Source of the DNA: Fibrobacter sp.
GTDB taxonomy: Bacteria > Fibrobacterota > Fibrobacteria > Fibrobacterales > Fibrobacteraceae
NCBI GenBank assembly: GCA_024398875.1
Contig: JAKSIJ010000015.1
Location: 1 to 64,000 of the forward strand
DNA length: 64,000 nucleotides
Direction of reading: 5' to 3'
The notes beneath the pieces are model-generated. The model made no database searches. It was not told the origin of the DNA and saw nothing but the letters and a program-made list of their open reading frames with translations. The position numbers and the translations under genes were made by a program. Positions 1 to 64,000 of the stretch are shown piece after piece (position 1 is the stretch's first letter; each line of letters begins with the position of its first letter).

Positions 1-18
1 GAGGTTGATTTGAGACAT
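1..18 (-). CDS. Start of a gene running off the left edge (partial)
   Basis: An ATG on the minus strand at 18-16 opens a frame reading MSQINL before the window ends. It is preceded by a good Shine-Dalgarno (AAGGAA, about 6 nt upstream). Only six residues are visible, so no function can be given. It is divergent from the toxin-antitoxin pair at 193. Confidence 0.45.
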
Positions 19-130
19 AATAATTTCCTTTTTTGGGCAGTTCTTGCCCGGTTCCCTAGAAATACGACATCTAGCGGTGCGGCGAAATTTAGAATTTGAG
101 GGGGAACGCGGCTACTCTATGATAATAGAC

Positions 131-159
131 TTGCCGTTGGAACAAACATAATATATATT
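131..159 (+). promoter_or_regulatory. Promoter of the AbrB/VapC pair
   Basis: TTGCCG (131-136) and TATATT (154-159) are 17 bp apart, a sigma-70-like arrangement. Transcription would start near 166 and leave a leader of about 27 nt. The leader carries AAGGAG at 182-187, preceded by two similar AAGGAA stretches. Confidence 0.6.
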
Positions 160-192
160 GGTAAGGAAAGTAAGGAAATGTAAGGAGTTGGA

Positions 193-618
193 ATGTTGTC
201 GGCTAAAATAACCTCAAAAGGTCAGATTACCATACCCGTGGAAATTCGGAAGAAACTTGGACTTCTGGAGGGTTCCTATGTGACATTTGCTGAAAGCGGT
301 GCCGGCGTCATAATGACGAATTCTTCTAGTTATGCCGTTGGTGTGCAACAGCAGGAATTTGCGACTGCTTCTGTAGCTTCCGATGGAACGGCAGCGTACA
401 ATGCAGAATGTGAATCTTCCATAGAAAAGTCGCTTTCTCACATGTCTGAAGAACAACGCTGTTCCTTGTTGAACGCCTTGCTTGGAAAATCTTTTGCGGA
501 CGAATTGGAAGAATGGCGTCGTGATTTCGATGTGGTTGATGATGGCGTTTCCAAAATATTGAATAGAAGGTCACGGGAACTGCCCAACCTCAAAAAGGTT
601 TCAAAAATTTGGGGATAA
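193..618 (+). CDS. AbrB/MazE-family antitoxin
   Basis: This is probably the DNA-binding antitoxin of a type II toxin-antitoxin module. Residues 1-45 form a SpoVT/AbrB swapped-hairpin domain: the opening SAKITSKGQITIPVEIRKKLGL is typical of AbrB/VapB/MazE proteins, and this family normally represses its own promoter. The remaining ~95 residues are acidic and polar and probably wrap the toxin. At 141 aa it is longer than the usual 75-90 aa antitoxin. The start is fixed by AAGGAG at 182-187. The stop lies 2 bp before the toxin ATG, so the genes are translationally coupled. Confidence 0.85.
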   Translation: MLSAKITSKGQITIPVEIRKKLGLLEGSYVTFAESGAGVIMTNSSSYAVGVQQQEFATASVASDGTAAYNAECESSIEKSLSHMSEEQRCSLLNALLGKSFADELEEWRRDFDVVDDGVSKILNRRSRELPNLKKVSKIWG

Positions 619-620
619 TA

Positions 621-1049
621 ATGGACTGCTTGTACTTGCTTGATTCAAATATTGTTTCTGAATTTTCCAAACTAGTTCCGGATGAAAATGTTATGACCCA
701 GATGAAGCGCAAGGAACGCTTTTGCGCCATCTCTGCAGTTACACTTCAGGAGTTGCAAATGGGTTTGGAACTTTTGCCCGAAGGAAAACGAAAAGACCAG
801 ATTAGAGGATTTTTGGAAGTCATCAAGAGGCGATTCCCTATCATTCCCTATGATCGGAATGCGTCGGTAGTGTGCGGTGAAATCCTTGCAACAATGCAAA
901 AGACCGTCCAGCCTCGGCCTGTTTGTGATTCGCAAATCGCGGCTACGGCGCTTGCCAACAACATGATTCTTGTGACCCGCAATACAAAAGATTTTCAGCC
1001 TCTCCAGAAAATCAGTTTGCTGAAACTAGAAAACTGGTTTGAAACGTGA
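621..1049 (+). CDS. vapC: VapC-type PIN-domain toxin ribonuclease
   Basis: A 142-aa PIN-domain endoribonuclease, the likely toxin partner of the AbrB protein directly upstream. The acidic residues expected for the metal site are visible: D8 in LLDSNIVSEF, E44 in TLQELQMGL, D103 in VCDSQIAATA, and N121/D124 in TRNTKDF. VapC toxins of this fold cut tRNA or rRNA; the target here is unknown. The ATG at 621 is chosen over an in-frame TTG at 609, because GGGG at 611-614 can serve as ribosome-binding site and the protein then begins directly at the first PIN strand. Confidence 0.88.
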   Translation: MDCLYLLDSNIVSEFSKLVPDENVMTQMKRKERFCAISAVTLQELQMGLELLPEGKRKDQIRGFLEVIKRRFPIIPYDRNASVVCGEILATMQKTVQPRPVCDSQIAATALANNMILVTRNTKDFQPLQKISLLKLENWFET

Positions 1050-1170
1050 GAGCTTGAAGGTTTCCTGCTAGAACCTTCCTATGGTAAATCCTGCTTTTGT
1101 CTCGTATTCCTGATTCACGGCAGTTTAACACCTAGACAGAGGAAAAATGTCACCTGGATTTTTCGCAGAA

Positions 1171-2916
1171 TTAGCGGATTTGCAGTTTCTGCACTTGTGA
1201 GCCCACCTGGAGGAGGTAAATTCCCGCATTTTTGAGGTGGAAGGCGAAGGAACTGGTGTTGGCAATGGATTTGAACAACAGGTGACCTTGCATGTCAAAA
1301 ACGGTAACTGGGGCACCGATGGGGGCGTTTTCCAGTAAAATCGAGTGATTGATTGCAGTTACGCGGAAGCGGGGAACGGCACTTGCAAAAATTTGAGTCT
1401 TTTCGCTGGAGCTGGACTGCGATGTCGCCTCGCTGGAACTGGAAGTCGCGCTGCTGCTAGACAAATCGGCGATGGAATATTTATCCCAACCTGGCATGTC
1501 TTCCAGGGTGATGACACGGGAATCTTCCATGTTCTTTTTCCAAACCTCGGTAGAGGTGCTGTCCTGGTTTCCATTCCAAACCATCCAATAACTCCAAACT
1601 GCTTCGTCGTTGACCATGTTGTCTATGTCGGGAATAGGACTGAGTTCGGACATGGCCAGTATTTTGTGGTTGGACCAGGAACTTTTGAATTCCTCAAATG
1701 TGGCGAAGATGCTACCATGGCTTCCCTTTGGCGTATAGAGGTCGTTTCCGAGAATGTCAAAGTAGCGTTCTCCGGGATTCCAACTTGAATCCGTGTCTTG
1801 TGGGGAAGGGTTGAGTACCCATACCAGATTTCGCACGCCTTTCACGTTTACCATGCGGTCGTAGACGAGGCGGAAGAGGGCTGTGAAGTCATGACCGGTG
1901 TGAGTGCTCCACCAGAACCAAGGGCCACCAGCTTCGTGAAGGGGGCGGAATATGGCGGCGATGCCCTTCTCTTGCATACCAAGGAAGTAATCTGCCACAA
2001 TGTCGATGTCGCGGATTAACGCCTTGTAGGTGGCGGAAGTTGTATCCCATTCTGTAGTGCCCGCTTTGAATCCGGTAGTAAAATCAAAGCGGGAACAATC
2101 CTCTTCTGAGATGGTGCAGGGATTATAATTGGCCGTTACTTGGGATGGATCCCTCCAATGCCATGAAAATTCAGGGATGCCGCCTTGCTTCCAGAGGTTT
2201 TCGGCCAGGTCCAGAACTTTTGCAGTGCGGTTCTGCTGCCAGATGCCCCCGGACTCTTTTCCGGTGGAAAATCCGAAGTCAAAACCCACAAGGGCAGGGT
2301 ATTTCCCGCTGAGGCTGTAAACGGATTGCACATCGTCGATGGATTTGACGTCACCGCCTACAGAGTAGTTTTCGATGCTTCCGGTCATAACGCCAGAAAT
2401 GGTTTTCTTGCCAAAATTGCTGGCTAAAAAATTGTAGAGTTTTGCGGCACTAGTGGTTGGATTTGGAGTGACGGGCTCACTACGCAAGTCAATGTTTGGC
2501 GTGGTAGAAACGTAAGGAGAAATTTCTATGTAATCAAAGGTAGTCCAGCCCCAATATTTTTTGATGGTGATGGAATTTTTCCCTGCTTTCAAACTGATGT
2601 AGGAAGAAACTTCTTCGGGCTCTTCGCATTGGTTGAAGTGGACTGTTACCGCCCAGGAGCCATTGACTTCGATGTATTCCTCTCGATCGCTGTAGGGAGT
2701 GAGATAACGGAATGTGATGGTGTATTTTCCGGCCTTTTCCACTTCTATGTTATCGAAGGTGATGTAGCCACCGTTAAGAGAGACGAATTCGCCGTTGATG
2801 GCGGCGTCATCGCCAATGATGGCGTCTTCAGCTTCATACCGAGTGACGTTTGTTTCCGCAAAACTGGCGGCAAAGGCCATCAGCGTGCACAGAAAAATTT
2901 TAGAGAAAAACCTCAT
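1171..2916 (-). CDS. Secreted GH26 beta-mannanase with N-terminal CBM35-like module
   Basis: A hemicellulase expected to cut beta-1,4-mannan outside the cell. Residues 1-20 are a signal peptide. Residues 24-135 resemble CBM35/CBM6 carbohydrate-binding modules (YEAEDA opening, beta-rich, FDYIEI end). Residues 145-480 are a GH26 barrel with acid/base E328 in FRPLHEAGG and nucleophile E424 in AMSELSPIPD. A Ser-rich linker (486-508) leads to a ~65-aa beta domain (515-581) with VTVFDMQGHLL and AGIYLLQV, resembling Por/type IX secretion sorting modules. It ends a tight three-gene minus-strand group with ybaK and a second GH26 gene; gaps are 17-18 bp. Confidence 0.9.
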   Translation of the reverse strand: MRFFSKIFLCTLMAFAASFAETNVTRYEAEDAIIGDDAAINGEFVSLNGGYITFDNIEVEKAGKYTITFRYLTPYSDREEYIEVNGSWAVTVHFNQCEEPEEVSSYISLKAGKNSITIKKYWGWTTFDYIEISPYVSTTPNIDLRSEPVTPNPTTSAAKLYNFLASNFGKKTISGVMTGSIENYSVGGDVKSIDDVQSVYSLSGKYPALVGFDFGFSTGKESGGIWQQNRTAKVLDLAENLWKQGGIPEFSWHWRDPSQVTANYNPCTISEEDCSRFDFTTGFKAGTTEWDTTSATYKALIRDIDIVADYFLGMQEKGIAAIFRPLHEAGGPWFWWSTHTGHDFTALFRLVYDRMVNVKGVRNLVWVLNPSPQDTDSSWNPGERYFDILGNDLYTPKGSHGSIFATFEEFKSSWSNHKILAMSELSPIPDIDNMVNDEAVWSYWMVWNGNQDSTSTEVWKKNMEDSRVITLEDMPGWDKYSIADLSSSSATSSSSEATSQSSSSEKTQIFASAVPRFRVTAINHSILLENAPIGAPVTVFDMQGHLLFKSIANTSSFAFHLKNAGIYLLQVGSQVQKLQIR

Positions 2917-2934
2917 AACCCGAATGTCAAAAGC

Positions 2935-3432
2935 TTATGCAGGTTCTTCCGGCGGAATGCGGGCGATGTTCCCCACGGTGGCGCGGGTGGCCTTGATGAG
3001 GTCCGCTGGCGCAACCTTCAACTGCAAGCCCCGTTCGCCTGCGCTCACGTAGATGTAGGGGAAGGAGAGGGCGGTCTCGTGAATGAAAATGGGGAAATTC
3101 TTCTTGAGGCCAAGGGGACTGCAGCCGCCGCGGATATAGCCCGTGAGAGGCGTCAGTTCCTTAAGCGGCACGGTGTCGATTTTCTTGTTTCCGGAGACCT
3201 TGGCGGCACCCTTCAGGTCTACTTCCAAGTTCCCGGGAACCACGCAAATCAAGTACCCGATTTTATCGCCGTGGACTAGAATGGTTTTGAAAACCTGGTT
3301 GATGTCTTCGCCGAGACTGTCGGCTACATGCTGGGCGCCCAAATCCGTCTCATCCACTTTGTAGGGGATGAGCTCGTAGCTGATTTTCTGCCGGTCCAGA
3401 ATGCGGGCGGCGTTGGTCTTCTTGATGTCCAT
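2935..3432 (-). CDS. ybaK: Aminoacyl-tRNA deacylase YbaK/EbsC
   Basis: A 165-aa cytoplasmic trans-editing enzyme of the YbaK family, which hydrolyses Cys-tRNA(Pro) made in error by prolyl-tRNA synthetase. It has the family pattern: KTNAARILD start, VFKTILVHGD strand, the VVPGNLEVDLKGAAKVSGNKK segment containing the conserved lysine, and the GYIRGGCSPLG loop. It fills almost the full length of the family. It sits between two mannanase genes with 17-18 bp gaps, so it is probably co-transcribed with them, although no functional link is known. Confidence 0.92.
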   Translation of the reverse strand: MDIKKTNAARILDRQKISYELIPYKVDETDLGAQHVADSLGEDINQVFKTILVHGDKIGYLICVVPGNLEVDLKGAAKVSGNKKIDTVPLKELTPLTGYIRGGCSPLGLKKNFPIFIHETALSFPYIYVSAGERGLQLKVAPADLIKATRATVGNIARIPPEEPA

Positions 3433-3449
3433 TCTACTTCACAAACAAG

Positions 3450-5372
3450 TTATTTCACAATGACGGGCTGCGTCGTTGTGAGTCCCGCTTCCTTCACGCG
3501 GACAATATAGTTGCCCTTGGGCATGTCTGCGAGGCTGAAGGCGTAGGTGCCGGCAAAGAGGTTTCCCTGGAAGAGGGTGGCGATGCGGCGACCGTTCATG
3601 GCGAATATATCTACGCTTACGTTGCCTGTAGTGGCGGTGGTGAGCATAACGTTCTTACCCATGATGGAAAGCTTGGAAGCGGAGACCTTGGCAAAAGTGC
3701 GAATTGCATCGGTAGAGTTATTGACATAGATGCCTTCCAGGTTTTCCACCTTGTCGCCAGGAACAAAAATCTTGTCGCTGGAACTGAAGTCAGAGATGAC
3801 GCCCACATTAGACTTGAATTCGGAGAAGTACAAATCTCCGTACCAGCCTTCCGTGGAAATTAAGAGGGTGTACTTGAAAATACGATCCACATCCATGGGG
3901 TGGTCAACTGTTTTTTCGGTGTAGGTGGTCATGTCGAAGGTGCAAGTTTTTTCATCGCCGCCGTTTAACCAGCAATCGTTAGAGTTCGACATTTCCCACT
4001 GCCAAGCTGGAGTGCCATCACCGTCAGTGACAATGGCTAGGCCAACCCACACCCCGTTTGCTGTGGGATTCTTGACCTTGATAGATACGGAGTTGATGCC
4101 TGTTTGTTTTTCCTTGACCTCGTAGTCGATGAGAATGCCGTCTGTGGCGTTGAGGCCTGGAGATTTGACGGTCACCTTCATCCATCCGTCACCAAGTTCG
4201 GGCTTTTCTACCGGAATGGTTGTGTCCAGGGTGTCAAGGCTGTAGGCAACAGCGCAGTCGGCGGCAGGAGTTGTAGAAATGGTGTACTTATCCCATCCTG
4301 GCATTTCATCTAGAGTGATGGTGCAGGGATCTGCCATGTTGGCTTTCATAACTGCGGGTGCGGTTTGGGAAATGAATTTCGTATCTCCCCAGCTGTCGTA
4401 CCAGGGCATCCACCAGGACCATACGGTATTGGCCTTCTTCATGGCGGACATATCGGGGATGGGTCCGTTTTCAGAAACGGCAAAAATCTTGTCGGAGCCA
4501 AAGGAGGCTTTCAGTGTGGCGAAGTTGCTGGTGTACTTGGATGTGTAGTCGCTAGCATTATACAAGTCCAGAGAAATAACGTCATATTTGTCGTTTCCTG
4601 GATTCCAGTTTTTGTCGTCGGCATTTTGTGGGTTCCAGTCCCAAACCAAGTTGTGAACGCCCGCTGCCATGAACTCGTCGTAGATGAGTTTGTAGAGGTT
4701 GAGGCAGGGGTCTGCATCATTCATGCCCCACCAGAACCAGGCCACGCCGCCCGTTTTGATGTTTCCGCTAGCCTCGTGGAGAGGGCGCCAGATGGCTGCA
4801 ACGCCAGCGTCTTGGAGTTCCTTGAACAAACCGGCAATGATTTTGATGTCTCGGATCAATTGACCATATTCTGTGGAGGAGGTATTCCAAGAGAATGTTC
4901 CTCCCGATAGGGTGTAGGCGTTTTCAAACTTGAAGGAGATTTCTTCGGGCTTGTAGGATTCCACTGCGCCTGCGGGATCCTTCCAATGCCATGTAAATGC
5001 GGGAATGCCGCCCTTACTCCAGAGGTCTTTTGCAAGAGTGATGGTTTTTTGTGTATAGGTTTGATACCAAGAATCGTCGGACTTGAGACCAGTGGCAAAC
5101 AAGAAGTCAAATCCAACTAAAACTGGATTTTTTCCACTGAGATCCTTCATCGCCTTCACGTCAACGGTTCCTGTGACATCGGTGGCAGAACCTTTGTCCA
5201 AATCGCCAGTCATTACGCCAGAAATGGTGTGGGTTCCGTAGTTTACGGCAAGGAAGTTATAGAGCTTTTTTGCAGCGTCAGTTGCGTTTTCATCAACGGG
5301 GGCATAGCTAATAGCGGCTTGGGAGGTCGCTGCAGCCAGACCAAAAATCAAGAGACCTTTTGTCAATTTCAT
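3450..5372 (-). CDS. Secreted GH26 beta-mannanase with C-terminal carbohydrate-binding-like module
   Basis: A second GH26 enzyme, 640 aa, expected to act on mannan outside the cell. The signal peptide is residues 1-19. The catalytic barrel (about 25-365) has acid/base E200 in WRPLHEASGN and nucleophile E301 in AVSENGPIPD. Residues 395-525 form a beta-sandwich-like domain rich in Trp that resembles carbohydrate-binding modules. Residues 565-640 are a secretion-type C-terminal module (VDIFAMNGRRIATL, GNYIVRV). The start is supported by AGGAG about 7 nt before the ATG. Compared with the paralogue at 1171, the binding module is on the opposite side of the barrel. Confidence 0.9.
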   Translation of the reverse strand: MKLTKGLLIFGLAAATSQAAISYAPVDENATDAAKKLYNFLAVNYGTHTISGVMTGDLDKGSATDVTGTVDVKAMKDLSGKNPVLVGFDFLFATGLKSDDSWYQTYTQKTITLAKDLWSKGGIPAFTWHWKDPAGAVESYKPEEISFKFENAYTLSGGTFSWNTSSTEYGQLIRDIKIIAGLFKELQDAGVAAIWRPLHEASGNIKTGGVAWFWWGMNDADPCLNLYKLIYDEFMAAGVHNLVWDWNPQNADDKNWNPGNDKYDVISLDLYNASDYTSKYTSNFATLKASFGSDKIFAVSENGPIPDMSAMKKANTVWSWWMPWYDSWGDTKFISQTAPAVMKANMADPCTITLDEMPGWDKYTISTTPAADCAVAYSLDTLDTTIPVEKPELGDGWMKVTVKSPGLNATDGILIDYEVKEKQTGINSVSIKVKNPTANGVWVGLAIVTDGDGTPAWQWEMSNSNDCWLNGGDEKTCTFDMTTYTEKTVDHPMDVDRIFKYTLLISTEGWYGDLYFSEFKSNVGVISDFSSSDKIFVPGDKVENLEGIYVNNSTDAIRTFAKVSASKLSIMGKNVMLTTATTGNVSVDIFAMNGRRIATLFQGNLFAGTYAFSLADMPKGNYIVRVKEAGLTTTQPVIVK

Positions 5373-5400
5373 AAAATCACTCCTATTTTTTTTTGAAGAT

Positions 5401-5432
5401 AAATAAAAAACGGCTCTTTTGGGGGAGCCGTT
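5401..5432 (-). terminator. Rho-independent terminator after the aldose epimerase operon
   Basis: AACGGCTC (5409-5416) pairs with GAGCCGTT (5425-5432). On the minus strand the stem is followed by TTTTTTATTT. It ends the transcript coming from 5493-9286, just upstream of the GH26 gene. Confidence 0.8.
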
Positions 5433-5492
5433 ATAAAAAAAGAACGGAATACGTTTACTTCCGGCTAAATACTGGCTGAATATCGCGTCTGA

Positions 5493-6485
5493 CTATTTCT
5501 GGCTGAATACCGCGCCGAATTGGAAGCTTCGGGATTCGCCCGGCGGAATGACGATGAGTCCGCGGTGATGGTTCAGGGCATCGGGTACGCAGGTCATGGG
5601 CTCGATGGCGATGCTTTCCCGAGTGGGAGGCGTGTAAATCTGGATGGTGTTGTACTGCTCCGGGCCTGCATTTTGCCAGATGTCGAGGGTGCCGGCGGCA
5701 CCTTCGAGGAAAATATGCGCAGTCTTAGGCGATTCCGTCGCCTCGGGCCCGAGGCAGAAGCAATCGTTGATGAAGGTGTCGGCGATTGCTTTCCCGCCCA
5801 CGAATCTCATGTCCGGATGGGTTTTGCCCGTAGGAATGTCGGCCTTGTCCAGCTCCGCAAAATCTGTGGGCGGGAGCGTGAGGGTGAGTTCGTCGATTTT
5901 CTGCCCGAGACTGTAGTAAGGATGCCAACCCTCGGAATAGGGCAGCGGGCTTTTCCCGATGTTCGTCACGGTAGCCTTGACGCTGTAGCTATCGCCTGTG
6001 AATGTGATTTCGTTGACGGCGCGGAACGGGAAGGGGAAGCCCGCGAATGCGCCTGGCCAATCCTTCGACAGCACCAGTGTTGCTTTATCCGCATCGCTTT
6101 CAAAACTCACGAAATTCCAGGACTGGTTCTGCAGAAATCCATGAAGCGCGTGTGGTGCCCAAGTGACATTGTTTATTAATTTGTATGTAATGTTGTTCCA
6201 GGTGAATTGAGCATTGTTTACACGACCTGGGAATGGCGCCAGACGGCAGCCCGCGTTGGTGTCGGGCCCGATTTTGAAGACGTCATCTCCTGCTTTATAC
6301 CCGAACAACAGTTCCCGCTTATTGACGGCCGCTGCAACCCCATTAGCCGTGCGGCAAGGAACGCGCCAAGCGTTGAGCCCAGCTCCGTATCCGGTGAAAA
6401 CTTCAAATTCCGCCCCGTCATCTTTTTCAATCACATGGCAGGGAATGTCGCTGATGGTCTTCTGGACCAACTTGAATTGGCTCAT
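5493..6485 (-). CDS. Aldose 1-epimerase-like protein
   Basis: A 330-aa member of the galactose mutarotase/aldose 1-epimerase superfamily, which interconverts alpha and beta anomers of sugars. Landmarks include LAPFPGRVNNA, a HALHGF strand with the conserved His, PYSEGWHPYYS with a second His, and a glutamate in RESIAIEPMT near the C-terminus. The superfamily also holds D-hexose-6-phosphate mutarotases, so the exact substrate is open. The ATG at 6485 is preferred over an upstream in-frame start because GGGAGG lies just before it and the upstream codons overlap the previous gene. The gap to that gene is 8 bp. Confidence 0.82.
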   Translation of the reverse strand: MSQFKLVQKTISDIPCHVIEKDDGAEFEVFTGYGAGLNAWRVPCRTANGVAAAVNKRELLFGYKAGDDVFKIGPDTNAGCRLAPFPGRVNNAQFTWNNITYKLINNVTWAPHALHGFLQNQSWNFVSFESDADKATLVLSKDWPGAFAGFPFPFRAVNEITFTGDSYSVKATVTNIGKSPLPYSEGWHPYYSLGQKIDELTLTLPPTDFAELDKADIPTGKTHPDMRFVGGKAIADTFINDCFCLGPEATESPKTAHIFLEGAAGTLDIWQNAGPEQYNTIQIYTPPTRESIAIEPMTCVPDALNHHRGLIVIPPGESRSFQFGAVFSQK

Positions 6486-6493
6486 AAGCCTCC

Positions 6494-7513
6494 CTAGGCT
6501 TCCCGATCCTTTTCGTAGAAGGATTCTATGGTGGGCCTGCAAATCTCGTAGTACTTCTGGAGGTTGGGGTCGAAATTCTTCCCGAAGGATTCCATCATGA
6601 TTTTGTTGGCAACATCAAAGGGCATGGGCGGTTTGTAAACGCGCTTGCTGACGAGGGCGTCGTAGACGTCGGCGATGGCCATGATGCGGGATTCCAGGGG
6701 GATTTCTTCGCCTTTTAATTTGTTGGGGTAGCCTGTGCCGTCCCATTTTTCGTGATGGAACTGTGCGATGTTTTCGCAGGTGCGGACGGTGTCTGCGCTG
6801 ACATCGGTGCCTTCGAGAATCAAGTCCACCACGGCCTTGCCTTTGGCGGCGTGGCTCTTCATGATTTCAAACTCTTCGTCGGTCAGTTTGCCGGGCTTGT
6901 TCAAAATCAAATCGCTGATGCCGATTTTTCCCATGTCATGGAGCGGAGCGAGGCGTGCCACGTCATCCACGAAGAGCGCGGTGATGCCGGGAAAGTTATC
7001 CTTCTGCATGGCGTTCACGAGAATGCGGACGATTTCGCTGGTGCGCTTCACATGACCGCCGGTGTTGCCATCGCGGGCTTCAATCACGTCGGCCATGTTC
7101 ATCATGATGTGCTTCTGGATATTCACGATGCTGGCGGCCTTGGCCTTAATCTGTTCTTTCAGCTGGATTTGATATTCCTTGGCGTAGTTGAGAAAGTCTA
7201 CGCGGTCTGTGATGTCGGAAAGCCAGATGACTTTGCTTACGAGAACATCGCCATTCTTGATTTCGTGGATGTTGCACTCGAAAGTCTGATTCTCGAACTT
7301 GTATTCAAAAACTTTTCCGGAGAGAAGTCGTTCTATGTCTTCAAGGGCTTCGCCTGTAAGCTTTTCCCCGGGCTTGAAATTTTTCAGAACGGGGAAGGTG
7401 TGGAGCGCGGTGGGGTTTGCGTTCTGCAGCTCCATTTCGGGCGAAACAGAGACGATGGCATCCCGCGTCTTTTCGAAGGCGAGACGTTGAAGGGCATTCT
7501 CCAGATTAATCAT
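6494..7513 (-). CDS. HD-GYP domain protein with N-terminal PAS-like domain
   Basis: A probable cyclic-dinucleotide phosphodiesterase or signalling protein. Residues 10-105 look like a PAS sensor (DAIVSVSPEMELQNANPTAL, ending in WLSDITDRVDF). A helix at 110-135 joins it to an HD-GYP domain (135-335) with H192-D193 in LHDMGKIGI, a conserved HAAKG (H221) and HHEKWDGTGYP at 253-263. The metal ligands are intact, so activity is plausible. It has no receiver domain or membrane helix. Its ATG overlaps the stop of the ACT gene by 4 bp, so it is translated together with the ACT/phenylacetate-CoA ligase genes. Confidence 0.88.
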   Translation of the reverse strand: MINLENALQRLAFEKTRDAIVSVSPEMELQNANPTALHTFPVLKNFKPGEKLTGEALEDIERLLSGKVFEYKFENQTFECNIHEIKNGDVLVSKVIWLSDITDRVDFLNYAKEYQIQLKEQIKAKAASIVNIQKHIMMNMADVIEARDGNTGGHVKRTSEIVRILVNAMQKDNFPGITALFVDDVARLAPLHDMGKIGISDLILNKPGKLTDEEFEIMKSHAAKGKAVVDLILEGTDVSADTVRTCENIAQFHHEKWDGTGYPNKLKGEEIPLESRIMAIADVYDALVSKRVYKPPMPFDVANKIMMESFGKNFDPNLQKYYEICRPTIESFYEKDREA

Positions 7514-7938
7514 CCCAGCAGTTCTTCTTTGCTGATGGCCTTGAAGTTGGAGGCTTCCAGAGCCTTGATAGCGGCATCCGTATCTTGGAAGCGGAGAATC
7601 ATGATATCCTTGCCGGCCTTGCTAGAGGCAGGAAAGGCGTACATGTAATCGATCTGTTGGTTTCCGACGGCGGTGCTGAGAAGGTCGGCAAGTCCGCCGG
7701 CTTTGGCTTCCACAGGGCAGGCGACCACGTCTGTGATGGTGGCGGTGAGGCCAGCTTTGGAAAGAACTTCTACCGCTTTTTCCGAATCGCTCACAATCAG
7801 GCGGATGAGCCCGAATTCGCCGGAGTCAGCGAGAGTGAGGGAAAGGAGGTTCACTCCGGCGTCGGCTAGAGAGCGGCAAACCGCTTGCAGACGGCCCGGG
7901 CGGTTGGAAACAAAAACGGAAACTTGAGGGATTTTCAT
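7510..7938 (-). CDS. Tandem ACT-domain protein
   Basis: A 142-aa protein made of two ACT-like units: residues 1-70 (VSVFVSNRPGRLQAVCRSLADAGVN is a classic ACT start) and 72-140. ACT domains bind amino acids and similar small ligands. Two-ACT proteins of this size are commonly found beside phenylacetate-CoA ligase genes, and the ligase gene ends 10 bp upstream here. It may sense the product or substrate of that enzyme. A 4-bp overlap couples it to the HD-GYP gene downstream. Confidence 0.82.
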   Translation of the reverse strand: MKIPQVSVFVSNRPGRLQAVCRSLADAGVNLLSLTLADSGEFGLIRLIVSDSEKAVEVLSKAGLTATITDVVACPVEAKAGGLADLLSTAVGNQQIDYMYAFPASSKAGKDIMILRFQDTDAAIKALEASNFKAISKEELLG

Positions 7939-7948
7939 GACTGACCTC

Positions 7949-9286
7949 CTACATTCTCTTGCGGTTGTCGAGCACGCGCTTTGCCTTGCCTTCGCTCTTG
8001 GGAAGGGAATCCGGTTCGCATAATGTGACGATGACGGAAACGCCCAAAATCTGCTCGATGGACTGCTTGAACTTCTTGTTTAACTTTTCCATGGCGCCCA
8101 TGGAGTCGCTCATCATTTCCCGAGTGACTTCAATCTTTACTTCCAGTGTATCCATGTTGTTCTTGGTATCCAGAACAATGAGGTAGTTGGGGAGAATCTT
8201 TTCGGCCCGGAGGAGAGCAGTTTCAATCTGGCTCGGGAATACGTTCACGCCACGCAGGATAATCATGTCGTCGGTACGGCGGCCAATGCGGCGGATGCGG
8301 CGGATGGTGCGGCCACATTTGCACCTGGTCTTTTCGATGGCGGTGATGTCGCGGGTGCGGTAGCGGAGAATGGGCATGGCCCGCTTGGAGAGGGTGCTGA
8401 GCACCAGTTCGCCTTCTTCGCCATCCGGCAGGGGCTCCAGCGTTTCGGGGTCCACGATTTCCGGGTAGAAGTGGTCTTCAAAGATGTGCATGCCGTCGCG
8501 ACACTCGCATTCGCAGCCCACGCCGGGGCCTACGATTTCAGAAAGGCCGTAAATGTCGTAGCATTTGATGCCGGTCTTTTCTTCGATGTAATCCCGCATG
8601 CCATCGCTCCAGGGCTCGGCGCCAAACATGGCCCGCTTTACGCCCAGGTCGCGGATGGAAATTCCCATCTTTTCGGCAACATCCATAATGCGGAGGAAGT
8701 AACTGGGAGTTCCTGCAAGAGCGGTGACGCCAAAATCCTTCATGAGCATCACCTGACGCTCTGTGTTGCCGCCACTGATGGGGACGATGGTTGCGCCCAA
8801 GGCTTCAAAACCGCCATGGATGCCAAGACCGCCGGTGAAAAGTCCGTAGCCGAAGAAGTTCTGCACAATGTCCGTGCTTCTAAAACCGCAGGCCAGGAGA
8901 CCGCGCTTGATGACGCTGGCCCAGACTTCCATGTCTTCCTTGGTGTAGCCTACCACAATGGGCTTGCCGGTCGTACCGGAACTGGCGTGAAGGCGGACAA
9001 CTTCACTTAAGTCTACAGCGAAAAGTCCGTAGGGATAGGTGTCGCGCAAATCCTTCTTCATGGTGAAGGGTACTTTGGCAATATCCTTGAGGGTCTTGAT
9101 GTCTTCCGGTTTCACGCCCTTTTCGTCCATGCGCTGACGGAACAGCGGCACCTTCTCATAGGCGAGCTTCACCGTAGCGCGCAGGCGCTGCAACTGCAGT
9201 TCTCGGAGTTGTTCCTCCGGCATAAAATCCAGAGCCATCTCGGGGAGAACTTTATTTTCTTCATCATTCCAAGCTGTTGAACGCAT
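7949..9286 (-). CDS. paaK: Phenylacetate-CoA ligase family enzyme
   Basis: A 445-aa adenylate-forming enzyme that would activate an aryl acid such as phenylacetate with ATP and CoA. Visible motifs are the phosphate loop LHASSGTTGKPIVVGYT near residue 100, YDIYGLSEIVGPGVG near 240, LRYRTRDI near 310, and a C-terminal lysine region LPKSEGKAKRV. A CECEC...CKCG cysteine pattern typical of the family may bind metal. In anaerobic gut bacteria this ligase often acts with indolepyruvate/arylpyruvate metabolism, but no such oxidoreductase gene is seen here. An AAGG-type site about 7 nt before the ATG supports the start. Confidence 0.88.
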   Translation of the reverse strand: MRSTAWNDEENKVLPEMALDFMPEEQLRELQLQRLRATVKLAYEKVPLFRQRMDEKGVKPEDIKTLKDIAKVPFTMKKDLRDTYPYGLFAVDLSEVVRLHASSGTTGKPIVVGYTKEDMEVWASVIKRGLLACGFRSTDIVQNFFGYGLFTGGLGIHGGFEALGATIVPISGGNTERQVMLMKDFGVTALAGTPSYFLRIMDVAEKMGISIRDLGVKRAMFGAEPWSDGMRDYIEEKTGIKCYDIYGLSEIVGPGVGCECECRDGMHIFEDHFYPEIVDPETLEPLPDGEEGELVLSTLSKRAMPILRYRTRDITAIEKTRCKCGRTIRRIRRIGRRTDDMIILRGVNVFPSQIETALLRAEKILPNYLIVLDTKNNMDTLEVKIEVTREMMSDSMGAMEKLNKKFKQSIEQILGVSVIVTLCEPDSLPKSEGKAKRVLDNRKRM

Positions 9287-9306
9287 AATAGACCTTCACT
9301 TATAAA

Positions 9307-10323
9307 TTACAGGGACGCATAGTGGAACATGGCGTCGATACATTTCTTGGCGGCTACCCGCACATCTTCGGAAAGTTCCACCTTGGGCGCTTTTTCAGGG
9401 TGCTGCAGGGCTTCCAGAATGTTTTCCAGAGAATTCGACTTCATATACTTGCACATGCTGCAACTGCCGATGAACCGCTTGTCCGGATATTCGTACTGCA
9501 TGCGAGCCACAAGGCCGCATTCCGTCAACAAGAGCACCGGAGTGCCGGCAGGCAAATCTCTGATGTAGGGAACCATCTGGCCGGTACTACCCACAAAGTC
9601 GCTGAGGAGAGCCACTTCCGGCTCGCATTCCGGATGGCAAATCACCTTTAAGCCTGGATTCTGACTCCGGAAGAACTGAATCAGCTCCGGATCGTAAGTC
9701 TTGTGCACGTAGCAGGCGCCCGAATGCAAAACGATTTCCTTCTTTACGCCGCGCTTTTTCATCTCGTCGATGATGTTCTGGCCCATGAGGCGGTCGGGCA
9801 GGAAGAGGATCTTGTCTGTGGGAAGGTTCTCCACAATCTTCATCACGTTCCCGCTGGTGACGCACACATCGCAGGCGGCCTTCACCTCGGCGGTGGTATT
9901 GATGTAGCAGACAAAGGTATGGCCCGGATATTTCTCCCGAAGGGCGCGGACTTCTTTTGCGGTGATGGAATCCGCCAGGCTGCAACCGGTGAGGGGGCCT
10001 GGAATGATGACGTTCTTGTCCGGATTCAGAATCTTCGCCGTTTCGCCCATGAACTTCACCGCAGAGAACAGGATGTTCTTCTGAGTCACCTTGGTGGCGT
10101 CTTCACTCAGTTTGTAGCTGTCGCCGGAGTAGTCGGCAACGCCCAGAATGATTTCCGGAGCGCAGTAGGCGTGGGCCAAAATGACGGTGTCGTTCTTTAT
10201 TTTCAGTTCATTGATTTCATTAATCAGGGGAATCATGGATTCGCATTTTTCCCGAGTGTAATGGCAAAGAACGGCCCCAGGCTGGACCTTGTTCAAACGA
10301 TTATAGAGTTCTTCAGCGTTCAT
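9307..10323 (-). CDS. nadA: Quinolinate synthase
   Basis: NadA condenses iminoaspartate with dihydroxyacetone phosphate to quinolinate in NAD synthesis, using a [4Fe-4S] cluster. The three expected cluster cysteines are present in GPLTGCSLAD, CHPECEPEV and FIGSCSMCKYM. AHAYCAPEI and the HSGACYVH region are also family landmarks. At 338 aa it has full length. nadC, the next pathway step, lies far away at 53390, and no nadB is seen in the window. The paaK gene follows after 20 bp. Confidence 0.94.
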   Translation of the reverse strand: MNAEELYNRLNKVQPGAVLCHYTREKCESMIPLINEINELKIKNDTVILAHAYCAPEIILGVADYSGDSYKLSEDATKVTQKNILFSAVKFMGETAKILNPDKNVIIPGPLTGCSLADSITAKEVRALREKYPGHTFVCYINTTAEVKAACDVCVTSGNVMKIVENLPTDKILFLPDRLMGQNIIDEMKKRGVKKEIVLHSGACYVHKTYDPELIQFFRSQNPGLKVICHPECEPEVALLSDFVGSTGQMVPYIRDLPAGTPVLLLTECGLVARMQYEYPDKRFIGSCSMCKYMKSNSLENILEALQHPEKAPKVELSEDVRVAAKKCIDAMFHYASL

Positions 10324-10402
10324 GGCAGATTGAATTTCAAATTTTCAACCCAAATGTAAAAAATGTAGTGCTTGGCCTCGTGTCTGCGAAACCTGGGAAT
10401 GC

Positions 10403-11287
10403 TTAGTATCCGGCCCATTCCGCGCTGATGGAGGGGCTAGCCTTGCTGATTTTGGCTTTTTCCGGGTTGTCGGTTGCGGCAATTTCGCCGTTTGCGATTT
10501 TCGCCTTGATTTCATCAAAGGTTTTTGGTGGTACGGAATTGGGGCTGTTGTCTCCCAAAACTTTGCAGGGGGCGCTTTCTGATTCCTTGGCCTTGTCTTT
10601 CACAGGCGTGTATTCCCGCGCTGCAGGAATCTCGTAAAAACGGTCCTCTTCCGGGCACCAGGCGGTGAGTTTTTTCCCGTAGCAGCAGCCGGAATCTAGT
10701 CCGATAAAACCAGGAATGTTCACGAATCCCATTTTTGCCCAGTGTCCAAAAACTACCCGTTTGTTCCATTTAATTTGTTCGAACCAGGGCTTGTCATTCC
10801 AGTAACGGATGGAGAGTAGCACTACTGGGTCCATGTCCTCCAGGCGGGATTTCCCGGGTTCCAGACCAGCGTGAACCAGTAGGGCGTGTGGTGTTTCTCT
10901 CCACAGGGGCCAGTTTTTCACGGTGTCCCGAATGTACGTCCATTCTTCCAAGGAGAGGGCTTTGAAGCGCTTCCTCTGTTTGTCCGTCCATTCTGATTCT
11001 GGCGTTTCCATCATGCGGATGAGGTGCTCCTCATGGTTTCCACGGACAGTGAGAATCCCGCAGTCCTTCACCAACTTCATGGACCGCATAATATCGGGCC
11101 CTTTGTTGATGATGTCGCCGGTCTGATACAGCGTGTCTTTCCCGCGGACAAAGCCGAAGGCGTCGATCATGCGCTCCAGTTCATCGGCGCAGCCGTGAAC
11201 GTCTCCGATGTAGAGGGTGCGGCCACACTCGCTGGCACATTTTTTGCCGACGTTTTTTTCGCAGGCTTGTAAAGCGTCGTCGCTCAT
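10403..11287 (-). CDS. Calcineurin-like metallophosphoesterase (diadenosine tetraphosphatase/PrpE-like)
   Basis: A 294-aa protein phosphatase-type metallohydrolase. Metal-binding motifs are in order: YIGDVHGC, QTGDIINKGP, VRGNHEEH, then HAGLEPG, and the GHWAK histidine. These match the PPP-superfamily enzymes PrpE and ApaH, which hydrolyse diadenosine tetraphosphate or phosphoproteins. The last ~70 residues are charged, low in complexity and outside the catalytic fold. The start overlaps the rluB stop by 4 bp, putting it at the end of an operon with rluB, ppx/gppA and the 12901 gene. Confidence 0.82.
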   Translation of the reverse strand: MSDDALQACEKNVGKKCASECGRTLYIGDVHGCADELERMIDAFGFVRGKDTLYQTGDIINKGPDIMRSMKLVKDCGILTVRGNHEEHLIRMMETPESEWTDKQRKRFKALSLEEWTYIRDTVKNWPLWRETPHALLVHAGLEPGKSRLEDMDPVVLLSIRYWNDKPWFEQIKWNKRVVFGHWAKMGFVNIPGFIGLDSGCCYGKKLTAWCPEEDRFYEIPAAREYTPVKDKAKESESAPCKVLGDNSPNSVPPKTFDEIKAKIANGEIAATDNPEKAKISKASPSISAEWAGY

Positions 11288-12012
11288 AGATGCACTGCTT
11301 GGCGGAGCTTGTTCATTTCGTTTGCGGTGAGTTCCCGGAATTCGCCGGCAGGCAAATCTCCCAGCTGGAGGTTGCAGTAGCTCACCCGTTTCAAATCCCG
11401 GATTTCATAGCCCACGGCACGCATCATCCGGCGGATTTCGCGGTTCTTGCCTTCCACAAGCCACAGTTCCACATAATCATTTTCCAGGTATACGTCTGTG
11501 GCGTAGGCGATTTCCTCTTCGGCGTTTGGATCTTCTGGATCTCGAATGTCCACGCCATCCACCAATTTCTGGGCGGCATTTTCACTGAGGGGGCGGTTGG
11601 TCCACACGAAGTAGCTGCGGGGGACTTCGAAACTGGGGTGGGTGAGGCGATGGAGCAGTTCTCCGTCGTCGGTAAACAGCAAAAGCCCGCGGCTCTGAAG
11701 GTCCAGGCGACCCACATACTTGAAACTCTGGTATCCCGGAGGCAGGTAATCGTAAACGGTTCGGCGGCCCTGAGGGTCGTCCTTGGTGCAAACGCATCCG
11801 GGCGGTTTGTGGAACATGATGGCCCGAGTCTTTTTCGGGAGGCTGATTTTCTTTCCGTCCACAAAGACGTCATCGGCGAATTCATTTACTTGGTGACCCA
11901 GGTCATGGATTGTCTCTCCATTGACTTCTACGCGGCCTTCTTCCACAAGGGTGTCTGCGGCACGGCGGCTGGCCGCTCCACAGAGGGAAATGTACTTGTT
12001 GATGCGCATCAT
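11284..12012 (-). CDS. rluB: RluB/RsuA-family rRNA pseudouridine synthase
   Basis: A 242-aa pseudouridine synthase. Residues 1-60 form an S4 RNA-binding domain (MRINKYISLCGAASRRAAD). The catalytic domain carries GRLDLQSRGLLLFT, with the active-site Asp in RLD, and the EGKNREIRRM motif. This RsuA/RluB/E/F branch usually modifies 23S or 16S rRNA; RluB is the likeliest by overall pattern, but E or F cannot be excluded. It overlaps both neighbours by 4 bp. Confidence 0.88.
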   Translation of the reverse strand: MMRINKYISLCGAASRRAADTLVEEGRVEVNGETIHDLGHQVNEFADDVFVDGKKISLPKKTRAIMFHKPPGCVCTKDDPQGRRTVYDYLPPGYQSFKYVGRLDLQSRGLLLFTDDGELLHRLTHPSFEVPRSYFVWTNRPLSENAAQKLVDGVDIRDPEDPNAEEEIAYATDVYLENDYVELWLVEGKNREIRRMMRAVGYEIRDLKRVSYCNLQLGDLPAGEFRELTANEMNKLRQAVHL

Positions 12013-12911
12013 TTCTTTTCTTCCGGAGGGTAGAGGAGACCAAAGCGGAGGCCTGCGGTACTAATCTTGAAACTTTCCACACGGAGCTTTTCCAGGAGGG
12101 ACTTGAGCCAGAAAAGCCCACAGATGATTACGTCGCTGCGGCCGTTTTCCAGGCCGGGAAGCATGGCGCGCAGTTCCTTGGAGAGGTTTGAAATGCGTGT
12201 GGTGACCGCTTCCAAATCCGCAAGGGAGAGTTCCAGACCTTCGATAGCCTTGTAATCAAACTGGGCCTTGTCCAAATACACCATGGCGAGGGCGGTGCCT
12301 GTGCCACCAATGAGGTAAATCTGTTTTTTGGTGAAGCCCTTGAAACTCACTTCCTTGAAGGTTTCTTTCACAAACTTCTTGTATTCCGGACCAGGAATGG
12401 GGCCCATGGCCTTGAACAGCTTCAAGGCGCCTACGGGAATGGAGATGGAGCGGTCTCCGTTGCTGATTTCCGTGGATCCGCCACCAATATCGATGGTCAC
12501 TAGGTCGTTTCCGTGCCATTCCCGCACAGAACGGAAGGTGAGGTTGGCTTCTTCTTCGCCAGAAATAATGCGGGGCTTGACCCAGATTGCCTTTTCCACT
12601 GCTTCGATGACCTGGTCTGGGTTGGAGGCTCTGCGCATGGCTTCGGTCATGGCTACCGCCTTCAAATCGGCGCCAAGGGCGTGGAGGTCCATGCGGAACT
12701 TGGTCATGATGCGGGAGAGTTCCTGAATCCGCTCTTCCGTGATGGAGCCCTGCTCGTAAATATCTTCCCCCAGGCGGCAGATTTCCACCTTCTGGAGCTT
12801 GGGGACTAGCTTCATCTTTGTGGCGTCGGTTTCGTCGGGCTCGAAGGCGGCAATGAGGAGAATGCAGCTGTGGCTTCCGATGTCCACCGTGGCTTGGAGC
12901 TTATTTTCCAT
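12009..12911 (-). CDS. Ppx/GppA exopolyphosphatase-family phosphatase
   Basis: A 300-aa ASKHA-fold enzyme of the Ppx/GppA family, which cuts terminal phosphates from polyphosphate or from pppGpp. Conserved pieces are ATVDIGSHSCILLIA, VAMTEAMRRASN, ISGEEEANLTF, VTIDIGGGSTEIS and LIGGTGTALA. It lacks the C-terminal HD region of long Ppx proteins. The start is taken at 12911 (GAGGA upstream) instead of an in-frame ATG at 12962 that lies deep in the preceding gene; the chosen start overlaps that gene by 11 bp. A pppGpp-related role would fit the alarmone operon elsewhere in the window, but this is inference. Confidence 0.82.
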   Translation of the reverse strand: MENKLQATVDIGSHSCILLIAAFEPDETDATKMKLVPKLQKVEICRLGEDIYEQGSITEERIQELSRIMTKFRMDLHALGADLKAVAMTEAMRRASNPDQVIEAVEKAIWVKPRIISGEEEANLTFRSVREWHGNDLVTIDIGGGSTEISNGDRSISIPVGALKLFKAMGPIPGPEYKKFVKETFKEVSFKGFTKKQIYLIGGTGTALAMVYLDKAQFDYKAIEGLELSLADLEAVTTRISNLSKELRAMLPGLENGRSDVIICGLFWLKSLLEKLRVESFKISTAGLRFGLLYPPEEKK

Positions 12912-13317
12912 TTTCGTCCTCAGCGTCGTTTGCGGGTTTGGCTGCATCGGGTTCGTCAACATCGGGTGCGACGTCCGCGGATTCGGCCTCGTTTGTGCGG
13001 GACTGTTCCGCCTTTATCATGGTGGCCTTGATTTTTTCCGCCAATTTGGAGGGGTTCAGCATGAATTCCTTGGCGTTTGCGATGGCTTCTTCCACCACCG
13101 ATTCCGGATATTTTCCGTTCCAGCTGGCTACCAGATCTCCCGATTCGCTACCGAGAGGTTTCTTTTCCTGAATTTCCTGTGCCATTTTCAGCGCGAGAAG
13201 AAGGCCAAGCTCGAAGGGGCGGGGTTCCTCTTTGCCCTCCAGGAGTTTTTCCACATGGGCGATGCGCTCGGCGAGAGCGATTTTCTTCTGGTCTGAAAAG
13301 TCTTTCTCTGAAATCAT
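12901..13317 (-). CDS. Hypothetical acidic protein
   Basis: I do not recognise this 138-aa protein. Residues 1-95 are predicted mostly helical and charged; the last 35 residues are an acidic Ala/Asp/Glu/Pro tail. No signal peptide or membrane segment is seen. It is first in an operon with ppx/gppA, rluB and the metallophosphoesterase. Its ATG lies only 3 bp beyond the U-tract of the histone-like gene's terminator. A TATTAT sits 6 nt before the ATG and there is no Shine-Dalgarno. Confidence 0.6.
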   Translation of the reverse strand: MISEKDFSDQKKIALAERIAHVEKLLEGKEEPRPFELGLLLALKMAQEIQEKKPLGSESGDLVASWNGKYPESVVEEAIANAKEFMLNPSKLAEKIKATMIKAEQSRTNEAESADVAPDVDEPDAAKPANDAEDENGK

Positions 13318-13320
13318 AGC

Positions 13321-13362
13321 TTAATAATAAAAAAAGAACGAAGTTCTCAAAGAACTTCGTTC
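13321..13362 (-). terminator. Terminator of the histone-like gene
   Basis: GAACGAAGTTCT (13336-13347) and AGAACTTCGTTC (13351-13362) form a perfect 12-bp stem with a 3-nt loop. On the minus strand it is followed by seven T residues and TATTATTAA. The U-tract runs straight into the start region of the gene at 13317. Confidence 0.88.
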
Positions 13363-13385
13363 CCAAAAGAGAGCAATAGGAAGAA

Positions 13386-13637
13386 TTACTTCTTAGCAGC
13401 CTTCTTAGCAGGAGCCTTCTTAGCGGCAACCTTCTTAGCAGGGGCCTTCTTAGCGGCAACCTTCTTAGCAGGGGCCTTCTTAGCAGCAGCCTTCGGAGCA
13501 GCCTTCTTAGCAGGAGCCTTCTTAGCGGCAGCCTTCTTAGCAGGAGCAGCCTTCTTGGCAGGAGCAGCCTTCTTAGCAGGAGCAGCCTTCTTAGCAGGAG
13601 CAGCTTTCTTAGCAACGGGTTTCTTTGTTGTAGCCAT
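13386..13637 (-). CDS. Lys/Ala-rich histone H1-like DNA-binding protein
   Basis: An 83-aa, extremely basic low-complexity protein built from PAKKAA and APAKKVAAKK units. It resembles the C-terminal tail of eukaryotic histone H1 and bacterial H1-like proteins such as Hc1/Hc2 and AlgP. It probably binds and compacts DNA or RNA in the nucleoid. The ATG at 13637 follows AAGGAAG; an upstream in-frame ATG has no site. The DNA is itself an imperfect tandem array of 18-24 bp units, so the copy number may vary between strains. It is monocistronic, with its own promoter and terminator. Confidence 0.85.
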   Translation of the reverse strand: MATTKKPVAKKAAPAKKAAPAKKAAPAKKAAPAKKAAAKKAPAKKAAPKAAAKKAPAKKVAAKKAPAKKVAAKKAPAKKAAKK

Positions 13638-13679
13638 TTTATTCTTCCTTTTTTGAGGGTTAATGTTTAAGATAAACAT

Positions 13680-13708
13680 AAAATAACTTTTTTTTCACAA
13701 ATAATCAA
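13680..13708 (-). promoter_or_regulatory. Promoter of the histone-like gene
   Basis: On the minus strand, TTGATT (13708-13703) and TATTTT (13685-13680) are separated by 17 bp. The region around them is very A/T-rich, as in strong promoters of nucleoid protein genes. Confidence 0.5.
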
Positions 13709-13858
13709 CACTTTTTTTAAAAATTTTTCATTTTTTTTGCATAAAGGGTCTTGACAGACAAATTTTATCCCAAATTTATCAACAATAATTTGTATGTAAA
13801 AAATGGGCAAGAATGCGATAAGATTGCACCCTAGAGCGCAACAAAAAAATCAAAATAA

Positions 13859-13888
13859 ACGAAAAAATCTCCGCGAAAAGGCGGAGAA
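13859..13888 (-). terminator. Terminator of panB
   Basis: CTCCGC (13869-13874) pairs with GCGGAG (13881-13886). On the minus strand it is followed by ATTTTTTCG. It lies about 40 bp beyond the panB stop codon. Confidence 0.75.
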
Positions 13889-13925
13889 AAATTTTTTCAA
13901 AAAATTTTAAAATTTTACAAACGAT

Positions 13926-14666
13926 CTATTGGTTCACGTGCTCGACGTATTTTTTGAATCCTTCCACGCCAAGTTCGTACATGTTCACGAACTTTGTTGC
14001 AAATGGAGGAATCTTTCCCGGGTGCATGCCTAGTGCATCGTGCATCACGAGCACCTGACCATCGGTAAATTTACCGCCGCCAATGCCGATGGTGGCTGCG
14101 CTAACTTGTTGAGTGATAAGGGTTCCCAGCGTTTCGGGTATGTGCTCCAACACCATTTCGAAGCAGCCGAGACTGTCGGTATATTTGGCCGCGGCGATGA
14201 TTGCGTTAGCCTCCTCTTCCGTCTTTCCCTTCTGCTTGAAGTTCTCTGCAGTCTGGGGAAGGAGCCCGTGGTGGGCGCAAACGGGGATGTCTTTACTCCG
14301 GAGGAACTCGATAACCCCTTCCGGCACGCCTTCCAGTTTGATGCTGGAACAGCCCACATCCATAAAACGGCGGGCGTTGTCGTAGGCCAGCTGCGGATTT
14401 GCGTCGCTACCAAAGGGCATGTCGCCGATAACATGGGTGTTTGGGGCCCCACGACAGACGGCAGCGGCAAAAATGAGCATCTCGTTCATGCCAATTTCGC
14501 GGGTGCTCTTGTAGCCAAGCATCGTGTTTGCGAGGCTGTCCCCTACCAGAATCTGATCCACGCCGGCGGCTTCCGCCATCTTTGCAAAGGCGAAATCGTA
14601 GGCGGTGACCATGGAAATCTTTTGTTTTTTGGATTTTTTTGCTTGAATATCTTCTGGAGTGAGCAT
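13926..14666 (-). CDS. panB: Ketopantoate hydroxymethyltransferase
   Basis: PanB transfers a one-carbon unit from methylenetetrahydrofolate to ketoisovalerate, the first step to pantothenate and CoA. Clear family signatures include MVTAYDFAFAKMAEAAGVDQILVGDSL (metal-binding Asp), IGDMPFGS, SIKLEG with the substrate Lys region, PVCAHHGLLPQ, VLEHIP and IGIGGGKFTDGQVLVMHD. It has a usual length of 246 aa. coaX, a later CoA gene, is at 54256. No panC or panD is visible. A 33-bp gap separates it from recO upstream. Confidence 0.95.
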   Translation of the reverse strand: MLTPEDIQAKKSKKQKISMVTAYDFAFAKMAEAAGVDQILVGDSLANTMLGYKSTREIGMNEMLIFAAAVCRGAPNTHVIGDMPFGSDANPQLAYDNARRFMDVGCSSIKLEGVPEGVIEFLRSKDIPVCAHHGLLPQTAENFKQKGKTEEEANAIIAAAKYTDSLGCFEMVLEHIPETLGTLITQQVSAATIGIGGGKFTDGQVLVMHDALGMHPGKIPPFATKFVNMYELGVEGFKKYVEHVNQ

Positions 14667-14699
14667 GGCGAAAGTCCGGAAAAATAAAGTTGGACGATT

Positions 14700-15524
14700 T
14701 TACGGGCTGAAATATAGCTTTCTCGTCTCGTTCAGGAACTGGAGAGATTTCAAATCCTTCATGAAGCCGATGTGGTTCCGCAGGTAGGCGAGGAGGGCGT
14801 TTTCAGTGAATTGGGGTTGGATGAGGGACGTCCCGGTTCGCAGACTCCAGAGACCGCGGAGGGTTTCGGGCCGGGCGCGGGAGGTGCTCACGCCGAGGCA
14901 AGCCTTGCAGATGAGGGCTCCGGTTTCCGGCTGAAAATCTGCGGGCGGTTCCGTGAGAGCGGTTTCGCAGCAGCTGCAGGCGGTAAGGTCCAGATGGTAG
15001 CCCCACAAGTCGCAGATGTTGAGGAGGAAACGGGCGAAAACATTGCCCGCGGATGTCGGGCTGGTTACTTCGCGCCCCACGGCTATCGGGTTGCTGGCTG
15101 AATCCGCGCGGTTTTCGAGGGCAGTTGCCTCGGGCCCGCCAGCATCACCCTCATCCAGCTGGCTCAAAGCCTCTTCCAGCAAAAGGAATTCCTCCTGCAG
15201 TGGGACGCCCTGAGGCGCATACCGCAGGATGATTTCCGCCATGACCTGCGCTTCGGCCAAATACAGCAGATTCTCCCGCAGGTTTTTGTGCCAGTTGAGG
15301 ATGGAAGCCTCTTTCACGAAGAGCAGTTCCGCGTGAGGGTTCTCCCGAAACACCACCTCGCAGCTTGCGAGAGGGTCTAGGGCACCCTTGAAAGGGGAAT
15401 CCTTGCTCTTGCCGCCTTTCACAATGAAGGACACGATGCCGCATTCCTCCGTCAGGGCCTTCACAATCCAGCTGGAATCGCTGTAGGGGAAGCGGTGGAG
15501 GATGATGGCGCGGGATTTGATCAT
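14700..15524 (-). CDS. recO: DNA repair protein RecO
   Basis: RecO works with RecF and RecR to load RecA onto SSB-coated single-stranded DNA. The N-terminal OB-fold begins IKSRAIILHRFPYSDSSWIVKALTEECG with the typical VKGGKSKDS loop. The helical C-terminal part carries a four-Cys zinc site in LTACSCCET and LICKACLG. Residues 130-160 are a poorly conserved insertion. At 274 aa it is slightly longer than average. It lies upstream of panB and downstream of the HIT gene on the same strand. Confidence 0.9.
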   Translation of the reverse strand: MIKSRAIILHRFPYSDSSWIVKALTEECGIVSFIVKGGKSKDSPFKGALDPLASCEVVFRENPHAELLFVKEASILNWHKNLRENLLYLAEAQVMAEIILRYAPQGVPLQEEFLLLEEALSQLDEGDAGGPEATALENRADSASNPIAVGREVTSPTSAGNVFARFLLNICDLWGYHLDLTACSCCETALTEPPADFQPETGALICKACLGVSTSRARPETLRGLWSLRTGTSLIQPQFTENALLAYLRNHIGFMKDLKSLQFLNETRKLYFSP

Positions 15525-15562
15525 GATAATGGCGGTGAGTCCGCGATTATTCCAGTCGCTGA

Positions 15563-15925
15563 TTACTTATTTGCGGTGGGGAACGGAGGCCAGCCCATGA
15601 CCTGTCCACCAACCACGTGGAGGTGGATGTGGAAAACGGTCTGTCCAGCGTCGGCCCTGCAGTTGAATACGAAGCGTGCGCCTGATTCTTCCAAACCCAG
15701 TTCCTTGGCAATGCGCTGCGCCTGGAACATCATCTTTCCGATGAGTTCGCAGTCTTCTTCCTTCATGTCCATGATGCTGGAGATGTGCTTCTTGGGGATG
15801 ACCAGGAAGTGAACGGGGGCTTGGGGGGCGATGTCGTAGAAGGCGAACACGTCGTCGTCTTCGTAGATTTTCTTGGAGGGAATTTCACCCTTCGCGATTT
15901 TGCAGAAAAGACAATTTTCACTCAT
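15563..15925 (-). CDS. HIT-family (HINT-like) nucleotide hydrolase
   Basis: A 120-aa histidine-triad protein of the HINT branch, which hydrolyses nucleoside phosphoramidates and adenylates. The C-terminal triad HIHLHVVGG is complete, and CLFCKIAKGEIPSKKIYEDDDVFAFYDI at the N-terminus carries the zinc-type cysteines typical of HINT. It spans the complete domain. The next gene downstream (recO) starts 38 bp after its stop. Confidence 0.93.
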   Translation of the reverse strand: MSENCLFCKIAKGEIPSKKIYEDDDVFAFYDIAPQAPVHFLVIPKKHISSIMDMKEEDCELIGKMMFQAQRIAKELGLEESGARFVFNCRADAGQTVFHIHLHVVGGQVMGWPPFPTANK

Positions 15926-15954
15926 AATGACTTAATAGTAGTATTTTCTTCAAT

Positions 15955-15983
15955 GTCATTGCGAGGCTTTAGCCGAAGCAATC
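15955..15983. repeat. GTCAT...ATC palindromic repeat, copy 1
   Basis: An imperfect palindrome that begins GTCATTGCGAGGC and ends GAAGCAATC. It has the same ends and layout as the copies at 36369 and 42917. It overlaps the stop codon (15956-15958) and the last codons of the fusion protein gene. Confidence 0.6.
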
Positions 15984-17947
15984 CAAGAAGTGATATCTAT
16001 TTTTTTGCGGTAGCTTACAAAAGCGAATTGCCTGCTGTCGGGGGACCAGGAGTTCACATTGATGGTGCCCTGACCGCCAAAAAGCTTCAGGATGGTTTTG
16101 GGGGTGGACCACTCGCTTGCATCGTTTTTGCCCGCCGGGTTGTCGCGGGTCATGAGCCGCACTTCCACATTCTTGTTGGGCACATGTTCGCCGGGGCGGA
16201 CGTCCTCCTCGGTATAGCACACCATCACCACTTGCTTTTTGTCGGGGGAGATGTGGGGGAACCAGGTGTTCCAATGCAAATCGTCGGTCATCTGGGTCTG
16301 TTCGGAGCCGTCGGCCTTCATGCGGAAGGCTTGCATGCGTCCAGTCCGTACGGAGTTGAACCAGATGTATTCACCGCTGGCGTCATATTCGGGCCCGTCG
16401 TTCAGGCCTTTTGCCGTGGTGAGCCTCGATTCGTTACCGCCAACGGCGGGAATGGTGTAGATGTCGTATTCGCCGTTCCGCTCAGCGCAATAGGCCAAGG
16501 TCTTTCCATCGGGCGTGATGCCGTGGAGGTAGCTCGGGCCAAGGGGCGTCACCAGCTTCGGCATGCGTCCGTCGAAGAATATCTTGTAGATGCGGGAAAG
16601 TCCGTCTTCCTTGGTATGGTGGCTCACATACAGGCCGGTTCCGTCGGGCGCGAGAACGTGGTCGTTGTTACAGTTGTCGCAGTAGTAGCTGGGGACTTCC
16701 GTGATGGCGCCTGCGGTGAGGGCGCCTGCAGCATCGCGTTCTAGGTCCAGCTTGTAAATCCGGCCATTGCTGTTGTATGTCAGGAATTTTCCGTCGCTGC
16801 TCCAGTTGGGCGCCTCAATGACGCAGTCGAATTCATGGAGCGTGCGGACACTCTCGCTTGCCACGTCATAAATCTGCAGGATGGATTTGTCACCGCTTCT
16901 GTCCCAGGTGGCGCCTGGGGAGATTTCGAAGGGGTAGCTTACGCCCCAGTTGGCGCGAAGCCCGTCCATCAGGTCCATCATTTCGAAGGTCTTTGTATGG
17001 GGCATTTCCGGGCATTCCCAAACGGTCTTACTGCTTGTTCCGCTGGAGACTTTCCGCGGGCCGCGTTCGAGGGCCTCCTTGCAGGCCAGGACTTCAAACT
17101 CGTAGCAGTTCACTAGGCGCTCGGGAGTAACGCTTTCCACAAGAGTTCCCGTGCTGTCGAAAACTTCCAGCTTCACCATGTCGTTGAGGTTTTCCACCCG
17201 GATGGAGCCCTTGGTGCCATAGATGGCGCCTTCGTTGTGCCAGGCGCTGGTGATGGAGGTCTTGAGATAGGCCTTCTGTCCGTTTTGGTAGGTGATGTTG
17301 ATCCAGTCGCTGGCGTCCACGCCGGAGGAATACTTCACGCATTTGCTGTCGATGTGTGTGATGGCGTCGCCGAGGAATAAATCCGCGAAAGTGAGGCTGT
17401 AAATTCCCAAATCCAGGAGGGCTCCGCCGGCGAGGGCGGGGTCCACCAGCCGCTGCACGTGGGTGAGGGGCTGCGAAAAATCCGCCTCCACGCTTTCCAC
17501 CTGCCCAATGCGTCCGGCGTCAATCCACTGTCGGATGGTTTTCACCGCAGGCAGGAACCGCGTCCACATGGCTTCTTGCAAAAACACTCCTTTTTCTTCG
17601 GCCAGGGCGATGAGGACCGTGGCCTGCTTGGCGTTCCCGCAGAATGCTTTTTCTACCAGAAGATTCTTGCCGTGCTCAATGCACATTTTGGCGTTTTCAA
17701 AATGATGGGAGTGGGGCGTGGCCACATAAATCAAGTTCACTTCCTTATCGTTCGCCAAATCCTCATAGGAGCCGTAGGCTTTTGCAAATCCGTTTTCATC
17801 CGCAAACTTTCGCGCCTTGGCGAGGTCACGGGAAGCGACGGCGTATGCCTCCACCCCATAACCCATTTTTTCCAAACCCTTTACAGCCTCTGCCATTTTC
17901 GTGGCGATGTAGCCGCTACCCAAAATTCCAAATTTCATCGTTTTCAT
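15956..17947 (-). CDS. Gfo/Idh/MocA oxidoreductase fused to a TolB-like beta-propeller
   Basis: A 663-aa two-part protein. Residues 4-330 are a full Gfo/Idh/MocA oxidoreductase: Rossmann start KFGILGSGYIATKMAEA, then VNLIYVATPHSHHFENAKMCIEHGKNLLVEKA with the catalytic-site Lys of EKA, then GGALLDLGIY; it ends like dihydrodiol-dehydrogenase relatives. Residues 340-655 are a WD40/TolB-like propeller (APNWSSDGKFLTYNS, LAPDGTGLYVSHH, ITPDGKTLAYC, ISPDKKQVVMVC, WSPDSRQFAFVSY). No signal peptide is present, so it is cytoplasmic. The last residues, WIASAKASQ, are encoded by a palindromic repeat. TATATT lies 6 nt before the ATG, with no Shine-Dalgarno. The substrate is unknown. Confidence 0.85.
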   Translation of the reverse strand: MKTMKFGILGSGYIATKMAEAVKGLEKMGYGVEAYAVASRDLAKARKFADENGFAKAYGSYEDLANDKEVNLIYVATPHSHHFENAKMCIEHGKNLLVEKAFCGNAKQATVLIALAEEKGVFLQEAMWTRFLPAVKTIRQWIDAGRIGQVESVEADFSQPLTHVQRLVDPALAGGALLDLGIYSLTFADLFLGDAITHIDSKCVKYSSGVDASDWINITYQNGQKAYLKTSITSAWHNEGAIYGTKGSIRVENLNDMVKLEVFDSTGTLVESVTPERLVNCYEFEVLACKEALERGPRKVSSGTSSKTVWECPEMPHTKTFEMMDLMDGLRANWGVSYPFEISPGATWDRSGDKSILQIYDVASESVRTLHEFDCVIEAPNWSSDGKFLTYNSNGRIYKLDLERDAAGALTAGAITEVPSYYCDNCNNDHVLAPDGTGLYVSHHTKEDGLSRIYKIFFDGRMPKLVTPLGPSYLHGITPDGKTLAYCAERNGEYDIYTIPAVGGNESRLTTAKGLNDGPEYDASGEYIWFNSVRTGRMQAFRMKADGSEQTQMTDDLHWNTWFPHISPDKKQVVMVCYTEEDVRPGEHVPNKNVEVRLMTRDNPAGKNDASEWSTPKTILKLFGGQGTINVNSWSPDSRQFAFVSYRKKIDITSWIASAKASQ

Positions 17948-17953
17948 GGCATA

Positions 17954-17959
17954 AATATA
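17954..17959 (-). promoter_or_regulatory. TATATT -10 element 6 nt from the fusion gene ATG
   Basis: On the minus strand TATATT is followed by TATGCC and then ATG. No Shine-Dalgarno lies in between, so the transcript would begin at or next to the start codon. Confidence 0.45.
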
Positions 17960-17963
17960 TGCT

Positions 17964-17992
17964 AAAAAAGAGGCCGCTAGCGAAGCGACCTC
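17964..17992 (-). terminator. Terminator of the QueD-like gene
   Basis: On the minus strand GAGGTCGCT and AGCGGCCTC form a 9-bp stem with one mismatch (17970-17992), followed by TTTTTTAGC. It lies between the QueD-like gene and the fusion gene. Confidence 0.75.
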
Positions 17993-18043
17993 CGGGAAAT
18001 TGGTTTCAACGGGGAACGGGATGTGTCCCTTGCTAATGTGAGG

Positions 18044-18610
18044 CTATTTTTTCTTATAACCGCATTTGGTGCACACGCCTTTCTCGTTCAGGGCAATGCC
18101 GCAGAGAGGGCAGCGCTCTATGGTGCCTTTGACGGGGAATTCCTGAGTGGCTGCATTCACGCCACTGGTGAATGTGATTTTCGCGATGTTCAATTTCTTT
18201 TTCAGAAGGTCGTAGACGATTTTAATCATGCCTTCCACCGTCATGGTCTCCTTCGTCACCACCAGGCGGCAATCCGGATAGGCGGTGGCCAGTTCCGTCT
18301 TGAATGCGGGCCCCTTCATCTTGTTTTGCGGGTGTCCATTCTTGATGCCCTGCTTCTCGTAGACGTCAAGAACCGCGGGGAGCAACGGGTCGTCTTCGCG
18401 CAGGATGAGGGCGTGGTCGAAATTCCGCAGAATGTCCCAGGCCGTCTTCTGGATTTCATTGCAGGGGAACACCATGTTCACCCCCATGTTGATGGAATCC
18501 TCCACCTCAATGGTAAGGATGCCCGTGTGGCCGTGAAGGTACTGGGCCTCGCCCTTGAAACCGTAGAAACGGTGGGCGTACTGCAGGCTGAAAGTGGTAA
18601 AGCTTCTCAT
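18044..18610 (-). CDS. 6-pyruvoyl-tetrahydropterin synthase/QueD-like protein with C-terminal zinc ribbon
   Basis: A 188-aa protein. Residues 1-155 belong to the PTPS/QueD family: zinc-ligand histidines in QYAHRFYGF and YLHGHTGILTIEVE, then NFDHALIL and TVEGMIKIVYDLL. QueD makes carboxy-tetrahydropterin for queuosine and related deazapurines; PTPS acts on pterins. The canonical catalytic Cys is hard to place, so the reaction is uncertain. The last 25 residues form a CPLCG...CTKCGYKKK zinc ribbon that standard QueD lacks. The start at 18610 is set by AAAGGAG; 17 upstream in-frame codons have no site. No queC, queE or queF is adjacent. Confidence 0.78.
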   Translation of the reverse strand: MRSFTTFSLQYAHRFYGFKGEAQYLHGHTGILTIEVEDSINMGVNMVFPCNEIQKTAWDILRNFDHALILREDDPLLPAVLDVYEKQGIKNGHPQNKMKGPAFKTELATAYPDCRLVVTKETMTVEGMIKIVYDLLKKKLNIAKITFTSGVNAATQEFPVKGTIERCPLCGIALNEKGVCTKCGYKKK

Positions 18611-18905
18611 ATTTTCTCCTTTGTCCGCTTTGCGGACTTGATTGTACCCGTAGTATATCAAAAGGAGAATTGGAGAGAAAAGGGCAATATTTATTTCTTT
18701 GGGAGTTGGTGGGGAACCAGGCGTTTGGGGAAGGGCCCTTCCACCTTAAATGGAATGCTTGATGATATTCCCGGCTTGGTAAAGTCTGTAGGTGTCAAAG
18801 GAGTGTTTCATGTGCAGGTACTTGTGTCTAAATACAAAGTAAGTATAAGATAAAAATTGAACACCAATTTTGTATATTCTAAGTATGGCAAGATAGCCGT
18901 TATTT

Positions 18906-18927
18906 TGTTGGAAAATCCAACCTTTTT
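18906..18927 (+). terminator. Small hairpin terminator
   Basis: GTTGGA (18906-18911) and TCCAAC (18915-18920) with an AAA loop, followed by CTTTTTAT. It is upstream of the toxin-antitoxin promoter and would insulate it or end a very short transcript. Confidence 0.5.
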
Positions 18928-18971
18928 ATATGCCTTAGTGAAACCTGGTTTATGGGTTCGCTAAAATTGTA

Positions 18972-19000
18972 TTGACAAAAGAGCAATACATTTATATATT
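18972..19000 (+). promoter_or_regulatory. Strong promoter of the DUF4258 toxin-antitoxin pair
   Basis: A perfect TTGACA (18972-18977) and TATATT (18995-19000) with 17-bp spacing. The ATG at 19006 follows the -10 by only 5 nt, which puts the expected transcription start at the initiation codon. Confidence 0.75.
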
Positions 19001-19005
19001 AAACT

Positions 19006-19224
19006 ATGAACATCACGGAACATGCCCTTGAGCGGATGGCTGAGAGAGGTTTTACTGCTGAAATGCTTGGAAAATTTCTTTCGACGGGATATAAGATTGA
19101 AGTCGCTGATTGTGGACGATACAAATTAGTTGGGGAAGTGGACGGAACTTTTTGGACACTTGTTGTTGAAGCTGATATGTACACTCTTGTGACAGTCAGA
19201 AGATCTCATGGAGGTGAAGTATGA
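19006..19224 (+). CDS. DUF4258-type small protein, probable toxin
   Basis: A 72-aa protein that opens MNITEHALERMAERGFT, the hallmark of DUF4258 proteins, and has the short beta strands (GRYKLVGEVDG, FWTLVVEADMYTLVTV) of RelE/BrnT-like small RNases. DUF4258 proteins commonly form toxin-antitoxin pairs with a ribbon-helix-helix partner, and such a partner follows here with a 4-bp overlap. The toxin activity is inferred. There is no Shine-Dalgarno, and the promoter -10 lies 5 nt before the ATG, so the mRNA is probably leaderless. Confidence 0.72.
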   Translation: MNITEHALERMAERGFTAEMLGKFLSTGYKIEVADCGRYKLVGEVDGTFWTLVVEADMYTLVTVRRSHGGEV

Positions 19225-19529
19225 GAAAAGAAAAATTGAGGGTAACCCTCATAGCGAAAGGTCATAAAATTGTAAAAAATCGTCTTTCTGCAGAGGAGTT
19301 GGAGAAGGTTGAAAGAGAACTCGATGAGACTGTTGGTATTGATGAAGCCAGAATGCGAATTCTTGTGGCCAAGGGACGCAGGGCGTTGTCTGCGGAGAAG
19401 AAAAGTTTGAAGATGGTCTCCCTTCGTCTTGAGCCAGAGACTATTGATAACATGAAGAAAAAGGCTGCGGAATTGGGGCTACCCTATCAAGCTGTAGCGA
19501 GAAAGGTATTGCAAGCCGCCTTCTCGTAA
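19221..19529 (+). CDS. Probable antitoxin with ribbon-helix-helix-like C-terminus
   Basis: A 102-aa protein whose start overlaps the DUF4258 stop by 4 bp. Residues 68-102 (KMVSLRLEPETIDNMKKKAAELGLPYQAVARKVL) have the strand-helix-helix pattern of CopG/BrnA-like antitoxins that bind DNA as dimers. The N-terminal 60 residues are charged and helical and may contact the toxin. The order toxin-antitoxin is the reverse of the pair at 193 and resembles brnT-brnA and higBA-type operons. Confidence 0.7.
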   Translation: MRKEKLRVTLIAKGHKIVKNRLSAEELEKVERELDETVGIDEARMRILVAKGRRALSAEKKSLKMVSLRLEPETIDNMKKKAAELGLPYQAVARKVLQAAFS

Positions 19530-19565
19530 TCACCTGATCCAACCAGTCAAAAAAATATTCTTTTA

Positions 19566-19573
19566 TATATTTG
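19566..19573 (+). promoter_or_regulatory. Putative -10 element of the GH51-like gene
   Basis: TATATTTG lies 33 nt before the ATG at 19607. No good TTGACA-type -35 is seen at the right distance. The same TATATTT form recurs at 43763 and 63304, upstream of other genes for exported proteins. Confidence 0.35.
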
Positions 19574-19606
19574 CCTTGGATACACCCATATTTAGCGGGA
19601 TTGATT

Positions 19607-22555
19607 ATGTCTTTGTCAAAAGTTGCATTTGTTTTTTTTGGGGCTGCGGTGGCCTCTGTTTTCGCGGCTCAGAATGTCATTGAGGTGGATGATACAGCGC
19701 CAGGAATCGTGATAAACAAGGATCACATGATGGGCGCCGATTTGGCCATCTGGAATCCGCCAAGTCGTTATGAGGATATGACGCCAGCGCTTGTGGATGG
19801 TGGTTACAACTTCTTCCGTTTCCCCAACGGGAGTCTCTCCAATGATTATCACTGGAATGGTGCGGGGAGTTATGATGCTGATGGAGTCTGGATTCCGGAT
19901 GAATCCAAGTGGGCGCCGGGTTTTTTGGGCGAAACCATTTATCGTGGCACTACCAAGGACAACTGGGGCTTTGTGCGGCGCAGCCATTTGGCGGATAATA
20001 ATATGGAAACCATCTGGTGGGGTGAAATTTTGGACCCGGCGGACCCGCCTTGGATTGTCATCGAGTTTCGGGAGAAAAAGCCTCTGGACTCTCTCGTCAT
20101 CGACTGGGGCGATTTGCGGCCCAAGGCTTTCGAGTTCAGCTATTGGACGGAGGATTACGCCCAGTATCCGGGAGTGCATCAGAATCTGGAAAACAAACTG
20201 AAATCCCTTGGTGTAGTGAAGGTGACGGGAAAAACGTCCAAGTTCAAGTTTGCGACGACGAATGCCCGCTATGTGGCAGTGCGTTTCAAGACTACGGATT
20301 TGCCCAGCAAGGGCGTACAGATTCGGGAGATGAAATTGTTCAGCGGCGTCGGAGACCTCCTTTCTGGAAATGACTACAAGTTCTTCGCCATGTCCACTCG
20401 TAAGGGTGACAAGGCTCGCACGGATTGGACGGGAATCAAGTGGGATTTTGAAGTTTTCATGAACTACATCAAGGGGCTTCCCAAGGGCCTCAATGGTGAT
20501 AGCGCGAAGCCTGTGATTTGCGTGAATGCGGGGATGGGCTCGGTGAAGGAGGCTGTGGCCTGGCTCAAGTATGCGAATAAAGTAAAGGGCTACAACATTA
20601 AGAATTGGCAGATTGGAAATGAGTTGGATGGAGAGTGGGAGGAATCTGGCCCGCTTTCTGCCCGGCAGTATGCCGCCCGCTATCTGGAATACGCCCGCGC
20701 CATGAAGGCGGTGGATTCAACCATCTTGCTGCATGGTCCGCTGTTCAGTAGCCATAAAATGCGGGAGAAGGGCGCGGGGTTGCTGGATGGAAATTTCTGG
20801 ATTGCAGAATTCTTGCGGATTGTGGGGGAGGCAGAGAAGAAGGATGGTCGGCGCTATCTGGATGTTTTTGATTTACACACCTACCCGTATTGGACGGAAA
20901 GAGGCATCAACCCGAAGGATATGCTGAAGGCGAGTTTGGATGTGGGTCACAACATGGATACACTGGATGTGTGGATGAAACGTTATTTGGAAGGTGAACG
21001 GCGCATATTCCTTTCGGAGTTCAGCACTTCTGTGCAGGGAAGCCAGTGGTGGATGGATTATCCTCAGGCAGCTGGCATGGCAAGTATTTTCGCTCAGTAT
21101 GCGGTGCGCTTTGGAAATCGTCTGCAGGTATTGCCCTGGGATGCCTTTGGCAATATCTTCGAAGGTCCGGACCATACCTGGGGTACCATCAGCATGACCT
21201 CCTTCTTGACGGAGGGCACGTGGAACCGCTGGGGAAGTCTGGAACCTACGGCGGAATATTTTGGCGTCTACATGGTGTTCAAACGCTTTTTGGAAGATGG
21301 CTTCGCGGTGGTGCCTGTGAAGAGTTCTACGGAAGATGTGACGGCTTATGCCATCTGTAAAAGCGATAGCTGCCGCGTGCTTCTCATCAATATGACGGAC
21401 ATAAAACAGGTGGTGCAAATCGACAGAAAGAGCGTGCTTTCTTCAACGGATACCGCTGTTGGAACGGGAAACCTAGTGCGTACAGAAGTGGATATGTTCG
21501 GCGCGGATCAGTTCAAGTGGAATGGTGACCAGAAAGATGCATATCCATATCCGAAAATGGGCCCCAGTGGCAGGCGGATCAATCCCAGCAAGACTAGGGA
21601 TATAGAAATCCAGCCTTTCGGCGTGACTGTGGTGCAGATTATGCCCCGTGTTTCAGGTGTTGCAGACCCGCAAATACACGCTGCAGCCTTGCAGAAGAAG
21701 GTGCTGCTTGCGGGCGATTCCGTGGACCTGTTCCTCACCGCCACTCAGGAAAACGGACAGATTACCGGTGGCCTCCTGAAGATTCAGAAGTGGGGCAAGG
21801 CCGGCACGCCTTTCACAAAATATCTCAAGCCGGATGACGGCCTGTGGAATGCCTCCATCGAAAGTTTCCATGTGAAGATTCCTGTGCCAGAAGGAACGTC
21901 TTTGGGCGAGCGAAACCTGGAAATCACGCTTCAGGGCATGGGTGGTAAGACGCTCACTTATGAGGTGCCCTTCCGCGTTCGTGGAAAATACCGCACCACT
22001 AGCATCATGCAGAATTTTGATGATGGCATTGATGCGGTGGATTGGTTCCCGGTGGTGAATGGAGATAACGGCACTGCTATTGAGGGGAAGGTATTCAATG
22101 GCAATCCTCCGCAGGGTGGCTATATCCGCCACGAATTCCAGATTGAGCAGCCTATTGGGCAGACGTGGCCTAACTTTGCAGGTGCCTACTATGTGCTTCC
22201 GGAAGAGGTGAAAAAATCCGTAGGCATTGTGTTTGATTATTCCACCACTCATAACAATCCCGATGGATATTTTGAATTGCAGGTCATGAGTAATCAGGTG
22301 AAGGATTATGATGAATTCATGTACATCATGAAGAATACCCATGGCAATTGGGTTCGGGATACGGTGATTTGGGATAACATCTCTCAAGAGGGCTGGGGAA
22401 AGAACGTCCCACGGCTTGATCCGAAGGAAATAAAGAACTTTGCCTTCCGTGCCCGTCACAGCGGTAAGGGATTCATCAGCCTAGATAACATCTACCTCTT
22501 GCAGGAAGACGGAACTGAAGTTCCCATGCCCAAGGGGCTGAGAAGATTGCGTTAA
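19607..22555 (+). CDS. Secreted multidomain GH51-like beta-glycanase
   Basis: A 982-aa exported enzyme. Residues 1-21 are a signal peptide. The GH-A barrel begins with GADLAIWNPP and FFRFPNGSLSNDYHW, as in GH51. It is interrupted at 115-250 by a discoidin/F5-8-type domain and resumes with WQIGNELDGEWEE (acid/base E339) and IFLSEFSTS (nucleophile E471). A beta domain follows to ~665, then a linker domain, and residues ~810-980 resemble CBM11 (MQNFDDGIDAVDWF start, ISLDNIYLL end). The layout recalls F. succinogenes endoglucanase F (GH51 with CBM11); GH44 is the alternative. Unlike the mannanases it lacks the C-terminal sorting-type module. ATG 19607 is chosen because the signal peptide starts there. 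Confidence 0.78.
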   Translation: MSLSKVAFVFFGAAVASVFAAQNVIEVDDTAPGIVINKDHMMGADLAIWNPPSRYEDMTPALVDGGYNFFRFPNGSLSNDYHWNGAGSYDADGVWIPDESKWAPGFLGETIYRGTTKDNWGFVRRSHLADNNMETIWWGEILDPADPPWIVIEFREKKPLDSLVIDWGDLRPKAFEFSYWTEDYAQYPGVHQNLENKLKSLGVVKVTGKTSKFKFATTNARYVAVRFKTTDLPSKGVQIREMKLFSGVGDLLSGNDYKFFAMSTRKGDKARTDWTGIKWDFEVFMNYIKGLPKGLNGDSAKPVICVNAGMGSVKEAVAWLKYANKVKGYNIKNWQIGNELDGEWEESGPLSARQYAARYLEYARAMKAVDSTILLHGPLFSSHKMREKGAGLLDGNFWIAEFLRIVGEAEKKDGRRYLDVFDLHTYPYWTERGINPKDMLKASLDVGHNMDTLDVWMKRYLEGERRIFLSEFSTSVQGSQWWMDYPQAAGMASIFAQYAVRFGNRLQVLPWDAFGNIFEGPDHTWGTISMTSFLTEGTWNRWGSLEPTAEYFGVYMVFKRFLEDGFAVVPVKSSTEDVTAYAICKSDSCRVLLINMTDIKQVVQIDRKSVLSSTDTAVGTGNLVRTEVDMFGADQFKWNGDQKDAYPYPKMGPSGRRINPSKTRDIEIQPFGVTVVQIMPRVSGVADPQIHAAALQKKVLLAGDSVDLFLTATQENGQITGGLLKIQKWGKAGTPFTKYLKPDDGLWNASIESFHVKIPVPEGTSLGERNLEITLQGMGGKTLTYEVPFRVRGKYRTTSIMQNFDDGIDAVDWFPVVNGDNGTAIEGKVFNGNPPQGGYIRHEFQIEQPIGQTWPNFAGAYYVLPEEVKKSVGIVFDYSTTHNNPDGYFELQVMSNQVKDYDEFMYIMKNTHGNWVRDTVIWDNISQEGWGKNVPRLDPKEIKNFAFRARHSGKGFISLDNIYLLQEDGTEVPMPKGLRRLR

Positions 22556-22586
22556 TTCTTCTGAGGGAATGGCACAGAATGCACGA

Positions 22587-22612
22587 AAAAGGACCTCGCA
22601 AGAGGTCCTTTT
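22587..22612 (+). terminator. Terminator of the GH51-like gene
   Basis: AAAAGGACCTC (22587-22597) and GAGGTCCTTTT (22602-22612) with a GCAA loop. It lies 31 bp after the stop codon and is symmetric enough to work in both directions. Confidence 0.85.
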
Positions 22613-22662
22613 GAATTAGTGGGGATCGCGGCAGTTTAATTCCGCGACACGAACGCCGTCAA

Positions 22663-22700
22663 TTACTTGATGATGAGCATCGAGTCGTCCCAGGCTTCTC
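22663..22700 (-). pseudogene. Duplicated 3' end of gpmI
   Basis: The minus strand encodes EAWDDSMLIIK-stop, the exact C-terminus of GpmI. The first 24 bp are identical to the true gene end at 22892-22915; farther in, differences such as GCC/GCT and GAC/GAT are synonymous. Similarity ends within about 40 bp. It is a fragment left by a duplication, element insertion or allele replacement, not a gene. Confidence 0.8.
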
Positions 22701-22827
22701 GTGAACCTCCGTGCTTCAGCACGGGAGATGGTCTTTAGACCATCGATCGGTGAACGAAATCGTTTTTTTAGATTTTGCGTCCACTTTAGTGGACTGCAAA
22801 TCTTAAAAAGGATTTGGAGGCGTAAGC

Positions 22828-22857
22828 AAAAATGGACTCCCGAAGGAGTCCATTTTT
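22828..22857 (-). terminator. Terminator of gpmI
   Basis: AAAAATGGACTCC (22828-22840) and GGAGTCCATTTTT (22845-22857) form a 13-bp stem with a CGAA loop, 35 bp beyond the gpmI stop codon. Confidence 0.85.
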
Positions 22858-22891
22858 AGTTATTTGTTTTGATGCGAAAGGTTGATGCTCG

Positions 22892-24526
22892 TTACTTGAT
22901 GATGAGCATCGAGTCATCCCAAGCCTCGTGCTTTTCGAAGCCGAGGAGGTTTGCCGTGGTAGCGGCGAGGTTCGAAAGACCCCAGTCGCCTTCCTTGAGA
23001 GAGAGCTTGCCGCCCGTGACGTTGTCGTACAAAATGCACGGAACCTTGTTAAGCGTGTGGCTGGTCTTTGCTTTGAAACTCCCGTCCTTGTTCACCTTCG
23101 GCATGCCGGTCTTCTTGTCGATTTCATACATTTCGTCGGCGTTACCGTGGTCTGCCGTGATGATGGCGACACCGCCTGCGGCGTCAATCACCGGGAGGAG
23201 ACGTGCAAGTCCGATGTCCACAGCTTCGATAGCCATGGTAGCGGCGCGGAAGGAACCGGTGTGGCCCACCATGTCGCCGTTCGGGTAGTTGCAGCGGAGC
23301 GTCTGGTACTTGCCGGTCTTGATGGCTTCGATCATGGCGTCGGTCACTTCGGCGGCCTTCATCCACGGGCGCTGTTCAAACGGAACTACGTCGGATTCGA
23401 TTTCAAGGTAGGTTTCGCCGTCAAACTTGCTGGAGCGGTTACCATTCCAGAAGTAGGTCACGTGACCGTACTTCTGCGTTTCGGAGCAGGCGAACTGCTT
23501 CACGCCAGTTTCTGCGAACCATTCGCCACTGGTTTCCTTGATGGCCGGAGGCGGCACGAGGAAACGGTTCGGGAGCTTGAGGTCGCCGTCGTACTGGAGC
23601 ATGCCGGCGTAGCAGACCTTCGGAAAGCGCTTGCGGTCGAATTCGCTGAAGGATTCTTCTTCGAAGGCGCGGCTGATTTCGATGGCGCGGTCGCCACGGA
23701 AGTTGAAGAACACCACGGAGTCACCGTCGTTGATGGCGCCCACAGGCTGGCCGTTGGCGGCAATCACGAACGGAGGCAAATCCTGGTCGATGGCCTTGGT
23801 TTCGCCACGGAGAGTTTCGATGGCCTGCTTTGCGCTTTCGAACATGCGGCCTTCACCAAGCACGTGAGTCTTCCAGCCCAGTTCAACCATCTTCCAGTTG
23901 GCGTTGTAGCGGTCCATGGTAATCTGCATACGGCCACCGCCGCTGGCGATGCAAACGTCGAATTCCGGGCTGCGGAGTTCGGCGAGGAATTTTTCGAACG
24001 GTTCCACGTAGTCGAGGGCGGAGGTTTCCGGAACGTCACGGCCGTCCAAGAGAATGTGGACGCGGACCTTTTTCACGTTTTCCTTCTTGGCTTCGGCGAC
24101 CATGGCCTTCAAGTGGCTAATGTTACTGTGAACGTTGCCGTCGCTGAAAAGGCCGATGAAGTGGAGGACCGTGTTCTTTTCACGGACGTTGGCGGAAATT
24201 TCCTTCCAGGCGTCGCGTTCGAAGATTTCGCCGGAGACGATGGAATCTTGCACGAGGGCGGCTCCCTGGTTGTACACCTGGCCTGCGCCGATGGCGTTGT
24301 GGCCCACTTCGGAGTTACCCATGTCTTCGTTGGTCGGCATACCGACGGCGCGGCCGTGGGCCTTCAGAAGCACGTTCGGGTACATCTTGAAAAGACGATC
24401 GAGAACCGGCGTACGGGCTGCCTTGATGGCATTCCCTTCGACATTGTCGGTGATACCAAAACCATCCATCACGATGGTTACGACCGGGCCCTTGATGCCC
24501 GGAAAATTGGAAAGCTTGTTGAGCAT
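22892..24526 (-). CDS. gpmI: Cofactor-independent phosphoglycerate mutase
   Basis: GpmI interconverts 3- and 2-phosphoglycerate in glycolysis with two manganese ions. Landmarks are VVTIVMDGFGITDN (metal Asp), GNSEVGHNAIGAG with the phosphorylated Ser, LLDGRDVPETSA, VFFNFRGDRA, and ITADHGNADEM plus KTSHTLNKVP near the C-terminus. At 544 aa it is a little longer than the E. coli enzyme. CTGGAG about 6 nt before the ATG supports the start. It is monocistronic. Its last 24 bp are duplicated at 22663. A long open frame on the opposite strand is a codon-usage shadow. Confidence 0.95.
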   Translation of the reverse strand: MLNKLSNFPGIKGPVVTIVMDGFGITDNVEGNAIKAARTPVLDRLFKMYPNVLLKAHGRAVGMPTNEDMGNSEVGHNAIGAGQVYNQGAALVQDSIVSGEIFERDAWKEISANVREKNTVLHFIGLFSDGNVHSNISHLKAMVAEAKKENVKKVRVHILLDGRDVPETSALDYVEPFEKFLAELRSPEFDVCIASGGGRMQITMDRYNANWKMVELGWKTHVLGEGRMFESAKQAIETLRGETKAIDQDLPPFVIAANGQPVGAINDGDSVVFFNFRGDRAIEISRAFEEESFSEFDRKRFPKVCYAGMLQYDGDLKLPNRFLVPPPAIKETSGEWFAETGVKQFACSETQKYGHVTYFWNGNRSSKFDGETYLEIESDVVPFEQRPWMKAAEVTDAMIEAIKTGKYQTLRCNYPNGDMVGHTGSFRAATMAIEAVDIGLARLLPVIDAAGGVAIITADHGNADEMYEIDKKTGMPKVNKDGSFKAKTSHTLNKVPCILYDNVTGGKLSLKEGDWGLSNLAATTANLLGFEKHEAWDDSMLIIK

Positions 24527-24610
24527 GCTTAACTCCAGTTATGCCCGGATCTTCCAGGCGCGTTAAATCACAGGCCTAATTTAGAAATAAAACGCTAGTC
24601 CTGCCAATGG

Positions 24611-24641
24611 CAAATAAAAAAAGCTCCCGCAATGCGGGAGC
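24611..24641 (-). terminator. Terminator of the lipoprotein gene
   Basis: GCTCCCGC (24623-24630) pairs with GCGGGAGC (24634-24641). On the minus strand it is followed by TTTTTTTATTTG. It lies 23 bp after the stop of the 24664 gene. Confidence 0.85.
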
Positions 24642-24663
24642 CTTGAATTGCGATAAAGGACAA

Positions 24664-25650
24664 TTACTTCTTATAGTAAGTGAAGGAAACCCAGCCCTTG
24701 GAACCATCACTCAGCTTAGTTCCGATGAGCACAGGATAATCTCCACCAGGAGTCTTGATGAGGAGCCAAATTCCGTTATTCAACAGTTTGGGATTCTCCA
24801 TGGATCCGCGAATGGTTTCCAACTTTTCAGCGCAAATGTTGCCTTCGGGACGGAGACCTGTTTCCTGAGAACCTTCTTCCCAGATTTCAACGCCGTCAGC
24901 TGCGTTGAAGTAGAAGGAAGAATTTTCAATAGACATGGTAATCTGCGGATCGGCACCACCGTCGAAGTTGAAGGTATATACACTGCTACCATATTCGTTG
25001 GAGAGAGTGGTGTCTACCGGTGTCAGCTCTGTGCAAACTTCAGCAACGCTAGAAGAAGAAATCTCTACCTTGCACTGCTTTTCAAAATCAATTGTCTTCA
25101 CGGCTGTGAAATGCAAAGAGTCTTCCGCTGCGGCCTCGGCACATGCCTCCTCATCTTCGGCAATTTGGCAATCAATGCTCATGAACATCCAAACGAAGAG
25201 ACGGAACTTTCCGCAGGTGTCCAGTTGATCCAAATCGATTTTGTCAATATTGTTCCCCGTAATCTTATCGGTGGGGTAGACAGTCTTGTCATTGAAGGAG
25301 ATATTGGTCATGAAGGTCTTGTCGCCTTCCAACTTAGTGGCAGTAATCTGGATGCTGTCAAACTGGGTGAACCAGGTCTCCTCTCCGTATTCGTTATCGG
25401 CAAAGTCCTGGTCTAGATCCAGGTTGCCACTGAAGTGCAGAGCTTCGCCACCCTTTCCGTTACTTTCCGTTTTAGCGTCAAATGTTGATTTTTCGCTAAA
25501 AGGAGACTTTTCGGAAGCAGAAGAGGCGATGTATTCTTCTGCAGAAGATGTGCCTTCATCAGCGCCAGAGCTGGAGTCGTCACCGCAGGCGGTGAGACCG
25601 AAGAGGGAAAGGACGAATGCCGATCCGAGAATAAGGGACTTGAAGTTCAT
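24664..25650 (-). CDS. Putative lipoprotein of unknown function
   Basis: A 328-aa exported protein. Residues 1-21 are a lipoprotein signal with lipobox LTAC and acceptor C22. A Ser/Glu-rich linker (23-60) follows, then a beta-rich domain with scattered cysteines and acidic patches that I do not assign to a family. The C-terminus (IWLLIKTPGGDYPVLIGTKLSDGSKGWVSFTYYKK) looks like a surface beta domain. The start at 25650 is set by GAGG 6 nt upstream; an earlier in-frame ATG has no site. It is monocistronic, with a terminator directly downstream. Confidence 0.7.
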   Translation of the reverse strand: MNFKSLILGSAFVLSLFGLTACGDDSSSGADEGTSSAEEYIASSASEKSPFSEKSTFDAKTESNGKGGEALHFSGNLDLDQDFADNEYGEETWFTQFDSIQITATKLEGDKTFMTNISFNDKTVYPTDKITGNNIDKIDLDQLDTCGKFRLFVWMFMSIDCQIAEDEEACAEAAAEDSLHFTAVKTIDFEKQCKVEISSSSVAEVCTELTPVDTTLSNEYGSSVYTFNFDGGADPQITMSIENSSFYFNAADGVEIWEEGSQETGLRPEGNICAEKLETIRGSMENPKLLNNGIWLLIKTPGGDYPVLIGTKLSDGSKGWVSFTYYKK

Positions 25651-25742
25651 TGTGTACCTCATGAATTGTTTTTCTTGAAAATACATAAAAAAGGGTTGGA
25701 CTGGTAGGGGTAAGAAGGTTGTGGGCGGGAAAAAAGGGCTTT

Positions 25743-27842
25743 TTAGACCTTCATTCCGCGGATAATATCCCGGAGACGGGCTGCTTCCTCGAAGTCCAGC
25801 TTGGCCGCAGCTTCCTTCATCTGTTTTTCCAGCTCTTCGATGCTTTGCGGTTCGTCTTCTTCCTCAGGTTCGGCGTCCCGCATCTTGCTTGCCGCATTCT
25901 TGTCGCCCTTCCAGAGGTCTGCCAGCGGGTCGTTGATGACGAGGTCGTCTTCCAGTTTGCGGCTGACGGACTTGGGCACGATGCCGTGTTCCTGGTTGAA
26001 GTCTTCCTGCAGTGCGCGCCGGCGGCTAGTTTCTGCAATAGCTTTATCGAGACTATCCGTCATGTTGTCGGCGAAGAGCAGCACTGTGCCATTCACGTTG
26101 CGGCTGGCGCGGCCCATGGTCTGAATGAGACTGCGGTAGTTGCGGAGGAAACCTTCCTTGTCGGCGTCGAGAATGGCCACCATGCTCACTTCGGGCAGGT
26201 CCAGCCCTTCGCGCAAAAGGTTGATGCCCACGAGAACGTCAAACTCTCCGGTGCGAAGTCCCTTGATGAGGTCGTGGCGTTCCAATGTCTTGATGTCGCT
26301 GTGGAGGTATTTGGCGCGAATACCCGCTTCCACAAAATAGTCCGTCAAATCTTGGGCCATCTTCTTGGTGAGAGTGGTAACCAGCACTCGGTTTCCGGCC
26401 TTGACTGTTTCTTCAATTCGGTACAGCAGCACGTCCATCTGGCCCTTGATGGGGAACATCTCGATTTTCGGGTCCAGAAGTCCTGTGGGGCGGTTGATCT
26501 GTTCTGTCACCACACCGCCGGTCTTTTCCAACTCATAATCTCCGGGAGTCGCACTCACAAACAGCACCTGCTTCGGGTACATGTACTCGAATTCCTTGAA
26601 GTTCATGGGGCGGTTGTCTAGGGCGCAGGGCAGCCGGAAGCCGTACTGCACAAGGGTCGTCTTTCGGCTCTTGTCTCCTTCGGCCATGCCACCCACCTGG
26701 GGAATGCTCACGTGGGATTCGTCCACCATCAAAAGCCAGTCGTCGCCAAAGTAGTCGATGAGGGTGAAGGGGCGCGTTCCCGGGGCGCGGTCCTCAATAA
26801 TGCGGGAGTAGTTCTCGATGCCGTTGCACATGCCCGTTTCGCGAAGCATTTCCATGTCGTAGCGGGTACGGCTGCTGAGTCGGGCGGATTCCAGAACCTT
26901 TCCTTCCTTGTCTAATTCGGCAAGACGGTCCGTCAGTTCAAATTGAATCCGCTGGAGCATGGCGTTCCGGTTTTCCTCGCGAGTCACAAAATGTTTCGCC
27001 GGAGCGATAGTCATCTCCTCCAGTTCCTGAATGACTTCTCCCGTCACCATGTTAAAGCGGCAAAGCCTGTCCACCTCATCGCCGAAAAGCTCAATCCGCA
27101 GGCCGTTTTCGTCGTAGCTGGGGTGAACCTCAATCACGTCTCCATGGCAGCGGAATGTCCCGCGGTCTAGGGAGTAGTCGTTGCGCTCATACTGGATATG
27201 GACCAGGTCGTGAAGAATCTTATCGCGGTCGTAGGTGTCGCCTTTCTTGAGGCGGACCATCAAATCGAAATATTCGGCAGGGCTTCCGAGACCATAGATG
27301 CAGCTCACGCTCGCGACGATGATGACGTCTCGGCGGGTGAGCAAATTTGCTGTTGCCCGCAGACGCAGTTTGTCGATTTCGTCGTTGATGCTTGCGTCTT
27401 TTTCGATGTAGGTGTCCGTATGGACGATGTAGGCTTCCGGCTGGAAGTAGTCGTAATAGCTGACAAAGTATTCTACGGCGTTATTCGGGAAGAATCTTTT
27501 GAATTCCTGATAGAGCTGTGCGGCCAGCGTTTTGTTGTGGGTGAGGATGAGGGTTGGCTTCCCCACATTCTTGATGACATTCGCCATGGTGAATGTCTTG
27601 CCGGAACCTGTAACGCCGAGGAGTGTTTGAAACTGCTCGCCGTTCTTGAAGCCTTCGGTAATCTGCTCGATGGCCTTGGGCTGGTCGCCTGCGGCACCAT
27701 ACGGCGAAACCAGCTCAAAGTTCGCGCGGATGGGCTCCTGAAACTGTTTCAGTTTCCCGGGCAAACTCTGGGAAGGCGGTAGCACCTTCGCTATCGGTTT
27801 TGCATACGGGTCCGGAGTGATTGTCTTGCGCGCGCGAGCCAT
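25743..27842 (-). CDS. uvrB: UvrABC excinuclease subunit B
   Basis: UvrB receives damaged DNA from UvrA and recruits UvrC in nucleotide excision repair. The 699-aa protein shows Walker A GVTGSGKTFTMANV, the YYDYFQPEAYI beta-hairpin region, helicase motifs including DESHVSIPQ, VLVTTLTKKMAQDL and QTMGRASRNVNG, and a C-terminal UVR domain (about 660-695) that contacts UvrC. The first 35 residues are a non-conserved extension. The acyltransferase gene ends 2 bp upstream, so uvrB may be expressed by read-through from it. Confidence 0.96.
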   Translation of the reverse strand: MARARKTITPDPYAKPIAKVLPPSQSLPGKLKQFQEPIRANFELVSPYGAAGDQPKAIEQITEGFKNGEQFQTLLGVTGSGKTFTMANVIKNVGKPTLILTHNKTLAAQLYQEFKRFFPNNAVEYFVSYYDYFQPEAYIVHTDTYIEKDASINDEIDKLRLRATANLLTRRDVIIVASVSCIYGLGSPAEYFDLMVRLKKGDTYDRDKILHDLVHIQYERNDYSLDRGTFRCHGDVIEVHPSYDENGLRIELFGDEVDRLCRFNMVTGEVIQELEEMTIAPAKHFVTREENRNAMLQRIQFELTDRLAELDKEGKVLESARLSSRTRYDMEMLRETGMCNGIENYSRIIEDRAPGTRPFTLIDYFGDDWLLMVDESHVSIPQVGGMAEGDKSRKTTLVQYGFRLPCALDNRPMNFKEFEYMYPKQVLFVSATPGDYELEKTGGVVTEQINRPTGLLDPKIEMFPIKGQMDVLLYRIEETVKAGNRVLVTTLTKKMAQDLTDYFVEAGIRAKYLHSDIKTLERHDLIKGLRTGEFDVLVGINLLREGLDLPEVSMVAILDADKEGFLRNYRSLIQTMGRASRNVNGTVLLFADNMTDSLDKAIAETSRRRALQEDFNQEHGIVPKSVSRKLEDDLVINDPLADLWKGDKNAASKMRDAEPEEEDEPQSIEELEKQMKEAAAKLDFEEAARLRDIIRGMKV

Positions 27843-27844
27843 AA

Positions 27845-28909
27845 TTAGCTGATTTTCTTTCTTAAATAACGGGAGATGGGCTTTTCAACAACTTCATGGA
27901 GGAGAAAAGCGAGTAAGAAACAAACGCCGAAGGAAATCAAAATTTTAGGCAGGTTTCCATCAATAGCGAACTTTTGGAATAAGGCGTTTTCAATGTCCGT
28001 GTTGAGCGTCTGTGCAATAAAGAAAGCGAAGGAAAGCGCGCTTAGATAGCGCAGAACTTTTGATTTCGTTAGCCAGGGAGTAGTAATTTTTGAAAGGGTC
28101 AGAAGCATGAGAGCGAAACCGGGAAGAGCAATCCAACTATATAGCATGAAGTTCCCTACAAACAGATTATGATGCACGCAAAGAGAAATGGCTCCCGCTA
28201 AGATGACGAATTCAATGAAGAATGTTGGCCAGCAAAACAACCATTTTTTGGGGTGAAGGTTGATTCCATGGCCAAGAGAACAAAGAAGAATCCCAATGAA
28301 AAATTCAAGTATTCTAAAAAATGGATTGGAATAAATAGAGTCTGTTTTGAAAAAATGTACAATCAAAGGAGACCAGAGCAGGATGAGTGTACATACTAGG
28401 ACAAAGATGACTTTGAGTTTAGGTGAAATGTGCTTTGCTATTTCGTGTAGAAGTGGAAATACGAGGTAGCATAAAAGGAGACACGAGATAAACCAGGTCC
28501 CATTGTTGTGGGATACCTCAAATAGTGAGGAAAATACGGACTGCAATCCCAGGGCTTCGATGGGCAGAAGAACAAGATTTTCTAGAGTACTTTCTGTCCC
28601 AAAAGTAAGAATGTATACGAGCGCGACAAGATAGTAAAGGGGCAAAATGCCGGCTATTCGTTTTAGATAAAATTTTCTCAGATTTGGGAGTTCGCTTAGT
28701 ACCTGAGACTTATATGTGGCGTGTAGAACAAAGCCAGACAACATAAAGAATCCGGTCATAAAGACGGCGCCCATTTGAATAAAATCGTTTAGAAATCCGT
28801 AGTTGCAACCATGATGAATGCGGCTGTGAAAGAGAAATACGAAAAGCACAGCTAGAATGCGAAAAACATCTAGGCCAATCATTCTCTCTTTAGAAGCGTC
28901 AATAATCAC
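27845..28909 (-). CDS. Acyltransferase-3 family membrane protein
   Basis: A 354-aa integral membrane O-acyltransferase of the OafA/YrhL type. About ten hydrophobic segments are visible. The diagnostic N-terminal pattern is FRILAVLFVFLFHSRIHH, with the catalytic His about ten residues after the Arg. Such proteins acetylate or acylate lipopolysaccharide, peptidoglycan or exopolysaccharide. There is no C-terminal SGNH domain. The start is uncertain: GTG at 28909 or ATG at 28882. Base composition is visibly more A/T-rich than in uvrB or glgP on either side, which may mean transfer. It ends 2 bp before uvrB. Confidence 0.82.
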   Translation of the reverse strand: MIIDASKERMIGLDVFRILAVLFVFLFHSRIHHGCNYGFLNDFIQMGAVFMTGFFMLSGFVLHATYKSQVLSELPNLRKFYLKRIAGILPLYYLVALVYILTFGTESTLENLVLLPIEALGLQSVFSSLFEVSHNNGTWFISCLLLCYLVFPLLHEIAKHISPKLKVIFVLVCTLILLWSPLIVHFFKTDSIYSNPFFRILEFFIGILLCSLGHGINLHPKKWLFCWPTFFIEFVILAGAISLCVHHNLFVGNFMLYSWIALPGFALMLLTLSKITTPWLTKSKVLRYLSALSFAFFIAQTLNTDIENALFQKFAIDGNLPKILISFGVCFLLAFLLHEVVEKPISRYLRKKIS

Positions 28910-28942
28910 AATACAAAGATAACAAGATATGGATTGTGGTGC

Positions 28943-28972
28943 AAAAAAGGCCCGCGACTTTCATCGCGGACC
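28943..28972 (-). terminator. Terminator of glgP
   Basis: GGCCCGCGA (28949-28957) and TCGCGGACC (28964-28972) pair on the minus strand with one G-U pair, and are followed by TTTTTTGC. It lies about 55 bp beyond the glgP stop. Confidence 0.75.
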
Positions 28973-29026
28973 CGAGACTGTTTGCCCAACTTCAATTTTT
29001 ATTTCGAATCGGGCTGATACTGATTA

Positions 29027-31501
29027 TTACAGGTCAATGGGGCAGGCTTTGGCGTTCCAGATTTCCTTAGCGTATTGGTTGATGGTACGGTCGGAACTGA
29101 ACTTGCCCATGCGAGCCACATTGAGGATGGCCTTTTCTGCCCAAGCCTTCTTGTTCAGGTATTCCTTAGCCACCTTGGCCTGCATGTCTACATAGCTGCG
29201 GAAGTCAGCGCAGAGCATGTATGGGTCGTGGGTGAGGAGTTTGTCTGCAATGTGCTTGAACAAGTCCGGACGATCCGGGCTGAAGAAGCCAGAACCAATC
29301 AGGTCAATCACGCGGCGCAGGTCATCATCCTTCTCGTAGAAGTCGCGCGGGCGGTAGCCCTTGGCCAGGAGGTCGGTGACTTCTTCCACGGTGAGGCCGA
29401 AGATGAAGATGTTTTCATCGCCCACTTCTTCCTTCATTTCCACGTTAGCGCCATCAAGCGTACCGATGGTGAGGGCTCCGTTCAAAGCGAACTTCATGTT
29501 GCCGGTACCAGAAGCTTCCGTGCCTGCAGTAGAAATCTGCTCGGAGAGGTCTGCAGCCGGAATAATCTTTTCGGCGAAGGACACGCGGTAGTTCTCCAGG
29601 AACACCATTTTGAGCTTGCCCTTGCAAACGGGGTCGGAATCAATGATGGCGGCTACGGCGTTAGCGAGGCGGATAATCTGCTTTGCCATCCAGTAACCAG
29701 GAGCGCTCTTACCACCAATCATGATGGTGCGCGGCATGATTTCCTTGCCGTCCTTCAGTTGGATGTAAAGGTGAATGGCGTGGAGGATGTTCAACAGCTG
29801 GCGCTTGTATTCGTGAATGCGCTTCACCTGCACGTCGAAGAACATGTTGGTGTCCAGGTCCACGCCCTGGGTTTCCTTCAGATACTTGGCCAGGCGTTCC
29901 TTGTTCTGCTTCTTCACGTCCATGAAGGCCTTCTGGAATGCGGCATCCTTTGCAAACTTTTCCAACTTCTTCAAATCGTCCAAATCCTTGACCCAGGATT
30001 CGCCGATCTTACTGGTAATGAGTTCGCTCATAGCAGGGTTTGCCTTGCGGACCCAGCGACGCGGCGTCACACCGTTCGTCTTGTTGTTGAATTTTTCAGG
30101 CCACAGTTCGTAGAAGTCCTTGAAGAGGGTCGTCTTCAGAAGGTCGGAGTGGAGGGCTGCAACGCCATTCACGGCGAAGGAACCTACGATGGAGAGGTAG
30201 GCCATGCGAATCATCTTTTCGCCGCCTTCCTGGATGAGGCTCATGCGGGCCAAACGATCGTTGTCGCCAGGCCACTTCATGCTCACCATGCGGAGGAAGC
30301 GGGCGTTGATTTCGTAAATAATCTGCAGGTGGCGGGGGAGGAGTCTTTCAAACAAGCTCACAGGCCATTTTTCCAAAGCTTCCGGCATCAAGGTGTGGTT
30401 GGTGTAGGCGAAGGTCTTTGTCACGATGTCCCAAGCCTCGTCCCAGCCCAGTTCCTCAATGTCCAAAAGAATGCGCATCATTTCGGCGATAGAGATAGCC
30501 GGGTGCGTGTCGTTCAACTGAATTGCCACCTTCTCAGGGAACACCTTCCAGTCGTTGCCATGGGTCCTCTTGAAGCGGTTGATGATGTCCTGCAAAGAGG
30601 CAGAGCACAGGAAGTACTGCTGTTTGAGGCGGAGTTCCTTACCGTTCATGGAAGAGTCGTTCGGGTACAACACCTTGGAAATGGTTTCGGAAAGTTCCAT
30701 GTCCTGCACGGCGGCAATGTAGTCGCCGTTGTTGAAGTAGCTGAGGCCGAAATCGTCGGTGGACTTGGCGCTCCAGAGGCGGAGGTTGTTCACCGTGTTG
30801 TTCTTGTAGCCCGGAATCGGGGTGTCATAGGGGAGGGCGAGAACGTAGTCCTTGGTTTCCCAACGGTTGCGGAGCTTGCCCTTGTCGTCCATCCAGCTCA
30901 CCACGTAGCCGTAGAAAGGCACCTTGATGGCGTTGGCCGGGCGGGCGATTTCCCAGGGGTTCGGCAGGCGGAGCCAGTTATCCGGCTGTTCTTCCTGTTC
31001 ACCGTTCACAATCTTCTGGCTGAACATACCGTATTCGTAACGGATGCCCATGCCCATGGCCGGGAGTTCGAGAGTAGCCATGGAGTCGAGGAAGCAAGCT
31101 GCCAAGCGGCCGAGACCACCGTTACCGAGGCCAGCATCCACTTCCTGTTCGCGGAGTTCGTCCAAAGTCATGCCCACTTCATCCAGGGCTTCCTGTACGG
31201 CACTTTCCACATCCAGGTTCAAAACGGAGTTGCCGAGAGTGCGGCCAATCAAAAATTCCAGAGACAGGTAATAGACGCGCTTCACGTCTTTCTTGTAATA
31301 GGTTTCCTGAGTCTTGATCCAGCGGTCCACCAGGCGGTCGCGGACTGCGTATGCAACAGCCAAGAACTTTTCATGGTCCGTGACAGTGTGCATACTGCGG
31401 GCCAAAGTGTGGTTGATGTGGTCGGTAAATGCCTTGCGGAAAGATTCCGCGTCGGTGCCGAGCACAGGTGCTACAGATTCTTTTTTAGTTGCTTTTGCCA
31501 T
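29027..31501 (-). CDS. glgP: Glycogen/alpha-glucan phosphorylase
   Basis: GlgP releases glucose-1-phosphate from glycogen ends with pyridoxal phosphate. The 824-aa protein is full length. Family landmarks are YYLSLEFLIGRTLGNSVLNL, GLGNGGLGRLAACFLDS, NDTHPAIS, TNHTLMPEALEKW and EASGTGNMKFALNGALTIGTLDGANVE, which contains the PLP-binding Lys. Glycogen storage is well known in Fibrobacter. It is monocistronic, with a terminator downstream, and is divergent from the gene at 31673 across 171 bp. Confidence 0.96.
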   Translation of the reverse strand: MAKATKKESVAPVLGTDAESFRKAFTDHINHTLARSMHTVTDHEKFLAVAYAVRDRLVDRWIKTQETYYKKDVKRVYYLSLEFLIGRTLGNSVLNLDVESAVQEALDEVGMTLDELREQEVDAGLGNGGLGRLAACFLDSMATLELPAMGMGIRYEYGMFSQKIVNGEQEEQPDNWLRLPNPWEIARPANAIKVPFYGYVVSWMDDKGKLRNRWETKDYVLALPYDTPIPGYKNNTVNNLRLWSAKSTDDFGLSYFNNGDYIAAVQDMELSETISKVLYPNDSSMNGKELRLKQQYFLCSASLQDIINRFKRTHGNDWKVFPEKVAIQLNDTHPAISIAEMMRILLDIEELGWDEAWDIVTKTFAYTNHTLMPEALEKWPVSLFERLLPRHLQIIYEINARFLRMVSMKWPGDNDRLARMSLIQEGGEKMIRMAYLSIVGSFAVNGVAALHSDLLKTTLFKDFYELWPEKFNNKTNGVTPRRWVRKANPAMSELITSKIGESWVKDLDDLKKLEKFAKDAAFQKAFMDVKKQNKERLAKYLKETQGVDLDTNMFFDVQVKRIHEYKRQLLNILHAIHLYIQLKDGKEIMPRTIMIGGKSAPGYWMAKQIIRLANAVAAIIDSDPVCKGKLKMVFLENYRVSFAEKIIPAADLSEQISTAGTEASGTGNMKFALNGALTIGTLDGANVEMKEEVGDENIFIFGLTVEEVTDLLAKGYRPRDFYEKDDDLRRVIDLIGSGFFSPDRPDLFKHIADKLLTHDPYMLCADFRSYVDMQAKVAKEYLNKKAWAEKAILNVARMGKFSSDRTINQYAKEIWNAKACPIDL

Positions 31502-31659
31502 AAAAATAAGCCTATGGGTTAGGGGTTAATTTTTCGCCCTAGAATTTAGAAAAATTGGCTCAATTTATGGAAAATTCCGCTTTTTATATGATGGGGTTGG
31601 CATAGACAGGTTCTGTCAAAAACGAGCTATCTTGTTGATACTCAAAGCACAAGGTTTGC

Positions 31660-31665
31660 TACATT
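31660..31665 (+). promoter_or_regulatory. TACATT -10 element 7 nt from the 31673 ATG
   Basis: TACATT is followed by seven bases and then ATG, without a Shine-Dalgarno. TTGATA at 31635-31640 could be the -35 with a 19-bp spacer. Confidence 0.4.
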
Positions 31666-31672
31666 TCAAACC

Positions 31673-32380
31673 ATGAAAGTCGCGTTGTTGGGCTCTACAG
31701 GGCTAGTCGGGAAGAATGTGCTAAAGCTTTTAGCGCGTTTGGACCAATTACAGCGTATTTATTGTCCTGTTCGTACCGTTCCTCAGTTTAGTGAATTAGG
31801 AATATCCGAGGGCTCCTCAAAAGTAGATTTTGAACAAATTAATTTTGAATCTCACGAGAAACTTCGGGCGGGCTTCCTCGGCTGCGATGCGGTCATTTGC
31901 TGCCTCGGTACAACCCGTAAAAAAGCGGGCAGCAAGGCCGCGCAAGAAAAAATTGACCTTCGGCTTCCGCTATCTCTTGCCGCCATCGCCAAAAAAGAAG
32001 GTGTCAAGCATTTCCTCTGCGTCAGCGCTCAGGGCGCAAATTCCGCGTCGCCTTTCTTCTACAATCGCCTCAAAGGCATGCTGGAAGAAGGCCTCACTAT
32101 GATGGGCTTTGAATCTCTCACTCTGGTTCGCCCGTCGCTCCTTCTCGGGAAACATAAGGAGCCCCGCTTTGGCGAAGACCTCATGCAAAAGGTCTTCGGG
32201 CGACATCCCGAATTTCTCCCCAGTTTTTTCAGGCCTGTTCATGCAGAAACGGTGGCGGCGCATCTGGTGGCAAGCCTTTTAAAACCGCCTAAAGACCGGG
32301 TAGGTCCCGATGGCGTCAAAGGTCGCCGCATCATCTACAATAGAGTTCTTGCTAAAACGAAGGTGGACGAACTTTTTTAG
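31673..32380 (+). CDS. NAD(P)-binding TIP30/HTATIP2-like protein
   Basis: A 235-aa atypical short-chain dehydrogenase-fold protein. It has the nucleotide-binding start KVALLGSTGLVGKNVLKLL, CCLGTTRKKAGS, and a YNRLKG-type Tyr/Lys pair followed by LVRPSLLLG. These are shared with HTATIP2/TIP30 and YwnB-like proteins, whose substrates are mostly unknown. It is cytoplasmic and single-domain. Its stop overlaps the stop of the convergent gene at 32377 by 4 bp, so no terminator fits between them. Confidence 0.75.
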   Translation: MKVALLGSTGLVGKNVLKLLARLDQLQRIYCPVRTVPQFSELGISEGSSKVDFEQINFESHEKLRAGFLGCDAVICCLGTTRKKAGSKAAQEKIDLRLPLSLAAIAKKEGVKHFLCVSAQGANSASPFFYNRLKGMLEEGLTMMGFESLTLVRPSLLLGKHKEPRFGEDLMQKVFGRHPEFLPSFFRPVHAETVAAHLVASLLKPPKDRVGPDGVKGRRIIYNRVLAKTKVDELF

Positions 32381-33888
32381 TTGCCGCTTTTTTCCGCAGG
32401 CGGTTGAACCTGCGGCGTTGTCTTTGTTGCAGAATCACCCGCATAGCGTTGTAATAATTTCTTCGCCTGCAGTGCGAGAATATCTCCATCACCAAGCGAA
32501 ATGACTTTTTGGAGTCGGGCGATTCCCTCTTCTTTCAAGATATTCTGCGTCACACGAATTTCGCCAATGTCATAAAGGCATCTGCGGGCATAAGAACCGC
32601 TGGTTTCGCCTTTCAAACCTTTTTCCAACATGAGTAGGGCCGCATCGTAGACTTTCTTCATCTTGGCGCTCTTGCCCCATTCCGTCCACTGGGTGTTTTT
32701 GATATCGATATACATGTTCTTGTCCGTCATCTTTTCTGCCAGAGAATTGATGGCGTCAATATCGGCGGTTGGTTCCTGCAAAAGGGCTGTCATTCCCTGA
32801 CTCAGTAACGGCTGTGCCTTCTCGTACTGGCCTTGATTTGCTTCTCTTAATCCGCTGTCGATAATGGCTCTGGTTTTGCGCTTTTGGTCTGTGGGTGAGG
32901 AATGGGTGACTTTCTCCATTCGTTCTGCAGCCGCTTCCGCCTTCACTTCTTCTAGCGTTTTCCGACGGGTGGGAATTTTCATCCCGGCAAAGATGCCCAG
33001 TCCGAAAATCAGGAGTGAAGCAATAGAAACGGCTCCGTAGATTCCAGAATTGATAATCCAGTTTGTGGCCACGTCTGCAATAAAGCCAACAAAGGCGAGA
33101 ATTTTGGCCCATAGAGGGATTTCTTCTTGATTGGGGCCAAAGGCCATTGCCCCCATAAAGAAGGCAAGAGCGATGCTTAACCCCATGTAGCGTTCGCCAG
33201 CGTAGTGGTCAAAGAAACTTGTCCCCGTAAAGAGGGAAACGATGAATCCGCCTCCAATGGCGAGAAGAATGAAACAACCTAAGACAATGGCGGCTCCCCA
33301 GCGGTCCGAAAGTTTCACGTACGCAAAGCCGAAGAGAATTGCAAAAAGCAAAAAGCCGACGAAGCTAGGGAACAACATCCAGCAGGTAAAAAGTCTTTCG
33401 TATTCATCGTCCGCTGGAATGAATGCCAAACGATAGCGGATGTGCTTATCCTTGAATTTTTTAGACCATTCTTTCCATTCTTGTTCAAAGATTTGTTCAT
33501 TGGGGTAGTTGTTTCCGTGGCTGTCAATCCACTGTTGCTTTCCTCCCTTGATTTCCCACCATTCTCGAAATTCATGCCGCATTTCTTCCAAGCGGTCTTC
33601 TACAATGTAGGAATGTTGCTGCTTGAGGTAACGCGTGCGATAGTCTTCGTATTTTTCTTGTCGGATGGTTTCGTCAGGTTCCAATCCCACAGCCTTGATT
33701 TGGGCGGCGCCTTCTTCATCCCACCATTGGTCGAAGGATTTGGTAATGTTGCGCTCCAAGAAGAACTGATTGATTTCGGGAGTCAGTGCTGTCACCGCAT
33801 TGAAAATGCCAATGCCGAGAATTGCAGCAAATACTACTAAATGATGAACCTTGAATAGTTTGAAAAATGCTTTGATTTTTGCTTTCAT
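32377..33888 (-). CDS. Hypothetical multi-pass membrane protein
   Basis: I do not recognise this 503-aa protein. Residues 15-37 form a first membrane segment, followed by a ~130-residue charged, Trp- and Glu-rich loop. Further segments lie near 170-193, 197-220, 230-250, 258-278 and 285-308. The soluble C-terminal 180 residues are helical with TPR-like spacing (AIIDSGLREANQGQYEKAQPLLSQG) and end in a Pro/Thr tail. It appears monocistronic. No Shine-Dalgarno is evident. Confidence 0.65.
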   Translation of the reverse strand: MKAKIKAFFKLFKVHHLVVFAAILGIGIFNAVTALTPEINQFFLERNITKSFDQWWDEEGAAQIKAVGLEPDETIRQEKYEDYRTRYLKQQHSYIVEDRLEEMRHEFREWWEIKGGKQQWIDSHGNNYPNEQIFEQEWKEWSKKFKDKHIRYRLAFIPADDEYERLFTCWMLFPSFVGFLLFAILFGFAYVKLSDRWGAAIVLGCFILLAIGGGFIVSLFTGTSFFDHYAGERYMGLSIALAFFMGAMAFGPNQEEIPLWAKILAFVGFIADVATNWIINSGIYGAVSIASLLIFGLGIFAGMKIPTRRKTLEEVKAEAAAERMEKVTHSSPTDQKRKTRAIIDSGLREANQGQYEKAQPLLSQGMTALLQEPTADIDAINSLAEKMTDKNMYIDIKNTQWTEWGKSAKMKKVYDAALLMLEKGLKGETSGSYARRCLYDIGEIRVTQNILKEEGIARLQKVISLGDGDILALQAKKLLQRYAGDSATKTTPQVQPPAEKSGN

Positions 33889-33933
33889 ATTTACTATTTG
33901 CGCCCCGAAGTTTTATTTTGCAATCAAATTATT

Positions 33934-33961
33934 AATTGTGAATTGTGAATTGTGAATTGTG
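33934..33961. repeat. Heptamer array (AATTGTG x4)
   Basis: Four perfect AATTGTG units followed by AATTACC. The array runs into the 3' end of the kinase gene and supplies its TAA stop codon (33964-33966, minus strand). Confidence 0.85.
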
Positions 33962-33963
33962 AA

Positions 33964-35064
33964 TTACCTGCGTCCGTATTCGTTCAGCTGGTTCCACAAA
34001 AAGTCCGTATTCACGTCCCGATAACCCAGTGAATTTACCTTTTCTCTCAATTTGTGGGCCATTTCAAATAAATTAGGGCAATTTTGCATTCGCTCAAAGC
34101 TGTCAAAGATGGTGAGTCTGTCAATCCACTCACTAATTTCCGGGAATAGTTCGCTAGAAAACTTGTTTTCACGCCCGCGCTTCAAATACTCCAGATAACG
34201 GTCTGTAATCTTGTATCCGTCCTCCACGAAAATTTTCATGGCGTCAGGGAAAAGCTTTTCTCCCGTCAGATATTCGTGGATGATGATGCCAAAACTGAAG
34301 TAATCTACGGAAGCGGAGAGATTTTCACCCATGATGGCTTGCTCTGGCGCACTATAGCAAGGCGTAAGCTGACCACCATATTCCGTTACGGTCTCTCGCA
34401 GTTTCGCCTGTGCGTAGCCAAAATCGCAAACCAGAATTTTGTGGTTGTTCTTGTGGGTTGGATCTTGGCAGAGTAGCAGGTTTTTGGGCTTCAAATCCTT
34501 ATGAACAATTTGATAATAATGGAGTTGGCTAATGGTGTTGGCCAGGTAGGCGATTTGTGCCACCCGATGGAGAATCTCTTCTTCCGTCAGCTCTTTTTTG
34601 AACAGCCGGTCCAAGGAGCAGCCTTTGATGAATTCCATCTTCAGGTAGGGGTGCCTGCCGGCAAGACCTCCACCCAAACTCTGGACGACTCCCTCGATGT
34701 TGGTCGCACGAATTAAGTTGTTGATGCGGATTTCGTCCTGAAAAGCGCTCAAAAGCATGTTCAGACGGTGAAGGCGATTTTTGCCTCGTGCCGCCCAGAA
34801 CTTGCAAATTTTCACGACGATTTCCCGCTCGCCATAATGTCGCTCGTCCCCTGGATGCTTAATCCAGAAGTTCGCTCGGTAGAGGTTGTTGGTTCCCTCT
34901 AGGGTAAGCGGTTCCAGCAACTCTATTTTCTCCATAGCACCGTTATGGAGAAAATCAGGATTCTGGTCAAACCAGCGTTGGTATTCCTCCATGCTGTATT
35001 GGGGGCGCAGCGCCAGGTTTCGGGAAGTCCTGTCTAGGAACTCTGCCAGAAAATTGCGAAGCAC
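33964..35064 (-). CDS. Serine/threonine protein kinase
   Basis: A 366-aa soluble Hanks-type kinase. It has the nucleotide-binding Lys K85 in EIVVKIC, the catalytic loop HKDLKPKN (D190, N195), the metal-binding DFG at 214-216, and APE at 239-241. A glycine-rich loop is poorly formed. There is no membrane helix or sensor domain, unlike PASTA kinases; about 45 residues precede the kinase domain. It starts 2 bp after the LOG-family gene, so the two are co-transcribed. The substrate is unknown. Confidence 0.88.
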   Translation of the reverse strand: MLRNFLAEFLDRTSRNLALRPQYSMEEYQRWFDQNPDFLHNGAMEKIELLEPLTLEGTNNLYRANFWIKHPGDERHYGEREIVVKICKFWAARGKNRLHRLNMLLSAFQDEIRINNLIRATNIEGVVQSLGGGLAGRHPYLKMEFIKGCSLDRLFKKELTEEEILHRVAQIAYLANTISQLHYYQIVHKDLKPKNLLLCQDPTHKNNHKILVCDFGYAQAKLRETVTEYGGQLTPCYSAPEQAIMGENLSASVDYFSFGIIIHEYLTGEKLFPDAMKIFVEDGYKITDRYLEYLKRGRENKFSSELFPEISEWIDRLTIFDSFERMQNCPNLFEMAHKLREKVNSLGYRDVNTDFLWNQLNEYGRR

Positions 35065-35066
35065 GA

Positions 35067-35897
35067 TTACTTGATTTCTCTATTCCAGGTGAGTACGGTC
35101 CATTCGTCGGCCTGTTTTTCCAAGGCCTCGGTAATGATCTTGTAGGCTTCATCCACATCATCGCAGAAGTGGAAAAGCTTCAAGTCTTCCTTGTTAATCA
35201 TGCCCGTTTCCGCAAAATATTCCCAGTTGACTGCCTTCTTCCAGAACTTGGAGCCGAAGATGATGACGGGAATCTGCTGTGCGTACTTGTCGGTCTGGAT
35301 AAGGGTCAGCATTTCAAACATCTCGTCCAAAGTGCCGAAACCGCCAGGGAAGACCACCAATGCGCGGGCCTTTTTCAGGAACCAATACTTACGGATAAAG
35401 AAGTAGCGGAACTGCAAGTTCAATGCTTCGTCAATGTAAGGATTGGGATGCTGCTCAAAGGGCAGCTTGATGTTTAAACCGATAGAAGGCGTTCCTACAT
35501 CGGTAGCACCGCGGTTGCCAGCTTCCATAATGCCCGGACCACCACCAGTCATGATGGCGTATCCGTTGTGCTTTTTGTTGGCCCAGCGGCCAAGTTTTGC
35601 ACCAAGTTCTCGTGCGGCATCGTAGTATTCCGCCACAGATTCCAGGGCTTTCAATCGGGCAAGTTTTGCCTTGTCTTTGCAGCCTTTCCGCTGTTTCTTG
35701 ATTTCGGACATGGGGAGGGTGCGGGCGGAACCGAAGAAAACGATGGAATTGCGCACATCTTCTTGGGCAAAAACCAGTCCGGGTTCAAAAAATTCAGCCA
35801 AAATGCGGAGAGGGCGTCCAGCATCGCTTTCCATAAATTCAGCATTGTGGTAAGCCATTTTTCCTGGTGCAGGATGAATCATCTTTTTAATAGCCAT
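35067..35897 (-). CDS. LOG-family nucleotide 5'-monophosphate nucleosidase
   Basis: A 276-aa Rossmann-like protein of the LOG/TIGR00730 family. LOG enzymes cut the base-ribose bond of nucleoside monophosphates, including cytokinin precursors. The two signatures are present: MTGGGPGIMEAGNRGA and PGGFGTLDEMFEMLT, with the catalytic Glu. The start at 35897 is set by GGAGG; five in-frame codons upstream lack a site. It is longer than typical ~190-aa LOG proteins because of an N-terminal extension of ~70 residues. It is followed after 2 bp by a protein kinase gene. Confidence 0.87.
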   Translation of the reverse strand: MAIKKMIHPAPGKMAYHNAEFMESDAGRPLRILAEFFEPGLVFAQEDVRNSIVFFGSARTLPMSEIKKQRKGCKDKAKLARLKALESVAEYYDAARELGAKLGRWANKKHNGYAIMTGGGPGIMEAGNRGATDVGTPSIGLNIKLPFEQHPNPYIDEALNLQFRYFFIRKYWFLKKARALVVFPGGFGTLDEMFEMLTLIQTDKYAQQIPVIIFGSKFWKKAVNWEYFAETGMINKEDLKLFHFCDDVDEAYKIITEALEKQADEWTVLTWNREIK

Positions 35898-36011
35898 AAA
35901 AACCTCCGTCATTTACAAATGTGAATGGCAATATTCTTCAATAAAATACTCTTTTCTGCAAAAAAACGTAAAAAATTTTGTTTTTATCTTCTTCCAATTT
36001 GGAAAAATCTT

Positions 36012-36017
36012 TATATT
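36012..36017 (+). promoter_or_regulatory. TATATT -10 element 6 nt from the 36024 ATG
   Basis: TATATT is followed by TGTAAT and then ATG. No Shine-Dalgarno is present, which suggests a leaderless transcript. Confidence 0.45.
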
Positions 36018-36023
36018 TGTAAT

Positions 36024-36236
36024 ATGCTCGTAAAAATTTGGACAGATAGTTTTATCATTACTGGCGAAATCGACACCCTTCGTGACGAACGCCTTACGGA
36101 TTACATCCGCGAAAACAAGGACTTCATCGCTGTAACTCAGGTGAAGGTCAGTGACCGTTCCGAGAAGGACTTGTTCCGCACGCACTTCTTGAATGTGAGT
36201 ACGAGCCACATTGAAATTATCCTGCCGGCAGAGTAG
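36024..36236 (+). CDS. Small conserved-looking beta protein
   Basis: A 70-aa cytoplasmic protein, LVKIWTDSFIITGEIDTLRDERLTDYIRENKDFIAVTQVKV and on. The strand-loop-strand pattern resembles small uncharacterised proteins of the DUF6812 type (motif: strand, IxGxI, RLSDxL, FIxVTxV). The function is unknown. The ATG at 36024 is chosen because upstream in-frame codons overlap a TATATT element. It is monocistronic, and a hairpin follows the stop. Confidence 0.65.
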   Translation: MLVKIWTDSFIITGEIDTLRDERLTDYIRENKDFIAVTQVKVSDRSEKDLFRTHFLNVSTSHIEIILPAE

Positions 36237-36270
36237 TCTGCGCAGTTCTTATTGCTTTTTACCTTAAGAA

Positions 36271-36300
36271 GGCATCCGCAACTACGGGTGCCCTTTCTTG
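36271..36300 (+). terminator. Possible terminator of the 36024 gene
   Basis: GGCATCCG (36271-36278) and CGGGTGCC (36285-36292) pair with one wobble and are followed by CTTTCTT. The U-tract is interrupted, so efficiency is uncertain. Confidence 0.5.
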
Positions 36301-36310
36301 TGCATCATTT

Positions 36311-36350
36311 TCGCGCTGCCCTCGTCAACCTCGCGCTGCCCTCGTCAACC
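36311..36350. repeat. Two perfect 20-bp tandem repeats
   Basis: The unit TCGCGCTGCCCTCGTCAACC occurs twice in a row. A diverged third copy (36351-36371) leads into a GTCAT...ATC palindrome. Confidence 0.85.
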
Positions 36351-36368
36351 TCGCGCAGCCCTGCCCTC

Positions 36369-36393
36369 GTCATCCCCGACTCGATCGGGGATC
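36369..36393. repeat. GTCAT...ATC palindromic repeat, copy 2
   Basis: ATCCCCGA (36372-36379) pairs with TCGGGGAT (36385-36392) inside a GTCAT...ATC frame. No U-tract follows, so it is probably a REP-like element more than a terminator for the operon ending at 36400. Confidence 0.65.
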
Positions 36394-36399
36394 TAGCTA

Positions 36400-37656
36400 T
36401 TATCGTTTGAACTTTTCCGCGCACTGGATGGCTTCTTTGACGATGTCCTCTTCGCCATCTACATGCCCGTTCCGCATCACAAACTTTCCATTGCAAATCA
36501 CGGAATCAATGGCGTTTGAATCTGCACCATAAACCCAGTTGGAGATTACATTGTAGCATGGCACCATGCGTTCGTTGTCCAGCCGTACCAGTAGGGCATC
36601 CGCTAACTTTCCTTCCTCAATAACGCCAGCGTCCCAGCCAAATGCCACGGCGCCATTTCGGGTGGCCATTTTCAAAATGTCTTCCGCTTTAAGAGTGTCG
36701 GCGCTACCGCCAGGGCAGTTCTTTTCGAGAAGGGCTGCAAACTTCATGTCCTCATGCATGTCCAGGTTGTTGTTGGAGGAGGCTCCATCGGTACCGATGG
36801 CAAGGGGAATGCCTTTTGCTATCATGGCCGGTATCTGTGGAATTCCGCTGACCAACTTTAAGTTGGAACAAGGATTGAGGGCAATCGTGGCTCCTGTTCT
36901 TTTGAGAATGTTGTAGTCGTTATCCACCATATTGGTGCAATGGGCGGCTACCCAGTGCACACCTTCAATACCACAGCGTTCAAAAAGTTCTGCAGGCGTG
37001 CATCCATATTTCTCTTTGCACTGCAAGTTCTCATATAAAGTTTCAGAAAGATGGGTGTTCAGCACATAGCCCTCTTCCCGGGCAGTCTCAATGCAGCGTT
37101 TAAGCAGTTCTTTATTTACCATGTACACGGAGTGGGGCATGACGGAAATTTTGATCCGTTCGTTTTCTCCCCAGTGGTCGTGTAAAAATTTGAAGTTTGC
37201 TTCCATGGCGTCTGCGGTAGTAAGGCCCTCGGCAATGGTTACGCCAATGGTGGCGCGAATGCCCATTTCGTTCACGACCTTCATGGTGTTCTGACGGTGC
37301 CAGTACATATCCGCAAAAAAGACGGTTCCGGATTTAATCATTTCCAAAACGGCAAGCCGGCTGCCGATTTCGATGTCTGCATAAGTCATTTTGGCTTCGA
37401 AGGGCCAGATGTATTCCCGCAACCACTTGTTCAATTCCATGTCGTCGGCATAGCCACGCAAAAGAGTCATAGCGGCATGGGTGTGGGCGTTATAGAATGG
37501 AGGGAGAATGGCAAGTCCCTTGCAATCCACGACATCGGTATTCTTGAGTGTGGTAGCGTCAATGCTATCGGCAATCTTTGCAAATTTTCCCTGTGTAATG
37601 AGAATGTCGCAGGTCTTGTTATCTTTGTAAACGGACTTTAGAAGTAAATCGTTCAT
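36400..37656 (-). CDS. mtaD: 5-methylthioadenosine/S-adenosylhomocysteine deaminase family amidohydrolase
   Basis: A 418-aa metal-dependent amidohydrolase of the MtaD/TrzA/SsnA branch. Metal ligands are visible in FYNAHTHAAM, NTHLSETLYE, WVAAHCTNM and IGTDGASSNNNLDMHED. Close relatives deaminate MTA, SAH or other adenosines to inosine derivatives, so a purine-nucleoside substrate is likely; guanine deaminase or chlorohydrolase activity is less likely. It is the last gene of the alarmone/anti-sigma/MATE operon, 9 bp after the MATE gene. Confidence 0.85.
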   Translation of the reverse strand: MNDLLLKSVYKDNKTCDILITQGKFAKIADSIDATTLKNTDVVDCKGLAILPPFYNAHTHAAMTLLRGYADDMELNKWLREYIWPFEAKMTYADIEIGSRLAVLEMIKSGTVFFADMYWHRQNTMKVVNEMGIRATIGVTIAEGLTTADAMEANFKFLHDHWGENERIKISVMPHSVYMVNKELLKRCIETAREEGYVLNTHLSETLYENLQCKEKYGCTPAELFERCGIEGVHWVAAHCTNMVDNDYNILKRTGATIALNPCSNLKLVSGIPQIPAMIAKGIPLAIGTDGASSNNNLDMHEDMKFAALLEKNCPGGSADTLKAEDILKMATRNGAVAFGWDAGVIEEGKLADALLVRLDNERMVPCYNVISNWVYGADSNAIDSVICNGKFVMRNGHVDGEEDIVKEAIQCAEKFKR

Positions 37657-37665
37657 AGTTGACTC

Positions 37666-39378
37666 TTATATTTTTGGAAATTCAAAAACGTGGCGGTTGT
37701 AACTCGTGGTGAGTACGTAGGCTCTTTTTTCTTGGTAAACCATCAAACTTGTCACCATATAGGCACGCAGATTGGAAACGGACATTTCCAGATTAGTCAT
37801 GTCCAACAATTTTCCAGAATTTTTCAGAATGAGGGAAACGCTGTTTTCTTTTGCTAACAAAGAGCATTCTCCGTAATGCATTTTCCCTTTGTTTTTTTCG
37901 ATGAAGGCCATGTTCATCTCTTCAATCAGAAGCATCGCCTTCATGCGGATGTTGGGGCTGACGCCCTCGATAGTGAGGCTCTTGGCGACTTGGTCCCGCA
38001 GGGAAACAATGGCGGCGGGGGTCATCGGATAATCAAACTGGTAATAGCAGTTTTGGTCAAATTCGTTGAGGAACAGCGGAAATTCGGTGCGCCCAAACTT
38101 GAGGATGAATATGAGACTGCATAATCCGAGAGTAAAAATAGGGGCTAGCGCGCATCCTGCCCACAAACCGGTTTTACCAAACTGAATGCCCATGAGCGTG
38201 ATGACTGTGACGGGAACCGCCAAATTTCGCATCACGGAAATGAACATGGCGAACCAGGGGTGCTCATGAAGGTAATAATTGTTGTACAAATTCACAAAGG
38301 CGAGCGCTAATAGGCCCAGGGAGGCGATTCTGATAGCTGCAGCAGTGGAGTTTTGTAACTCAGGGGTCTGGATGTGAAACAAAAGTACCAGCAGTGGGGC
38401 GCAAACGAAAGCCCCAATTGTTACGAAGAGGCCTTCAAAGAAAGCGGTCCCGTTCACATAGTGCATTAGTCGCCTGATTCCAACTGCGTTTTCTTCGGCG
38501 CGGTAGATGTTGATGAGGGGTTCTGCCGCTTGCCAGATGCCTCCGAATATAACGGTCATTTCCAGACCTTCGAACATCACGGAAAGGGTAGTGAGCGTGT
38601 TCTCGTCAAAGTATCGGGTGACGAATTGGGAAAGTAGAAAAGTCAGTAATGCAAGGTAGAGATATTCGCAGGCTTCTACGGCACTGAAGCGAAATGCCAC
38701 CAAAACATCTTTGAAATTTAGATGGAATTTGAAACGAAGAGAATTCTGTTTTTGAAAAAAATGAAGACTCAAAATAATGAGTCCAACAAGCGAAGAAATG
38801 AATGTGCCTAGCACAATTCCTTCCATCCCGTATTTTCCTCCAAGAATCCAGGATAGCAGAAAGTTTCCAATGATGAGGATGCCGTTGTGGAAATTTACGA
38901 TGCGCGTGTCTCCGTCCGCCTGCACCATGTTCATGAGTACGCAGGAAAGGGGAATCAATAGGGAAACCCAAGGGAACCACTTCATGAATTGGTTAATATA
39001 GGGAGCCAAGTCTGCAGTGGGATTCATGATGCCTAAAACAAGGCCGCTACCGATGGTATTGACCCCAAGCAGAATGCATCCCGCAATAATTGCAAGTATA
39101 ACCGCTTGTCCGAAAAATTCGTACGCCCGCTCTTTGTTTAACTTTCCGATTTCGTAGGTGTAGCAAACAGAACTGCCAACGGCAATGGCGGTTCCAATAA
39201 ACAACATGAATGAATAGATGGGGACAATATGAGTGTAAGCCGCAAGAGCGGTTTCCCCTAACAAATGGCTAGAAACGAGGGTGTCTTCAAAAATTGTCAC
39301 AAGCCACACCACGATGGATGCGCTCGCCGACAACAGCAGTGAGAAAAAGCGCCGGACGCTAAAAGACAGGTTTTGCAC
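37666..39378 (-). CDS. MATE-family transporter with C-terminal RsbW-like domain
   Basis: A 570-aa membrane protein. Residues 1-430 carry about twelve hydrophobic segments with MATE features (FEDTLVSSHLLGETALAAY at the start, VQADGDTR in the first half, a second half from ~225). MATE proteins export cations, drugs or metabolites using Na+ or H+. Residues 445-570 are a soluble domain aligning with the adjacent RsbW-like ATPase: LLIEEMNMAFIEKN at the N-box position (E486, E487, with Ala at the usual Asn) and LKNSGKLLDMTN at the DxG position. Key ATPase residues are lost. The GTG start follows the STAS stop with no gap. Confidence 0.85.
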   Translation of the reverse strand: MQNLSFSVRRFFSLLLSASASIVVWLVTIFEDTLVSSHLLGETALAAYTHIVPIYSFMLFIGTAIAVGSSVCYTYEIGKLNKERAYEFFGQAVILAIIAGCILLGVNTIGSGLVLGIMNPTADLAPYINQFMKWFPWVSLLIPLSCVLMNMVQADGDTRIVNFHNGILIIGNFLLSWILGGKYGMEGIVLGTFISSLVGLIILSLHFFQKQNSLRFKFHLNFKDVLVAFRFSAVEACEYLYLALLTFLLSQFVTRYFDENTLTTLSVMFEGLEMTVIFGGIWQAAEPLINIYRAEENAVGIRRLMHYVNGTAFFEGLFVTIGAFVCAPLLVLLFHIQTPELQNSTAAAIRIASLGLLALAFVNLYNNYYLHEHPWFAMFISVMRNLAVPVTVITLMGIQFGKTGLWAGCALAPIFTLGLCSLIFILKFGRTEFPLFLNEFDQNCYYQFDYPMTPAAIVSLRDQVAKSLTIEGVSPNIRMKAMLLIEEMNMAFIEKNKGKMHYGECSLLAKENSVSLILKNSGKLLDMTNLEMSVSNLRAYMVTSLMVYQEKRAYVLTTSYNRHVFEFPKI

Positions 39379-39675
39379 TTAGACGATAGTCAGGATGTCA
39401 CTGAATCCGGTGACATCAAGGACTTCCTTGATTTCCGGGCAGACATTGCGGACTTCCATCTTGCCTTGCTTGTTCATCTTCTTTTGAGCGGCAAGCAAAA
39501 CGCGGAGGCCTGCGGAAGATACATAGACCAACTTGGCGAAATCAAAGGCCAAATCGGTAACGCCTTCCAGGCTGTTGTTGACTTCAGCTTCCAATTGAGG
39601 AGCTGTCATGGTGTCCAGGCGACCTTCCAGGGCGAAGGTGAGGGAGGAGTTTTCTTTTGTCTTTACGATTTCCAT
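39379..39675 (-). CDS. STAS-domain anti-sigma factor antagonist (RsbV-like)
   Basis: A 98-aa single STAS domain. It has the LEGRLDTMTAPQLEAEV opening and the phosphorylation loop VYVSSAGLRVLL, in which S54 occupies the position phosphorylated in SpoIIAA/RsbV. Unphosphorylated STAS proteins of this type bind the kinase-like anti-sigma partner. The RsbW-like partner gene ends 8 bp upstream. No sigma factor or PP2C phosphatase is seen nearby, so the final target may be another protein. Confidence 0.92.
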   Translation of the reverse strand: MEIVKTKENSSLTFALEGRLDTMTAPQLEAEVNNSLEGVTDLAFDFAKLVYVSSAGLRVLLAAQKKMNKQGKMEVRNVCPEIKEVLDVTGFSDILTIV

Positions 39676-39683
39676 GTTATCCT

Positions 39684-40085
39684 CTATGCTAAATTCTTGT
39701 AAATGGTTAGTTGATTTTTGTTGTCGGCGCGTTGGTATTCCATACCATCCATGGTCTTCTTCACAAGGAAAATCCCAAGGCCACCAATCTGCCGTTCCTC
39801 GGCGGAAAGAGTGATGTCAGGGTCTGCCTTGATGAGGGGATTGTAGGGAACGCCGGAATCAATAAATGTGAGTTTGACCTGTTTGGGGTCGTTCTGAACT
39901 TCCACCTGAATGGTGGCGTCTGCTGACTTGGAATAATGGACTATATTGCTGAAAAGTTCGTCAATAGCCACGTTGAGCTGCATTTGGGCCTTCATGCTGG
40001 GATTGTAAGATTCCAACGCAGACTCCACAAAGGCTGTAACCTTGTCCAGATTTTCTAAGTCTGTATGTACCGTAATCTCTTCCAT
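39684..40085 (-). CDS. RsbW-like anti-sigma/serine kinase ATPase
   Basis: A 133-aa GHKL-fold (HATPase_c_2) protein. The N-box LNVAIDELFSNIVHYS (E43, N47), G1 FIDSGVPYNPL (D76) and G2 IGGLGIFLVKK are all intact, so ATP binding and phosphorylation of the neighbouring STAS protein are expected. In RsbW/SpoIIAB systems this protein holds a sigma factor inactive until STAS binds it. The absence of a sigma gene and the presence of a related domain on the MATE protein suggest a different client. Confidence 0.9.
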   Translation of the reverse strand: MEEITVHTDLENLDKVTAFVESALESYNPSMKAQMQLNVAIDELFSNIVHYSKSADATIQVEVQNDPKQVKLTFIDSGVPYNPLIKADPDITLSAEERQIGGLGIFLVKKTMDGMEYQRADNKNQLTIYKNLA

Positions 40086-40101
40086 TATATTCTTAATGTA
40101 G

Positions 40102-41511
40102 TTATTTCAAAACAGTTTTGTGGAGGTGATCTAGCATCCAGGGGTCAAATTTACCGGTGCGGTTACTGAAGAATATCATGTAAAGACAGGCGTAAGGTGC
40201 CAATTCTTCCGTTTTTGCTGTGATATCAGTATCCTCACCGAAATATTCTCGCAGGAAAATGTTCCAAATTTGGAGAATTTGCGCTTTGGTGATGTGGTAG
40301 AGTTTTTCCACCAAGAAATCAGGGGTGTTTTGGCATACGAAGTAGAACATTCCGAAATCATAGTAAGGATTGCCGTAGCGGAAGTCCGCCAAATCGATCC
40401 AATAGTATTTTCCCTGACTTACAATCATGTTCCCGATATGCATATCGCCATGGAGGCAGGTAGATGTTGCAGGGGTATTTGAGATGAGTTGGACGAACTT
40501 GTACTTTTCTTCGTCCGTCAAGAGCTTATTGTTGTTGATGGCTTTCTTGAAATGTTCTTCGGCAGAATTGAAGATATTTTTATCGCAAGGGGTACCGTGA
40601 AGCTTTTTGCAAAGCCGTGCAAACTCTCGCGTATAGAATTCCAACTTCTCGGGCTCCTCAGAAATTGCCCGTGCAATAGATTTCTTGGGTGTGATACGCT
40701 CAAATTCAATGCCTGTCCGTTTGCCATCGGTCACAAGCCGTAGTGCTTTGGGCGTCACAATTCCAGAATCTAGGACAGACCAGGCCACCTGCAGTTCTTT
40801 GGCGGGTTCTGTAGAGGGGATGAAGTCGGAATAGAGTTTCATCATGGTTTTCCCGTTCTTGTGGTTGTAGCTGATGGCGGTATAGCCGTCGCCGCTTTCC
40901 ACATAGTCGTCCATGTTGATGAGTTCGGGTTTGGGTTGCCCAAAAATCTCATTGATGGCCTTGGCGAATTCTGTGTAGGCGTGAGAACCCACCAAATCGC
41001 TCAAGGCGTCAGCCAGACCGCGGTAATGCCACTCATGTTCTGCGGGATCTTTCGTGTGGAAGAGATTCCAAACCTTATCTCCGATTTCCTTGTAATCACG
41101 AAGAATGGCTCTTGCATTGCTGAGCTTGTCGCCCATAGCCACAATTTTTGCATCTCGGGAGGCGTTTTTCAGGCGATTGATGGCGGCCTCCTTACGGATG
41201 TGCCAGCTATCCTCTTCGCTAAGTCCTTCAATGAACTTGTCGGATTCCTCTTCAACGATTTTGGCAACGCGGTCGCCGAATTCGTGGCGGATATCCTCTA
41301 CGGTAACATCAGTATCTTCTACGGTATCGTGAAGTGCGGCGGCTGCCAAAAGCTCCTGGTCCTTGGTCAGGGTGGAAACGATTTCAACAGCTTCCAGAGG
41401 ATGAACGATGTAAGGGAAACCTTTTCCGCGACGCTCCGTTCCTTTATGGGCGTTGACTGCAAAAACAATTGCCTTGTCTAATAGGGATGTGTCTAAAGGT
41501 TTATTTGCCAT
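40102..41511 (-). CDS. HD-type alarmone hydrolase domain fused to APH-like kinase
   Basis: A 469-aa two-domain protein. Residues 1-190 are a RelA/SpoT-type HD hydrolase: H37 in YIVHPLEAV, H61-D62 followed by E65-D66 in ALHDTVEDTDV, and D128 in MGDKLSNARAI. The metal and ED residues of active (p)ppGpp hydrolases are kept. Residues 205-469 are an aminoglycoside phosphotransferase/choline kinase-like domain with catalytic LHGDMHIGN (D356, N361) and metal-binding WIDLADF (D373). A Fibrobacter paralogous family of APH-like proteins is known (TIGR02172, recalled, not searched). The alarmone synthetase gene ends 6 bp upstream. Confidence 0.87.
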   Translation of the reverse strand: MANKPLDTSLLDKAIVFAVNAHKGTERRGKGFPYIVHPLEAVEIVSTLTKDQELLAAAALHDTVEDTDVTVEDIRHEFGDRVAKIVEEESDKFIEGLSEEDSWHIRKEAAINRLKNASRDAKIVAMGDKLSNARAILRDYKEIGDKVWNLFHTKDPAEHEWHYRGLADALSDLVGSHAYTEFAKAINEIFGQPKPELINMDDYVESGDGYTAISYNHKNGKTMMKLYSDFIPSTEPAKELQVAWSVLDSGIVTPKALRLVTDGKRTGIEFERITPKKSIARAISEEPEKLEFYTREFARLCKKLHGTPCDKNIFNSAEEHFKKAINNNKLLTDEEKYKFVQLISNTPATSTCLHGDMHIGNMIVSQGKYYWIDLADFRYGNPYYDFGMFYFVCQNTPDFLVEKLYHITKAQILQIWNIFLREYFGEDTDITAKTEELAPYACLYMIFFSNRTGKFDPWMLDHLHKTVLK

Positions 41512-41517
41512 AAAATC

Positions 41518-42627
41518 TTACTTGTTCATGAATGAAAGTTGTTTTGCTGTAGCCATCATTCTTGCCGCACGCTTGTTGTTGTAGTCGGATTCTCCGTACA
41601 AGACGTCGAACATGCTCTTCAGGGCCAGTTCTCCACCGCCATTGCTCAAGAGGTAGACCACCACAAGGTTTTGTACGGCAACAGAAGAATTGATGATGTC
41701 AATGTCGGTTCCGGCAATTTGGTAAACAGCCAACTGGTAGGCGTCGTCGCTGAAATGGGCCTTCATCTTTTCCACATCACCCAAGGTTTTAAAACGAAGA
41801 AAACGGAAAACTTTTAGGTAGCCAGTCATGTCGGAATCGTGGATTTCAGCTTGGTTGATGGCGGCAATCTTCTTATTGAGCTTGTCAAAGGGATTCAACT
41901 TCATGTAGTTGCTGAAGGAATCTCCATCCAGGGGAACTTCGTCGAATTTGCCAGATGCCACCAGCGACTGCACCTTGCGGCGGTAGTCCGTAATGCCAAC
42001 GCGGATGAGACTGAACTGCTCGTCGGCCAGTTCCAGCATACCGGCAAGGCGGTTCATGTTTCTCAAGTATTCTTTGGGGATTTCCACATCGGTTTTGTAC
42101 CCCATGTCGTGGTCAATGGTAGACCACACGTGCTGCAAGGCGGTTCGCATCTGGAGTTCAAAACGGTATTCGTTGATTTCCGGGTGTTCCGGGTCGTAGT
42201 ACAAGGTTTTGGGAATGCTACAGATGTAGTGGAGGGAACTGTAGCCAAAGCTGTGGAGTTCGTGCATCTTTCGTTTGTCGATGCTGTTCTGCCAGTCGAT
42301 GTCAAAAACGTGGTCCACCAGGGCCGCAATCTTGTCCACTTCGTCGGTGTAGAAGGTAATGATTCGCGCACCGAGAATGTCCGTTAAATCGGAAAGGTTG
42401 GTGTACTTGGCGCCTTTGAGTTCAAGCTTCCCTGCAAGGGATTTTTCTGCTTTGATGCGGATTTCAAGAGCATTGATGTAAAGGTTATTTTGCTGAATGC
42501 TGTCTTCCAATGCCTTTTTGACAATGGATTTCATCTTCTCAAAAATAGGGAGTCTTTCGCGATACTGCTTTAAAATGGAATTGCAGTGCTCGTTCAGACC
42601 ATATTTATCTAGGGGATTTTCACTCAT
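41518..42627 (-). CDS. RelA/SpoT-domain (p)ppGpp synthetase without hydrolase or TGS/ACT domains
   Basis: A 369-aa protein whose first ~190 residues are a RelA/SpoT nucleotidyltransferase domain: TDILGARIITF (D83), HSFGYSSLHYI (125-135) and RFELQMRTALQHVWSTIDHD (E157 and the following H). All catalytic motifs appear intact. The other ~180 residues are helical with no TGS or ACT domain, so it does not resemble ribosome-bound Rel. It could make pppGpp/ppApp or pyrophosphorylate another substrate. It is first in a six-gene operon. ATG 42627 is 6 nt after TATATT, with no Shine-Dalgarno; an in-frame GTG is at 42633. Confidence 0.87.
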   Translation of the reverse strand: MSENPLDKYGLNEHCNSILKQYRERLPIFEKMKSIVKKALEDSIQQNNLYINALEIRIKAEKSLAGKLELKGAKYTNLSDLTDILGARIITFYTDEVDKIAALVDHVFDIDWQNSIDKRKMHELHSFGYSSLHYICSIPKTLYYDPEHPEINEYRFELQMRTALQHVWSTIDHDMGYKTDVEIPKEYLRNMNRLAGMLELADEQFSLIRVGITDYRRKVQSLVASGKFDEVPLDGDSFSNYMKLNPFDKLNKKIAAINQAEIHDSDMTGYLKVFRFLRFKTLGDVEKMKAHFSDDAYQLAVYQIAGTDIDIINSSVAVQNLVVVYLLSNGGGELALKSMFDVLYGESDYNNKRAARMMATAKQLSFMNK

Positions 42628-42633
42628 ACCCAC

Positions 42634-42639
42634 AATATA
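42634..42639 (-). promoter_or_regulatory. TATATT -10 element 6 nt from the alarmone operon ATG
   Basis: On the minus strand TATATT is followed by GTGGGT and then ATG. No clear -35 or Shine-Dalgarno is seen. A leaderless transcript for the six-gene operon is likely. Confidence 0.45.
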
Positions 42640-42726
42640 ATCAATTAATAACTTCGTTATTCTTGATAATGCGTCTCGGTCATAAAAATAAACAAGTTTA
42701 TTTTTGCGACGCTCGACTTAGTTATC

Positions 42727-42761
42727 AATTAACAATTAACAATTCATAATTCACAATTAAT
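42727..42761. repeat. Heptamer array (AATTNAN x5)
   Basis: Five consecutive 7-bp units: AATTAAC twice, then AATTCAT, AATTCAC and AATTAAT. Same period and core as the arrays at 33934 and 53345. Confidence 0.8.
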
Positions 42762-42784
42762 TTCTGACAGAGACGGCTAACAAT

Positions 42785-42840
42785 GCTGAATGCAGAATGC
42801 AAAATGCTGAATGCAGAATGCGGAATGCGGAATGCAGAAT
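42785..42840. repeat. Heptamer array (GCNRAAT x8)
   Basis: Eight consecutive heptamers with a fixed GC at positions 1-2 and AAT at 5-7; only positions 3-4 vary (TG, AG, AA, GG). It is directly followed by TAATTC. Confidence 0.9.
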
Positions 42841-42872
42841 TAATTCTCAGACACGGTATTTCGTTTGACACA

Positions 42873-42907
42873 ATTCATCATTCAGCATTCTTAATTCATA
42901 ATTAATT
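42873..42907. repeat. Inverted heptamer array (ATTCNNN)
   Basis: Units ATTCATC, ATTCAGC, ATTCTTA, ATTCATA and ATTAATT. These are in the opposite orientation to the array at 42785, so the two could pair in single-stranded form. Confidence 0.75.
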
Positions 42908-42916
42908 TTTGTCTGC

Positions 42917-42948
42917 GTCATTGCGAAGGGCGTAGCCCTGTGGCAATC
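42917..42948. repeat. GTCAT...ATC palindromic repeat, copy 3
   Basis: Begins GTCATTGCGAAGGGC and ends GGCAATC, with AGGGC and GCCCT forming the stem around GTA. Same ends as the copy at 15955. Confidence 0.65.
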
Positions 42949-43007
42949 TAAAAGAATCTAAAGAAGTATCAGCCTGTGATAAAATTATGAATTGTGCATT
43001 TTGAATT

Positions 43008-43619
43008 TTAAATTTTCAGCAATTCTTCCATCCATGCGTCGCGTTTTTTGCGAAGCGCTTCTAGGGATTTTTCGTCTGCGGCACTTGCATCGCGAGCAGC
43101 CATCAGTTCGCGGTAGCCTGCGCCTAGCGACTTTGCTTTCGGATAATCCGCTTCCAGCTTAACCAAAGCCTCCAAAATTGCTTCGTCGGAGTACAGTCGC
43201 GAGACTCCTTCCAGATAGCGCTCAATGTAAAGTTTGCGGTCTCCGGCTGCTTTTGCCTGGGTTGCTTCTTTGAATTCTAGGGGGGTGATTTTGTCTACCC
43301 AGGCACATTCTTTTACGTACAAATTATCGCATTCCACATAGTTGGCGTTGTCCTTTGCCAATTCCAATTGCTTTTGTAGCAGGGGTTCATATTCTCTTGT
43401 GTCAAAGTCAAGCCCGTTTTCCTTCCCGAAATCTGCCAGGTTCATCAAATTCAAGGTGGATGCGTTGTTCAATAGGCATTCCTTTAGCACTGCCAGCTTG
43501 TCTTTAGGGGCAAGGGACTTAAATGCCTTTGTATCTCCGGTACTGGATTTTACATGGAGCCAGAACACCCGGAGGAGTAGAAGACCGATGGCAATGGCAA
43601 AAATGATAGACCAAATCAT
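43008..43619 (-). CDS. Hypothetical membrane-anchored protein
   Basis: I do not recognise this 203-aa protein. Residues 2-22 are one hydrophobic segment (IWSIIFAIAIGLLLLRVFWL), giving a single N-terminal anchor. The remaining ~180 residues are helical, with ankyrin- or TPR-like spacing, and rich in Lys, Glu and Ala; they probably lie in the cytoplasm. It appears monocistronic and is divergent from the fibro-slime gene across 194 bp. Confidence 0.6.
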   Translation of the reverse strand: MIWSIIFAIAIGLLLLRVFWLHVKSSTGDTKAFKSLAPKDKLAVLKECLLNNASTLNLMNLADFGKENGLDFDTREYEPLLQKQLELAKDNANYVECDNLYVKECAWVDKITPLEFKEATQAKAAGDRKLYIERYLEGVSRLYSDEAILEALVKLEADYPKAKSLGAGYRELMAARDASAADEKSLEALRKKRDAWMEELLKI

Positions 43620-43762
43620 ATTTCTAAAAATTTACATAATGGGGCGGACCTAGGGGGGTGGTCCACCCTCAAAAATTTGCGCTTCGTCACTATTTGTCGA
43701 TGGTCCACTTTTTTTGTATGTTGTTTCGTGGAATTTAACAGACGATTATGCCTATTTTGGGT

Positions 43763-43769
43763 TATATTT
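43763..43769 (+). promoter_or_regulatory. Putative -10 element of the fibro-slime gene
   Basis: TATATTT, 44 nt before the ATG at 43814. A GGTGGAG Shine-Dalgarno precedes that ATG. No obvious -35 is present. Confidence 0.35.
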
Positions 43770-43813
43770 AGGCTGATTATGTTAAAACCTACCTTATAGG
43801 TGGAGATCATTAT

Positions 43814-46381
43814 ATGAATACAATGAAATGGATTGCCGCTGGCACGCTTATGGCGAGTTCCGCTTTTGCCGCTAGTATAGCCCAGCTGGATATCGTGGTC
43901 CGCGATTTTGATGTGAGTCACTCTGACTTTGAAAACTTCTCTGAAGAAGCTGTTACTCACTCAGGGCAGATTCAGGGTTACGGTCTGGCGGGCTTTGACA
44001 TGGATTGGGCTGGTCGTGCTGCGTTGCATAATAGTTGTGGCAACCAAGCGTCTCATGCAGGTGCAATGATTGGTGCTAATGGTGATCCTATGACTGCGAA
44101 TCCTTTGCTCCCTCCCTATTTGCAGAGTAAAGTGAGTCCTGGGCCTGTTCTAAAGTATGGCGTGTGTCCGGGAAATAAGACTCGTGGTTATACTAACGCT
44201 AATTCTACGTACGCAGCAATGAACGAAGAAGGCGCCAAATGCTCCGGTCAAGGTGATTGGGCTAATGACGTGTATTACACACCAGGCATGGTGCAGAGTT
44301 ATCTGCAGTTTGATGCTCCAAAGAATGGTGAGTACGATATGTACGATGGTGTGACCATCGTGAAAAATGCGGATTTGTGCGACAACTCCAATTTCGATCA
44401 GTGGTATAAGGATGTGAGTGGCACTAACTATCGTATTAATAAAACACTGGACTTGCCTTCTGTAGGAACGAACCTGTATCAGGTGAACTATAACTACAAC
44501 AACGGCGGGTATTCTCCGCTGGATTCTGTGGTTAATAACCAGCGCGTAGGAGATGCTTTCTGCAATCCTGACATTCAGGACAACAATAAGAGTTGTACAA
44601 CATTTGGACCTCAGTCTCTCTCCATCTTTTGTCCTCCCTATGGTTATGAGTATGCGAATACGCAAACAGACTGGCAGGGCCAGAATACCTATGGTCTCTG
44701 TTCTTCTTGGTTAGCAAATGGTGGCCCGAAGGTGGGTACTGCGGCTCAGGCTGCTGCCGCCAGTGCAGGGCCTCTCGGTCAACAGCACCTTCGTAACTAC
44801 GCTTTCACCATGATGGGCTACGCCAAGTTCAAGTATAATTCCGCAAACCAGGCTACAGGTGGCGAAATCTTTGAATTCGTGGGCGATGATGACATGTGGA
44901 TTTTCGTGGATGGCGTGCTGGTGGTGGACCTTGGTGGCACCCACTTGGCTGCTCCCGGTTCCGTGAACATCAAAACTTTAGCTGATAATAACCATGGTTG
45001 TCATGAAGGTGAGCCGCTTGCTAAATACACGAACTGTGATGGTAATACAGGAACGGCTTGGGGAGAGAACTCTTGGCATCATCTCCACTTCTTCTATGCT
45101 GACCGTCAGACCGATGGCTCTAATCTTCTGATTCGTACCTCTCTCGCTGAACTGGCTCCTTCCAAGTATGGCCAGCCCACCGTTGCTGAAGCGTATGCAA
45201 CTATTGAGGGCGGCCAGACTGTTGCTAGCATGTATATGAATACTGCCCTCACCAAGGAAACTATCGATGCCATCAATGCAGAAGGTGCAAAGGTTGGTAA
45301 ATTGGAAGTAGGTGGTAAAGTTCCAGCAGATGCAAAGTATACCATGGTGGTTAAGCGCCAGGATTGCTCTGTTAATCCTTGCGTAGAAAAGGTTTATGGC
45401 TTCCTGGCTACATCAGCAACGGCCGAGGGTGACCAGGGGGCTGATGGTGTCTTGTATAGTTTCAGTGGAATGTTGGTTGATGAAAATGGTACCGTTGTTG
45501 GTAATATGCGCAGTGGCGATGCTGTTGCGCTCAACTATAATGGTGTGGAGGGTTCTGAGAATATGGTGTATCCATATTGGAATACCCATGCTATTGATAT
45601 TGTTTCTACCTCTGGTAAGAAGGTGGAAGGCTTCCCGGATGAATGGGCTAAGGTTACTCTTACCTTAAATACTGAATCCAGTATCGTGGCTCAAGATAAG
45701 AGCATTAATCGTCCGGACTTTGCTGAGAAGGCTAAGGAATTGACGGACCTTGCTGGTGGTGATGAACTCCCGGTTTCTGCAACAGGAGAATTGAAAATTA
45801 TTCCAATTACTCTGGAAACTGCAAACGCTTCTGGCAGTGATCCGTACGCAATTGGCGGTGATTTGCAGAAGCAGTTGGTCAGTGATCCGGCTACGGGCAA
45901 GTTTGTCACGAACAAGTCCAAGGGCGAAGCCTCTGGCCGTTGCTTTGAAGAAAATGGTGTGGAAAGCTGCATTAGCTTCAACTACATTATGACCCATCCG
46001 TTCCGTATCAATGTCCGGGTATTCGATCACCTCGGTCATTTCGTCAGCCAATATAATCAGCAGATGACGGAAGAAGAGTTTAATGCGGCTATGGGGGCTC
46101 CGGACCCGAGTGTTGATACGCCAACATGCCAGAATGACGCTGGTCAGACGGTTGATCTCCATGGCTCTGGTGCAATGCTCGTTTCTATGAAGATCTACCC
46201 AGTGTCTCAGTATGGACGTAAGTTGGCTACTGGTCCGTACATCTATCAGGTGACGGTGGTTGAAGAACCTTCTGTCAAGTCCTGTGTGGTGATGAGTGGT
46301 GTTCCGTACTTCCTTCCGGGCATTTATACCCGTAAGACGGAAACCTTCACTCGCGGTTATCACCGCATTGAGAAGAAGTAA
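43814..46381 (+). CDS. Fibro-slime domain surface protein
   Basis: An 855-aa exported protein with signal peptide 1-19 (ASSAFAA). The central region (about 300-430) has the PA14-related fibro-slime motif: MGYAKFKYN, EIFEFVGDDDMWIFVDGVLVVDLGGTHLAA and SWHHLHFFYADRQTDGSNLLIRTSL, with acidic loops suited to calcium and sugar binding. Fibro-slime proteins of F. succinogenes have been linked to adhesion to cellulose. Many Cys residues suggest disulfides. The C-terminal half is beta-rich and unassigned, ending in TRGYHRIEKK without the usual sorting module. A terminator follows. Confidence 0.87.
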   Translation: MNTMKWIAAGTLMASSAFAASIAQLDIVVRDFDVSHSDFENFSEEAVTHSGQIQGYGLAGFDMDWAGRAALHNSCGNQASHAGAMIGANGDPMTANPLLPPYLQSKVSPGPVLKYGVCPGNKTRGYTNANSTYAAMNEEGAKCSGQGDWANDVYYTPGMVQSYLQFDAPKNGEYDMYDGVTIVKNADLCDNSNFDQWYKDVSGTNYRINKTLDLPSVGTNLYQVNYNYNNGGYSPLDSVVNNQRVGDAFCNPDIQDNNKSCTTFGPQSLSIFCPPYGYEYANTQTDWQGQNTYGLCSSWLANGGPKVGTAAQAAAASAGPLGQQHLRNYAFTMMGYAKFKYNSANQATGGEIFEFVGDDDMWIFVDGVLVVDLGGTHLAAPGSVNIKTLADNNHGCHEGEPLAKYTNCDGNTGTAWGENSWHHLHFFYADRQTDGSNLLIRTSLAELAPSKYGQPTVAEAYATIEGGQTVASMYMNTALTKETIDAINAEGAKVGKLEVGGKVPADAKYTMVVKRQDCSVNPCVEKVYGFLATSATAEGDQGADGVLYSFSGMLVDENGTVVGNMRSGDAVALNYNGVEGSENMVYPYWNTHAIDIVSTSGKKVEGFPDEWAKVTLTLNTESSIVAQDKSINRPDFAEKAKELTDLAGGDELPVSATGELKIIPITLETANASGSDPYAIGGDLQKQLVSDPATGKFVTNKSKGEASGRCFEENGVESCISFNYIMTHPFRINVRVFDHLGHFVSQYNQQMTEEEFNAAMGAPDPSVDTPTCQNDAGQTVDLHGSGAMLVSMKIYPVSQYGRKLATGPYIYQVTVVEEPSVKSCVVMSGVPYFLPGIYTRKTETFTRGYHRIEKK

Positions 46382-46403
46382 TTCTTTCTAGGTGTTTTAT
46401 AGG

Positions 46404-46431
46404 AAATCCCGGGCAGTCGCTCGGGATTTTT
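46404..46431 (+). terminator. Terminator of the fibro-slime gene
   Basis: AAATCCCG (46404-46411) and CGGGATTT (46422-46429), followed by TT and then C. It lies 23 bp after the stop codon. Confidence 0.75.
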
Positions 46432-46445
46432 CATATCCATTTTTA

Positions 46446-46478
46446 TACAAAGAAAGCCGCTGAAAATTCAGCGGCTTT
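46446..46478 (-). terminator. Terminator of gltA
   Basis: AAAGCCGCTGAA (46453-46464) and TTCAGCGGCTTT (46467-46478) form a 12-bp stem with a 2-nt apparent loop. On the minus strand it is followed by CTTTGTATAAAA. It lies between the convergent fibro-slime and citrate synthase genes. Confidence 0.8.
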
Positions 46479-46500
46479 AAGTAAGATTTGTTAGGGACCG

Positions 46501-47790
46501 TTATCGCTTGTCTCGGTCAACCCAAGGACGAGCGGCTCTTCCCATGTAAATCTGGCGCGGGCGATTAATCTTGCTTAGCGGATCGTCGTGCATTTCTTTC
46601 CAGTGGGCAATCCAGCCTGGCAAGCGTCCGATGGCGAACATCACCGTGAGCATGTTCGTCGGGATGCCCATTGCGCGGTAAAGAATGCCGGAGTAGAAGT
46701 CCACGTTGGGATAAAGTTTGCGGGCAATGAAGTAGTCGTCCTTCAAGGCTGCTTCTTCAAGCTTCAAAGCGATATCCAACAGCGGGTCCTGAACGTGTTC
46801 GCGTTCAAAGACCTGGGTCATGAGTTTCTTCAAAACCTTGGCACGAGGGTCATAGCTCTTGTACACGCGGTGTCCGAAGCCGGAAAGGCGGAATGGGTCG
46901 TTCTTGTCCTTGGCCTTGTCCATCACTTGCTCAATGGTCATGCCGCTCTGCTGAATGCGGAGCAAGGTTTCAAGCACGGCCTGGTTTGCGCCGCCATGGA
47001 GAGGGCCCCACAAGGCGCAAATGCCTGCACAGATGCTAGCGTAAAGGTTTGCCTGAGAACTTCCCACCATACGGACGGTAGAGGTGGAGCAGTTCTGCTC
47101 ATGGTCTGCATGAACAATAAGCAGCGTATTCAGGGCCTTCTCCATAATCGGGTCCGGGTGATAAGGACGGGCCTTACTACTGAACATCATGTTGAGGAAG
47201 TTGCTGCAATAGCTCCGTTCTGCTTCAGGATAAACAAATGGTTCGCCGATGCTTGCCTTATAAGAGAAAGCGGCAATGGTGCGAATCTTGGAAATGAGAC
47301 CTGCGGTAGTCAGTTCGAAAGCGCTGGCCACATTTTCATCATCATAGAAGCGGGGGGTGAAAAGGCCCACTGCATTCACAATGGAACTGAGAATGCCCAT
47401 GGGGTGGGCACTAGGTGGCATTTCGCGGAAGAAGTGCAACAGGTTCTCGTGGAGAAGTGCGTTTTCCGTCAAAAGGGTGCGGAAGTGGCTAAGCTGTTCC
47501 TGGTTGGGAAGCTCGCCATAAATCAAGAGCCATGCGGTTTCGGGAAATGTGGCTTTTTCTGCCAGGTCTTCGATGGAATAGCCGCGATAACGGAGAATGC
47601 CGTTCTCGCCATCTACGTATGTGATGGAACTCTTGGTGCTTCCGGTATTCAAATAGCCGTAATCCAGCGTTACCAGTCCGGAATCCTTACGGAGAGCGCT
47701 GATATCCAGACCGTGTTCGTGCTCGGTGCCCTCTATGACGGGGAGTTCGTAACTGTTTCCCCCATAATTCAAGGTTGCTTTTTCGGACAT
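46501..47790 (-). CDS. gltA: Citrate synthase
   Basis: GltA condenses oxaloacetate and acetyl-CoA. The 429-aa protein has the three catalytic positions: His in GPLHGGANQAVLE, His in SGFGHRVYKSYDPR and Asp in YPNVDFYSGI. HADHEQNCSTSTVRMVGSSQANLYASICAGICALWGP is typical of the type II hexameric-like proteobacterial form. GGAGG 4-5 nt before the ATG supports the start. An aminotransferase gene ends 21 bp upstream, suggesting a joint role in oxaloacetate/2-oxoglutarate and amino-acid carbon flow. Confidence 0.95.
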   Translation of the reverse strand: MSEKATLNYGGNSYELPVIEGTEHEHGLDISALRKDSGLVTLDYGYLNTGSTKSSITYVDGENGILRYRGYSIEDLAEKATFPETAWLLIYGELPNQEQLSHFRTLLTENALLHENLLHFFREMPPSAHPMGILSSIVNAVGLFTPRFYDDENVASAFELTTAGLISKIRTIAAFSYKASIGEPFVYPEAERSYCSNFLNMMFSSKARPYHPDPIMEKALNTLLIVHADHEQNCSTSTVRMVGSSQANLYASICAGICALWGPLHGGANQAVLETLLRIQQSGMTIEQVMDKAKDKNDPFRLSGFGHRVYKSYDPRAKVLKKLMTQVFEREHVQDPLLDIALKLEEAALKDDYFIARKLYPNVDFYSGILYRAMGIPTNMLTVMFAIGRLPGWIAHWKEMHDDPLSKINRPRQIYMGRAARPWVDRDKR

Positions 47791-47811
47791 GAATCCTCCG
47801 TTTCCCGTTTA

Positions 47812-49107
47812 TTACTTCGTCATCATCTTGATGGCGTTATAAATGTTATCAAACAATTTAGGCAATTTTTCGGCGGGAACAGCGCTGAAGGCAAGGCGAA
47901 CCAGGCCAGAAAGAACGATGGTTCCCGTGCTGTAGTCGGAAATCAACACTTTTCGGAGTTCCTCGGCATCTACACCCTTAGGCTTTACGCACATAAAGTA
48001 GCCACTGTTGCAGGGCATGGCCTCAAATGCGTCCTTGTATTCCGGATGGCTGGCCAGCACTTCCTTGATGATGTTGAAGCGTTTTTTGAGGGTGTTGTAC
48101 TTCTCTTCCTTTTCCTTCAGGTATTCTTCACTCTGGTAGGCAGCCAAGAGAATCTTCTGACTGATGCTGGGAGCGTTGGAAATGTTTCCGCGGACAACGC
48201 CGGCGGCTTTGCTTTCCAGGGCCTTTAATTGGGCGGCAGTAGCACCCTTGAATCCGAAGCTCATGAAGCCGACGCGGAAGCCCCAGACGTAGTCTTCCTT
48301 GGTAGGGCCGTCCAGTTTGACTGCCAGCAGGTTTTCGTGGGCGTCCACGAGCTTTACAAAGAGGGATTCCTTTGTTACGCCTTCTTCATAGACCAGTCCA
48401 AAGTAGGCGTCATCCAGCAGGGCCACCACTTTATTTCCGGCTGCGGCGCTCTCGGTGAGAATCTTCGCAATCTCTGCGGCTTCCTTTTCTGTTGCAGTAT
48501 AGCCCGTAGGATTGTTGGGGAAGTTCAGGAGAACGACTTTTTTAGTGCTCTTACTACCAGCGAGAGCGTTCTTCAGGGCTTCAGTGTCAAAACCGCCGTT
48601 CTTGAAGGTGTTAAAGGTGGATATCTTTGCCCCGCGGCCATTCTCAAAAACAAGCTCGTAGTTGTCCCAGTACAAATCGGGAATAATCACCTCGTCGCCG
48701 GCATCCAAAAACAGGTAGGCGGCGCAGCTGATGGCGTGGGTCAAAGCGCAACTTACAACGGGGTTGCTGAATTCCTTGCCTTTAAGGCTCGGATTCTTGC
48801 GAACAATCTGTTCTTTCCAAGCCTTGCGCAAGTCCGGATTGCCATAACTGGGGGCGTAAAGAAAAGCATTTTTCGGGAGGTTTAAGGACTTTTGCACGCA
48901 GGGGAGTGTGAGTGGGCTTCCGTCGTCTTCCAGAGCAGTACCGATGGTGGCGTTGATTTCGGAGCCTTTGGCTTCCGCTCCCTGACCAAGAATGCCTTTG
49001 CTGGGGAAGAATATGGCTTTGCCTTGCTCGGAAAGCATGCCAAATACGCTGCAACCATTGGCAGAGAGCTCTGCGTTCAATTGTTCAGCGAGAGGATTGT
49101 AATTCAT
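47812..49107 (-). CDS. PLP-dependent class I/II aminotransferase
   Basis: A 431-aa fold-type I aminotransferase. Landmarks are APSYGNPDLRKAWKEQ, CALTHAISCAAYLFLDAGDEVIIPDLYWDNYEL, NFPNNPTGYTAT, LLDDAYFGLVYEE, and the LDGPTKEDYVWGFRVGF region with the expected PLP Lys and Arg. This pattern is close to uncharacterised aspartate/aromatic aminotransferase-like proteins; the amino acid is not clear. The start at 49107 is set by AGGAC; the upstream in-frame ATG lies in a spacer. It precedes gltA by 21 bp. Confidence 0.82.
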   Translation of the reverse strand: MNYNPLAEQLNAELSANGCSVFGMLSEQGKAIFFPSKGILGQGAEAKGSEINATIGTALEDDGSPLTLPCVQKSLNLPKNAFLYAPSYGNPDLRKAWKEQIVRKNPSLKGKEFSNPVVSCALTHAISCAAYLFLDAGDEVIIPDLYWDNYELVFENGRGAKISTFNTFKNGGFDTEALKNALAGSKSTKKVVLLNFPNNPTGYTATEKEAAEIAKILTESAAAGNKVVALLDDAYFGLVYEEGVTKESLFVKLVDAHENLLAVKLDGPTKEDYVWGFRVGFMSFGFKGATAAQLKALESKAAGVVRGNISNAPSISQKILLAAYQSEEYLKEKEEKYNTLKKRFNIIKEVLASHPEYKDAFEAMPCNSGYFMCVKPKGVDAEELRKVLISDYSTGTIVLSGLVRLAFSAVPAEKLPKLFDNIYNAIKMMTK

Positions 49108-49173
49108 TTTTTTGTGTCCTATAAAGATTTTTTCGGGCACAAAGATAGTAAAATTAGGGGATAGACGGGTGGA

Positions 49174-50346
49174 TTAGTAGGCTCCGTCGCCTTTGAAAAC
49201 CACCTTGAAAGTCTTCAAAATGAGCTTGATGTCGTCAGCGATTTTTCCGCCCTGACGGATGTAGTCGTTGTCCAGACGCATTTGGCCTTCGAAGGAGATA
49301 TTGCTACGGCCGCTCACCTGCCAAATGCAGGTAAGTCCGGGAGTAACGGAAAGCCGCATGCGGTGCCAGGGTTCATATTCCGCCACTTCTTCGGGCAGGG
49401 GAGGACGTGGCCCGACAATAGACATATCACCTAGGATAATATTAAACAATTGAGGGAGTTCATCCAGACTGAATTTTCTCAGAACTCGGCCAAAGGGATA
49501 GATGCGGGGGTCGTTCTTCATTTTGAAGGTCTTGCCTCCGGTCTCGTTCAAAGCCATTAGCTCTTTTTTCCTTTCTTCAGCATCTACATACATACTGCGG
49601 AACTTGTACATCACAAAATGATGGCCATTTTTCCCAACGCGAATTTGCTTGAAAATGACGGGACCTTTGGGGTCGCTTACTTTTACAGCTATGGCGCAGA
49701 ACAGGAGAAGGGGCGATAGTAGAATGATTCCAAGTGTGGCTCCCGTGAAGTCTACCGTCCGCTTGATAATATGGCGATAGCGAATCTTATGAGGATGAGT
49801 CCAAATGTGGTCCAGATTCAGACGGGAGAGGGAGAAAAAACTACCACTCATAGCGTTGAAGTCTTTCACTTTCTTTGCCATTTCAAGATTTTCTTTTTCC
49901 TGTAGACCAGAATAAAGATATGCCTTGAAGATGGGCTTTCTCGGTTTAAAACGAAGTGCCTGAATGAGTCCGGCATCGTTTAATTTGTGCAGAATTTCTT
50001 TTCGGATGTTTTCCAGTGTGGAAAGGTCGGAATTAAGCAGAATGATGCCGATACCGCTTCCATCCGTCAGGTAACCGATTACATCGATAAAGCGGAGATG
50101 GGAGAACATGGTGAGAAGGCTGACTCGCCAGGTTTTTTCCACAATCTGGCTTGGCCGTGCCCAACCGAAAATATCAAACTGATGAGCGTAAATTTTGATG
50201 TACAGGAAAGGCTTGCGGGTGCGATTGGCTCGTTGCATCTCTTCGTTGAGCCTCGTCCGGAAAAGCCGGGCGGGGTAAACGATATTCTTCAGCTTCTGCT
50301 CCGAAAGAATGGAGCTGATGGCTGGATTTACGGATTCCTGTTCCAT
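49174..50346 (-). CDS. Polyprenyl-phosphate sugar transferase with GGDEF-like N-terminal domain
   Basis: A 390-aa protein. Residues ~200-390 are a bacterial sugar transferase domain: one membrane helix (TVDFTGATLGIILLSPLLLFCAI), VIFKQIRVGKNG, MYKFRSMY, KFSLDELPQLFNIILGDMSIVGPRPPLPEEV and TPGLTCIWQVSGR. It would move a hexose-1-phosphate onto undecaprenyl phosphate to start an exopolysaccharide or O-antigen. Residues ~45-135 resemble a degenerate GGDEF fold (FLYIKIYAHQFDIF, DVIGYLTDGSGIGIILLN) without the GGDEF signature. ATG 50346 lies 7 nt after TATATT; no Shine-Dalgarno. Confidence 0.85.
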   Translation of the reverse strand: MEQESVNPAISSILSEQKLKNIVYPARLFRTRLNEEMQRANRTRKPFLYIKIYAHQFDIFGWARPSQIVEKTWRVSLLTMFSHLRFIDVIGYLTDGSGIGIILLNSDLSTLENIRKEILHKLNDAGLIQALRFKPRKPIFKAYLYSGLQEKENLEMAKKVKDFNAMSGSFFSLSRLNLDHIWTHPHKIRYRHIIKRTVDFTGATLGIILLSPLLLFCAIAVKVSDPKGPVIFKQIRVGKNGHHFVMYKFRSMYVDAEERKKELMALNETGGKTFKMKNDPRIYPFGRVLRKFSLDELPQLFNIILGDMSIVGPRPPLPEEVAEYEPWHRMRLSVTPGLTCIWQVSGRSNISFEGQMRLDNDYIRQGGKIADDIKLILKTFKVVFKGDGAY

Positions 50347-50353
50347 AGGTAAC

Positions 50354-50359
50354 AATATA
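50354..50359 (-). promoter_or_regulatory. TATATT -10 element 7 nt from the sugar transferase ATG
   Basis: On the minus strand TATATT is followed by GTTACCT and then ATG, with no Shine-Dalgarno between them. Confidence 0.45.
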
Positions 50360-50489
50360 GTATTCTTTTGCAAAAGGGGCTAAAAAGGCTAATTTTTACG
50401 TTAAATTTGGGCTAAATACGGTTTTATTCAGGTCACGAACACTCCTAATTACTACTTTTAGCCCCGTAAAATTTTTTATGGAGATGCGT

Positions 50490-51779
50490 ATGTTACGTAT
50501 TGGCTTGATAGGCACAGGCACCGTTGGTGGTGGTGTCATCCAGATTTTGGAACAGAAAATTGCCGAATACAAGGAAAAATTGGGCGTTGAATTGGAACTT
50601 TCCTGCATTTGCGCCAAGTCTGAAGAGGAAGTAGCCCCCTATAAGGCAAAAGGCTATAAGGTCTCGACAGATGCTGATGCTATGATTGCGGGTTCCGACA
50701 TTGATGTGCTGGTAGAATTGGCTGGTGGCTACAATATGCCTCGCAAGTGGATTCTCGCTGCCCTTAATTCCGGTAAGCATGTGGTTACCGCAAACAAAGC
50801 GCTCCTTGCCAAGTATGGCCATGAAATTTTCCCATTGGCTGCAGAAAAGGGCCTTCATGTGTTGTTTGAAGCGGCAGTTGGCGGTGGCATTCCCATCATT
50901 CGCAGCCTTCAGGAAGGTTTGCTGGGCTCTACGGTAGAGCATTTGAGCTGCATTATCAATGGAACTTGCAACTATATCCTCAGCCGTATGGCCGATGAAG
51001 GTTTGGACTTTGACGTCGTGTTGAAGGATGCTCAGAAGTTGGGCTTTGCAGAAGCAGACCCCACTTTTGACATCGAAGGCATCGACTCCGCCCATAAGAC
51101 GGCCCTTTTGGCAAGCCTCTGCAGCGGTCGTCGTGTGGATTTTGAAAAGATTCATGTGACGGGAATTTCCAAGATTACGGCTCAGGATATTGCCATTGCA
51201 AAGGAATTGGGCTGCACCGTTAAGCTTTTGGGCATTTATCACCGTGATGGCGACCGTGTGGATGCCCGTGTCCATCCGTGCTTTGTTCCGCAGGATCATC
51301 TGCTTTCCAGCGTGAATCGCGTGCTGAATGCCGTGTTCCTCCAGTGCGATAACCTTGGTGAAACCCTCCAGACGGGTGCTGGCGCAGGTCGTCTCCCTAC
51401 GGCTTCGGCTGTTGTGGCGGATTTGGTCTCTCTGGCTCGTGCTACCGATTTGGGCAAGCGTCCGGCGCTCCCCATGGGCTGGTTCAATGTGGAAAATTCT
51501 GCTGATTTGGTGCCTATTTCTGAAACGAGTGCCCGCTACTATTTCCGCTTCACCTCTAAGGATGCTTGCGGCGTGCTGGCGAAGATTACGGGAATTTTGG
51601 CTGAAAACGACATTTCCATTGAATCCATCATTCAAAAGAATGTAAAGGACCCTGGCAAAGTTTCCATTGTGGTTATCACGGAAAAGATTCAGGATTGCAA
51701 GGCGACCAAGGCTGTAGAATCCATTGACGCTCTTCCGGAAATTGTGGAAAAGAGCCAGATAATCCGGTTCCTCGTTTAG
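50490..51779 (+). CDS. hom: Homoserine dehydrogenase
   Basis: Hom reduces aspartate semialdehyde to homoserine for Thr and Met synthesis. The 429-aa protein has the Rossmann start LRIGLIGTGTVGGG, VVTANKALLAKYG, FEAAVGGGIPIIR, ISCIINGTCNYIL-type segment and GFAEADPTFDIEGIDSAHK with catalytic Lys/Asp residues. A C-terminal ACT domain (about 345-425) suggests feedback by threonine. ATG 50490 is preferred over 50478 because GGAG at 50480 is properly placed before it. It lies between two divergently oriented sugar transferase genes without a metabolic link. Confidence 0.95.
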   Translation: MLRIGLIGTGTVGGGVIQILEQKIAEYKEKLGVELELSCICAKSEEEVAPYKAKGYKVSTDADAMIAGSDIDVLVELAGGYNMPRKWILAALNSGKHVVTANKALLAKYGHEIFPLAAEKGLHVLFEAAVGGGIPIIRSLQEGLLGSTVEHLSCIINGTCNYILSRMADEGLDFDVVLKDAQKLGFAEADPTFDIEGIDSAHKTALLASLCSGRRVDFEKIHVTGISKITAQDIAIAKELGCTVKLLGIYHRDGDRVDARVHPCFVPQDHLLSSVNRVLNAVFLQCDNLGETLQTGAGAGRLPTASAVVADLVSLARATDLGKRPALPMGWFNVENSADLVPISETSARYYFRFTSKDACGVLAKITGILAENDISIESIIQKNVKDPGKVSIVVITEKIQDCKATKAVESIDALPEIVEKSQIIRFLV

Positions 51780-51807
51780 AAGATACCATTTTTGTATTTT
51801 CGTTGAG

Positions 51808-53259
51808 ATGATTCGCGCTACCACTCTTGAACGGGTACTCGTAGTCCTTTCGGACTTTATTGCCTTGACTATATGTTTCGTCATGGCGTATTGGGTACAG
51901 TTCCATAGTGGGTGGATTGCGGACAAGTATGACCCTAGTAAGCCCATAACGCTCTATTTGCATATAGGTCTTGCACTGAATATTGCTTGGCTTGTGTGGT
52001 TTACCGTTACGGGGCTTTACCGTTCCTGGCTACTGCTTTCTAGGACGCATCAGATTTTGCGTGTTTTACGGGCAGTGGTGGTTGGCGTCTTGCTCATTAT
52101 TTTAGGACTGTTTGGCTCGGAATTTTTCAGCAAACTTTCTGCAGGGGCTCCCCTAGGGACTGGCTATATGTATGGTTCCCGCTTCCCTTGGATTTTTATA
52201 TACGGATTGTTTGTAATCGTTTTGATGACGACCTTTAGAATGGGTGTTTACCTTTGTCTTCGGGGACTCTTGCGCCATGGCTATGGGGCCAATAACGTGC
52301 TCATTCTTGGTGCTACAGAGGCAGGGCGTAAAATTGCGGAGGCCTTAAAAAAAGCTCCAGAGGTAGGGCAACGGGTTGTTGGCTTTGTGGATGAAAAGTA
52401 TCAGGTGATGTCCCATGAATTTGCCGGGGTGCCTGTCTTGGGTAAGTATTCCGATCTTGCACAATTGGTGAAAAAACACCATGTATTTGGTATTGTGATT
52501 GCTCATGAAAGTTCTTCTCCCCAAGAAATTATGCGAGTCCTCGTATGGCTGTGTGATTTGCCTATCCACATTTATGTAGTCCCGGAACTTTGTCCTGTAA
52601 TTACAGGTAGCTTTAAGTCTAATCTGGTTCATGGCTTTGATTTACACGAACTTTTCGCGTTTACCATGCCTTTGTGGCAGGTTCGCATAAAGCGGATGAT
52701 GGATTTGGTGGTGGCGGGCTTTATTGGGGTGTGTGCCTTCCCTGTGGGATTGCTTGCCGCTATTGCTATTAAGCTGGATGACCATGGTCCTATTTTTTAT
52801 TCGCAAGAACGCATAGGTCTCTATGGTAAACCTTTTATGGTCTACAAGTTCCGCACAATGAGGACGGATGCCGAAAAGTTTGGGGCGCAGTGGGCCACCA
52901 AAAAAGACCCGCGCATTACGCGTATTGGACATTTTTTACGCAAGACTCGAATTGATGAACTTCCGCAGTTGTTGTGTGTGATTAAAGGTGACATGAGTAT
53001 GGTGGGCCCGCGGCCGGAACGTGCGGTGTTTATTGAAAAACTGAGAGAGCAAATCCCTTTCTACATCAGCCGTCTAAAAATGAAGCCGGGCCTTACGGGA
53101 TGGGCTCAGGTGCGGCATCACTATGATACCAGTATTGAAGATGTTCAGATAAAGTTGAACTATGACATGTACTACTACGAGAATATGAGTTTGCTTTTGG
53201 ATTTTCAGATTCTTGTACGTACAGTTTATGTTGTTCTAACTGGTAAGGGCGCGCAGTAA
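51808..53259 (+). CDS. Full-length polyprenyl glycosylphosphotransferase (WcaJ/WbaP type)
   Basis: A 483-aa membrane enzyme. Four membrane helices lie in residues 8-160, then a CoA-binding-like Rossmann domain (VLILGATEAGRKIAEAL, 165-280), a fifth helix near 292-315, and the sugar transferase domain with IFYSQERIGLYGKPFMVYKFRTM, RKTRIDELPQLL, GDMSMVGPRPE and MKPGLTGWAQV. It would load glucose-1-P or galactose-1-P onto undecaprenyl phosphate. It begins 28 bp after hom. No glycosyltransferase, Wzx or Wzy genes are adjacent, so it is not in a full polysaccharide cluster. Confidence 0.9.
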   Translation: MIRATTLERVLVVLSDFIALTICFVMAYWVQFHSGWIADKYDPSKPITLYLHIGLALNIAWLVWFTVTGLYRSWLLLSRTHQILRVLRAVVVGVLLIILGLFGSEFFSKLSAGAPLGTGYMYGSRFPWIFIYGLFVIVLMTTFRMGVYLCLRGLLRHGYGANNVLILGATEAGRKIAEALKKAPEVGQRVVGFVDEKYQVMSHEFAGVPVLGKYSDLAQLVKKHHVFGIVIAHESSSPQEIMRVLVWLCDLPIHIYVVPELCPVITGSFKSNLVHGFDLHELFAFTMPLWQVRIKRMMDLVVAGFIGVCAFPVGLLAAIAIKLDDHGPIFYSQERIGLYGKPFMVYKFRTMRTDAEKFGAQWATKKDPRITRIGHFLRKTRIDELPQLLCVIKGDMSMVGPRPERAVFIEKLREQIPFYISRLKMKPGLTGWAQVRHHYDTSIEDVQIKLNYDMYYYENMSLLLDFQILVRTVYVVLTGKGAQ

Positions 53260-53295
53260 TTTTACAATTATAAGGTACGAATACAATTATAAGGT

Positions 53296-53361
53296 ATGAA
53301 TTATGAATTACGAGATATTTAAGGGACGCTTCATTTGAAAATCTCATAATTCATAACTCAT
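53296..53361. repeat. Inverted repeat built of heptamers
   Basis: The arms 53296-53316 and 53341-53361 are 21 bp each with two mismatches and a 24-bp loop. The arms consist of ATGAATT and CATAATT heptamers. Two 14-bp copies of ACAATTATAAGGTA (53264, 53283) precede it. It lies between the sugar transferase and nadC and could act as a terminator, but lacks a U-tract. Confidence 0.8.
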
Positions 53362-53372
53362 AATTCATAATT
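53345..53372. repeat. Heptamer array (CATAATT x4)
   Basis: Four consecutive CATAATT units with one substitution in the second. It overlaps the right arm of the inverted repeat and ends 18 bp before the nadC ATG. Confidence 0.85.
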
Positions 53373-53389
53373 AACCGAAGGTTTTAACT

Positions 53390-54253
53390 ATGTACGGAGA
53401 TAATTCCACACCCGTTTTCCCGAAAGAAGATGCTTTGACTATGATTCGCCTAGCATTGGCGGAAGATGTGCGTACGGGAGATGTGACTAGCGCATGGACG
53501 ATCCCTGCAGATCAAAAGCAACACGCTCGCCTCATTGCCAAGGAAGAAGGTGTGTTGGCGGGACTCCCTGTGATTGAACTTGTTTTTCAGGAATTGAAAG
53601 CGAATGTCAAGGTGACTCTCCATAAAAAAGATGGGGATGTGGTCAAGAAAGGTGACTTGATTGCCGAGATGGATGGAACTACCCACGAACTATTGACGGG
53701 GGAGCGCACTTTGCTGAATTTCATTCAGCAACTTTCCGGCGTGGCGACCGTTGCCCATGTCTTTCAGGAAGTGCTGAAAAGCGGAAAGACGAAAGTTCTC
53801 GATACTCGTAAGACGGTTCCAGGATTTCGCACTTTGCAGAAGTATGCCGTTCGTGTAGGTGGTGGAAGCAACCACCGCATGGGGCTTTTTGATATGGTCC
53901 TGGTAAAGGACAACCACATTGCTGCTGCAGGAGGTGTTCTTGAGGCTTTGGAAGTTGTTCGCAAGAACAATACGCAGAATTTGATGGTGGAGATGGAGGT
54001 GGAAAACTTCGAGCAGCTCCGTCTACTTTTGAATAAGGGGGTGGACGTCATCATGCTAGACAACATGAGCAATGAAATGATGGCGGAGGCCTTGAAAATC
54101 ATCAAGGAAAGCGGTGATAAGTGCCTGGTGGAAGGCTCTGGCAATATGACTCTGGAACGTGCGAAAGAAATCGCCAACCTTGGCCTGGACTTCATCTCTG
54201 TAGGGGCTCTCACCCATAGTGTGAAGGCTCTCGACATTTCCATGAGGATATAA
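53390..54253 (+). CDS. nadC: Nicotinate-nucleotide pyrophosphorylase (carboxylating)
   Basis: NadC converts quinolinate and PRPP to nicotinate mononucleotide in NAD synthesis. The 287-aa protein shows LAEDVRTGDVTS, LTGERTLLNFIQQLSGVAT, LDTRKTVPGFRTLQKYAVRVGGGSNHRMGLFDMVLVKDNH (substrate-binding Arg and His residues), EMEVENFEQL, IMLDNMSNEMM and EGSGNMTLE. nadA is at 9307. coaX follows after 2 bp, so NAD and CoA genes share a transcript. Confidence 0.95.
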   Translation: MYGDNSTPVFPKEDALTMIRLALAEDVRTGDVTSAWTIPADQKQHARLIAKEEGVLAGLPVIELVFQELKANVKVTLHKKDGDVVKKGDLIAEMDGTTHELLTGERTLLNFIQQLSGVATVAHVFQEVLKSGKTKVLDTRKTVPGFRTLQKYAVRVGGGSNHRMGLFDMVLVKDNHIAAAGGVLEALEVVRKNNTQNLMVEMEVENFEQLRLLLNKGVDVIMLDNMSNEMMAEALKIIKESGDKCLVEGSGNMTLERAKEIANLGLDFISVGALTHSVKALDISMRI

Positions 54254-54255
54254 AA

Positions 54256-55086
54256 TTGGCTAAGAAATCGCAGACATCGCAGCCTTATTCCTTTGTAGTG
54301 GATGTGGGAAACACCCATACGGTTTTGGGCATTTATAAGGGCGATAAAGTGGTGGATCATTGGCGCCTTACGACGCGCAAGGAAACCACTAGCGATGAGG
54401 TAATGAACCGCATTGGTGGCCTTATTCGATTTTCTGATATTAAGCCTGAAAAGATTAATTATGTGGGCCTTTCCACGGTGGTACCGGTCTTGGAACGCCC
54501 GTGGACAAAGGCTTTGCAGGCGCTTCTCAAACGCCCGGTGCAAGTGGTAAATTCTGACAATTGTTTGAATTGCCCTATTGCATATCCTAATCCGAAAACT
54601 CTTGGCGCAGACCGCCTTTGTAACATCATTGCCCTCCGCAATCGTGGCTATAAAAACGCCATTGTGGTGGATATGGGCACGGCAACTACTTTTGATGTGA
54701 TGAAAAATGGTGGCTTTGCAGGTGGCGCGATTATTCCAGGAATTTCTGCTAGTTTGGATGTATTGACCGAAAAAGCGGCTAGACTCCTCCCGGTGAGCAT
54801 CGAATGGCCGAGTAAGGTTATAGCCGACAATACGGACGATGCCATCCGTTCTGGATTGATGTACGGATTTATGGCAGAACTTGAAACTTTAGTGGCAAAA
54901 ATCAAGGCGGAATTAGGGGTGAAAAATGTGCCTGTTTTTGCCACGGGTGGCTGGGGGAAAATGGTGGTGGGCCATACCAAATGTATTGACACTTACGACC
55001 CATATTTGACTTTGGACGGCGTTCGCTTGGTGGCGATTTATGGCAATGTTGCTGCTGAATTTGACCGCGAAAACGAAGAAGATTAG
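54256..55086 (+). CDS. coaX: Type III pantothenate kinase
   Basis: CoaX phosphorylates pantothenate in CoA synthesis; type III enzymes are not inhibited by CoA. The 276-aa ASKHA protein has VVDVGNTHTVLGIY, VVNSDNCLNCPIAYPNPKTLGADRLCNIIALR, IVVDMGTATTFDVM, GGAIIPGISASLDVL and VFATGGWGK. The start is TTG at 54256, 2 bp after the nadC stop, with GAGG about 8 nt upstream; no ATG fits before the first conserved strand. panB is in the same window at 13926. Confidence 0.92.
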   Translation: MAKKSQTSQPYSFVVDVGNTHTVLGIYKGDKVVDHWRLTTRKETTSDEVMNRIGGLIRFSDIKPEKINYVGLSTVVPVLERPWTKALQALLKRPVQVVNSDNCLNCPIAYPNPKTLGADRLCNIIALRNRGYKNAIVVDMGTATTFDVMKNGGFAGGAIIPGISASLDVLTEKAARLLPVSIEWPSKVIADNTDDAIRSGLMYGFMAELETLVAKIKAELGVKNVPVFATGGWGKMVVGHTKCIDTYDPYLTLDGVRLVAIYGNVAAEFDRENEED

Positions 55087-55116
55087 CGCCTAGATCGGCT
55101 TTTGGGAGTGAGGTTT

Positions 55117-55174
55117 GTCACAATGTAGCCCCGCTCACATAAAACTCCCGTGTGCTTAGTCACAATAAGCCCCG
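55117..55174. repeat. Direct repeat pair upstream of the large surface protein gene
   Basis: GTCACAATGTAGCCCCG (55117-55133) and GTCACAATAAGCCCCG (55159-55174) are 42 bp apart, about four helical turns, within a 162-bp intergenic region. Both are followed by a CTCA...CACAT-type stretch. This spacing fits a binding site for a regulator, but no protein can be named. Confidence 0.5.
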
Positions 55175-55248
55175 TTTTTGCTCAAAATCACATACAAAAA
55201 CGCCATATAAAAGTATTTTTTATGGGTAAAATCGGATGAGAGGGTTCT

Positions 55249-58200
55249 ATGAAAAACCTTAAATTTGGACTTCTGCTTGTATTTGCCATTTTGGCCTGTG
55301 GCTCTAGCGCTTGGGCTACTTATAGCCTTTGGCAAGGTTCTGATGGCATGTATCTCAGCCAAACTGGTAGCTGTACTGCTGGATCAAGCACCTATTGCAA
55401 TGATAGCTTAAATTATCTTGTTAGTACCTATTGGTCAAATCCCAATTCTTCGCTTCCTTTAAAACTTGGTTCTGACATTGATTTGGGCGAATTGAAAGCT
55501 GATGGCCATTGTAATTTCAATCATACGCCTTTGAAATTTTCTACGGGTGTTAATGCGACCTTCGATGGGAATGGCTACGCCATTAAGAATTTGTGCTATG
55601 AAAAAGATTTGGTTAATGGGGTCATGAATGCCCCAGTTGGCTTTTTTGAGTCCATTGATGGCAAACAGGTTACTAACGTTAAATTTGCCAATGTCCGCAT
55701 AGTCATTAAGGATTCTAGAACTGGAAGAAATCCTGCAACAGCGGGTACGGATTATTACCCGGTAGGTGTGTTGGCTGGAAATATCAACATGTCCTACATT
55801 GGAACTGGAACCATATCGGATGTGACCATTCAGGCTCCGCTTGCAGGTGGCGTTGCAGGTTATATATCCTCATCTACGGTGGAAGGATTTGTTGTGACGG
55901 ATGATGTTTTTGTGAATAATCGACTCGAACTTTCGGGTGGAGTTGCAAACTTTGCGGGAAAGACTTTTGCCAGTACTCATAACCCCATGATGTGGGCAAG
56001 CCGCTACTCTGTCTTCTTAGGTGGCATTGCTGGTGCTGCTCACCATGTGACATTTAAGAATCTTTCTGTTCATGTTAATGTTTCCGATTCCTCTTCCGCT
56101 AATACTCCGTCTGCAGTAGGTGGCGTTGCTGGAATGTATACCTATGCCGGTAGTGGTAGCAGTAATCCAAGTGAATATTCAGTGACGATAGAGAACGTCA
56201 ATCTTACCAAGGAAGGATCCTCCGCTTCTTCAACATCATCTACAACGTTGTATGGTGGCAGTGCCATGGGCGGTTTGTTCGGTGAAACTAACATTTTTGG
56301 AGATTCTCGTGATGTGGGCAAGCTGACCATACAAAATATCACTGCAAATGTCTATATCCGTGGTGCTGCCTCTGATAGTGTCTTTGCGGGTGGTTTGGTG
56401 GGTCGTAGTGATCCTCCTCTGGGTTCTTCTTTGTTGTTCGACAACAACCATGTGAATATTGACCTGAAGGATACGGTGATTCCCAATATCAATCAGAAGT
56501 ATTTTGCTGGCGGCATGGTTGGCTATTTTGGAAGGATTAATGGTGGTAATGCGGATTCAGCTTCATTCCCTACATTTAGCCGTTCTAGTGCTGAGGGACA
56601 GATCCTTGTTGATGGAAATCCTTCTTCTGTGGGAACGAAAACGGATGCCGTTAATCTATACCTCGGCGGTTTTGCCGGCATAGCTTTGTTTACATGGAAT
56701 GGTCATGGCTTGAGCTACGATACTTCTAGCGTCAGCATATCATCCAAGGCATTTGGTGTAGATAGCGTTTTTGTGGGCGGTTTCGTAGGGTTGGCAGATG
56801 TGGATGGAAATGGCGGAACAGAAGTTCTTGCTCCAAGAATGATATATGAAAATGATGTTTTTGATGGCTCTATTTCCGTTGTTGAGGATGTAAACTCCAC
56901 ATTTGCTGGTGGCATTGTTGGAATGTTTATGAATCTTTGGAATAATAAGTCCGTTTATTTTGAAAAGGTTGCTGTAAAAAACGTCTCTGTCCCAGTGGTT
57001 GCTGTCCAAAATGCGTCTGGCAGTGCTGAAGCGATAACCTCTGTTGGTGGTGTTTGCGGTTGGTGTTCTTCTGTAAATAGTGCTACTTTACTGTCTGTTA
57101 TTGGTGATGTGGTTGTATCTGGTTCGGCAGCCCAAGACAGCGTGATGGTGGGTGGTCTGTTTGGTAACCTGAATACTTCGTCTAGGCAGATTTCCACTAG
57201 GAATACCTTTACTCGAGGAAATATCAGTGCTCCTGCAGAAGGTTTCTCTCGGGCAGGGTATTTGGCGGGTATGGTGTCTGCTGCAGATTCCTTTGCCGTG
57301 GAATATAATTATCACTATGGTAAGAGTGATGAGGTCGCTTCGGTGGGATACTTTAATTGTTACAATAATGATTTGACCGCAATATGGATGAATGATCCTG
57401 CACATCCCCTTTATTCTGCGAAGTATAATATCCGCAATGGAGAGATAACAAGTCTTGATGCTAATAACAATGGCTTACAAGTTGTTACGGCCATGCAGAA
57501 AGCCTCGTTTGCTGGATTTATGAATACTGCGCAGAACCCTTATGTATGGACGTTTGAAAAAGATATGAACGATAATTTCCCCTTCTTTGCGGATGCGACC
57601 CATGCTGCAGTTTCTCCATCCGATGTTCGAAGTTATACGGTTTCTTTCTTTGATGCTGATGAGAAGACTCTTTTAAGTATGCAGACGGTGCAGGAAGGAG
57701 CGAATGCAATTCCTCCGTCAGATCCAGTTCGCACGGGTTATACCTTTACAGGTTGGAAGGGTGACTATAAGAATGTTAGTGGTCAAGTAAACGTTATTGC
57801 TCAATATAAAATCAATACCTATGTTGTCAAGTTTATGCTTGGCACAGAAGTATTGCAGGAATCGGCCATTGAATATAATGTAATGCCCACTAGTCCGAGT
57901 GTCAAGGTGCCCGCTAAGACCGCCGAATATACCTATAGCTTTGGTGGCTGGAACCCGGAAATTGTTGCCGTGTCTGATACTGCGACCTATACGGCCATTA
58001 TTGATAGCGTGAAGAATAAGTATCTCGTTACCTTTAAAAATGGGGAAACTGTTCTTCAGTCTGGCGAAGTTGAATATGGCGTAGTCCCAACTGCTCCCAG
58101 TGTGACACTTCCTGCTAATACAGCTCAGTATACCTATAGTTTTGGTGGCTGGAATACGGATGTTGTTGCTGTGACTGAGGCTGCAACTTATGTGGCAGTG

Positions 58201-59985
58201 ATTGATTCCTCCCTCAATAGTTATAAAGTGACATTTGTGGATTATGACTTTGTAACGGTACTTGACGAACAGGTGGTCTTCTATGGAGCGTCTGCTAAGG
58301 CCCCTGCGGAACCTACTCGTGAAAGCGTTGGAGGTATCGCTTATACATTTGAAAAATGGAGCGAAGACTTTAGTGTGGTGACAGGGAACATGACTGTTGT
58401 GGCTGTCTATGGAAGTTCTGTGATTCCGTCCAGCAGCAGTGAAGAGCCACAGTCTAGTTCCTCCAGCATTGAGCCGGAATCCAGCTCCTCTAGCGTGGAA
58501 CTTGTGGAAATTGTTGAGCCGCGCATTGAACAGTCTGGCAACGCAATTCGCTTGACCTTTGGCACCAACAACTTTGATGTGACAAACAAGACTTCTGCCC
58601 GCGTAGTTGTCTTGGGCGATGAAGGTGTGTATATGGATACCGTCTTGACGGATTCCATTACGGATGCTGCCGCCCGCGGTGAATGGGTGCTGTCTCCGGC
58701 TCCTATAGGGAAGTTCACGGTGAAGCTTGTGCTTGCAAGCGATGTGGCTGCAGACTCCTGCGAAAAGGGCTTTACCGTTTCTGGCGAGATTGAAGTGCAG
58801 CCTCGCTCTTGGCAGATGATTGCCCTTTCTGCTTTGGATATGGCTGCCTTGAGAGATAAGGACGATGCCGCCTTCTACTGGTGGGATGAAGTGAACCCCA
58901 TTGGCGATTACTGGCAGTATCGCGCTTATGAAGAATCCGCTGAATACAACGAAACTCAGGGTTTCTGGTATGGCACCAAGGATGGTAATCCTCTGAAGCT
59001 GAAGGCTGAAACGCCGACCCAGGATGCGGAAATCGTTTGGGAACTGGACAACCGTTACAGCGGTTGGAATCTGGTGGCCAATCCTCATGGTTGGTATGTG
59101 AATATGCAGGACGCTGAAAAGTGCGATGCAGAATTCTGGCGCTGGAATCCGGTAACTGCAGAATACGAAACAGTTGCAATCCTTGCTCCTTACGAAGCTA
59201 TCTGGGCTAAGGTCAGTGCTCCTACTACTTGCCGCATTTCCTCTGCTCCGGACTTCTCCATTGCGATGGAAGGTGCGGAAGAACCGGAAACGCTTGCTAA
59301 GAAGGCACTGGCCAAGTCTAGCAAGGGTATGGATTGGTCTCTCCGCGCAGTTCTCTCTGATGCAAGCGGCAAGAAGGATTCCTGGAACGTGATTGGTTCT
59401 GGCAATGGCGCCAACATGGAAGAACCTCCTGCTGGAATGGGCGACCATGTGAACCTCTCCATTGTGGAAGGCAAGTCCCGCTTCGCCAAGTTTGTGAAGG
59501 CTGCTGCAGAATCCTACAGCTGGAACATGGAAGTGAACGCTTCCTCCGCTCGCGATGGATTCCTCTCCTTCGAAGGCATGGAAACCCTTGCTGCCAAGGG
59601 CATGAAGGTCTTTGTTACGGTTGATGGCAAGACTATTGAAATGACCAATGGCAAGTCTGTGCCGGTATCCTTGAAGAAGGATTCCAAGACCGTGACGGTT
59701 CAGGTCTCCAAGTCCGCTCCTGTGGTTAGCAGCAATGCCTTGAAGGGACTCCGCGCTGTGCAGCAGGGTGGCTCTCTCCAGATAGGCTTCACTGCCGATG
59801 GCATGAATGGTACCCAGGGTCTTGTACAGTTGGTGGGCGTGGATGGAAAGATTGCCGCCACCAGCAAGTTCACTGCAGTGGGTGGCGCTAACCTGGTGAC
59901 GGTTGCTGCTCCCAAGTCTGGCGTATACTTCCTCCGCGTAAAGGTGGGAAGCCAGATGACTTCCGCCAAGTTCTTGGTGAAGTAA
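55249..59985 (+). CDS. Large secreted surface protein with InlB-type repeats and C-terminal sorting-like module
   Basis: A 1578-aa exported protein. Signal peptide 1-23 (GSSAWA). Residues 25-790 contain beta-solenoid-like repeats with recurring GGVAG, GGLFG, GGMVGYF and GGFVG turns, like GLUG-type adhesin repeats. Residues ~800-1055 hold four InlB/Flg_new-type repeats (VSFFDADEKTLLSMQ, GYTFTGWKGD, YTYSFGGWN twice). A Ser-rich linker (about 1060-1085) precedes three beta regions, and the end (IAATSKFTAVGGANLVTV, GVYFLRVKVGSQMTS) resembles a type IX sorting module. GAGAGG before the ATG supports the start. The role is probably adhesion or binding of plant cell wall. It converges on feoB with a 16-bp gap and no terminator. 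Confidence 0.82.
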   Translation: MKNLKFGLLLVFAILACGSSAWATYSLWQGSDGMYLSQTGSCTAGSSTYCNDSLNYLVSTYWSNPNSSLPLKLGSDIDLGELKADGHCNFNHTPLKFSTGVNATFDGNGYAIKNLCYEKDLVNGVMNAPVGFFESIDGKQVTNVKFANVRIVIKDSRTGRNPATAGTDYYPVGVLAGNINMSYIGTGTISDVTIQAPLAGGVAGYISSSTVEGFVVTDDVFVNNRLELSGGVANFAGKTFASTHNPMMWASRYSVFLGGIAGAAHHVTFKNLSVHVNVSDSSSANTPSAVGGVAGMYTYAGSGSSNPSEYSVTIENVNLTKEGSSASSTSSTTLYGGSAMGGLFGETNIFGDSRDVGKLTIQNITANVYIRGAASDSVFAGGLVGRSDPPLGSSLLFDNNHVNIDLKDTVIPNINQKYFAGGMVGYFGRINGGNADSASFPTFSRSSAEGQILVDGNPSSVGTKTDAVNLYLGGFAGIALFTWNGHGLSYDTSSVSISSKAFGVDSVFVGGFVGLADVDGNGGTEVLAPRMIYENDVFDGSISVVEDVNSTFAGGIVGMFMNLWNNKSVYFEKVAVKNVSVPVVAVQNASGSAEAITSVGGVCGWCSSVNSATLLSVIGDVVVSGSAAQDSVMVGGLFGNLNTSSRQISTRNTFTRGNISAPAEGFSRAGYLAGMVSAADSFAVEYNYHYGKSDEVASVGYFNCYNNDLTAIWMNDPAHPLYSAKYNIRNGEITSLDANNNGLQVVTAMQKASFAGFMNTAQNPYVWTFEKDMNDNFPFFADATHAAVSPSDVRSYTVSFFDADEKTLLSMQTVQEGANAIPPSDPVRTGYTFTGWKGDYKNVSGQVNVIAQYKINTYVVKFMLGTEVLQESAIEYNVMPTSPSVKVPAKTAEYTYSFGGWNPEIVAVSDTATYTAIIDSVKNKYLVTFKNGETVLQSGEVEYGVVPTAPSVTLPANTAQYTYSFGGWNTDVVAVTEAATYVAVIDSSLNSYKVTFVDYDFVTVLDEQVVFYGASAKAPAEPTRESVGGIAYTFEKWSEDFSVVTGNMTVVAVYGSSVIPSSSSEEPQSSSSSIEPESSSSSVELVEIVEPRIEQSGNAIRLTFGTNNFDVTNKTSARVVVLGDEGVYMDTVLTDSITDAAARGEWVLSPAPIGKFTVKLVLASDVAADSCEKGFTVSGEIEVQPRSWQMIALSALDMAALRDKDDAAFYWWDEVNPIGDYWQYRAYEESAEYNETQGFWYGTKDGNPLKLKAETPTQDAEIVWELDNRYSGWNLVANPHGWYVNMQDAEKCDAEFWRWNPVTAEYETVAILAPYEAIWAKVSAPTTCRISSAPDFSIAMEGAEEPETLAKKALAKSSKGMDWSLRAVLSDASGKKDSWNVIGSGNGANMEEPPAGMGDHVNLSIVEGKSRFAKFVKAAAESYSWNMEVNASSARDGFLSFEGMETLAAKGMKVFVTVDGKTIEMTNGKSVPVSLKKDSKTVTVQVSKSAPVVSSNALKGLRAVQQGGSLQIGFTADGMNGTQGLVQLVGVDGKIAATSKFTAVGGANLVTVAAPKSGVYFLRVKVGSQMTSAKFLVK

Positions 59986-60001
59986 TTTATAGCCCGCTGA
60001 T

Positions 60002-62392
60002 TTAGCTGAACTGACTGCGATTCTTTTGGCTCTTACCGATAAAGGTGAGAGCCATTATTGTTCCTGCAAGTAGAGTGATGCTTACCGCAATCCATAAAGC
60101 GCTTTTGCCACAGGTAATCTGGAAGAATAGTGTGGCGAGGCTCCAGCCGATAGCGGTTTGGAAAGTCATCATGAGTGTACCGTAGAATTTTCCTAGTTCA
60201 CGGAAGGCGGTACTCATGGCGGCGATGCAGGGCACGTAGAGCAGAATGAAAAGCAAGTAGGCGAGTACCTGAAACTTTCCGAGGCTAAAGCGGGCGCGCA
60301 TGGCGGAAAGTGCCGTGGCGGTGCTAGAGTCTTCGGTGATGGACATCTCCTCAGAAATGGAGCCTCCTCGGGGATTCACAGACACGGCGAAGATGCCTTT
60401 GAGGTTTTGGGGAATACTCCAAAGGGCTTCTTTTGCAATATCCAATATATTGAAATTTGTACTAGCGTTGTATTGCTCTGCGAAGGTGTTCGCTGCGAGA
60501 GTTCCAGAAATGCTGGCGGCTTCAGTGGCTGCGGCAATATTTTCGGATCGTTTTTCTGGGGTCAAAATTTTTTCGTTTGGTGAGGATGTGCCCTCAATGG
60601 CATAAAGTGAATTGAGGGTGCCTACGATGGCCTCCTTCGCGAAAAGTCCCGTAAAGAGGGCTACGGAGGCGGGCCAGTTGTCCTCGGCGATGCCAAAGGG
60701 CTCGAATACCGGAGTGATGGCAGTGCCTACGGCGCTCAAGATGGATTTTTCGCTGTTCTCGTTCCCGATGCTGCCATCGGTGCCGACGGAGCCCATGAAC
60801 CCGAGGATGGTCACCATGATGACCACGATTTTCCCTGCACGGAAGATGAATTCCTTGAGCCGGAGCCATGCGTGCCTTAGAAGGTTTTGCGGCTTTGGCA
60901 TGTGGTAGGGGGGCAGTTCCATAATGAAGGTGGATTCCTTGCCCTTAAAGAGCGTGTGCCGCAACAGCAAACCATAAATGAGGGCGATGACAATGCCCGT
61001 CACATAGATGGCGAAAACCATGGTACCCGCAGATTTTCCAAAGAAGGCCGCCCCAAAGAGGGCGTACACGGGGAGGCGTGCGCCGCAGCTCATGAAGGGC
61101 ACCAGGAATAGGGTGAGGAAGCGCTCTCTCTTGTTCTCCATGACGCGGGTTCCCATGAGAGCGGGAACGGAGCAGCCAAAGCCCACCAGCATAGGGACGA
61201 AGGCCTTTCCCGGAAGTCCGAGGAACCGCATGAAGCGATCCGCTACGAATGCGGCGCGAGACATGTAGCCGGAATCCTCCAGGAAGGATAGGCACAGGAA
61301 CATGAAGAAGATGACGGGAATGAAGGTGGCTACGGTCTGGATGCCGGCGCCTACGCCATTGGCGAGAAGGGCTGTCACAAATTCCGGCGCTCCAATATTT
61401 GCAAGCAGCAGCGCAGTGCCGTCCACAAAAATTCCTCCCACTAGGATATCAAAGAAATCAATGAAGGCGCTGCCTACCGTAACCGCGAGCCAGAACACCA
61501 AATACATGGCCAGAAGGAACAGCGGAATTCCTAGAATGCGGTTCAGGAACAGTTTGTCCAGTTTATCGGTACGGGTACGTTTGTTGGTATTGTCGCGAAC
61601 AATGGCACGGGCAATGGCGCGGGCATAGGTATAGCGGGAATCGGCGAGGGCGAACTCCACTTCTTCGCCCAAATCCTCCTCAATCTTATCGTGGGGAATT
61701 TCAATGCCCATTTCGTTTGCCAGTTCCAGCACGCGGCCGCTGTGTTCCAGATACTGCACGGCAGTCCAGCGGGGCGTGGCACCCAGTTTTTCAGCCACAG
61801 GAGTGAGGGGCACGGAAATATCGGCGATGAGTTCTTCCAATGTTTCCGAATGCTTTACCGCCTTCGGGAGAGGCAGGGAGTCGCTGCTGTGCAGCAACTT
61901 GTGGAGGTCGTTCACGAAGCCTTCGCAACTCTTGGGCGAGACTGCTGTAAGGCCGATGGCGGTTACTCCCAGCAGTTCTTCCAGTTTCTTTAGGTCGATG
62001 TGGATTCCGCGCTGGGCGGCAATGTCCATCATGTTTACGGCCAACACCATGGGGACTCCTTTCTCCATCAGTTGGCTGGTGAGGAATAGGTTTCGCTCCA
62101 GATTGGTGGCGTCCAGAATGTTTACCACCAAGTCCGCTTCGCCTTTCAGCAGGTAGTCTAAGGCGGCACGCTCGTCCTCGGAATTGGCGAAGAGGGCGTA
62201 GATGCCCGGCAAATCCACCACGCGGATGGTGTGGTTATCTAGCTTGAAACTTCCTTCCTTCTTCTCGACAGTGACGCCTGGCCAGTTGCCTACAATCTGG
62301 TTACTGCCGGTGAGAGAATTGAACAGTGCGGTCTTTCCGCAGTTGGGGTTCCCGGCAATGGCAATGGTAAAGACTTCTTTCTCGATAGGCAT
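60002..62392 (-). CDS. feoB: Ferrous iron transporter FeoB
   Basis: FeoB imports Fe(II) through the inner membrane with an N-terminal G protein. Residues 1-170 carry G1 AGNPNCGKTALFNSL, G3 VVDLPGIY and G4 AVNMMD; a helical GDI domain follows to ~275. The membrane part has two Gate domains, including the LGLPGKAFVPMLVGFGCSVPALMGTR segment with the conserved Cys and Pro. At 796 aa it is full length, with an insertion near 600-670. feoA starts 1 bp away and a DtxR-type regulator is first in the operon, so iron control is expected. Confidence 0.96.
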   Translation of the reverse strand: MPIEKEVFTIAIAGNPNCGKTALFNSLTGSNQIVGNWPGVTVEKKEGSFKLDNHTIRVVDLPGIYALFANSEDERAALDYLLKGEADLVVNILDATNLERNLFLTSQLMEKGVPMVLAVNMMDIAAQRGIHIDLKKLEELLGVTAIGLTAVSPKSCEGFVNDLHKLLHSSDSLPLPKAVKHSETLEELIADISVPLTPVAEKLGATPRWTAVQYLEHSGRVLELANEMGIEIPHDKIEEDLGEEVEFALADSRYTYARAIARAIVRDNTNKRTRTDKLDKLFLNRILGIPLFLLAMYLVFWLAVTVGSAFIDFFDILVGGIFVDGTALLLANIGAPEFVTALLANGVGAGIQTVATFIPVIFFMFLCLSFLEDSGYMSRAAFVADRFMRFLGLPGKAFVPMLVGFGCSVPALMGTRVMENKRERFLTLFLVPFMSCGARLPVYALFGAAFFGKSAGTMVFAIYVTGIVIALIYGLLLRHTLFKGKESTFIMELPPYHMPKPQNLLRHAWLRLKEFIFRAGKIVVIMVTILGFMGSVGTDGSIGNENSEKSILSAVGTAITPVFEPFGIAEDNWPASVALFTGLFAKEAIVGTLNSLYAIEGTSSPNEKILTPEKRSENIAAATEAASISGTLAANTFAEQYNASTNFNILDIAKEALWSIPQNLKGIFAVSVNPRGGSISEEMSITEDSSTATALSAMRARFSLGKFQVLAYLLFILLYVPCIAAMSTAFRELGKFYGTLMMTFQTAIGWSLATLFFQITCGKSALWIAVSITLLAGTIMALTFIGKSQKNRSQFS

Positions 62393-62393
62393 T

Positions 62394-62633
62394 CTAGATT
62401 CTCCGAAGCTTCAGCACGTTGGCTTCTTCTTTGCGTAGTGACAAACGGTAAGCGAGGACGCTGACTTCCACAGGGTCACCGAGGGGTGCCACTTGCAACA
62501 CTTCCAGCACCACGCCGCGGACAAGGCCCATGGACAAGAGTTTGGATTTATATTGGGCATCGCCGGGGTTGTAGCCGATGATTTCGGCTTTTTCACCGAC
62601 TTTTAATTCAGAAAATTTGGGCTCGCGATTCAT
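62394..62633 (-). CDS. feoA: FeoA iron transport accessory protein
   Basis: A 79-aa SH3-like FeoA protein needed for FeoB function. It shows the family pattern KVGEKAEIIGYNPGDAQYKSKLLSMGLVRG, then VLQVAPLGDPVEVSVLAYRLSLRKEEA. Its ATG overlaps the regulator stop by 4 bp, and feoB begins 1 bp after its stop. Confidence 0.94.
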   Translation of the reverse strand: MNREPKFSELKVGEKAEIIGYNPGDAQYKSKLLSMGLVRGVVLEVLQVAPLGDPVEVSVLAYRLSLRKEEANVLKLRRI

Positions 62634-63100
62634 TTGTGAGTACGCTTTGAAAATTTATGGGGGTTGGCATGAGATGCTTTTCGGGCGGGGGCTTTGCGGA
62701 CTTTGCTCTTTCGGGCCTTGGAGCATTGCTTGCTTTCCATGAACGTCTCGATTTTCGAGAGGGTTTCTGCGGAGAGAATGTGCTCCATGCAGCAGGCGTC
62801 CTTGTCGGAAACCTCCTCTGAAACCCCGATGCGCATTAGAAAGCTTTTCAGGAGGAGATGGCGGTTCAGAATCTTTGCGGCCTGGGCTTTGCCTTCATCG
62901 GTGAGTTCTACGCCGGCATAGGGCTCTTGCACCACGAGGCCCAGTTTTTTAAGCTCGGTCACGGCCTTGGCCACGCTGGGCATCTTGACGGAAAGAGCTT
63001 CCGCAATGTCTTTGATGCGGACGATGTGGCTCTCCAGTCGCAGCATGTGCACCATTTCCAGGTAATCTTCCAGACTTTGACTCAGTTTTTGTACTTCCAT
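62630..63100 (-). CDS. DtxR/MntR-family metal-dependent repressor
   Basis: A 156-aa repressor. Residues 1-70 are a winged helix (SLEDYLEMVHMLRLESHIVRIKDIAEALSVKMPSVAKAVTELKKLGLV), and 70-130 the metal-binding and dimer domain (LTDEGKAQAAKILNRHLLLKSFLMRIGV, DACCMEHILSAETLSKIETFM). It lacks the SH3 domain of DtxR, as in MntR/IdeR-short forms, and has a basic Ser/Lys/Arg tail of ~25 residues. It is first in the feo operon. Fe(II) is the likely corepressor from context; Mn(II) is the alternative. GGAGG precedes the ATG. Confidence 0.92.
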   Translation of the reverse strand: MEVQKLSQSLEDYLEMVHMLRLESHIVRIKDIAEALSVKMPSVAKAVTELKKLGLVVQEPYAGVELTDEGKAQAAKILNRHLLLKSFLMRIGVSEEVSDKDACCMEHILSAETLSKIETFMESKQCSKARKSKVRKAPARKASHANPHKFSKRTHK

Positions 63101-63122
63101 AGGGCCTCCGGCTGATTTTGTG

Positions 63123-63146
63123 AAAAGTTAGCCGTGGCTAACTTTT
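63123..63146. promoter_or_regulatory. Operator 1 of the feo operon
   Basis: A perfect 24-bp palindrome with half-site AAAAGTTAGCC, a GT centre and its complement. The TTAGCC/GGCTAA core resembles DtxR/MntR boxes. It lies between the promoter and the dtxR-like gene that begins 23 bp downstream. Confidence 0.75.
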
Positions 63147-63147
63147 G

Positions 63148-63161
63148 TTAGACGCGGCTAA
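63148..63161. promoter_or_regulatory. Operator 2 of the feo operon
   Basis: TTAGACGCGGCTAA, a 14-bp near-palindrome with one mismatched pair. Its centre is 20 bp from that of operator 1, about two helical turns, and it touches the -10 hexamer. Confidence 0.65.
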
Positions 63162-63190
63162 TTATAGCAAAATTTGGGGTGAAATGACAA
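63161..63190 (-). promoter_or_regulatory. Promoter of the dtxR-feoAB operon
   Basis: On the minus strand TTGTCA (63190-63185) and TATAAT (63166-63161) are 18 bp apart. Both palindromic operators lie just downstream, over the transcription start, as expected for repression by the encoded DtxR-type protein. Confidence 0.65.
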
Positions 63191-63303
63191 ATTTATTGAT
63201 GAAATTAGGGAATGACGACTTTTTGAATGCCGGCTTGTGTTGTGAGAGGGCGTTAATTGCCATAACTGGGTATTGAAAACAAGCAAAAAGGAAATTGTTT
63301 AGT

Positions 63304-63310
63304 TATATTT
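63304..63310 (+). promoter_or_regulatory. Putative -10 element of the outer-membrane protein gene
   Basis: TATATTT, 26 nt before the ATG at 63337, with AAGGAG at 63327-63332 as Shine-Dalgarno. No -35 is clear. Confidence 0.4.
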
Positions 63311-63336
63311 AACATACAAACTCACAAGGAGAAAGT

Positions 63337-64000
63337 ATGAAATTCCTCAAAACACTTCTCTTGGCTTTGTGCCTCGTTCCTGCCCTGGCCATGGCACAAG
63401 AAGATGCACCTGCAAAGAAAGCCCAGGATTCCAAGTGGGGCGTTGGAGCCCGCATTGGCTTTGATTATGGCTTTCTCTGGGGTTTGGAGGATGATTGGGA
63501 TTTAGGGGAGGATGAAGATGCTCCCGCAGGCATTGGTGTTACGGTTGGAGTCCAGGGTCGCTACGAAATGTCGTCCTTCTTCCAATTGGTGCCGGAACTG
63601 AATTTCCGCTATGCCAAGCTCAGTCAGGAGGATGATGCTTATGAGCGAAACTTTACGCAGATGGATTTACAGATTCCGGTACTTGCTCGTGGAATAGTGT
63701 CTAATCGGCTGTTTGTAGAATTGGGCCCGCAGATTGGCTTGAGCGTTTCGAATAAAGTAAGCCTGGATGGCGAAACCTCTCCGGCTGGACTTTATGATAT
63801 CGACTATTCCATTAAGGAAGATATTGACCAGTCTGTATTCAATCTAGGTGTTGTGCTAGGCATCGGAGCCAACATCATTGATAGGCTCAGTGTAGATTTC
63901 CGCCTGTTTATGGGCTTTATGGAACTTTACCCTGATGCGAATAGTGAACTGATTGATTTGTCTGGAGCTCGCCTCATGACCATGAATTTGGGTGTGGGCT
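63337..64000 (+). CDS. Outer-membrane beta-barrel protein (partial)
   Basis: An open frame that runs off the right end; 221 complete codons are visible. Residues 1-20 are a signal peptide (LLLALCLVPALAMA). What follows is alternating hydrophobic beta strands (WGVGARIGFDYGFLWG, VTVGVQGRYEM, LVPELNFRYAKL, LFVELGPQIGLSVS, FNLGVVLGIGANI, LSVDFRLFMGF). This matches PorT/OmpW-like outer-membrane barrels. An AAGGAG site precedes the ATG. It is divergent from the feo operon, across a 236-bp region containing the feo promoter and operators. Confidence 0.78.
   Translation, partial: MKFLKTLLLALCLVPALAMAQEDAPAKKAQDSKWGVGARIGFDYGFLWGLEDDWDLGEDEDAPAGIGVTVGVQGRYEMSSFFQLVPELNFRYAKLSQEDDAYERNFTQMDLQIPVLARGIVSNRLFVELGPQIGLSVSNKVSLDGETSPAGLYDIDYSIKEDIDQSVFNLGVVLGIGANIIDRLSVDFRLFMGFMELYPDANSELIDLSGARLMTMNLGVG

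Follow-up and report, generated by a model that had tools for sequence, protein, structure and literature searches.

A candidate partner switch acting on a MATE exporter with a degenerate RsbW domain, linked to an alarmone synthetase-hydrolase pair in Fibrobacter

Partner switches normally control gene expression by releasing sigma factors, with few cases in which other proteins are controlled. Here we ask what such a switch might act upon in the genome of a gut bacterium, a Fibrobacter, in which the genes for an RsbW-type kinase and a STAS protein lie between an alarmone synthetase-hydrolase pair and a MATE transporter. The genes form a minus-strand run (36400-42633) in the 64,000-nucleotide stretch of DNA analysed in this study (the window). 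Our check of the open reading frames recovered six genes separated by gaps of 6, 16, 8, 0 and 9 bp (Table 1), exactly the layout given in the initial annotation, and Pfam confirmed each of the six gene families. No terminator-like site was found on the minus strand between the six genes of this putative operon; a few weak ones lie inside the MATE reading frame, with total counts at the level of shuffled sequence. In the SAS, HD, APH, RsbW and STAS proteins the catalytic motifs are intact.

Table 1. Features of the six-gene run, listed from its upstream end, with positions in the window.
Feature	Position	Strand	Length (aa)	Evidence
RelA_SpoT gene (SAS)	41518-42633	-	371	PF04607
HD_4+APH gene	40102-41511	-	469	PF13328, PF01636, TIGR02172
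HATPase_c_2 gene (RsbW-type serine kinase)	39684-40085	-	133	PF13581
STAS gene (RsbV/SpoIIAA-like)	39379-39675	-	98	PF01740, TIGR00377
MatE gene, MATE + C-terminal domain	37666-39378	-	570	PF01554
MATE membrane domain, residues 1-427	38098..39378	-		PF01554, AF2 model
Pseudo-RsbW C-terminal domain of MATE, residues 428-570	37669..38097	-		hhalign, AF2, Foldseek
Amidohydro_1 gene (MTA/SAH/5'-deoxyadenosine deaminase-family)	36400-37656	-	418	PF01979

The first product has a RelA_SpoT domain at residues 59-182 (E 1e-15) with the motifs DILGARI, GYSSLH and ELQMRT all intact, no ACT or TGS domain, and an uncharacterised C-terminal extension. This is the composition of a small alarmone synthetase (SAS), and with its closest solved structures being SAS of the RelQ/RelP/YjbM/YwaC type, it is predicted to be RelQ-like. 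A long RSH is encoded separately in the same genome (G000:C12). The second protein joins an HD small alarmone hydrolase part (residues ~11-170, motif HDTVED intact) to an APH-like kinase part (residues 198-423, motif HGDMHIGN intact), all three of its family models scoring over cut-off; among solved structures, the HD part comes closest to MESH1 and to small alarmone hydrolases of the HD type. Both proteins thus resemble RelQ/RelP synthetases and small alarmone hydrolases in sequence and catalytic motifs, but differ from them in the SAS extension, the fusion of HD to a TIGR02172 kinase and the linkage to a partner switch. In FaRel a toxic SAS is paired with a hydrolase antitoxin, and the adjacency of the two genes here, each with intact motifs, would fit a toxin-antitoxin pair standing upstream of the switch by happenstance, in which the HD hydrolase neutralises a toxic synthetase. 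We regard this as very improbable. The nearest solved SAS are RelQ/RelP enzymes of the housekeeping kind, and the matches to E 0.01 include no toxSAS, so that these best matches would not place the protein among the toxSAS; furthermore, many Fibrobacter keep the SAS at 60-68% identity and at an unchanged location, and the HD gene stays where the SAS has been lost. In most Fibrobacter the HD gene adjoins that of the SAS.

The next two genes encode the core of a switch. The kinase (PF13581, E 3e-21) retains, by alignment and motif check, the N-box (DELFSNI), DxG (DSG) and GxG (GGLG) motifs of the HATPase_c_2 kinase of RsbW/RsbV partner-switching systems, and the STAS protein (PF01740, E 1e-13; TIGR00377 over cut-off), whose PDB matches are SpoIIAA and RsbV, has the phosphoacceptor serine of the STAS component, predicted as Ser53 or Ser54 in SSAG. 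The six-gene run includes no sigma gene, and a scan of the whole genome with TIGR02980 gave six weak sigma-70-family matches and no SigB/F/G-class sigma over the family cut-off, which bears out and extends the initial observation that no sigma factor is nearby. That no PP2C phosphatase is nearby also holds for the run itself, but the phosphatase is probably not missing from the system: four SpoIIE proteins, candidates for serving this STAS, are encoded elsewhere in the same genome, and in relatives a dCache-HAMP-SpoIIE protein is fused to the same type of RsbW or encoded beside it. Together with such a PP2C, the phospho-Ser STAS and the HATPase_c_2 kinase would make up the same trio as in the RsbU/RsbV/RsbW and SpoIIE/SpoIIAA/SpoIIAB switches of Bacillus. 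The module would therefore act like an RsbW/RsbV system, but is not classed as a sigma switch because its genome has no SigB/F/G-class sigma over cut-off; a further difference from the Bacillus switches is that a second, inactive RsbW-like domain is borne by a membrane exporter.

With its MatE domain (PF01554, E 1.5e-16) and multi-helix fold (full-length AF2 model, pLDDT 87), the transporter belongs to the MATE family, and its role as an exporter is predicted. It shares the membrane domain of MATE multidrug exporters, but differs from them in an additional C-terminal domain of ~140 residues. Pfam called no HATPase domain on the MATE of the window, and a search of this domain against PDB chains by sequence alone returned no significant match, HtpG ranking first at E 0.4. 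However, alignment of 21 MATE C-termini with 12 RsbW sequences by hhalign gave a probability of 96.6% (E 6e-10), PF13581 does recognise more remote homologues of the fusion (E 1e-9), and the best Foldseek matches of the AF2 domain model (pLDDT 79) are anti-sigma kinases of the RsbW/SpoIIAB type, the first PDB match being B. subtilis RsbW (E 1e-4), from the RsbV/RsbW complex. In the window the N-box Glu is retained while the N-box Asn and the G-loop are lost and DxG has become NSG; the domain is therefore a predicted pseudo-kinase. Taken together, sequence profiles and models identify it as a degenerate RsbW, with the GHKL/RsbW fold and without the ATP-binding loop, as the initial annotation had proposed. 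The domain is nevertheless under constraint: it has a new conserved end (T-x3-NR-x2-F), and in an alignment of 21 sequences drawn from three phyla the E, N, E, G, T, NR and F positions do not vary.

A survey of gene neighbourhoods found the complete six-gene set only in this species (L205), and a conserved six-gene system is thereby ruled out; what recurs among relatives are the pairwise linkages. MATE-pseudoRsbW proteins occur in Fibrobacterota, Spirochaetota and Bacillota, and in two gut Spirochaetia MAGs (L206, L208) a single operon encodes an NRPS, STAS, MATE-pseudoRsbW, SpoIIE (PP2C) and RsbW, which from its gene content would be a complete partner switch together with its exporter. The genome-wide MATE scan worked with a 4-sequence alignment (a 17-sequence alignment was too diverse). 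Within Fibrobacter, clade A is the type found in the window, and clade B is a second type. In clade A, STAS and dCache-HAMP-SpoIIE-RsbW genes adjoin the MATE gene in G037 and G125, as do SpoIIE-RsbW and STAS genes in G079, but in 10 of 15 genomes the MATE gene is far from any STAS or RsbW gene. Clade B loci, including that of a paralogue in the same genome (C12), have STAS and/or SpoIIE beside MATE-pseudoRsbW. Shuttling of the STAS protein from soluble kinase to transporter and back, as first suggested for this locus, is therefore kept as the best available reading, because the MATE protein carries a degenerate RsbW, no SigB/F/G-class sigma exceeds the cut-off, and STAS, PP2C and RsbW accompany the same MATE type in another phylum. 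No described system combining MATE, RsbW and STAS was found in open-licence PMC papers, in agreement with the initial annotation.

These neighbourhoods also bear on two other ways of explaining the exporter domain. RsbW is a dimer, and since the pseudo-domain shares its fold, it might heterodimerise with the soluble RsbW, so that the exporter would tether the kinase to the membrane or keep it sequestered there, with no docking of STAS. The MATE and RsbW genes lie one gene apart, and among 67 Fibrobacter genomes all 31 carriers of a clade A or B MATE have an RsbW, together with SAS and STAS; however, in several clade B clusters (L076, L079, L080) the MATE gene is flanked by STAS and PP2C genes with no RsbW gene nearby. 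This favours STAS as the protein that contacts the domain directly and leaves such a heterodimer quite improbable. Alternatively, chance may have brought three unrelated parts under a shared promoter in one species: the SAS and its hydrolase, an RsbW and STAS whose target lies out of view, and an exporter whose C-terminal domain is vestigial. The species-specific full set, the unconserved position of the deaminase and the lost ATP-binding motifs agree with this, but the independent recurrence of pairwise linkages, the run of switch and exporter genes in a second phylum and the invariant residues of the domain make it an unlikely account.

The question of how the alarmone pair relates to the switch is addressed by its linkage across Fibrobacter. 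Switch genes lie near the SAS in G000, G001, G004, G063, G122, G141, G115 and G094, against a chance expectation of about 0.2-0.4, and the SAS tree calls for a minimum of 4 changes to account for this adjacency. All 42 SAS carriers among the 67 genomes also have RsbW and STAS, which are present in SAS-less genomes too; once relatedness was allowed for by means of a gltA tree, the joint occurrence of SAS and MATE gave 5.4 pairs in the same and 0 in the opposite direction (median p 0.06), a comparison that is underpowered. Elsewhere in Fibrobacter the switch is found beside SAS, MATE or diguanylate cyclases, and in G125 this switch and the MATE gene are preceded by two GGDEF genes, in the position where SAS and HD would be expected. 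A precedent for such linkage is SiaABCD of Pseudomonas aeruginosa, a non-sigma switch in which a PP2C (SiaA), a kinase (SiaB) and the STAS-like SiaC lie beside a nucleotide second-messenger synthetase, the cyclase SiaD (PMC7647112, PMC8457831). By analogy, dephosphorylated STAS could bind the SAS, perhaps at its C-terminal extension, and toggle (p)ppGpp synthesis, with the MATE protein co-transcribed but a secondary client or passenger. In G004, G001, G063, G122 and G141, SpoIIE/RsbW/STAS units do adjoin SAS while no MATE gene is nearby, and G086, G101 and G123 have lost SAS and STAS and retain an HD gene abutting SpoIIE-RsbW; the RsbW portion there is degraded, which looks like mutual dependence of kinase and SAS. 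However, this analogy explains neither the RsbW fold on the MATE protein nor the Spirochaetia operons, which have STAS, RsbW, PP2C and MATE but no SAS, and the majority of genomes have the switch at a site away from SAS; we judge it unlikely. The likeness to SiaABCD rests on gene linkage, and the module differs in having an alarmone SAS (GGDEF proteins in G125) as its synthetase and in adding an exporter with a pseudo-RsbW domain. At the same time, the MATE protein cannot be the sole output, because G063 and G122, in which the switch adjoins SAS, lack any MATE of clade A or B. The proposed link to alarmones holds as a recurrent genomic association, in which the alarmone pair may be either an input or a second output.

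As to cargo, the initial annotation had suggested export of a nucleoside product. The last gene encodes an Amidohydro_1 protein whose best NCBIfam matches are under cut-off and whose PDB relatives include the MTA/SAH deaminase 4f0r. We dropped nucleoside export because the deaminase gene adjoins the MATE gene in this species only, while related exporters lie beside NRPS, ATP-grasp, GCS2 or LuxC enzymes. The deaminase is probably incidental to the module, and these neighbours point to peptide-like products; unlike stand-alone MATE pumps, the gene sits with biosynthetic or signalling genes.

On the preferred reading, dephosphorylated STAS would dock on the pseudo-RsbW domain of the MATE protein as RsbV does on RsbW, and docking would open, close or stabilise the exporter. 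Free RsbW would phosphorylate STAS at Ser53/54 and so release it, and a SpoIIE-type PP2C encoded in trans, which in relatives has a dCache-HAMP sensor and is fused to or adjoins the same RsbW, would dephosphorylate STAS and restore docking. The SAS-HD pair would set the level of (p)ppGpp, or of some related nucleotide, and would be coupled to this switch in one of two ways: it may feed into the switch, or STAS may control it as a second output, much as SiaC does SiaD. Transporters of the SulP/SLC26 family offer a mirror image: they carry a C-terminal STAS domain (PMC8256260), so that in both cases a cytoplasmic domain of a partner-switch family is attached to a transporter, but here the attached domain is the kinase-like partner. 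With STAS separate and diffusible, docking could therefore be reversible by phosphorylation. We infer both STAS binding and MATE gating; that the pseudo-kinase domain serves as a STAS dock appears moderately likely, and functional coupling of the alarmone pair to the switch is favoured by a slight degree over its absence, whereas the two together make a tentative proposal, falling a little short of even probability.

This work suggests that in these bacteria export is switched by protein docking and not by transcription. If so, an inactive copy of a switch kinase on a transporter would be a direct, fast and reversible gate on bacterial export, and a testable output would be at hand for the RsbW/STAS/SpoIIE sets that stand as orphans in gut bacteria. 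The module also offers a concrete link between stringent-response nucleotides and export, and a regulated exporter would be a mark of the peptide-type biosynthetic clusters found in Fibrobacter and Spirochaetia. Our tentative picture is one of post-translational control over small-molecule export: STAS, free to diffuse, would be phosphorylated by RsbW, be reset by a PP2C with a sensor, and gate a MATE exporter by docking on its pseudo-RsbW domain, with an alarmone pair or diguanylate cyclases wired in; if true, it would represent a class of transporter-regulating signalling in at least three phyla of gut bacteria, often in company with peptide-type biosynthetic clusters.

Re-examination of the open reading frames agreed exactly with the six minus-strand genes and intergenic gaps of the initial annotation, and its gene family assignments were confirmed by Pfam and NCBIfam. 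Catalytic motifs are in place in the synthetase, hydrolase, APH-like kinase and RsbW, as is the STAS phosphoacceptor site. Among solved structures, RelQ/RelP are closest to the synthetase, which belongs to the small alarmone synthetases (SAS), and small alarmone hydrolases (SAH) and MESH1 are closest to the HD domain; the kinase half of the second gene scores above the cut-off of TIGR02172, a Fibrobacter succinogenes paralogous family. Since a separate long RSH is encoded elsewhere in the Fibrobacter genome (2.78 Mb in 90 contigs, the window being contig C7), the operon SAS and hydrolase represent an additional alarmone pair.

A second domain on the MATE transporter was not called by Pfam. Profile-profile comparison of MATE C-termini (n=21, three phyla) with RsbW proteins (n=12) gave a match probability of 96.6% (E 6e-10), and the domain as modelled by AlphaFold2 (pLDDT 79, pTM 0.73) retrieved B. 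subtilis RsbW, SpoIIAB and mycobacterial UsfX at ranks 1-16 of its PDB matches, the Leptospira response regulator LvrC at ranks 17-18, and a histidine kinase at far lower rank. In the predicted full-length model the RsbW-like domain is terminal to the MATE. Relative to RsbW, the N-box glutamate is retained, the N-box asparagine and glycine loop are gone, and DxG is replaced by NSG in the window's protein. Together with this loss of motifs, the profile match and structural model uphold the degenerate RsbW-like domain that had been proposed for the transporter. Because RsbW motifs are altered or lost and the alignment reveals a newly arisen invariant ending (T-x3-NR-x2-F), the domain is a pseudo-RsbW under constraint, not junk.

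The lack of a nearby sigma factor was remarked on initially; in the whole genome, no SigB/F/G-type sigma passed the cut-off. Only two proteins in the genome carry an RsbW-type domain over the cut-off, the operon's RsbW and a SpoIIE-RsbW fusion on contig C8, and four SpoIIE (PP2C) phosphatases encoded elsewhere could act in trans. Read most simply, and with a role for each component, the genes would form a partner switch that has the exporter as its client: dephospho-STAS would dock on the pseudo-RsbW domain, phosphorylation by RsbW would free it, and a sensor PP2C would reset it. Protein identities, intact and lost motifs, fold, gene arrangement and recurrence are observed; the STAS-MATE docking, its effect on transport, the acting phosphatase and which way the alarmone link runs are inferred. 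The window-type MATE adjoins STAS and a dCache-HAMP-SpoIIE-RsbW fusion in genomes G037 and G125, SpoIIE-RsbW and STAS in G079, and STAS in G102; in G125, cyclic-di-GMP enzymes (diguanylate cyclases) occupy the place of the window's alarmone enzymes.

In the main rival reading, the client would instead be the alarmone synthetase, by analogy with the cyclase SiaD: SiaC activates it (PMC8457831), and the phosphatase SiaA and the kinase SiaB exert control (PMC7647112). A SpoIIE/RsbW/STAS-type unit adjoins the SAS in G004 and G001 and a similar unit is divergent from it in G141; in G063 and G122, SpoIIE and STAS sit next to the SAS, and G115 and G094 have a STAS gene near it. Such linkage (within 3-6 kb) occurs in 8 of ~46 genomes, including the window's, against ~0.2-0.4 expected by chance given an approximate locus count per genome, and entails at least 4 changes on the SAS tree and 7 on the gltA tree. 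In G086, G101 and G123 (loci L226, L227 and L228), which lack SAS and STAS, the HD hydrolase gene abuts a SpoIIE-RsbW gene whose RsbW part no longer has the glycine loop, as if RsbW had decayed along with its partners. Exporter and synthetase as clients are compatible readings, because a single STAS protein could have both.

Conservation of the whole gene set, put forward initially as a check, was not borne out in 151 Fibrobacterota genomes; the set was otherwise found only in the near-identical public record L205 (Fibrobacter sp. Horse_feces19 MAG019), where the SAS end is cut by the contig end, and only in these two does the deaminase adjoin the MATE. Orthologues of the SAS (60-68% identity) are common across Fibrobacter, and in most of the genus the SAS and HD hydrolase genes are neighbours; the window-type MATE (36-41% identity) occurs in 15 genomes, usually far from the SAS. 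Of 67 Fibrobacter genomes, 42 bear the SAS, and every one of these has RsbW and STAS; 31 carry a clade A (window-type) or clade B (second group) MATE, and none of them lacks SAS, RsbW or STAS; STAS is missing in 15 of 25 SAS-less genomes. Such counts are inflated by closely related genomes. Independent pairs of SAS and MATE on the gltA tree numbered 5.4 same and 0 opposite (median p 0.06, too few for significance).

Coordinates of features in the window and of related loci
Locus	Coordinates	Observation
Window, intergenic, upstream of operon	42722-43016	Several imperfect 7-bp repeat arrays
Example repeat	42782-42840	AATGCAG x8.4
Window, operon's strand, further along	33964-35912	LOG/Rossmann nucleosidase-like and Ser/Thr protein-kinase-like genes; same order in L205
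Window	46588-48228	Long open frame (546 aa) antisense to citrate synthase gene
L073 (G125)	6024-12770	Tight run GGDEF, GGDEF, dCache-HAMP-SpoIIE(PP2C)-RsbW, STAS, MATE; both GGDEF motifs intact
L076 (window's genome)	G000:C12:136500-150500	MATE-pseudoRsbW paralogue adjoining single-module NRPS
L077 (window's genome)	G000:C1:125000-139000	MATE-pseudoRsbW paralogue adjoining single-module NRPS; sigma-70-family gene ~4 kb off, same direction
L206 (Spirochaetia MAG)	2729-13620	NRPS, STAS, MATE-pseudoRsbW, SpoIIE, RsbW; PLP aminotransferase and decarboxylase-like genes upstream
L208 (Spirochaetia MAG)	2689-13620	NRPS, STAS, MATE-pseudoRsbW, SpoIIE, RsbW
L188 (Selenomonas ruminantium plasmid pSRC2)	10628-14988	MATE-pseudoRsbW between GCS2-family (glutamate-cysteine-ligase) gene and 452-aa protein w/o Pfam match
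L189 (S. ruminantium HD4)		Near-identical MATE and 452-aa pair

Taken singly, partner switching, MATE pumps, SAS and SAH are all known; full-text searches of open-licence papers, in line with the initial annotation, found no such MATE/RsbW/STAS system. Neither MATE nor HATPase occurs in a review of STAS-only proteins (PMC8256260).

A genome-collection scan turned up fusion genes in Fibrobacter, in Selenomonadales (Bacillota) and in Spirochaetia/Treponema; most of these genomes are metagenome-assembled, and many come from ruminant gut. The two Spirochaetia runs, whose genes lie no more than ~50 bp apart or overlap slightly, hold a complete switch together with the exporter and may represent a peptide-type cluster that carries its own partner switch. 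Fibrobacter clade B exporters, including the C12 paralogue, occur with NRPS, usually SpoIIE and often a STAS gene; further loci have ATP-grasp or LuxC enzymes alongside, and no such biosynthetic cluster was seen at the Selenomonadales locus L191. Given the NRPS, GCS2, ATP-grasp and LuxC neighbours at these loci, exporters of this class tend to accompany the synthesis of small molecules of the amide or peptide type, and the nucleoside product suggested initially is not supported.

Follow-up and report, generated by a model that had tools for sequence, protein, structure and literature searches.

An exporter of the MATE family encoded by Fibrobacter sp. ends in a degenerate GHKL domain of the RsbW/SpoIIAB type. 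The identity of this domain, which takes up approximately the last 125 residues, was confirmed by profile comparison and agrees with structure prediction. The window, namely, the whole stretch of DNA that was analysed, comprises 64,000 nucleotides (positions 1 to 64,000 of contig JAKSIJ010000015.1, assembly GCA_024398875.1), and the exporter gene lies in it directly beside the genes of a STAS protein and an RsbW-like kinase. Judged from these sequences, the exporter with its pseudo-kinase tail may serve as the output of a partner switch, taking the place of a sigma factor and docking the unphosphorylated STAS protein; we put this tentative reading just short of an even chance.

The switch genes around the exporter

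The features of the exporter and its surroundings in the window are as follows, with the basis of each assignment in brackets.

37666..39378, minus strand: MATE transporter with C-terminal pseudo-RsbW domain, 570 aa (open reading frame with GTG start; MatE, E 1.5e-16)
37669..38046, minus strand: degenerate GHKL (RsbW/SpoIIAB-like) domain, residues 445-570 of the transporter (hhalign, motifs, AF2 model, VIA-align, dN/dS)
37891..37932, minus strand: N-box equivalent LLIEEMNMAFIEKN, residues 483-496, N-box Asn replaced by Ala491 (merged profile alignment)
37792..37827, minus strand: G1 equivalent LKNSGKLLDMTN, residues 518-529, DxG Asp replaced by Asn520, Gly522 retained (merged profile alignment)
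39379..39675, minus strand: STAS protein of the anti-anti-sigma type, 98 aa (Pfam STAS, E 1.1e-13; TIGR00377 above cut-off)
39684..40085, minus strand: RsbW-like serine kinase, 133 aa (HATPase_c_2, E 2.8e-21)
40102..41511, minus strand: fusion of an HD (SpoT-like) and an APH-like (TIGR02172) part, upstream in the same gene string (domain matches)
41518..42633, minus strand: small protein resembling RelA/SpoT-type synthetases; its gene opens the string (RelA_SpoT, E 1.2e-15)
36400..37656, minus strand: amidohydrolase, downstream, 9 bp past the MATE stop (Amidohydro_1, E 4.6e-60)

The string runs from RelA/SpoT through HD+APH, RsbW, STAS and MATE to the amidohydrolase with intergenic gaps of 6, 16, 8, 0 and 9 bases, the gap of 0 being the one at which the STAS gene abuts the MATE gene. 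The MatE model matched the exporter in two stretches (60.9 bits against a Pfam cut-off of 24.9). Eleven hydropathy windows were found, all before residue 427 and followed by a charged tail, in agreement with the earlier note, which had placed residues 445-570 after the last membrane helix; residues 250-315 probably hide one more hydrophobic segment. A 98%-identical copy of the gene was present in a Fibrobacter sp. MAG (one locus in the search of genome contigs).

The core of a partner switch is present in the window. Alignment showed an intact SSAG phospho-acceptor motif, with its serine, in the STAS protein (39379-39675), and intact N-box, G1 and G2 in the RsbW kinase (39684-40085). The string contains no SpoIIE gene; a SpoIIE-HATPase protein is encoded elsewhere in the same genome. 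Pfam detected no sigma factor domain in the eight window proteins scanned around the MATE gene, and the exporter is therefore the only candidate output there; apart from RsbW, no other protein of the string has a domain of a known STAS-binding kind. Scanning the string region for promoters and terminators gave numbers of sites similar to those in shuffled sequence. A stand-alone gene for a Ser/Thr protein kinase-like protein lies downstream of the string (window 33964-35064; Pkinase, E 1.4e-24).

In the genome of the window, in G029 and in G022, this partner switch is accompanied by alarmone-type genes (RelA/SpoT synthetase-like and HD hydrolase-like). The RelA/SpoT-like protein of the window (41518..42633) is 65% identical to that of a G029 gene beside SpoIIE-RsbW/STAS (L139:9525-10646), and the HD+APH protein shares 66% identity with a stand-alone HD protein of G022 located approximately 2.7 kb from the switch (L136:613-1176).

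Identity and constraint of the tail

The tail of the window MATE was assigned no domain by Pfam or NCBIfam, HATPase_c_2 lacking a match even at E ≤ 1. BLASTP of the tail against the neighbouring RsbW protein gave an alignment that was out of register (E 0.15), and the pair alone is not credibly alignable. Profiles were used at this distance. The profile of 23 non-redundant tails of the window MATE's kind was aligned by hhalign to 7 genuine RsbW domains with a probability of 95.5 (E 1.6e-8) and to the tails of 6 distant tailed MATEs with a probability of 97.0; the 6 distant tails were in turn aligned to the RsbW domains with a probability of 98.2, and the negative control, the tail profile against STAS proteins, gave 0.2. 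The earlier claim that the tail aligns with the adjacent RsbW-like protein thus holds for the motifs and for the profile alignment, but not for the two sequences compared pairwise. Among the homologues, 8 of the 29 tailed MATEs matched the Pfam model HATPase_c_2 at E ≤ 1, with a best value of 1.2e-9. No RsbW relative was returned when PDB sequences were searched with the tail profile, the single row being a phage portal adaptor (E 0.18).

Structure prediction was performed with two AlphaFold2 models of the tail. The single-sequence model was poor (pLDDT 38.8) and had the strand-helix order of RsbW, E-H-H-E-E-H-E-E; Foldseek searches with it yielded 0 rows at E ≤ 0.001, and RsbW/SpoIIAB/UsfX chains had the highest probabilities among the first 50 rows, a weak signal. 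The alignment for the second model consisted of the window tail, the L006 tail and the RsbW rows of the window and L006. The best of its five models reached a pLDDT of 64.9 (36-44 in the remaining four) and kept the same strand-helix order. VIA-align scored RsbW/SpoIIAB/UsfX rows against this model at Z 10.5-12.4, compared with 7.7 for the first fold that is clearly unrelated, these RsbW matches being partly built in and not independent because RsbW rows were in the alignment. Profile comparison and this RsbW-informed model together support the GHKL-like fold that had been proposed for the tail.

In the merged profile alignment, N47 of RsbW falls on Ala491 and D76 on Asn520, which are the two replacements originally proposed, and the loss of catalytic residues on which the argument against ATP turnover was based can be seen there. 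At the positions that mark an active kinase, the window tail has Ala for the N-box Asn, Asn for the DxG Asp and no G2 glycines. Neither the N-box Asn nor glycine G104 of G2 was present in any of the 23 tails of this kind. The DxG Asp was absent in two, namely, the window MATE and the paralogue L038; the DxG pair was retained in 21/23 and its Gly in 23/23. An acidic residue occupied the catalytic-Glu position in every tail (Glu in 18, Asp in 5), and the lid segment of the tail is shorter than that of RsbW. Two of the six distant tails (L060 and L061) retain Glu, Asn, DxG and the G2 glycine, and the N-box and DSG are kept in the distant tail L114, which comes from a different family of the phylum. 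The simplest history would be that the GHKL domain arrived in an ordinary form and that its catalytic residues were lost later.

The MATE tail is under purifying selection. In the window pair its dN/dS was 0.026. Of the 11 pairs compared, 10 had a tail value far below 1, and 9 had a lower value in the tail than in the membrane part, the exceptions being L047/L113 and L038/L042 (just 6 changes in the tail of the latter pair). A decaying tail was ruled out by this comparison with the membrane part, and the low values mean that the tail is not decaying as a protein.

Linkage, distribution and cargo across Fibrobacterota

A class-wide search found a match to the window MATE in 58 of 126 genomes, and many of the matches were full-length with the tail. 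The surroundings of 76 MATE rows were scanned with STAS, RsbW and SpoIIE models; the count covers MATE-like ORFs of at least 400 aa at E 1e-40 or stronger. A gene for STAS, SpoIIE phosphatase or RsbW was located within 6 kb of 37/58 tailed MATEs and of 0/18 plain MATEs, the latter including L064, which has an N-terminal extension, and four loci with flanks short on one or both sides (L120, L126, L127 and L129). The Fisher value for this contrast (6e-7, rows not corrected for relatedness) overstates independence because the rows include near-identical species, and L006 and G046 are probably the same genome.

The linkage to a STAS gene that the earlier note had expected of tailed homologues is recurrent but not general, since no gene of the switch was found within 6 kb of 21/58 tailed MATEs, and a further 10 had SpoIIE but no STAS. 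In the tree, MATEs of the window MATE's kind fell into a single supported group (49 rows, 35 linked); the unlinked rows comprised 12 nested inside the window MATE's clade and one paralogue pair. A close STAS (E ≤ 1e-30) was present in 18/18 genomes with a window-clade MATE, linked or not, and in the class-wide set of 126 genomes no exporter of this clade was seen without it. The close STAS is also kept in the genomes to which the 12 unlinked rows belong, and several of these have it beside a SpoIIE-RsbW fusion. This nesting and the constant presence of the close STAS reduce the weight of the unlinked members. The close STAS also occurred in 43/108 genomes that lack a window-clade MATE; it thus has further partners, given that these are 43 of the 61 genomes with it.

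Several linked loci unite the parts of the switch. One dCache-HAMP-SpoIIE-HATPase_c_2 protein, which combines sensor, phosphatase and kinase, adjoins STAS and MATE in G045, and SpoIIE-RsbW fusions adjoin both in G055 and G103. At L060 and L061, the full set of STAS, SpoIIE and RsbW is divergent to a MATE whose tail looks intact. Mirror-tree comparison of 27 linked pairs gave a distance correlation of 0.93 between tail and STAS against 0.96 between membrane part and STAS; the partial correlation given the membrane part was −0.03, with no tail-specific signal in these pairs. Co-evolution as proof of contact between tail and STAS is unsupported, as this comparison did not distinguish the tail from the membrane part.

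Other companions of the close STAS were observed. Membrane proteins of approximately 380 aa lie near it at L143:6943-9206, L144:517-2780, L133:4246-5379 and L072:10455-12770; three that were scanned with Pfam (both of L143 and one of L072) gave a GGDEF match, which recalls SiaC-SiaD. GGDEF membrane proteins adjoin the close STAS in G082 and G045 (Pfam), with look-alikes in G062 and G039. The close STAS domain also lies inside reading frames of 797 aa (G072:C3:111465-111758) and 827 aa (G097:C18:3255-3548), possibly fused there to a larger switch protein.

Long frames with a complete tail were confined to Fibrobacterota among the matches listed (391 genomes, 252 genera). The check outside the phylum covered five candidates among those matches, with frames of 558-656 aa; these were rejected as SpoIIE-type proteins, four with a clear RsbW domain, and are not MATEs. 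The tblastn search of plasmids with a distant tailed MATE gave nine records, none covering the tail, and viral contigs gave no match.

Neighbouring genes also bear on the cargo. An NRPS gene was found in the fetched stretch of 31/31 pseudo-tail rows outside the window MATE's clade and of 0/18 inside. Adenylation, carrier and condensation domains were identified in the NRPS genes beside tailed MATEs (three loci domain-scanned), and some of the NRPS-linked loci also encode an aminotransferase and a PLP decarboxylase. Distant tailed MATEs accompany ATP-grasp ligases, a LuxC-type reductase or NRPS. These adjoining NRPS, ligase and reductase genes suggest that the tailed-MATE family exports small peptides or amides, and in the sister clades the cargo is probably made by the neighbouring NRPS.

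Compact NRPS operons of Fibrobacter were observed at L043:1805-9565 and L046:5316-14073, which consist of genes for STAS, a class I/II aminotransferase, a stand-alone A-PCP-C NRPS, a tailed MATE and a SpoIIE phosphatase with a 7TM-like front; that of L046 also has a PLP decarboxylase of the Orn/DAP/Arg type. Tailed MATEs at L057:3858-5531 and L062:4597-9498 are flanked by ATP-grasp ligases of approximately 520-560 aa (on both sides in L062), and these surroundings are probably small-molecule clusters. An NRPS-like reading frame of 2265 aa (L117:3-6797, contig C77) adjoins the plain MATE that the genome of the window also encodes.

A candidate output of the partner switch

The arrangement would permit the following sequence of events. 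A membrane SpoIIE phosphatase would sense a signal and dephosphorylate STAS; unphosphorylated STAS would dock on the exporter tail and switch transport on or off, either sign being conceivable; and the intact RsbW would rephosphorylate STAS, ending the docking. A dead tail fits an effector role, as it could hold STAS without modifying it, and a tail that cannot phosphorylate could not release STAS by itself. We infer from the gene arrangement and the domain fusion that STAS may bind the tail, in a manner dependent on phosphorylation, and may thereby gate transport. That the phospho-switch gates the exporter directly, with the dead RsbW tail in place of the sigma factor and the membrane sensor phosphatase acting without transcription, is a possible reading whose chance we set noticeably below even.

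The exporter could conversely be the input, its conformation or cargo load setting how much STAS is sequestered by the tail, so that free STAS and, through it, RsbW and other targets such as diguanylate cyclases would report on export. The 43 genomes with the close STAS and no window-clade exporter indicate that it serves other targets, and the adjoining GGDEF membrane proteins (G082 and G045; look-alikes in G062 and G039) would offer candidates; however, most linked loci already contain a SpoIIE protein able to be the input, no other output gene common to the linked loci was seen, and we regard this explanation as unlikely. It is similarly doubtful that a small ligand, perhaps a Mg-free nucleotide, is sensed allosterically by the tail, with no involvement of STAS. 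The DxG pair retained in 21 of the 23 tails, the acidic catalytic-Glu position, the 21 loci without a nearby switch gene and the alarmone-type genes flanking the window string are consistent with such a sensor, whereas the loss of G104 and the N-box Asn in all 23 tails, the shortened lid and the linkage of tailed, but not plain, MATEs to STAS, SpoIIE and RsbW genes argue against it.

RsbW-type domains dimerise, and the exporter could need its tail only to fold, to dimerise or to be stable in the membrane. The strongly constrained tail sequence and the existence of unlinked members would suit this role, which leaves the linkage with switch genes unexplained and which we consider improbable. Least probable is a chance resemblance to RsbW or a decaying relic: the failed pairwise BLASTP, the low pLDDT of the single-sequence model and the PDB search without a relative point that way, but they stand against profile probabilities of 95.5-98.2 over a control near zero, HATPase_c_2 matches in homologues and a dN/dS far below 1 in nearly all pairs.

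Several known systems are comparable. The partner switches of RsbW/SpoIIAB with RsbV/SpoIIAA and RsbU/SpoIIE share the GHKL fold family, a STAS protein with a phospho-acceptor serine and a SpoIIE phosphatase, which in relatives lies in the neighbourhood; unlike in those systems, an exporter carries the domain here, catalytic residues are missing from it and no sigma factor is linked. Ordinary MATE exporters have the MatE domain in common, and the 18 plain Fibrobacterota rows have neither the tail nor linked switch genes. In SiaABCD of Pseudomonas aeruginosa (PMC8457831), SiaC acts directly on the diguanylate cyclase SiaD; a small partner protein likewise acts on a non-sigma protein, but the target there is an enzyme bound at its stalk and not a transporter with a pseudo-RsbW tail. 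In MlaFEDB, the stand-alone STAS protein MlaB binds the ABC ATPase domain of the transporter and is required for function, which resembles a STAS protein acting on the cytoplasmic part of an exporter; that system is an ABC transporter, and its abstract describes no RsbW-like domain or phospho-switch (PMC7367683). SLC26/SulP transporters also carry a fused cytoplasmic domain of the partner-switch type, which is STAS itself, whereas here it is the kinase-type partner of STAS (PMC8256260). The same review lists several partner switches with non-sigma output whose direct target was not identified (PMC8256260). No description of a transporter bearing a STAS-binding kinase-type domain was found in the literature searched, which excluded subscription papers and preprints. 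Non-sigma outputs of partner switches and STAS proteins serving transporters are known.

The gene fusion names a candidate target of the switch, and direct gating is therefore testable with a few small proteins. If the reading is true, secondary transporters would come under post-translational control by a serine phospho-switch, and export, in the sister clades probably of an NRPS-made metabolite, would be turned on or off directly by the switch. The finding points to a family of Fibrobacter NRPS clusters with built-in export control.

Follow-up and report, generated by a model that had tools for sequence, protein, structure and literature searches.

The window that we analysed, a stretch of 64,000 nucleotides from a Fibrobacter sp., contains at positions 40102-41511 of the minus strand a single frame of 469 amino acids that begins with ATG and runs without internal stops. 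Pfam finds HD_4 at residues 14-136 of the product (E 3.3e-18) and APH at residues 239-402 (E 1.1e-11), and a structure predicted with 44 related sequences in the input has a pLDDT of 94.5 and a pTM of 0.79. The fusion is genuine: one frame encodes a full small-alarmone-hydrolase (SAH) HD domain and a full APH-fold kinase, joined in the fusions compared by a linker of ~8-12 residues between domain boundaries, with no extra domain. The preliminary description of this DNA had proposed such a protein, with HD residues H37, H61-D62, E65-D66 and D128 and the kinase motifs HGDMHIGN and DLAD, and all of this has stood: the two domains are borne out by Pfam, NCBIfam and predicted fold, the HD residues are as given, and the kinase motifs occupy residues 354-361 and 373-376 with the catalytic residues intact.

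The HD half (residues 1-192; 40936..41511, minus strand) also carries R27 and N132, and its six motif residues are invariant in an alignment of 94 relatives. The metal and catalytic residues line up with those of 7qoe, 4yf1 and 7qoc, and the predicted fold superposes on RelH of C. glutamicum (7qoc) with a Z of 25.5 (1.8 A over 181 residues) and on the Leptospira SAH 7qoe with a Z of 24.4. It has the SAH fold, and the chain has no synthetase, TGS or ACT domain; only the APH domain is added. With the known SAHs (RelH, 7qoc/7qod; the Leptospira levettii SAH, 7qoe; Mesh1; and Tde-SAH, PMC10434055), it shares the fold (Z 22-25.5), all residues of the HD motif and the size of the domain. Those enzymes stand alone, whereas the predicted hydrolase here has a kinase fused or adjacent to it and a partner switch linked to it. 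Two apparent complications among relatives went away on inspection: in the HD fusion proteins of 680-820 residues from some Fibrobacter, the extra residues appear to come from a different gene read in antisense and attached to the genuine HD start, and those HD sequences with an internal stop that we inspected were alignments overrunning a natural stop, not decaying genes.

The kinase half (residues 198-469; 40105..40920, minus strand) belongs to the APH-fold family TIGR02172 of NCBIfam, which matches residues 198-423 at 237.6 bits, above its curated cut-off of 228.2. Its K225, H354, D356 (within the HGD of 354-356), N361 and D373 are 100% conserved in 49 relatives and its E239 96%. Other fusions score alike (236.1 for L163 and 235.0 for L118), an unfused relative, L051, falls just under the cut-off at 225.6, and the STAS-APH proteins of Bacillota, to which we return below, lie beneath it at 104-114 bits. 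By fold, the half resembles APH(3')-Ia (Z 19.5) and the choline kinase LicA (Z 17.4); in these fold matches, identity is 11-17%, whether the match is APH(3'), choline kinase or another small-molecule kinase. No aminoglycoside-kinase equivalog appears among the NCBIfam matches of the window protein at E 0.01, the relatives' kinases reach only 15-24 bits against such equivalogs (cut-offs 205-400), and a search by sequence found no solved aminoglycoside kinase. Aminoglycosides, which the preliminary description had listed as candidate substrates, are thus unlikely ones for this TIGR02172 member. Stand-alone TIGR02172 kinases exist too: there is one on C5 of the same genome, and a tandem pair lies outside the cassette in each of two Fibrobacter loci (L137, 9412-11129; L139, 9357-11074).

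What company does such a protein keep? It is the second of six genes on one strand, in the order synthetase, fusion, RsbW-like kinase, STAS protein, MATE transporter and amidohydrolase, with gaps of 0-16 nt across the five cassette genes plus MATE. An alarmone synthetase of 371 residues (41518..42633, minus strand; RelA_SpoT, E 1.2e-15) ends 6 nt before the fusion starts. On the other side, after 16 nt, comes an RsbW/SpoIIAB-like HATPase of 133 residues (39684..40085, minus strand; HATPase_c_2, E 2.8e-21; spIIAB, E 7e-8), of the partner-switch serine kinase type, whose E43, N47, G78 and G101-G104 are 100% conserved in 40 relatives. Next is a STAS protein of 98 residues (39379..39675, minus strand), of the anti-sigma-factor-antagonist type (TIGR00377, 56 bits, above cut-off), with a YxSSAGL phosphorylation loop in which S53, S54 and G56 are 100% conserved in 51 relatives. 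The synthetase, the RsbW-like kinase and the STAS protein, all missing from the preliminary description, also belong to the cassette; the role in alarmone signalling that it had proposed is supported, and the adjacent synthetase makes that role far more likely. In alignments of all five families (synthetase, HD, APH, HATPase and STAS), the catalytic or phosphorylation residues are intact.

The MATE gene (37666..39378, minus strand; MatE, E 1.5e-16), whose start codon abuts the STAS gene, probably belongs to the operon; its linkage to the cassette is seen only in this species complex. Its product has ~130 extra C-terminal residues, and the idea that these are a decayed RsbW-like HATPase is weak (E 8e-5 with the profile of the cassette family, and a probability of 12% in hhalign). 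An amidohydrolase gene of deaminase-like type (36400-37656) follows 9 nt later, a linkage observed only in the window and in the sister genome G086.

In the synthetase, a RelP/RelQ-like catalytic domain extends to about residue 220 and is followed by a C-terminal region of ~135 residues that is predicted to be helical and has no Pfam match. R59, K61, S65, K69, Y131, H135, E159, Q161 and R163 are 100% conserved in 60 relatives. In profile comparison it scores 66-70 bits to RelP/RelQ structures vs 25 to CapRel, with neither FaRel nor PhRel listed among the matches, and by fold Z is 18.5 to RelP and 18.1 to RelQ vs 12.3 to CapRel and ~7 to FaRel2. Sequence and predicted structure thus make it a relative of RelP/RelQ, and not RelQ itself, because it scores 53 bits against the YjbM equivalog, whose cut-off is 320. 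Besides it, the same genome encodes just one RelA_SpoT protein, a long Rel. PDC-S33, a candidate defence model of PADLOC, also matches the synthetase domain (41518-42633; E 2.9e-16). A useful comparison is Tde-SAS (DsRel, SAS-TPR) of Treponema denticola, in which a helical C-terminal region brakes synthesis and which is paired with an SAH (PMC10434055). The catalytic domain, the helical C-terminal region and the SAH partner are common to both; in our case, however, the C-terminal region is ~135 residues vs a TPR of ~180 (the two being likened by helical character, not by homology), the hydrolase gene is adjacent, and the cassette adds a kinase and a switch.

Is the fusion an accident of one genome? 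The preliminary description had held that its reading would fall if the fusion were unique to one assembly, which is not the case. We find 11 single-frame HD-APH fusions in 11 assemblies, window included, from Fibrobacter and Bacteroidales; the ten further assemblies (loci L115-L118, L035, L036 and L163-L166) have the join in one frame without internal stops. They are Fibrobacter G102, G122, G079 and G085 and the Bacteroidales genomes of L035 and L036, both MAGs from horse faeces, together with G251, G355, G511 and G510. In the order to which L035 belongs, five of the 393 genomes sampled have the fusion. Identity to the window protein among fusions is 55-73% for the HD halves and 40-54% for the APH halves, and dN/dS, where computable, is ~0-0.09 (HD) and 0.06-0.15 (APH): both halves are under purifying selection. 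The recurrence of the join in 11 assemblies and the low dN/dS rule out chance, a frameshift or an assembly artefact. In G086 the fusion is split by a contig end, with the HD part at the end of C7 and the APH part at the start of C4. Counting this cut gene as fused, the fusion APHs form one clade (99/89); an AU test rejected their monophyly solely through the labelling of G086 as unfused. On the HD tree, fused and unfused forms are intermingled, which may reflect losses, new joins or transfer.

The fusion joins two genes that are separate neighbours in most relatives, and for that reason we regard it as a pointer and the cassette as the finding. Tracing hydrolases of the window clade into Bacteroidota and Bacillota, we find near the HD gene in Bacteroidota a synthetase at 39 of 47 loci, a HATPase with STAS at 30 and an APH at 25. 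The commonest layout there is synthetase, hydrolase, kinase, a sensor-SpoIIE phosphatase with a C-terminal HATPase, and STAS, an unfused run found at L043, L047, L051, L053, L057 and L065. Among the fused Bacteroidales, L163-L165 have a single run of HATPase, dCache-HAMP-SpoIIE, STAS, synthetase and HD-APH, and L166 has the same parts. In Bacillota, a kinase with an N-terminal STAS domain (STAS-APH) lies near the HD gene at 17 of 20 loci and a HATPase at 13; no synthetase is adjacent, so the hydrolase there must act on another source. These STAS-APH fusions (18 loci) form one clade at 100/100, and at L083 (5674-7281), also in Bacillota, a single chain of 535 residues reads STAS-APH-HATPase, and the hydrolase comes directly after it.

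Fibrobacterota have a synthetase near the HD gene at 21 of 23 loci, an APH at seven and HATPase with STAS at two. Most Fibrobacter have the HD-synthetase pair without an APH or a switch; the kinase and the switch are therefore not required for the core pair. The presence of the synthetase depends on that of the hydrolase: 49 of 80 Fibrobacter genomes have both, 10 the HD protein alone and 21 neither, and none of the 80 has a full-length synthetase without the hydrolase (Fisher 4e-12, kinship ignored). In G127, a fragmentary synthetase lies at a contig end with no hydrolase visible.

The likeness to SpoIIAA/SpoIIAB/SpoIIE and RsbV/RsbW/RsbU is considerable: a STAS protein with conserved serines, a GHKL kinase whose N box and G boxes are intact and, in many relatives, a sensor-PP2C phosphatase. 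No SpoIIE phosphatase was matched among the window genes scanned; one is present in relatives from Bacteroidota and Bacillota and in Fibrobacter L141. Unlike those systems, the cassette has alarmone enzymes linked to it and, in Bacillota, STAS-APH proteins, and no sigma factor is seen among the annotated neighbours in the window or at the relatives' loci; a sigma-factor target could be unlinked. Next to the sensor-SpoIIE gene at L054 (7402-8463), and likewise at L050, L060 and L070, are genes for NMT1/THI5-like substrate-binding proteins, perhaps a ligand-binding partner of the sensor.

How might these parts work together? In RSH enzyme chemistry, synthetases make and HD hydrolases remove guanosine or adenosine alarmones, and in a partner switch, an RsbW-like kinase phosphorylates a STAS protein and a SpoIIE phosphatase reverses this on signal. 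The neighbouring synthetase would make (p)ppGpp or a related alarmone, and the HD half very probably removes it. Together, STAS and the RsbW-like kinase would make up a partner switch; in relatives, a membrane sensor bearing a SpoIIE-type phosphatase domain would reset it, and the state of this switch would control, or be controlled by, the APH kinase and in that way bear on the balance of hydrolase and synthetase. We see the kinase as the putative connector of switch and alarmone turnover because the fusions attach it to the hydrolase in the window, to STAS in Bacillota and to STAS plus HATPase in L083.

Sequence and predicted fold give five parts, intact catalytic residues, and linkage and fusions that recur in three phyla, and from these we lean towards a cassette in which a partner switch governs alarmone turnover locally and the APH kinase joins switch to hydrolase. 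That the switch acts on alarmone turnover, be it in place of a sigma factor or in addition to one, we would call an even bet. We offer more tentatively, as a scheme that we think less likely than not, that the output of the switch (sensor-SpoIIE phosphatase, RsbW-like kinase and STAS) goes directly to second-messenger turnover and not to a sigma factor, and that the APH kinase, tethered to STAS or hydrolase, phosphorylates a component of the cassette or a nucleotide-derived small molecule and in doing so sets the balance between synthetase and hydrolase. Gene linkage speaks for a shared pathway, not for a direction of control.

The same genes can be read differently. The synthetase could be a toxic SAS, acting through damage to tRNA or depletion of ATP. 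HD-APH would then be the antitoxin: its HD half would reverse the product, in the manner of ATfaRel, and its kinase would perhaps phosphorylate the toxin. The adjacent, bicistronic layout, the presence in the genus of hydrolase without synthetase and never the reverse, and the PDC-S33 match would all suit this reading, and there is a known example in Cellulomonas, where an SAH antitoxin is encoded next to FaRel (PMC11782079). The cassette resembles FaRel/ATfaRel in having a synthetase and an HD hydrolase in one operon, but neither profile nor fold places the synthetase closest to a toxSAS subfamily, its nearest kin being RelP/RelQ. The cassette also has an added kinase and a partner switch; such a switch, conserved together with its sensor-phosphatase, is foreign to toxin-antitoxin systems. 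There is, moreover, a single copy, on the chromosome, and a broad distribution in the genus that looks vertical, and no copy of the fusion was found in phages or plasmids. A toxin-antitoxin pair accounts for the neighbouring genes and their asymmetric occurrence, not for the RelP/RelQ affinity or the switch, and we consider it unlikely.

RsbW-like and STAS proteins are classic regulators of sigma factors, and the switch might simply control an unlinked one, with the alarmone pair and kinase as merely co-transcribed stress genes and the kinase making a housekeeping phosphometabolite. TIGR02172 members do stand alone on C5 of this genome and in the L137/L139 tandems, and small molecules are what the closest functional analogues in fold phosphorylate. 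This arrangement explains the switch but not the fusions: in the single proteins STAS-APH and STAS-APH-HATPase the kinase is physically attached to the switch, in HD-APH to the hydrolase, and the linkage recurs in three phyla, all of which leaves it improbable. Least probable by far is an enzyme of resistance to aminoglycosides or other antibiotics that was fused by accident, to which the fold similarity to APH(3')-Ia might point; against it stand the TIGR02172 assignment, scores far under every aminoglycoside-kinase equivalog tested, the failure to retrieve a solved aminoglycoside kinase by sequence, the signalling genes that are its operon partners, and the purifying selection that maintains the fusion.

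Every component of the partner-switch cassette belongs to a known family; the HD-APH architecture and the cassette as a whole are apparently undescribed. The preliminary description knew of no characterisation of the architecture, in agreement with the open literature that we searched, where we found no account of either. For Fibrobacter, Atkinson et al. 2011 list two divRel proteins and one hydrolase, Mesh1-L; a kinase fusion of this sort is not mentioned in the passages found (PMC3153485). The cassette is of more interest than the fusion alone. Enzymes of alarmone metabolism are usually viewed as taking their cue from ribosomes, charged tRNA or metabolites; if our reading is true, a SpoIIE/RsbW/STAS switch would connect an extracellular sensor (the dCache domain) directly to the ppGpp level in lineages from gut and rumen that belong to three phyla, and the uncharacterised TIGR02172 kinases would gain a testable context.

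What, then, might the kinase phosphorylate? Kinases of the APH fold act mostly on small molecules. CcrZ, a regulatory kinase of the choline-kinase fold, phosphorylates ribose and deoxyribose (PMC9135335). For these two reasons, we slightly favour a small-molecule product over a protein target: by analogy, a small molecule is somewhat the better guess, and a protein of the cassette is a possible but more doubtful one. The likeness to CcrZ is that of an APH/choline-kinase fold, the regulatory role being that of CcrZ itself (PMC9135335), and the kinase is not a CcrZ, the CcrZ model giving 16-18 bits on STAS-APH and stand-alone members (cut-off 400). A gene of the tyrosine-phosphatase family Y_phosphatase3 recurs beside the Bacteroidales cassette (L058, 7487-8293; also L035, L036, L068 and L070), and its product is a possible counterpart to the kinase.
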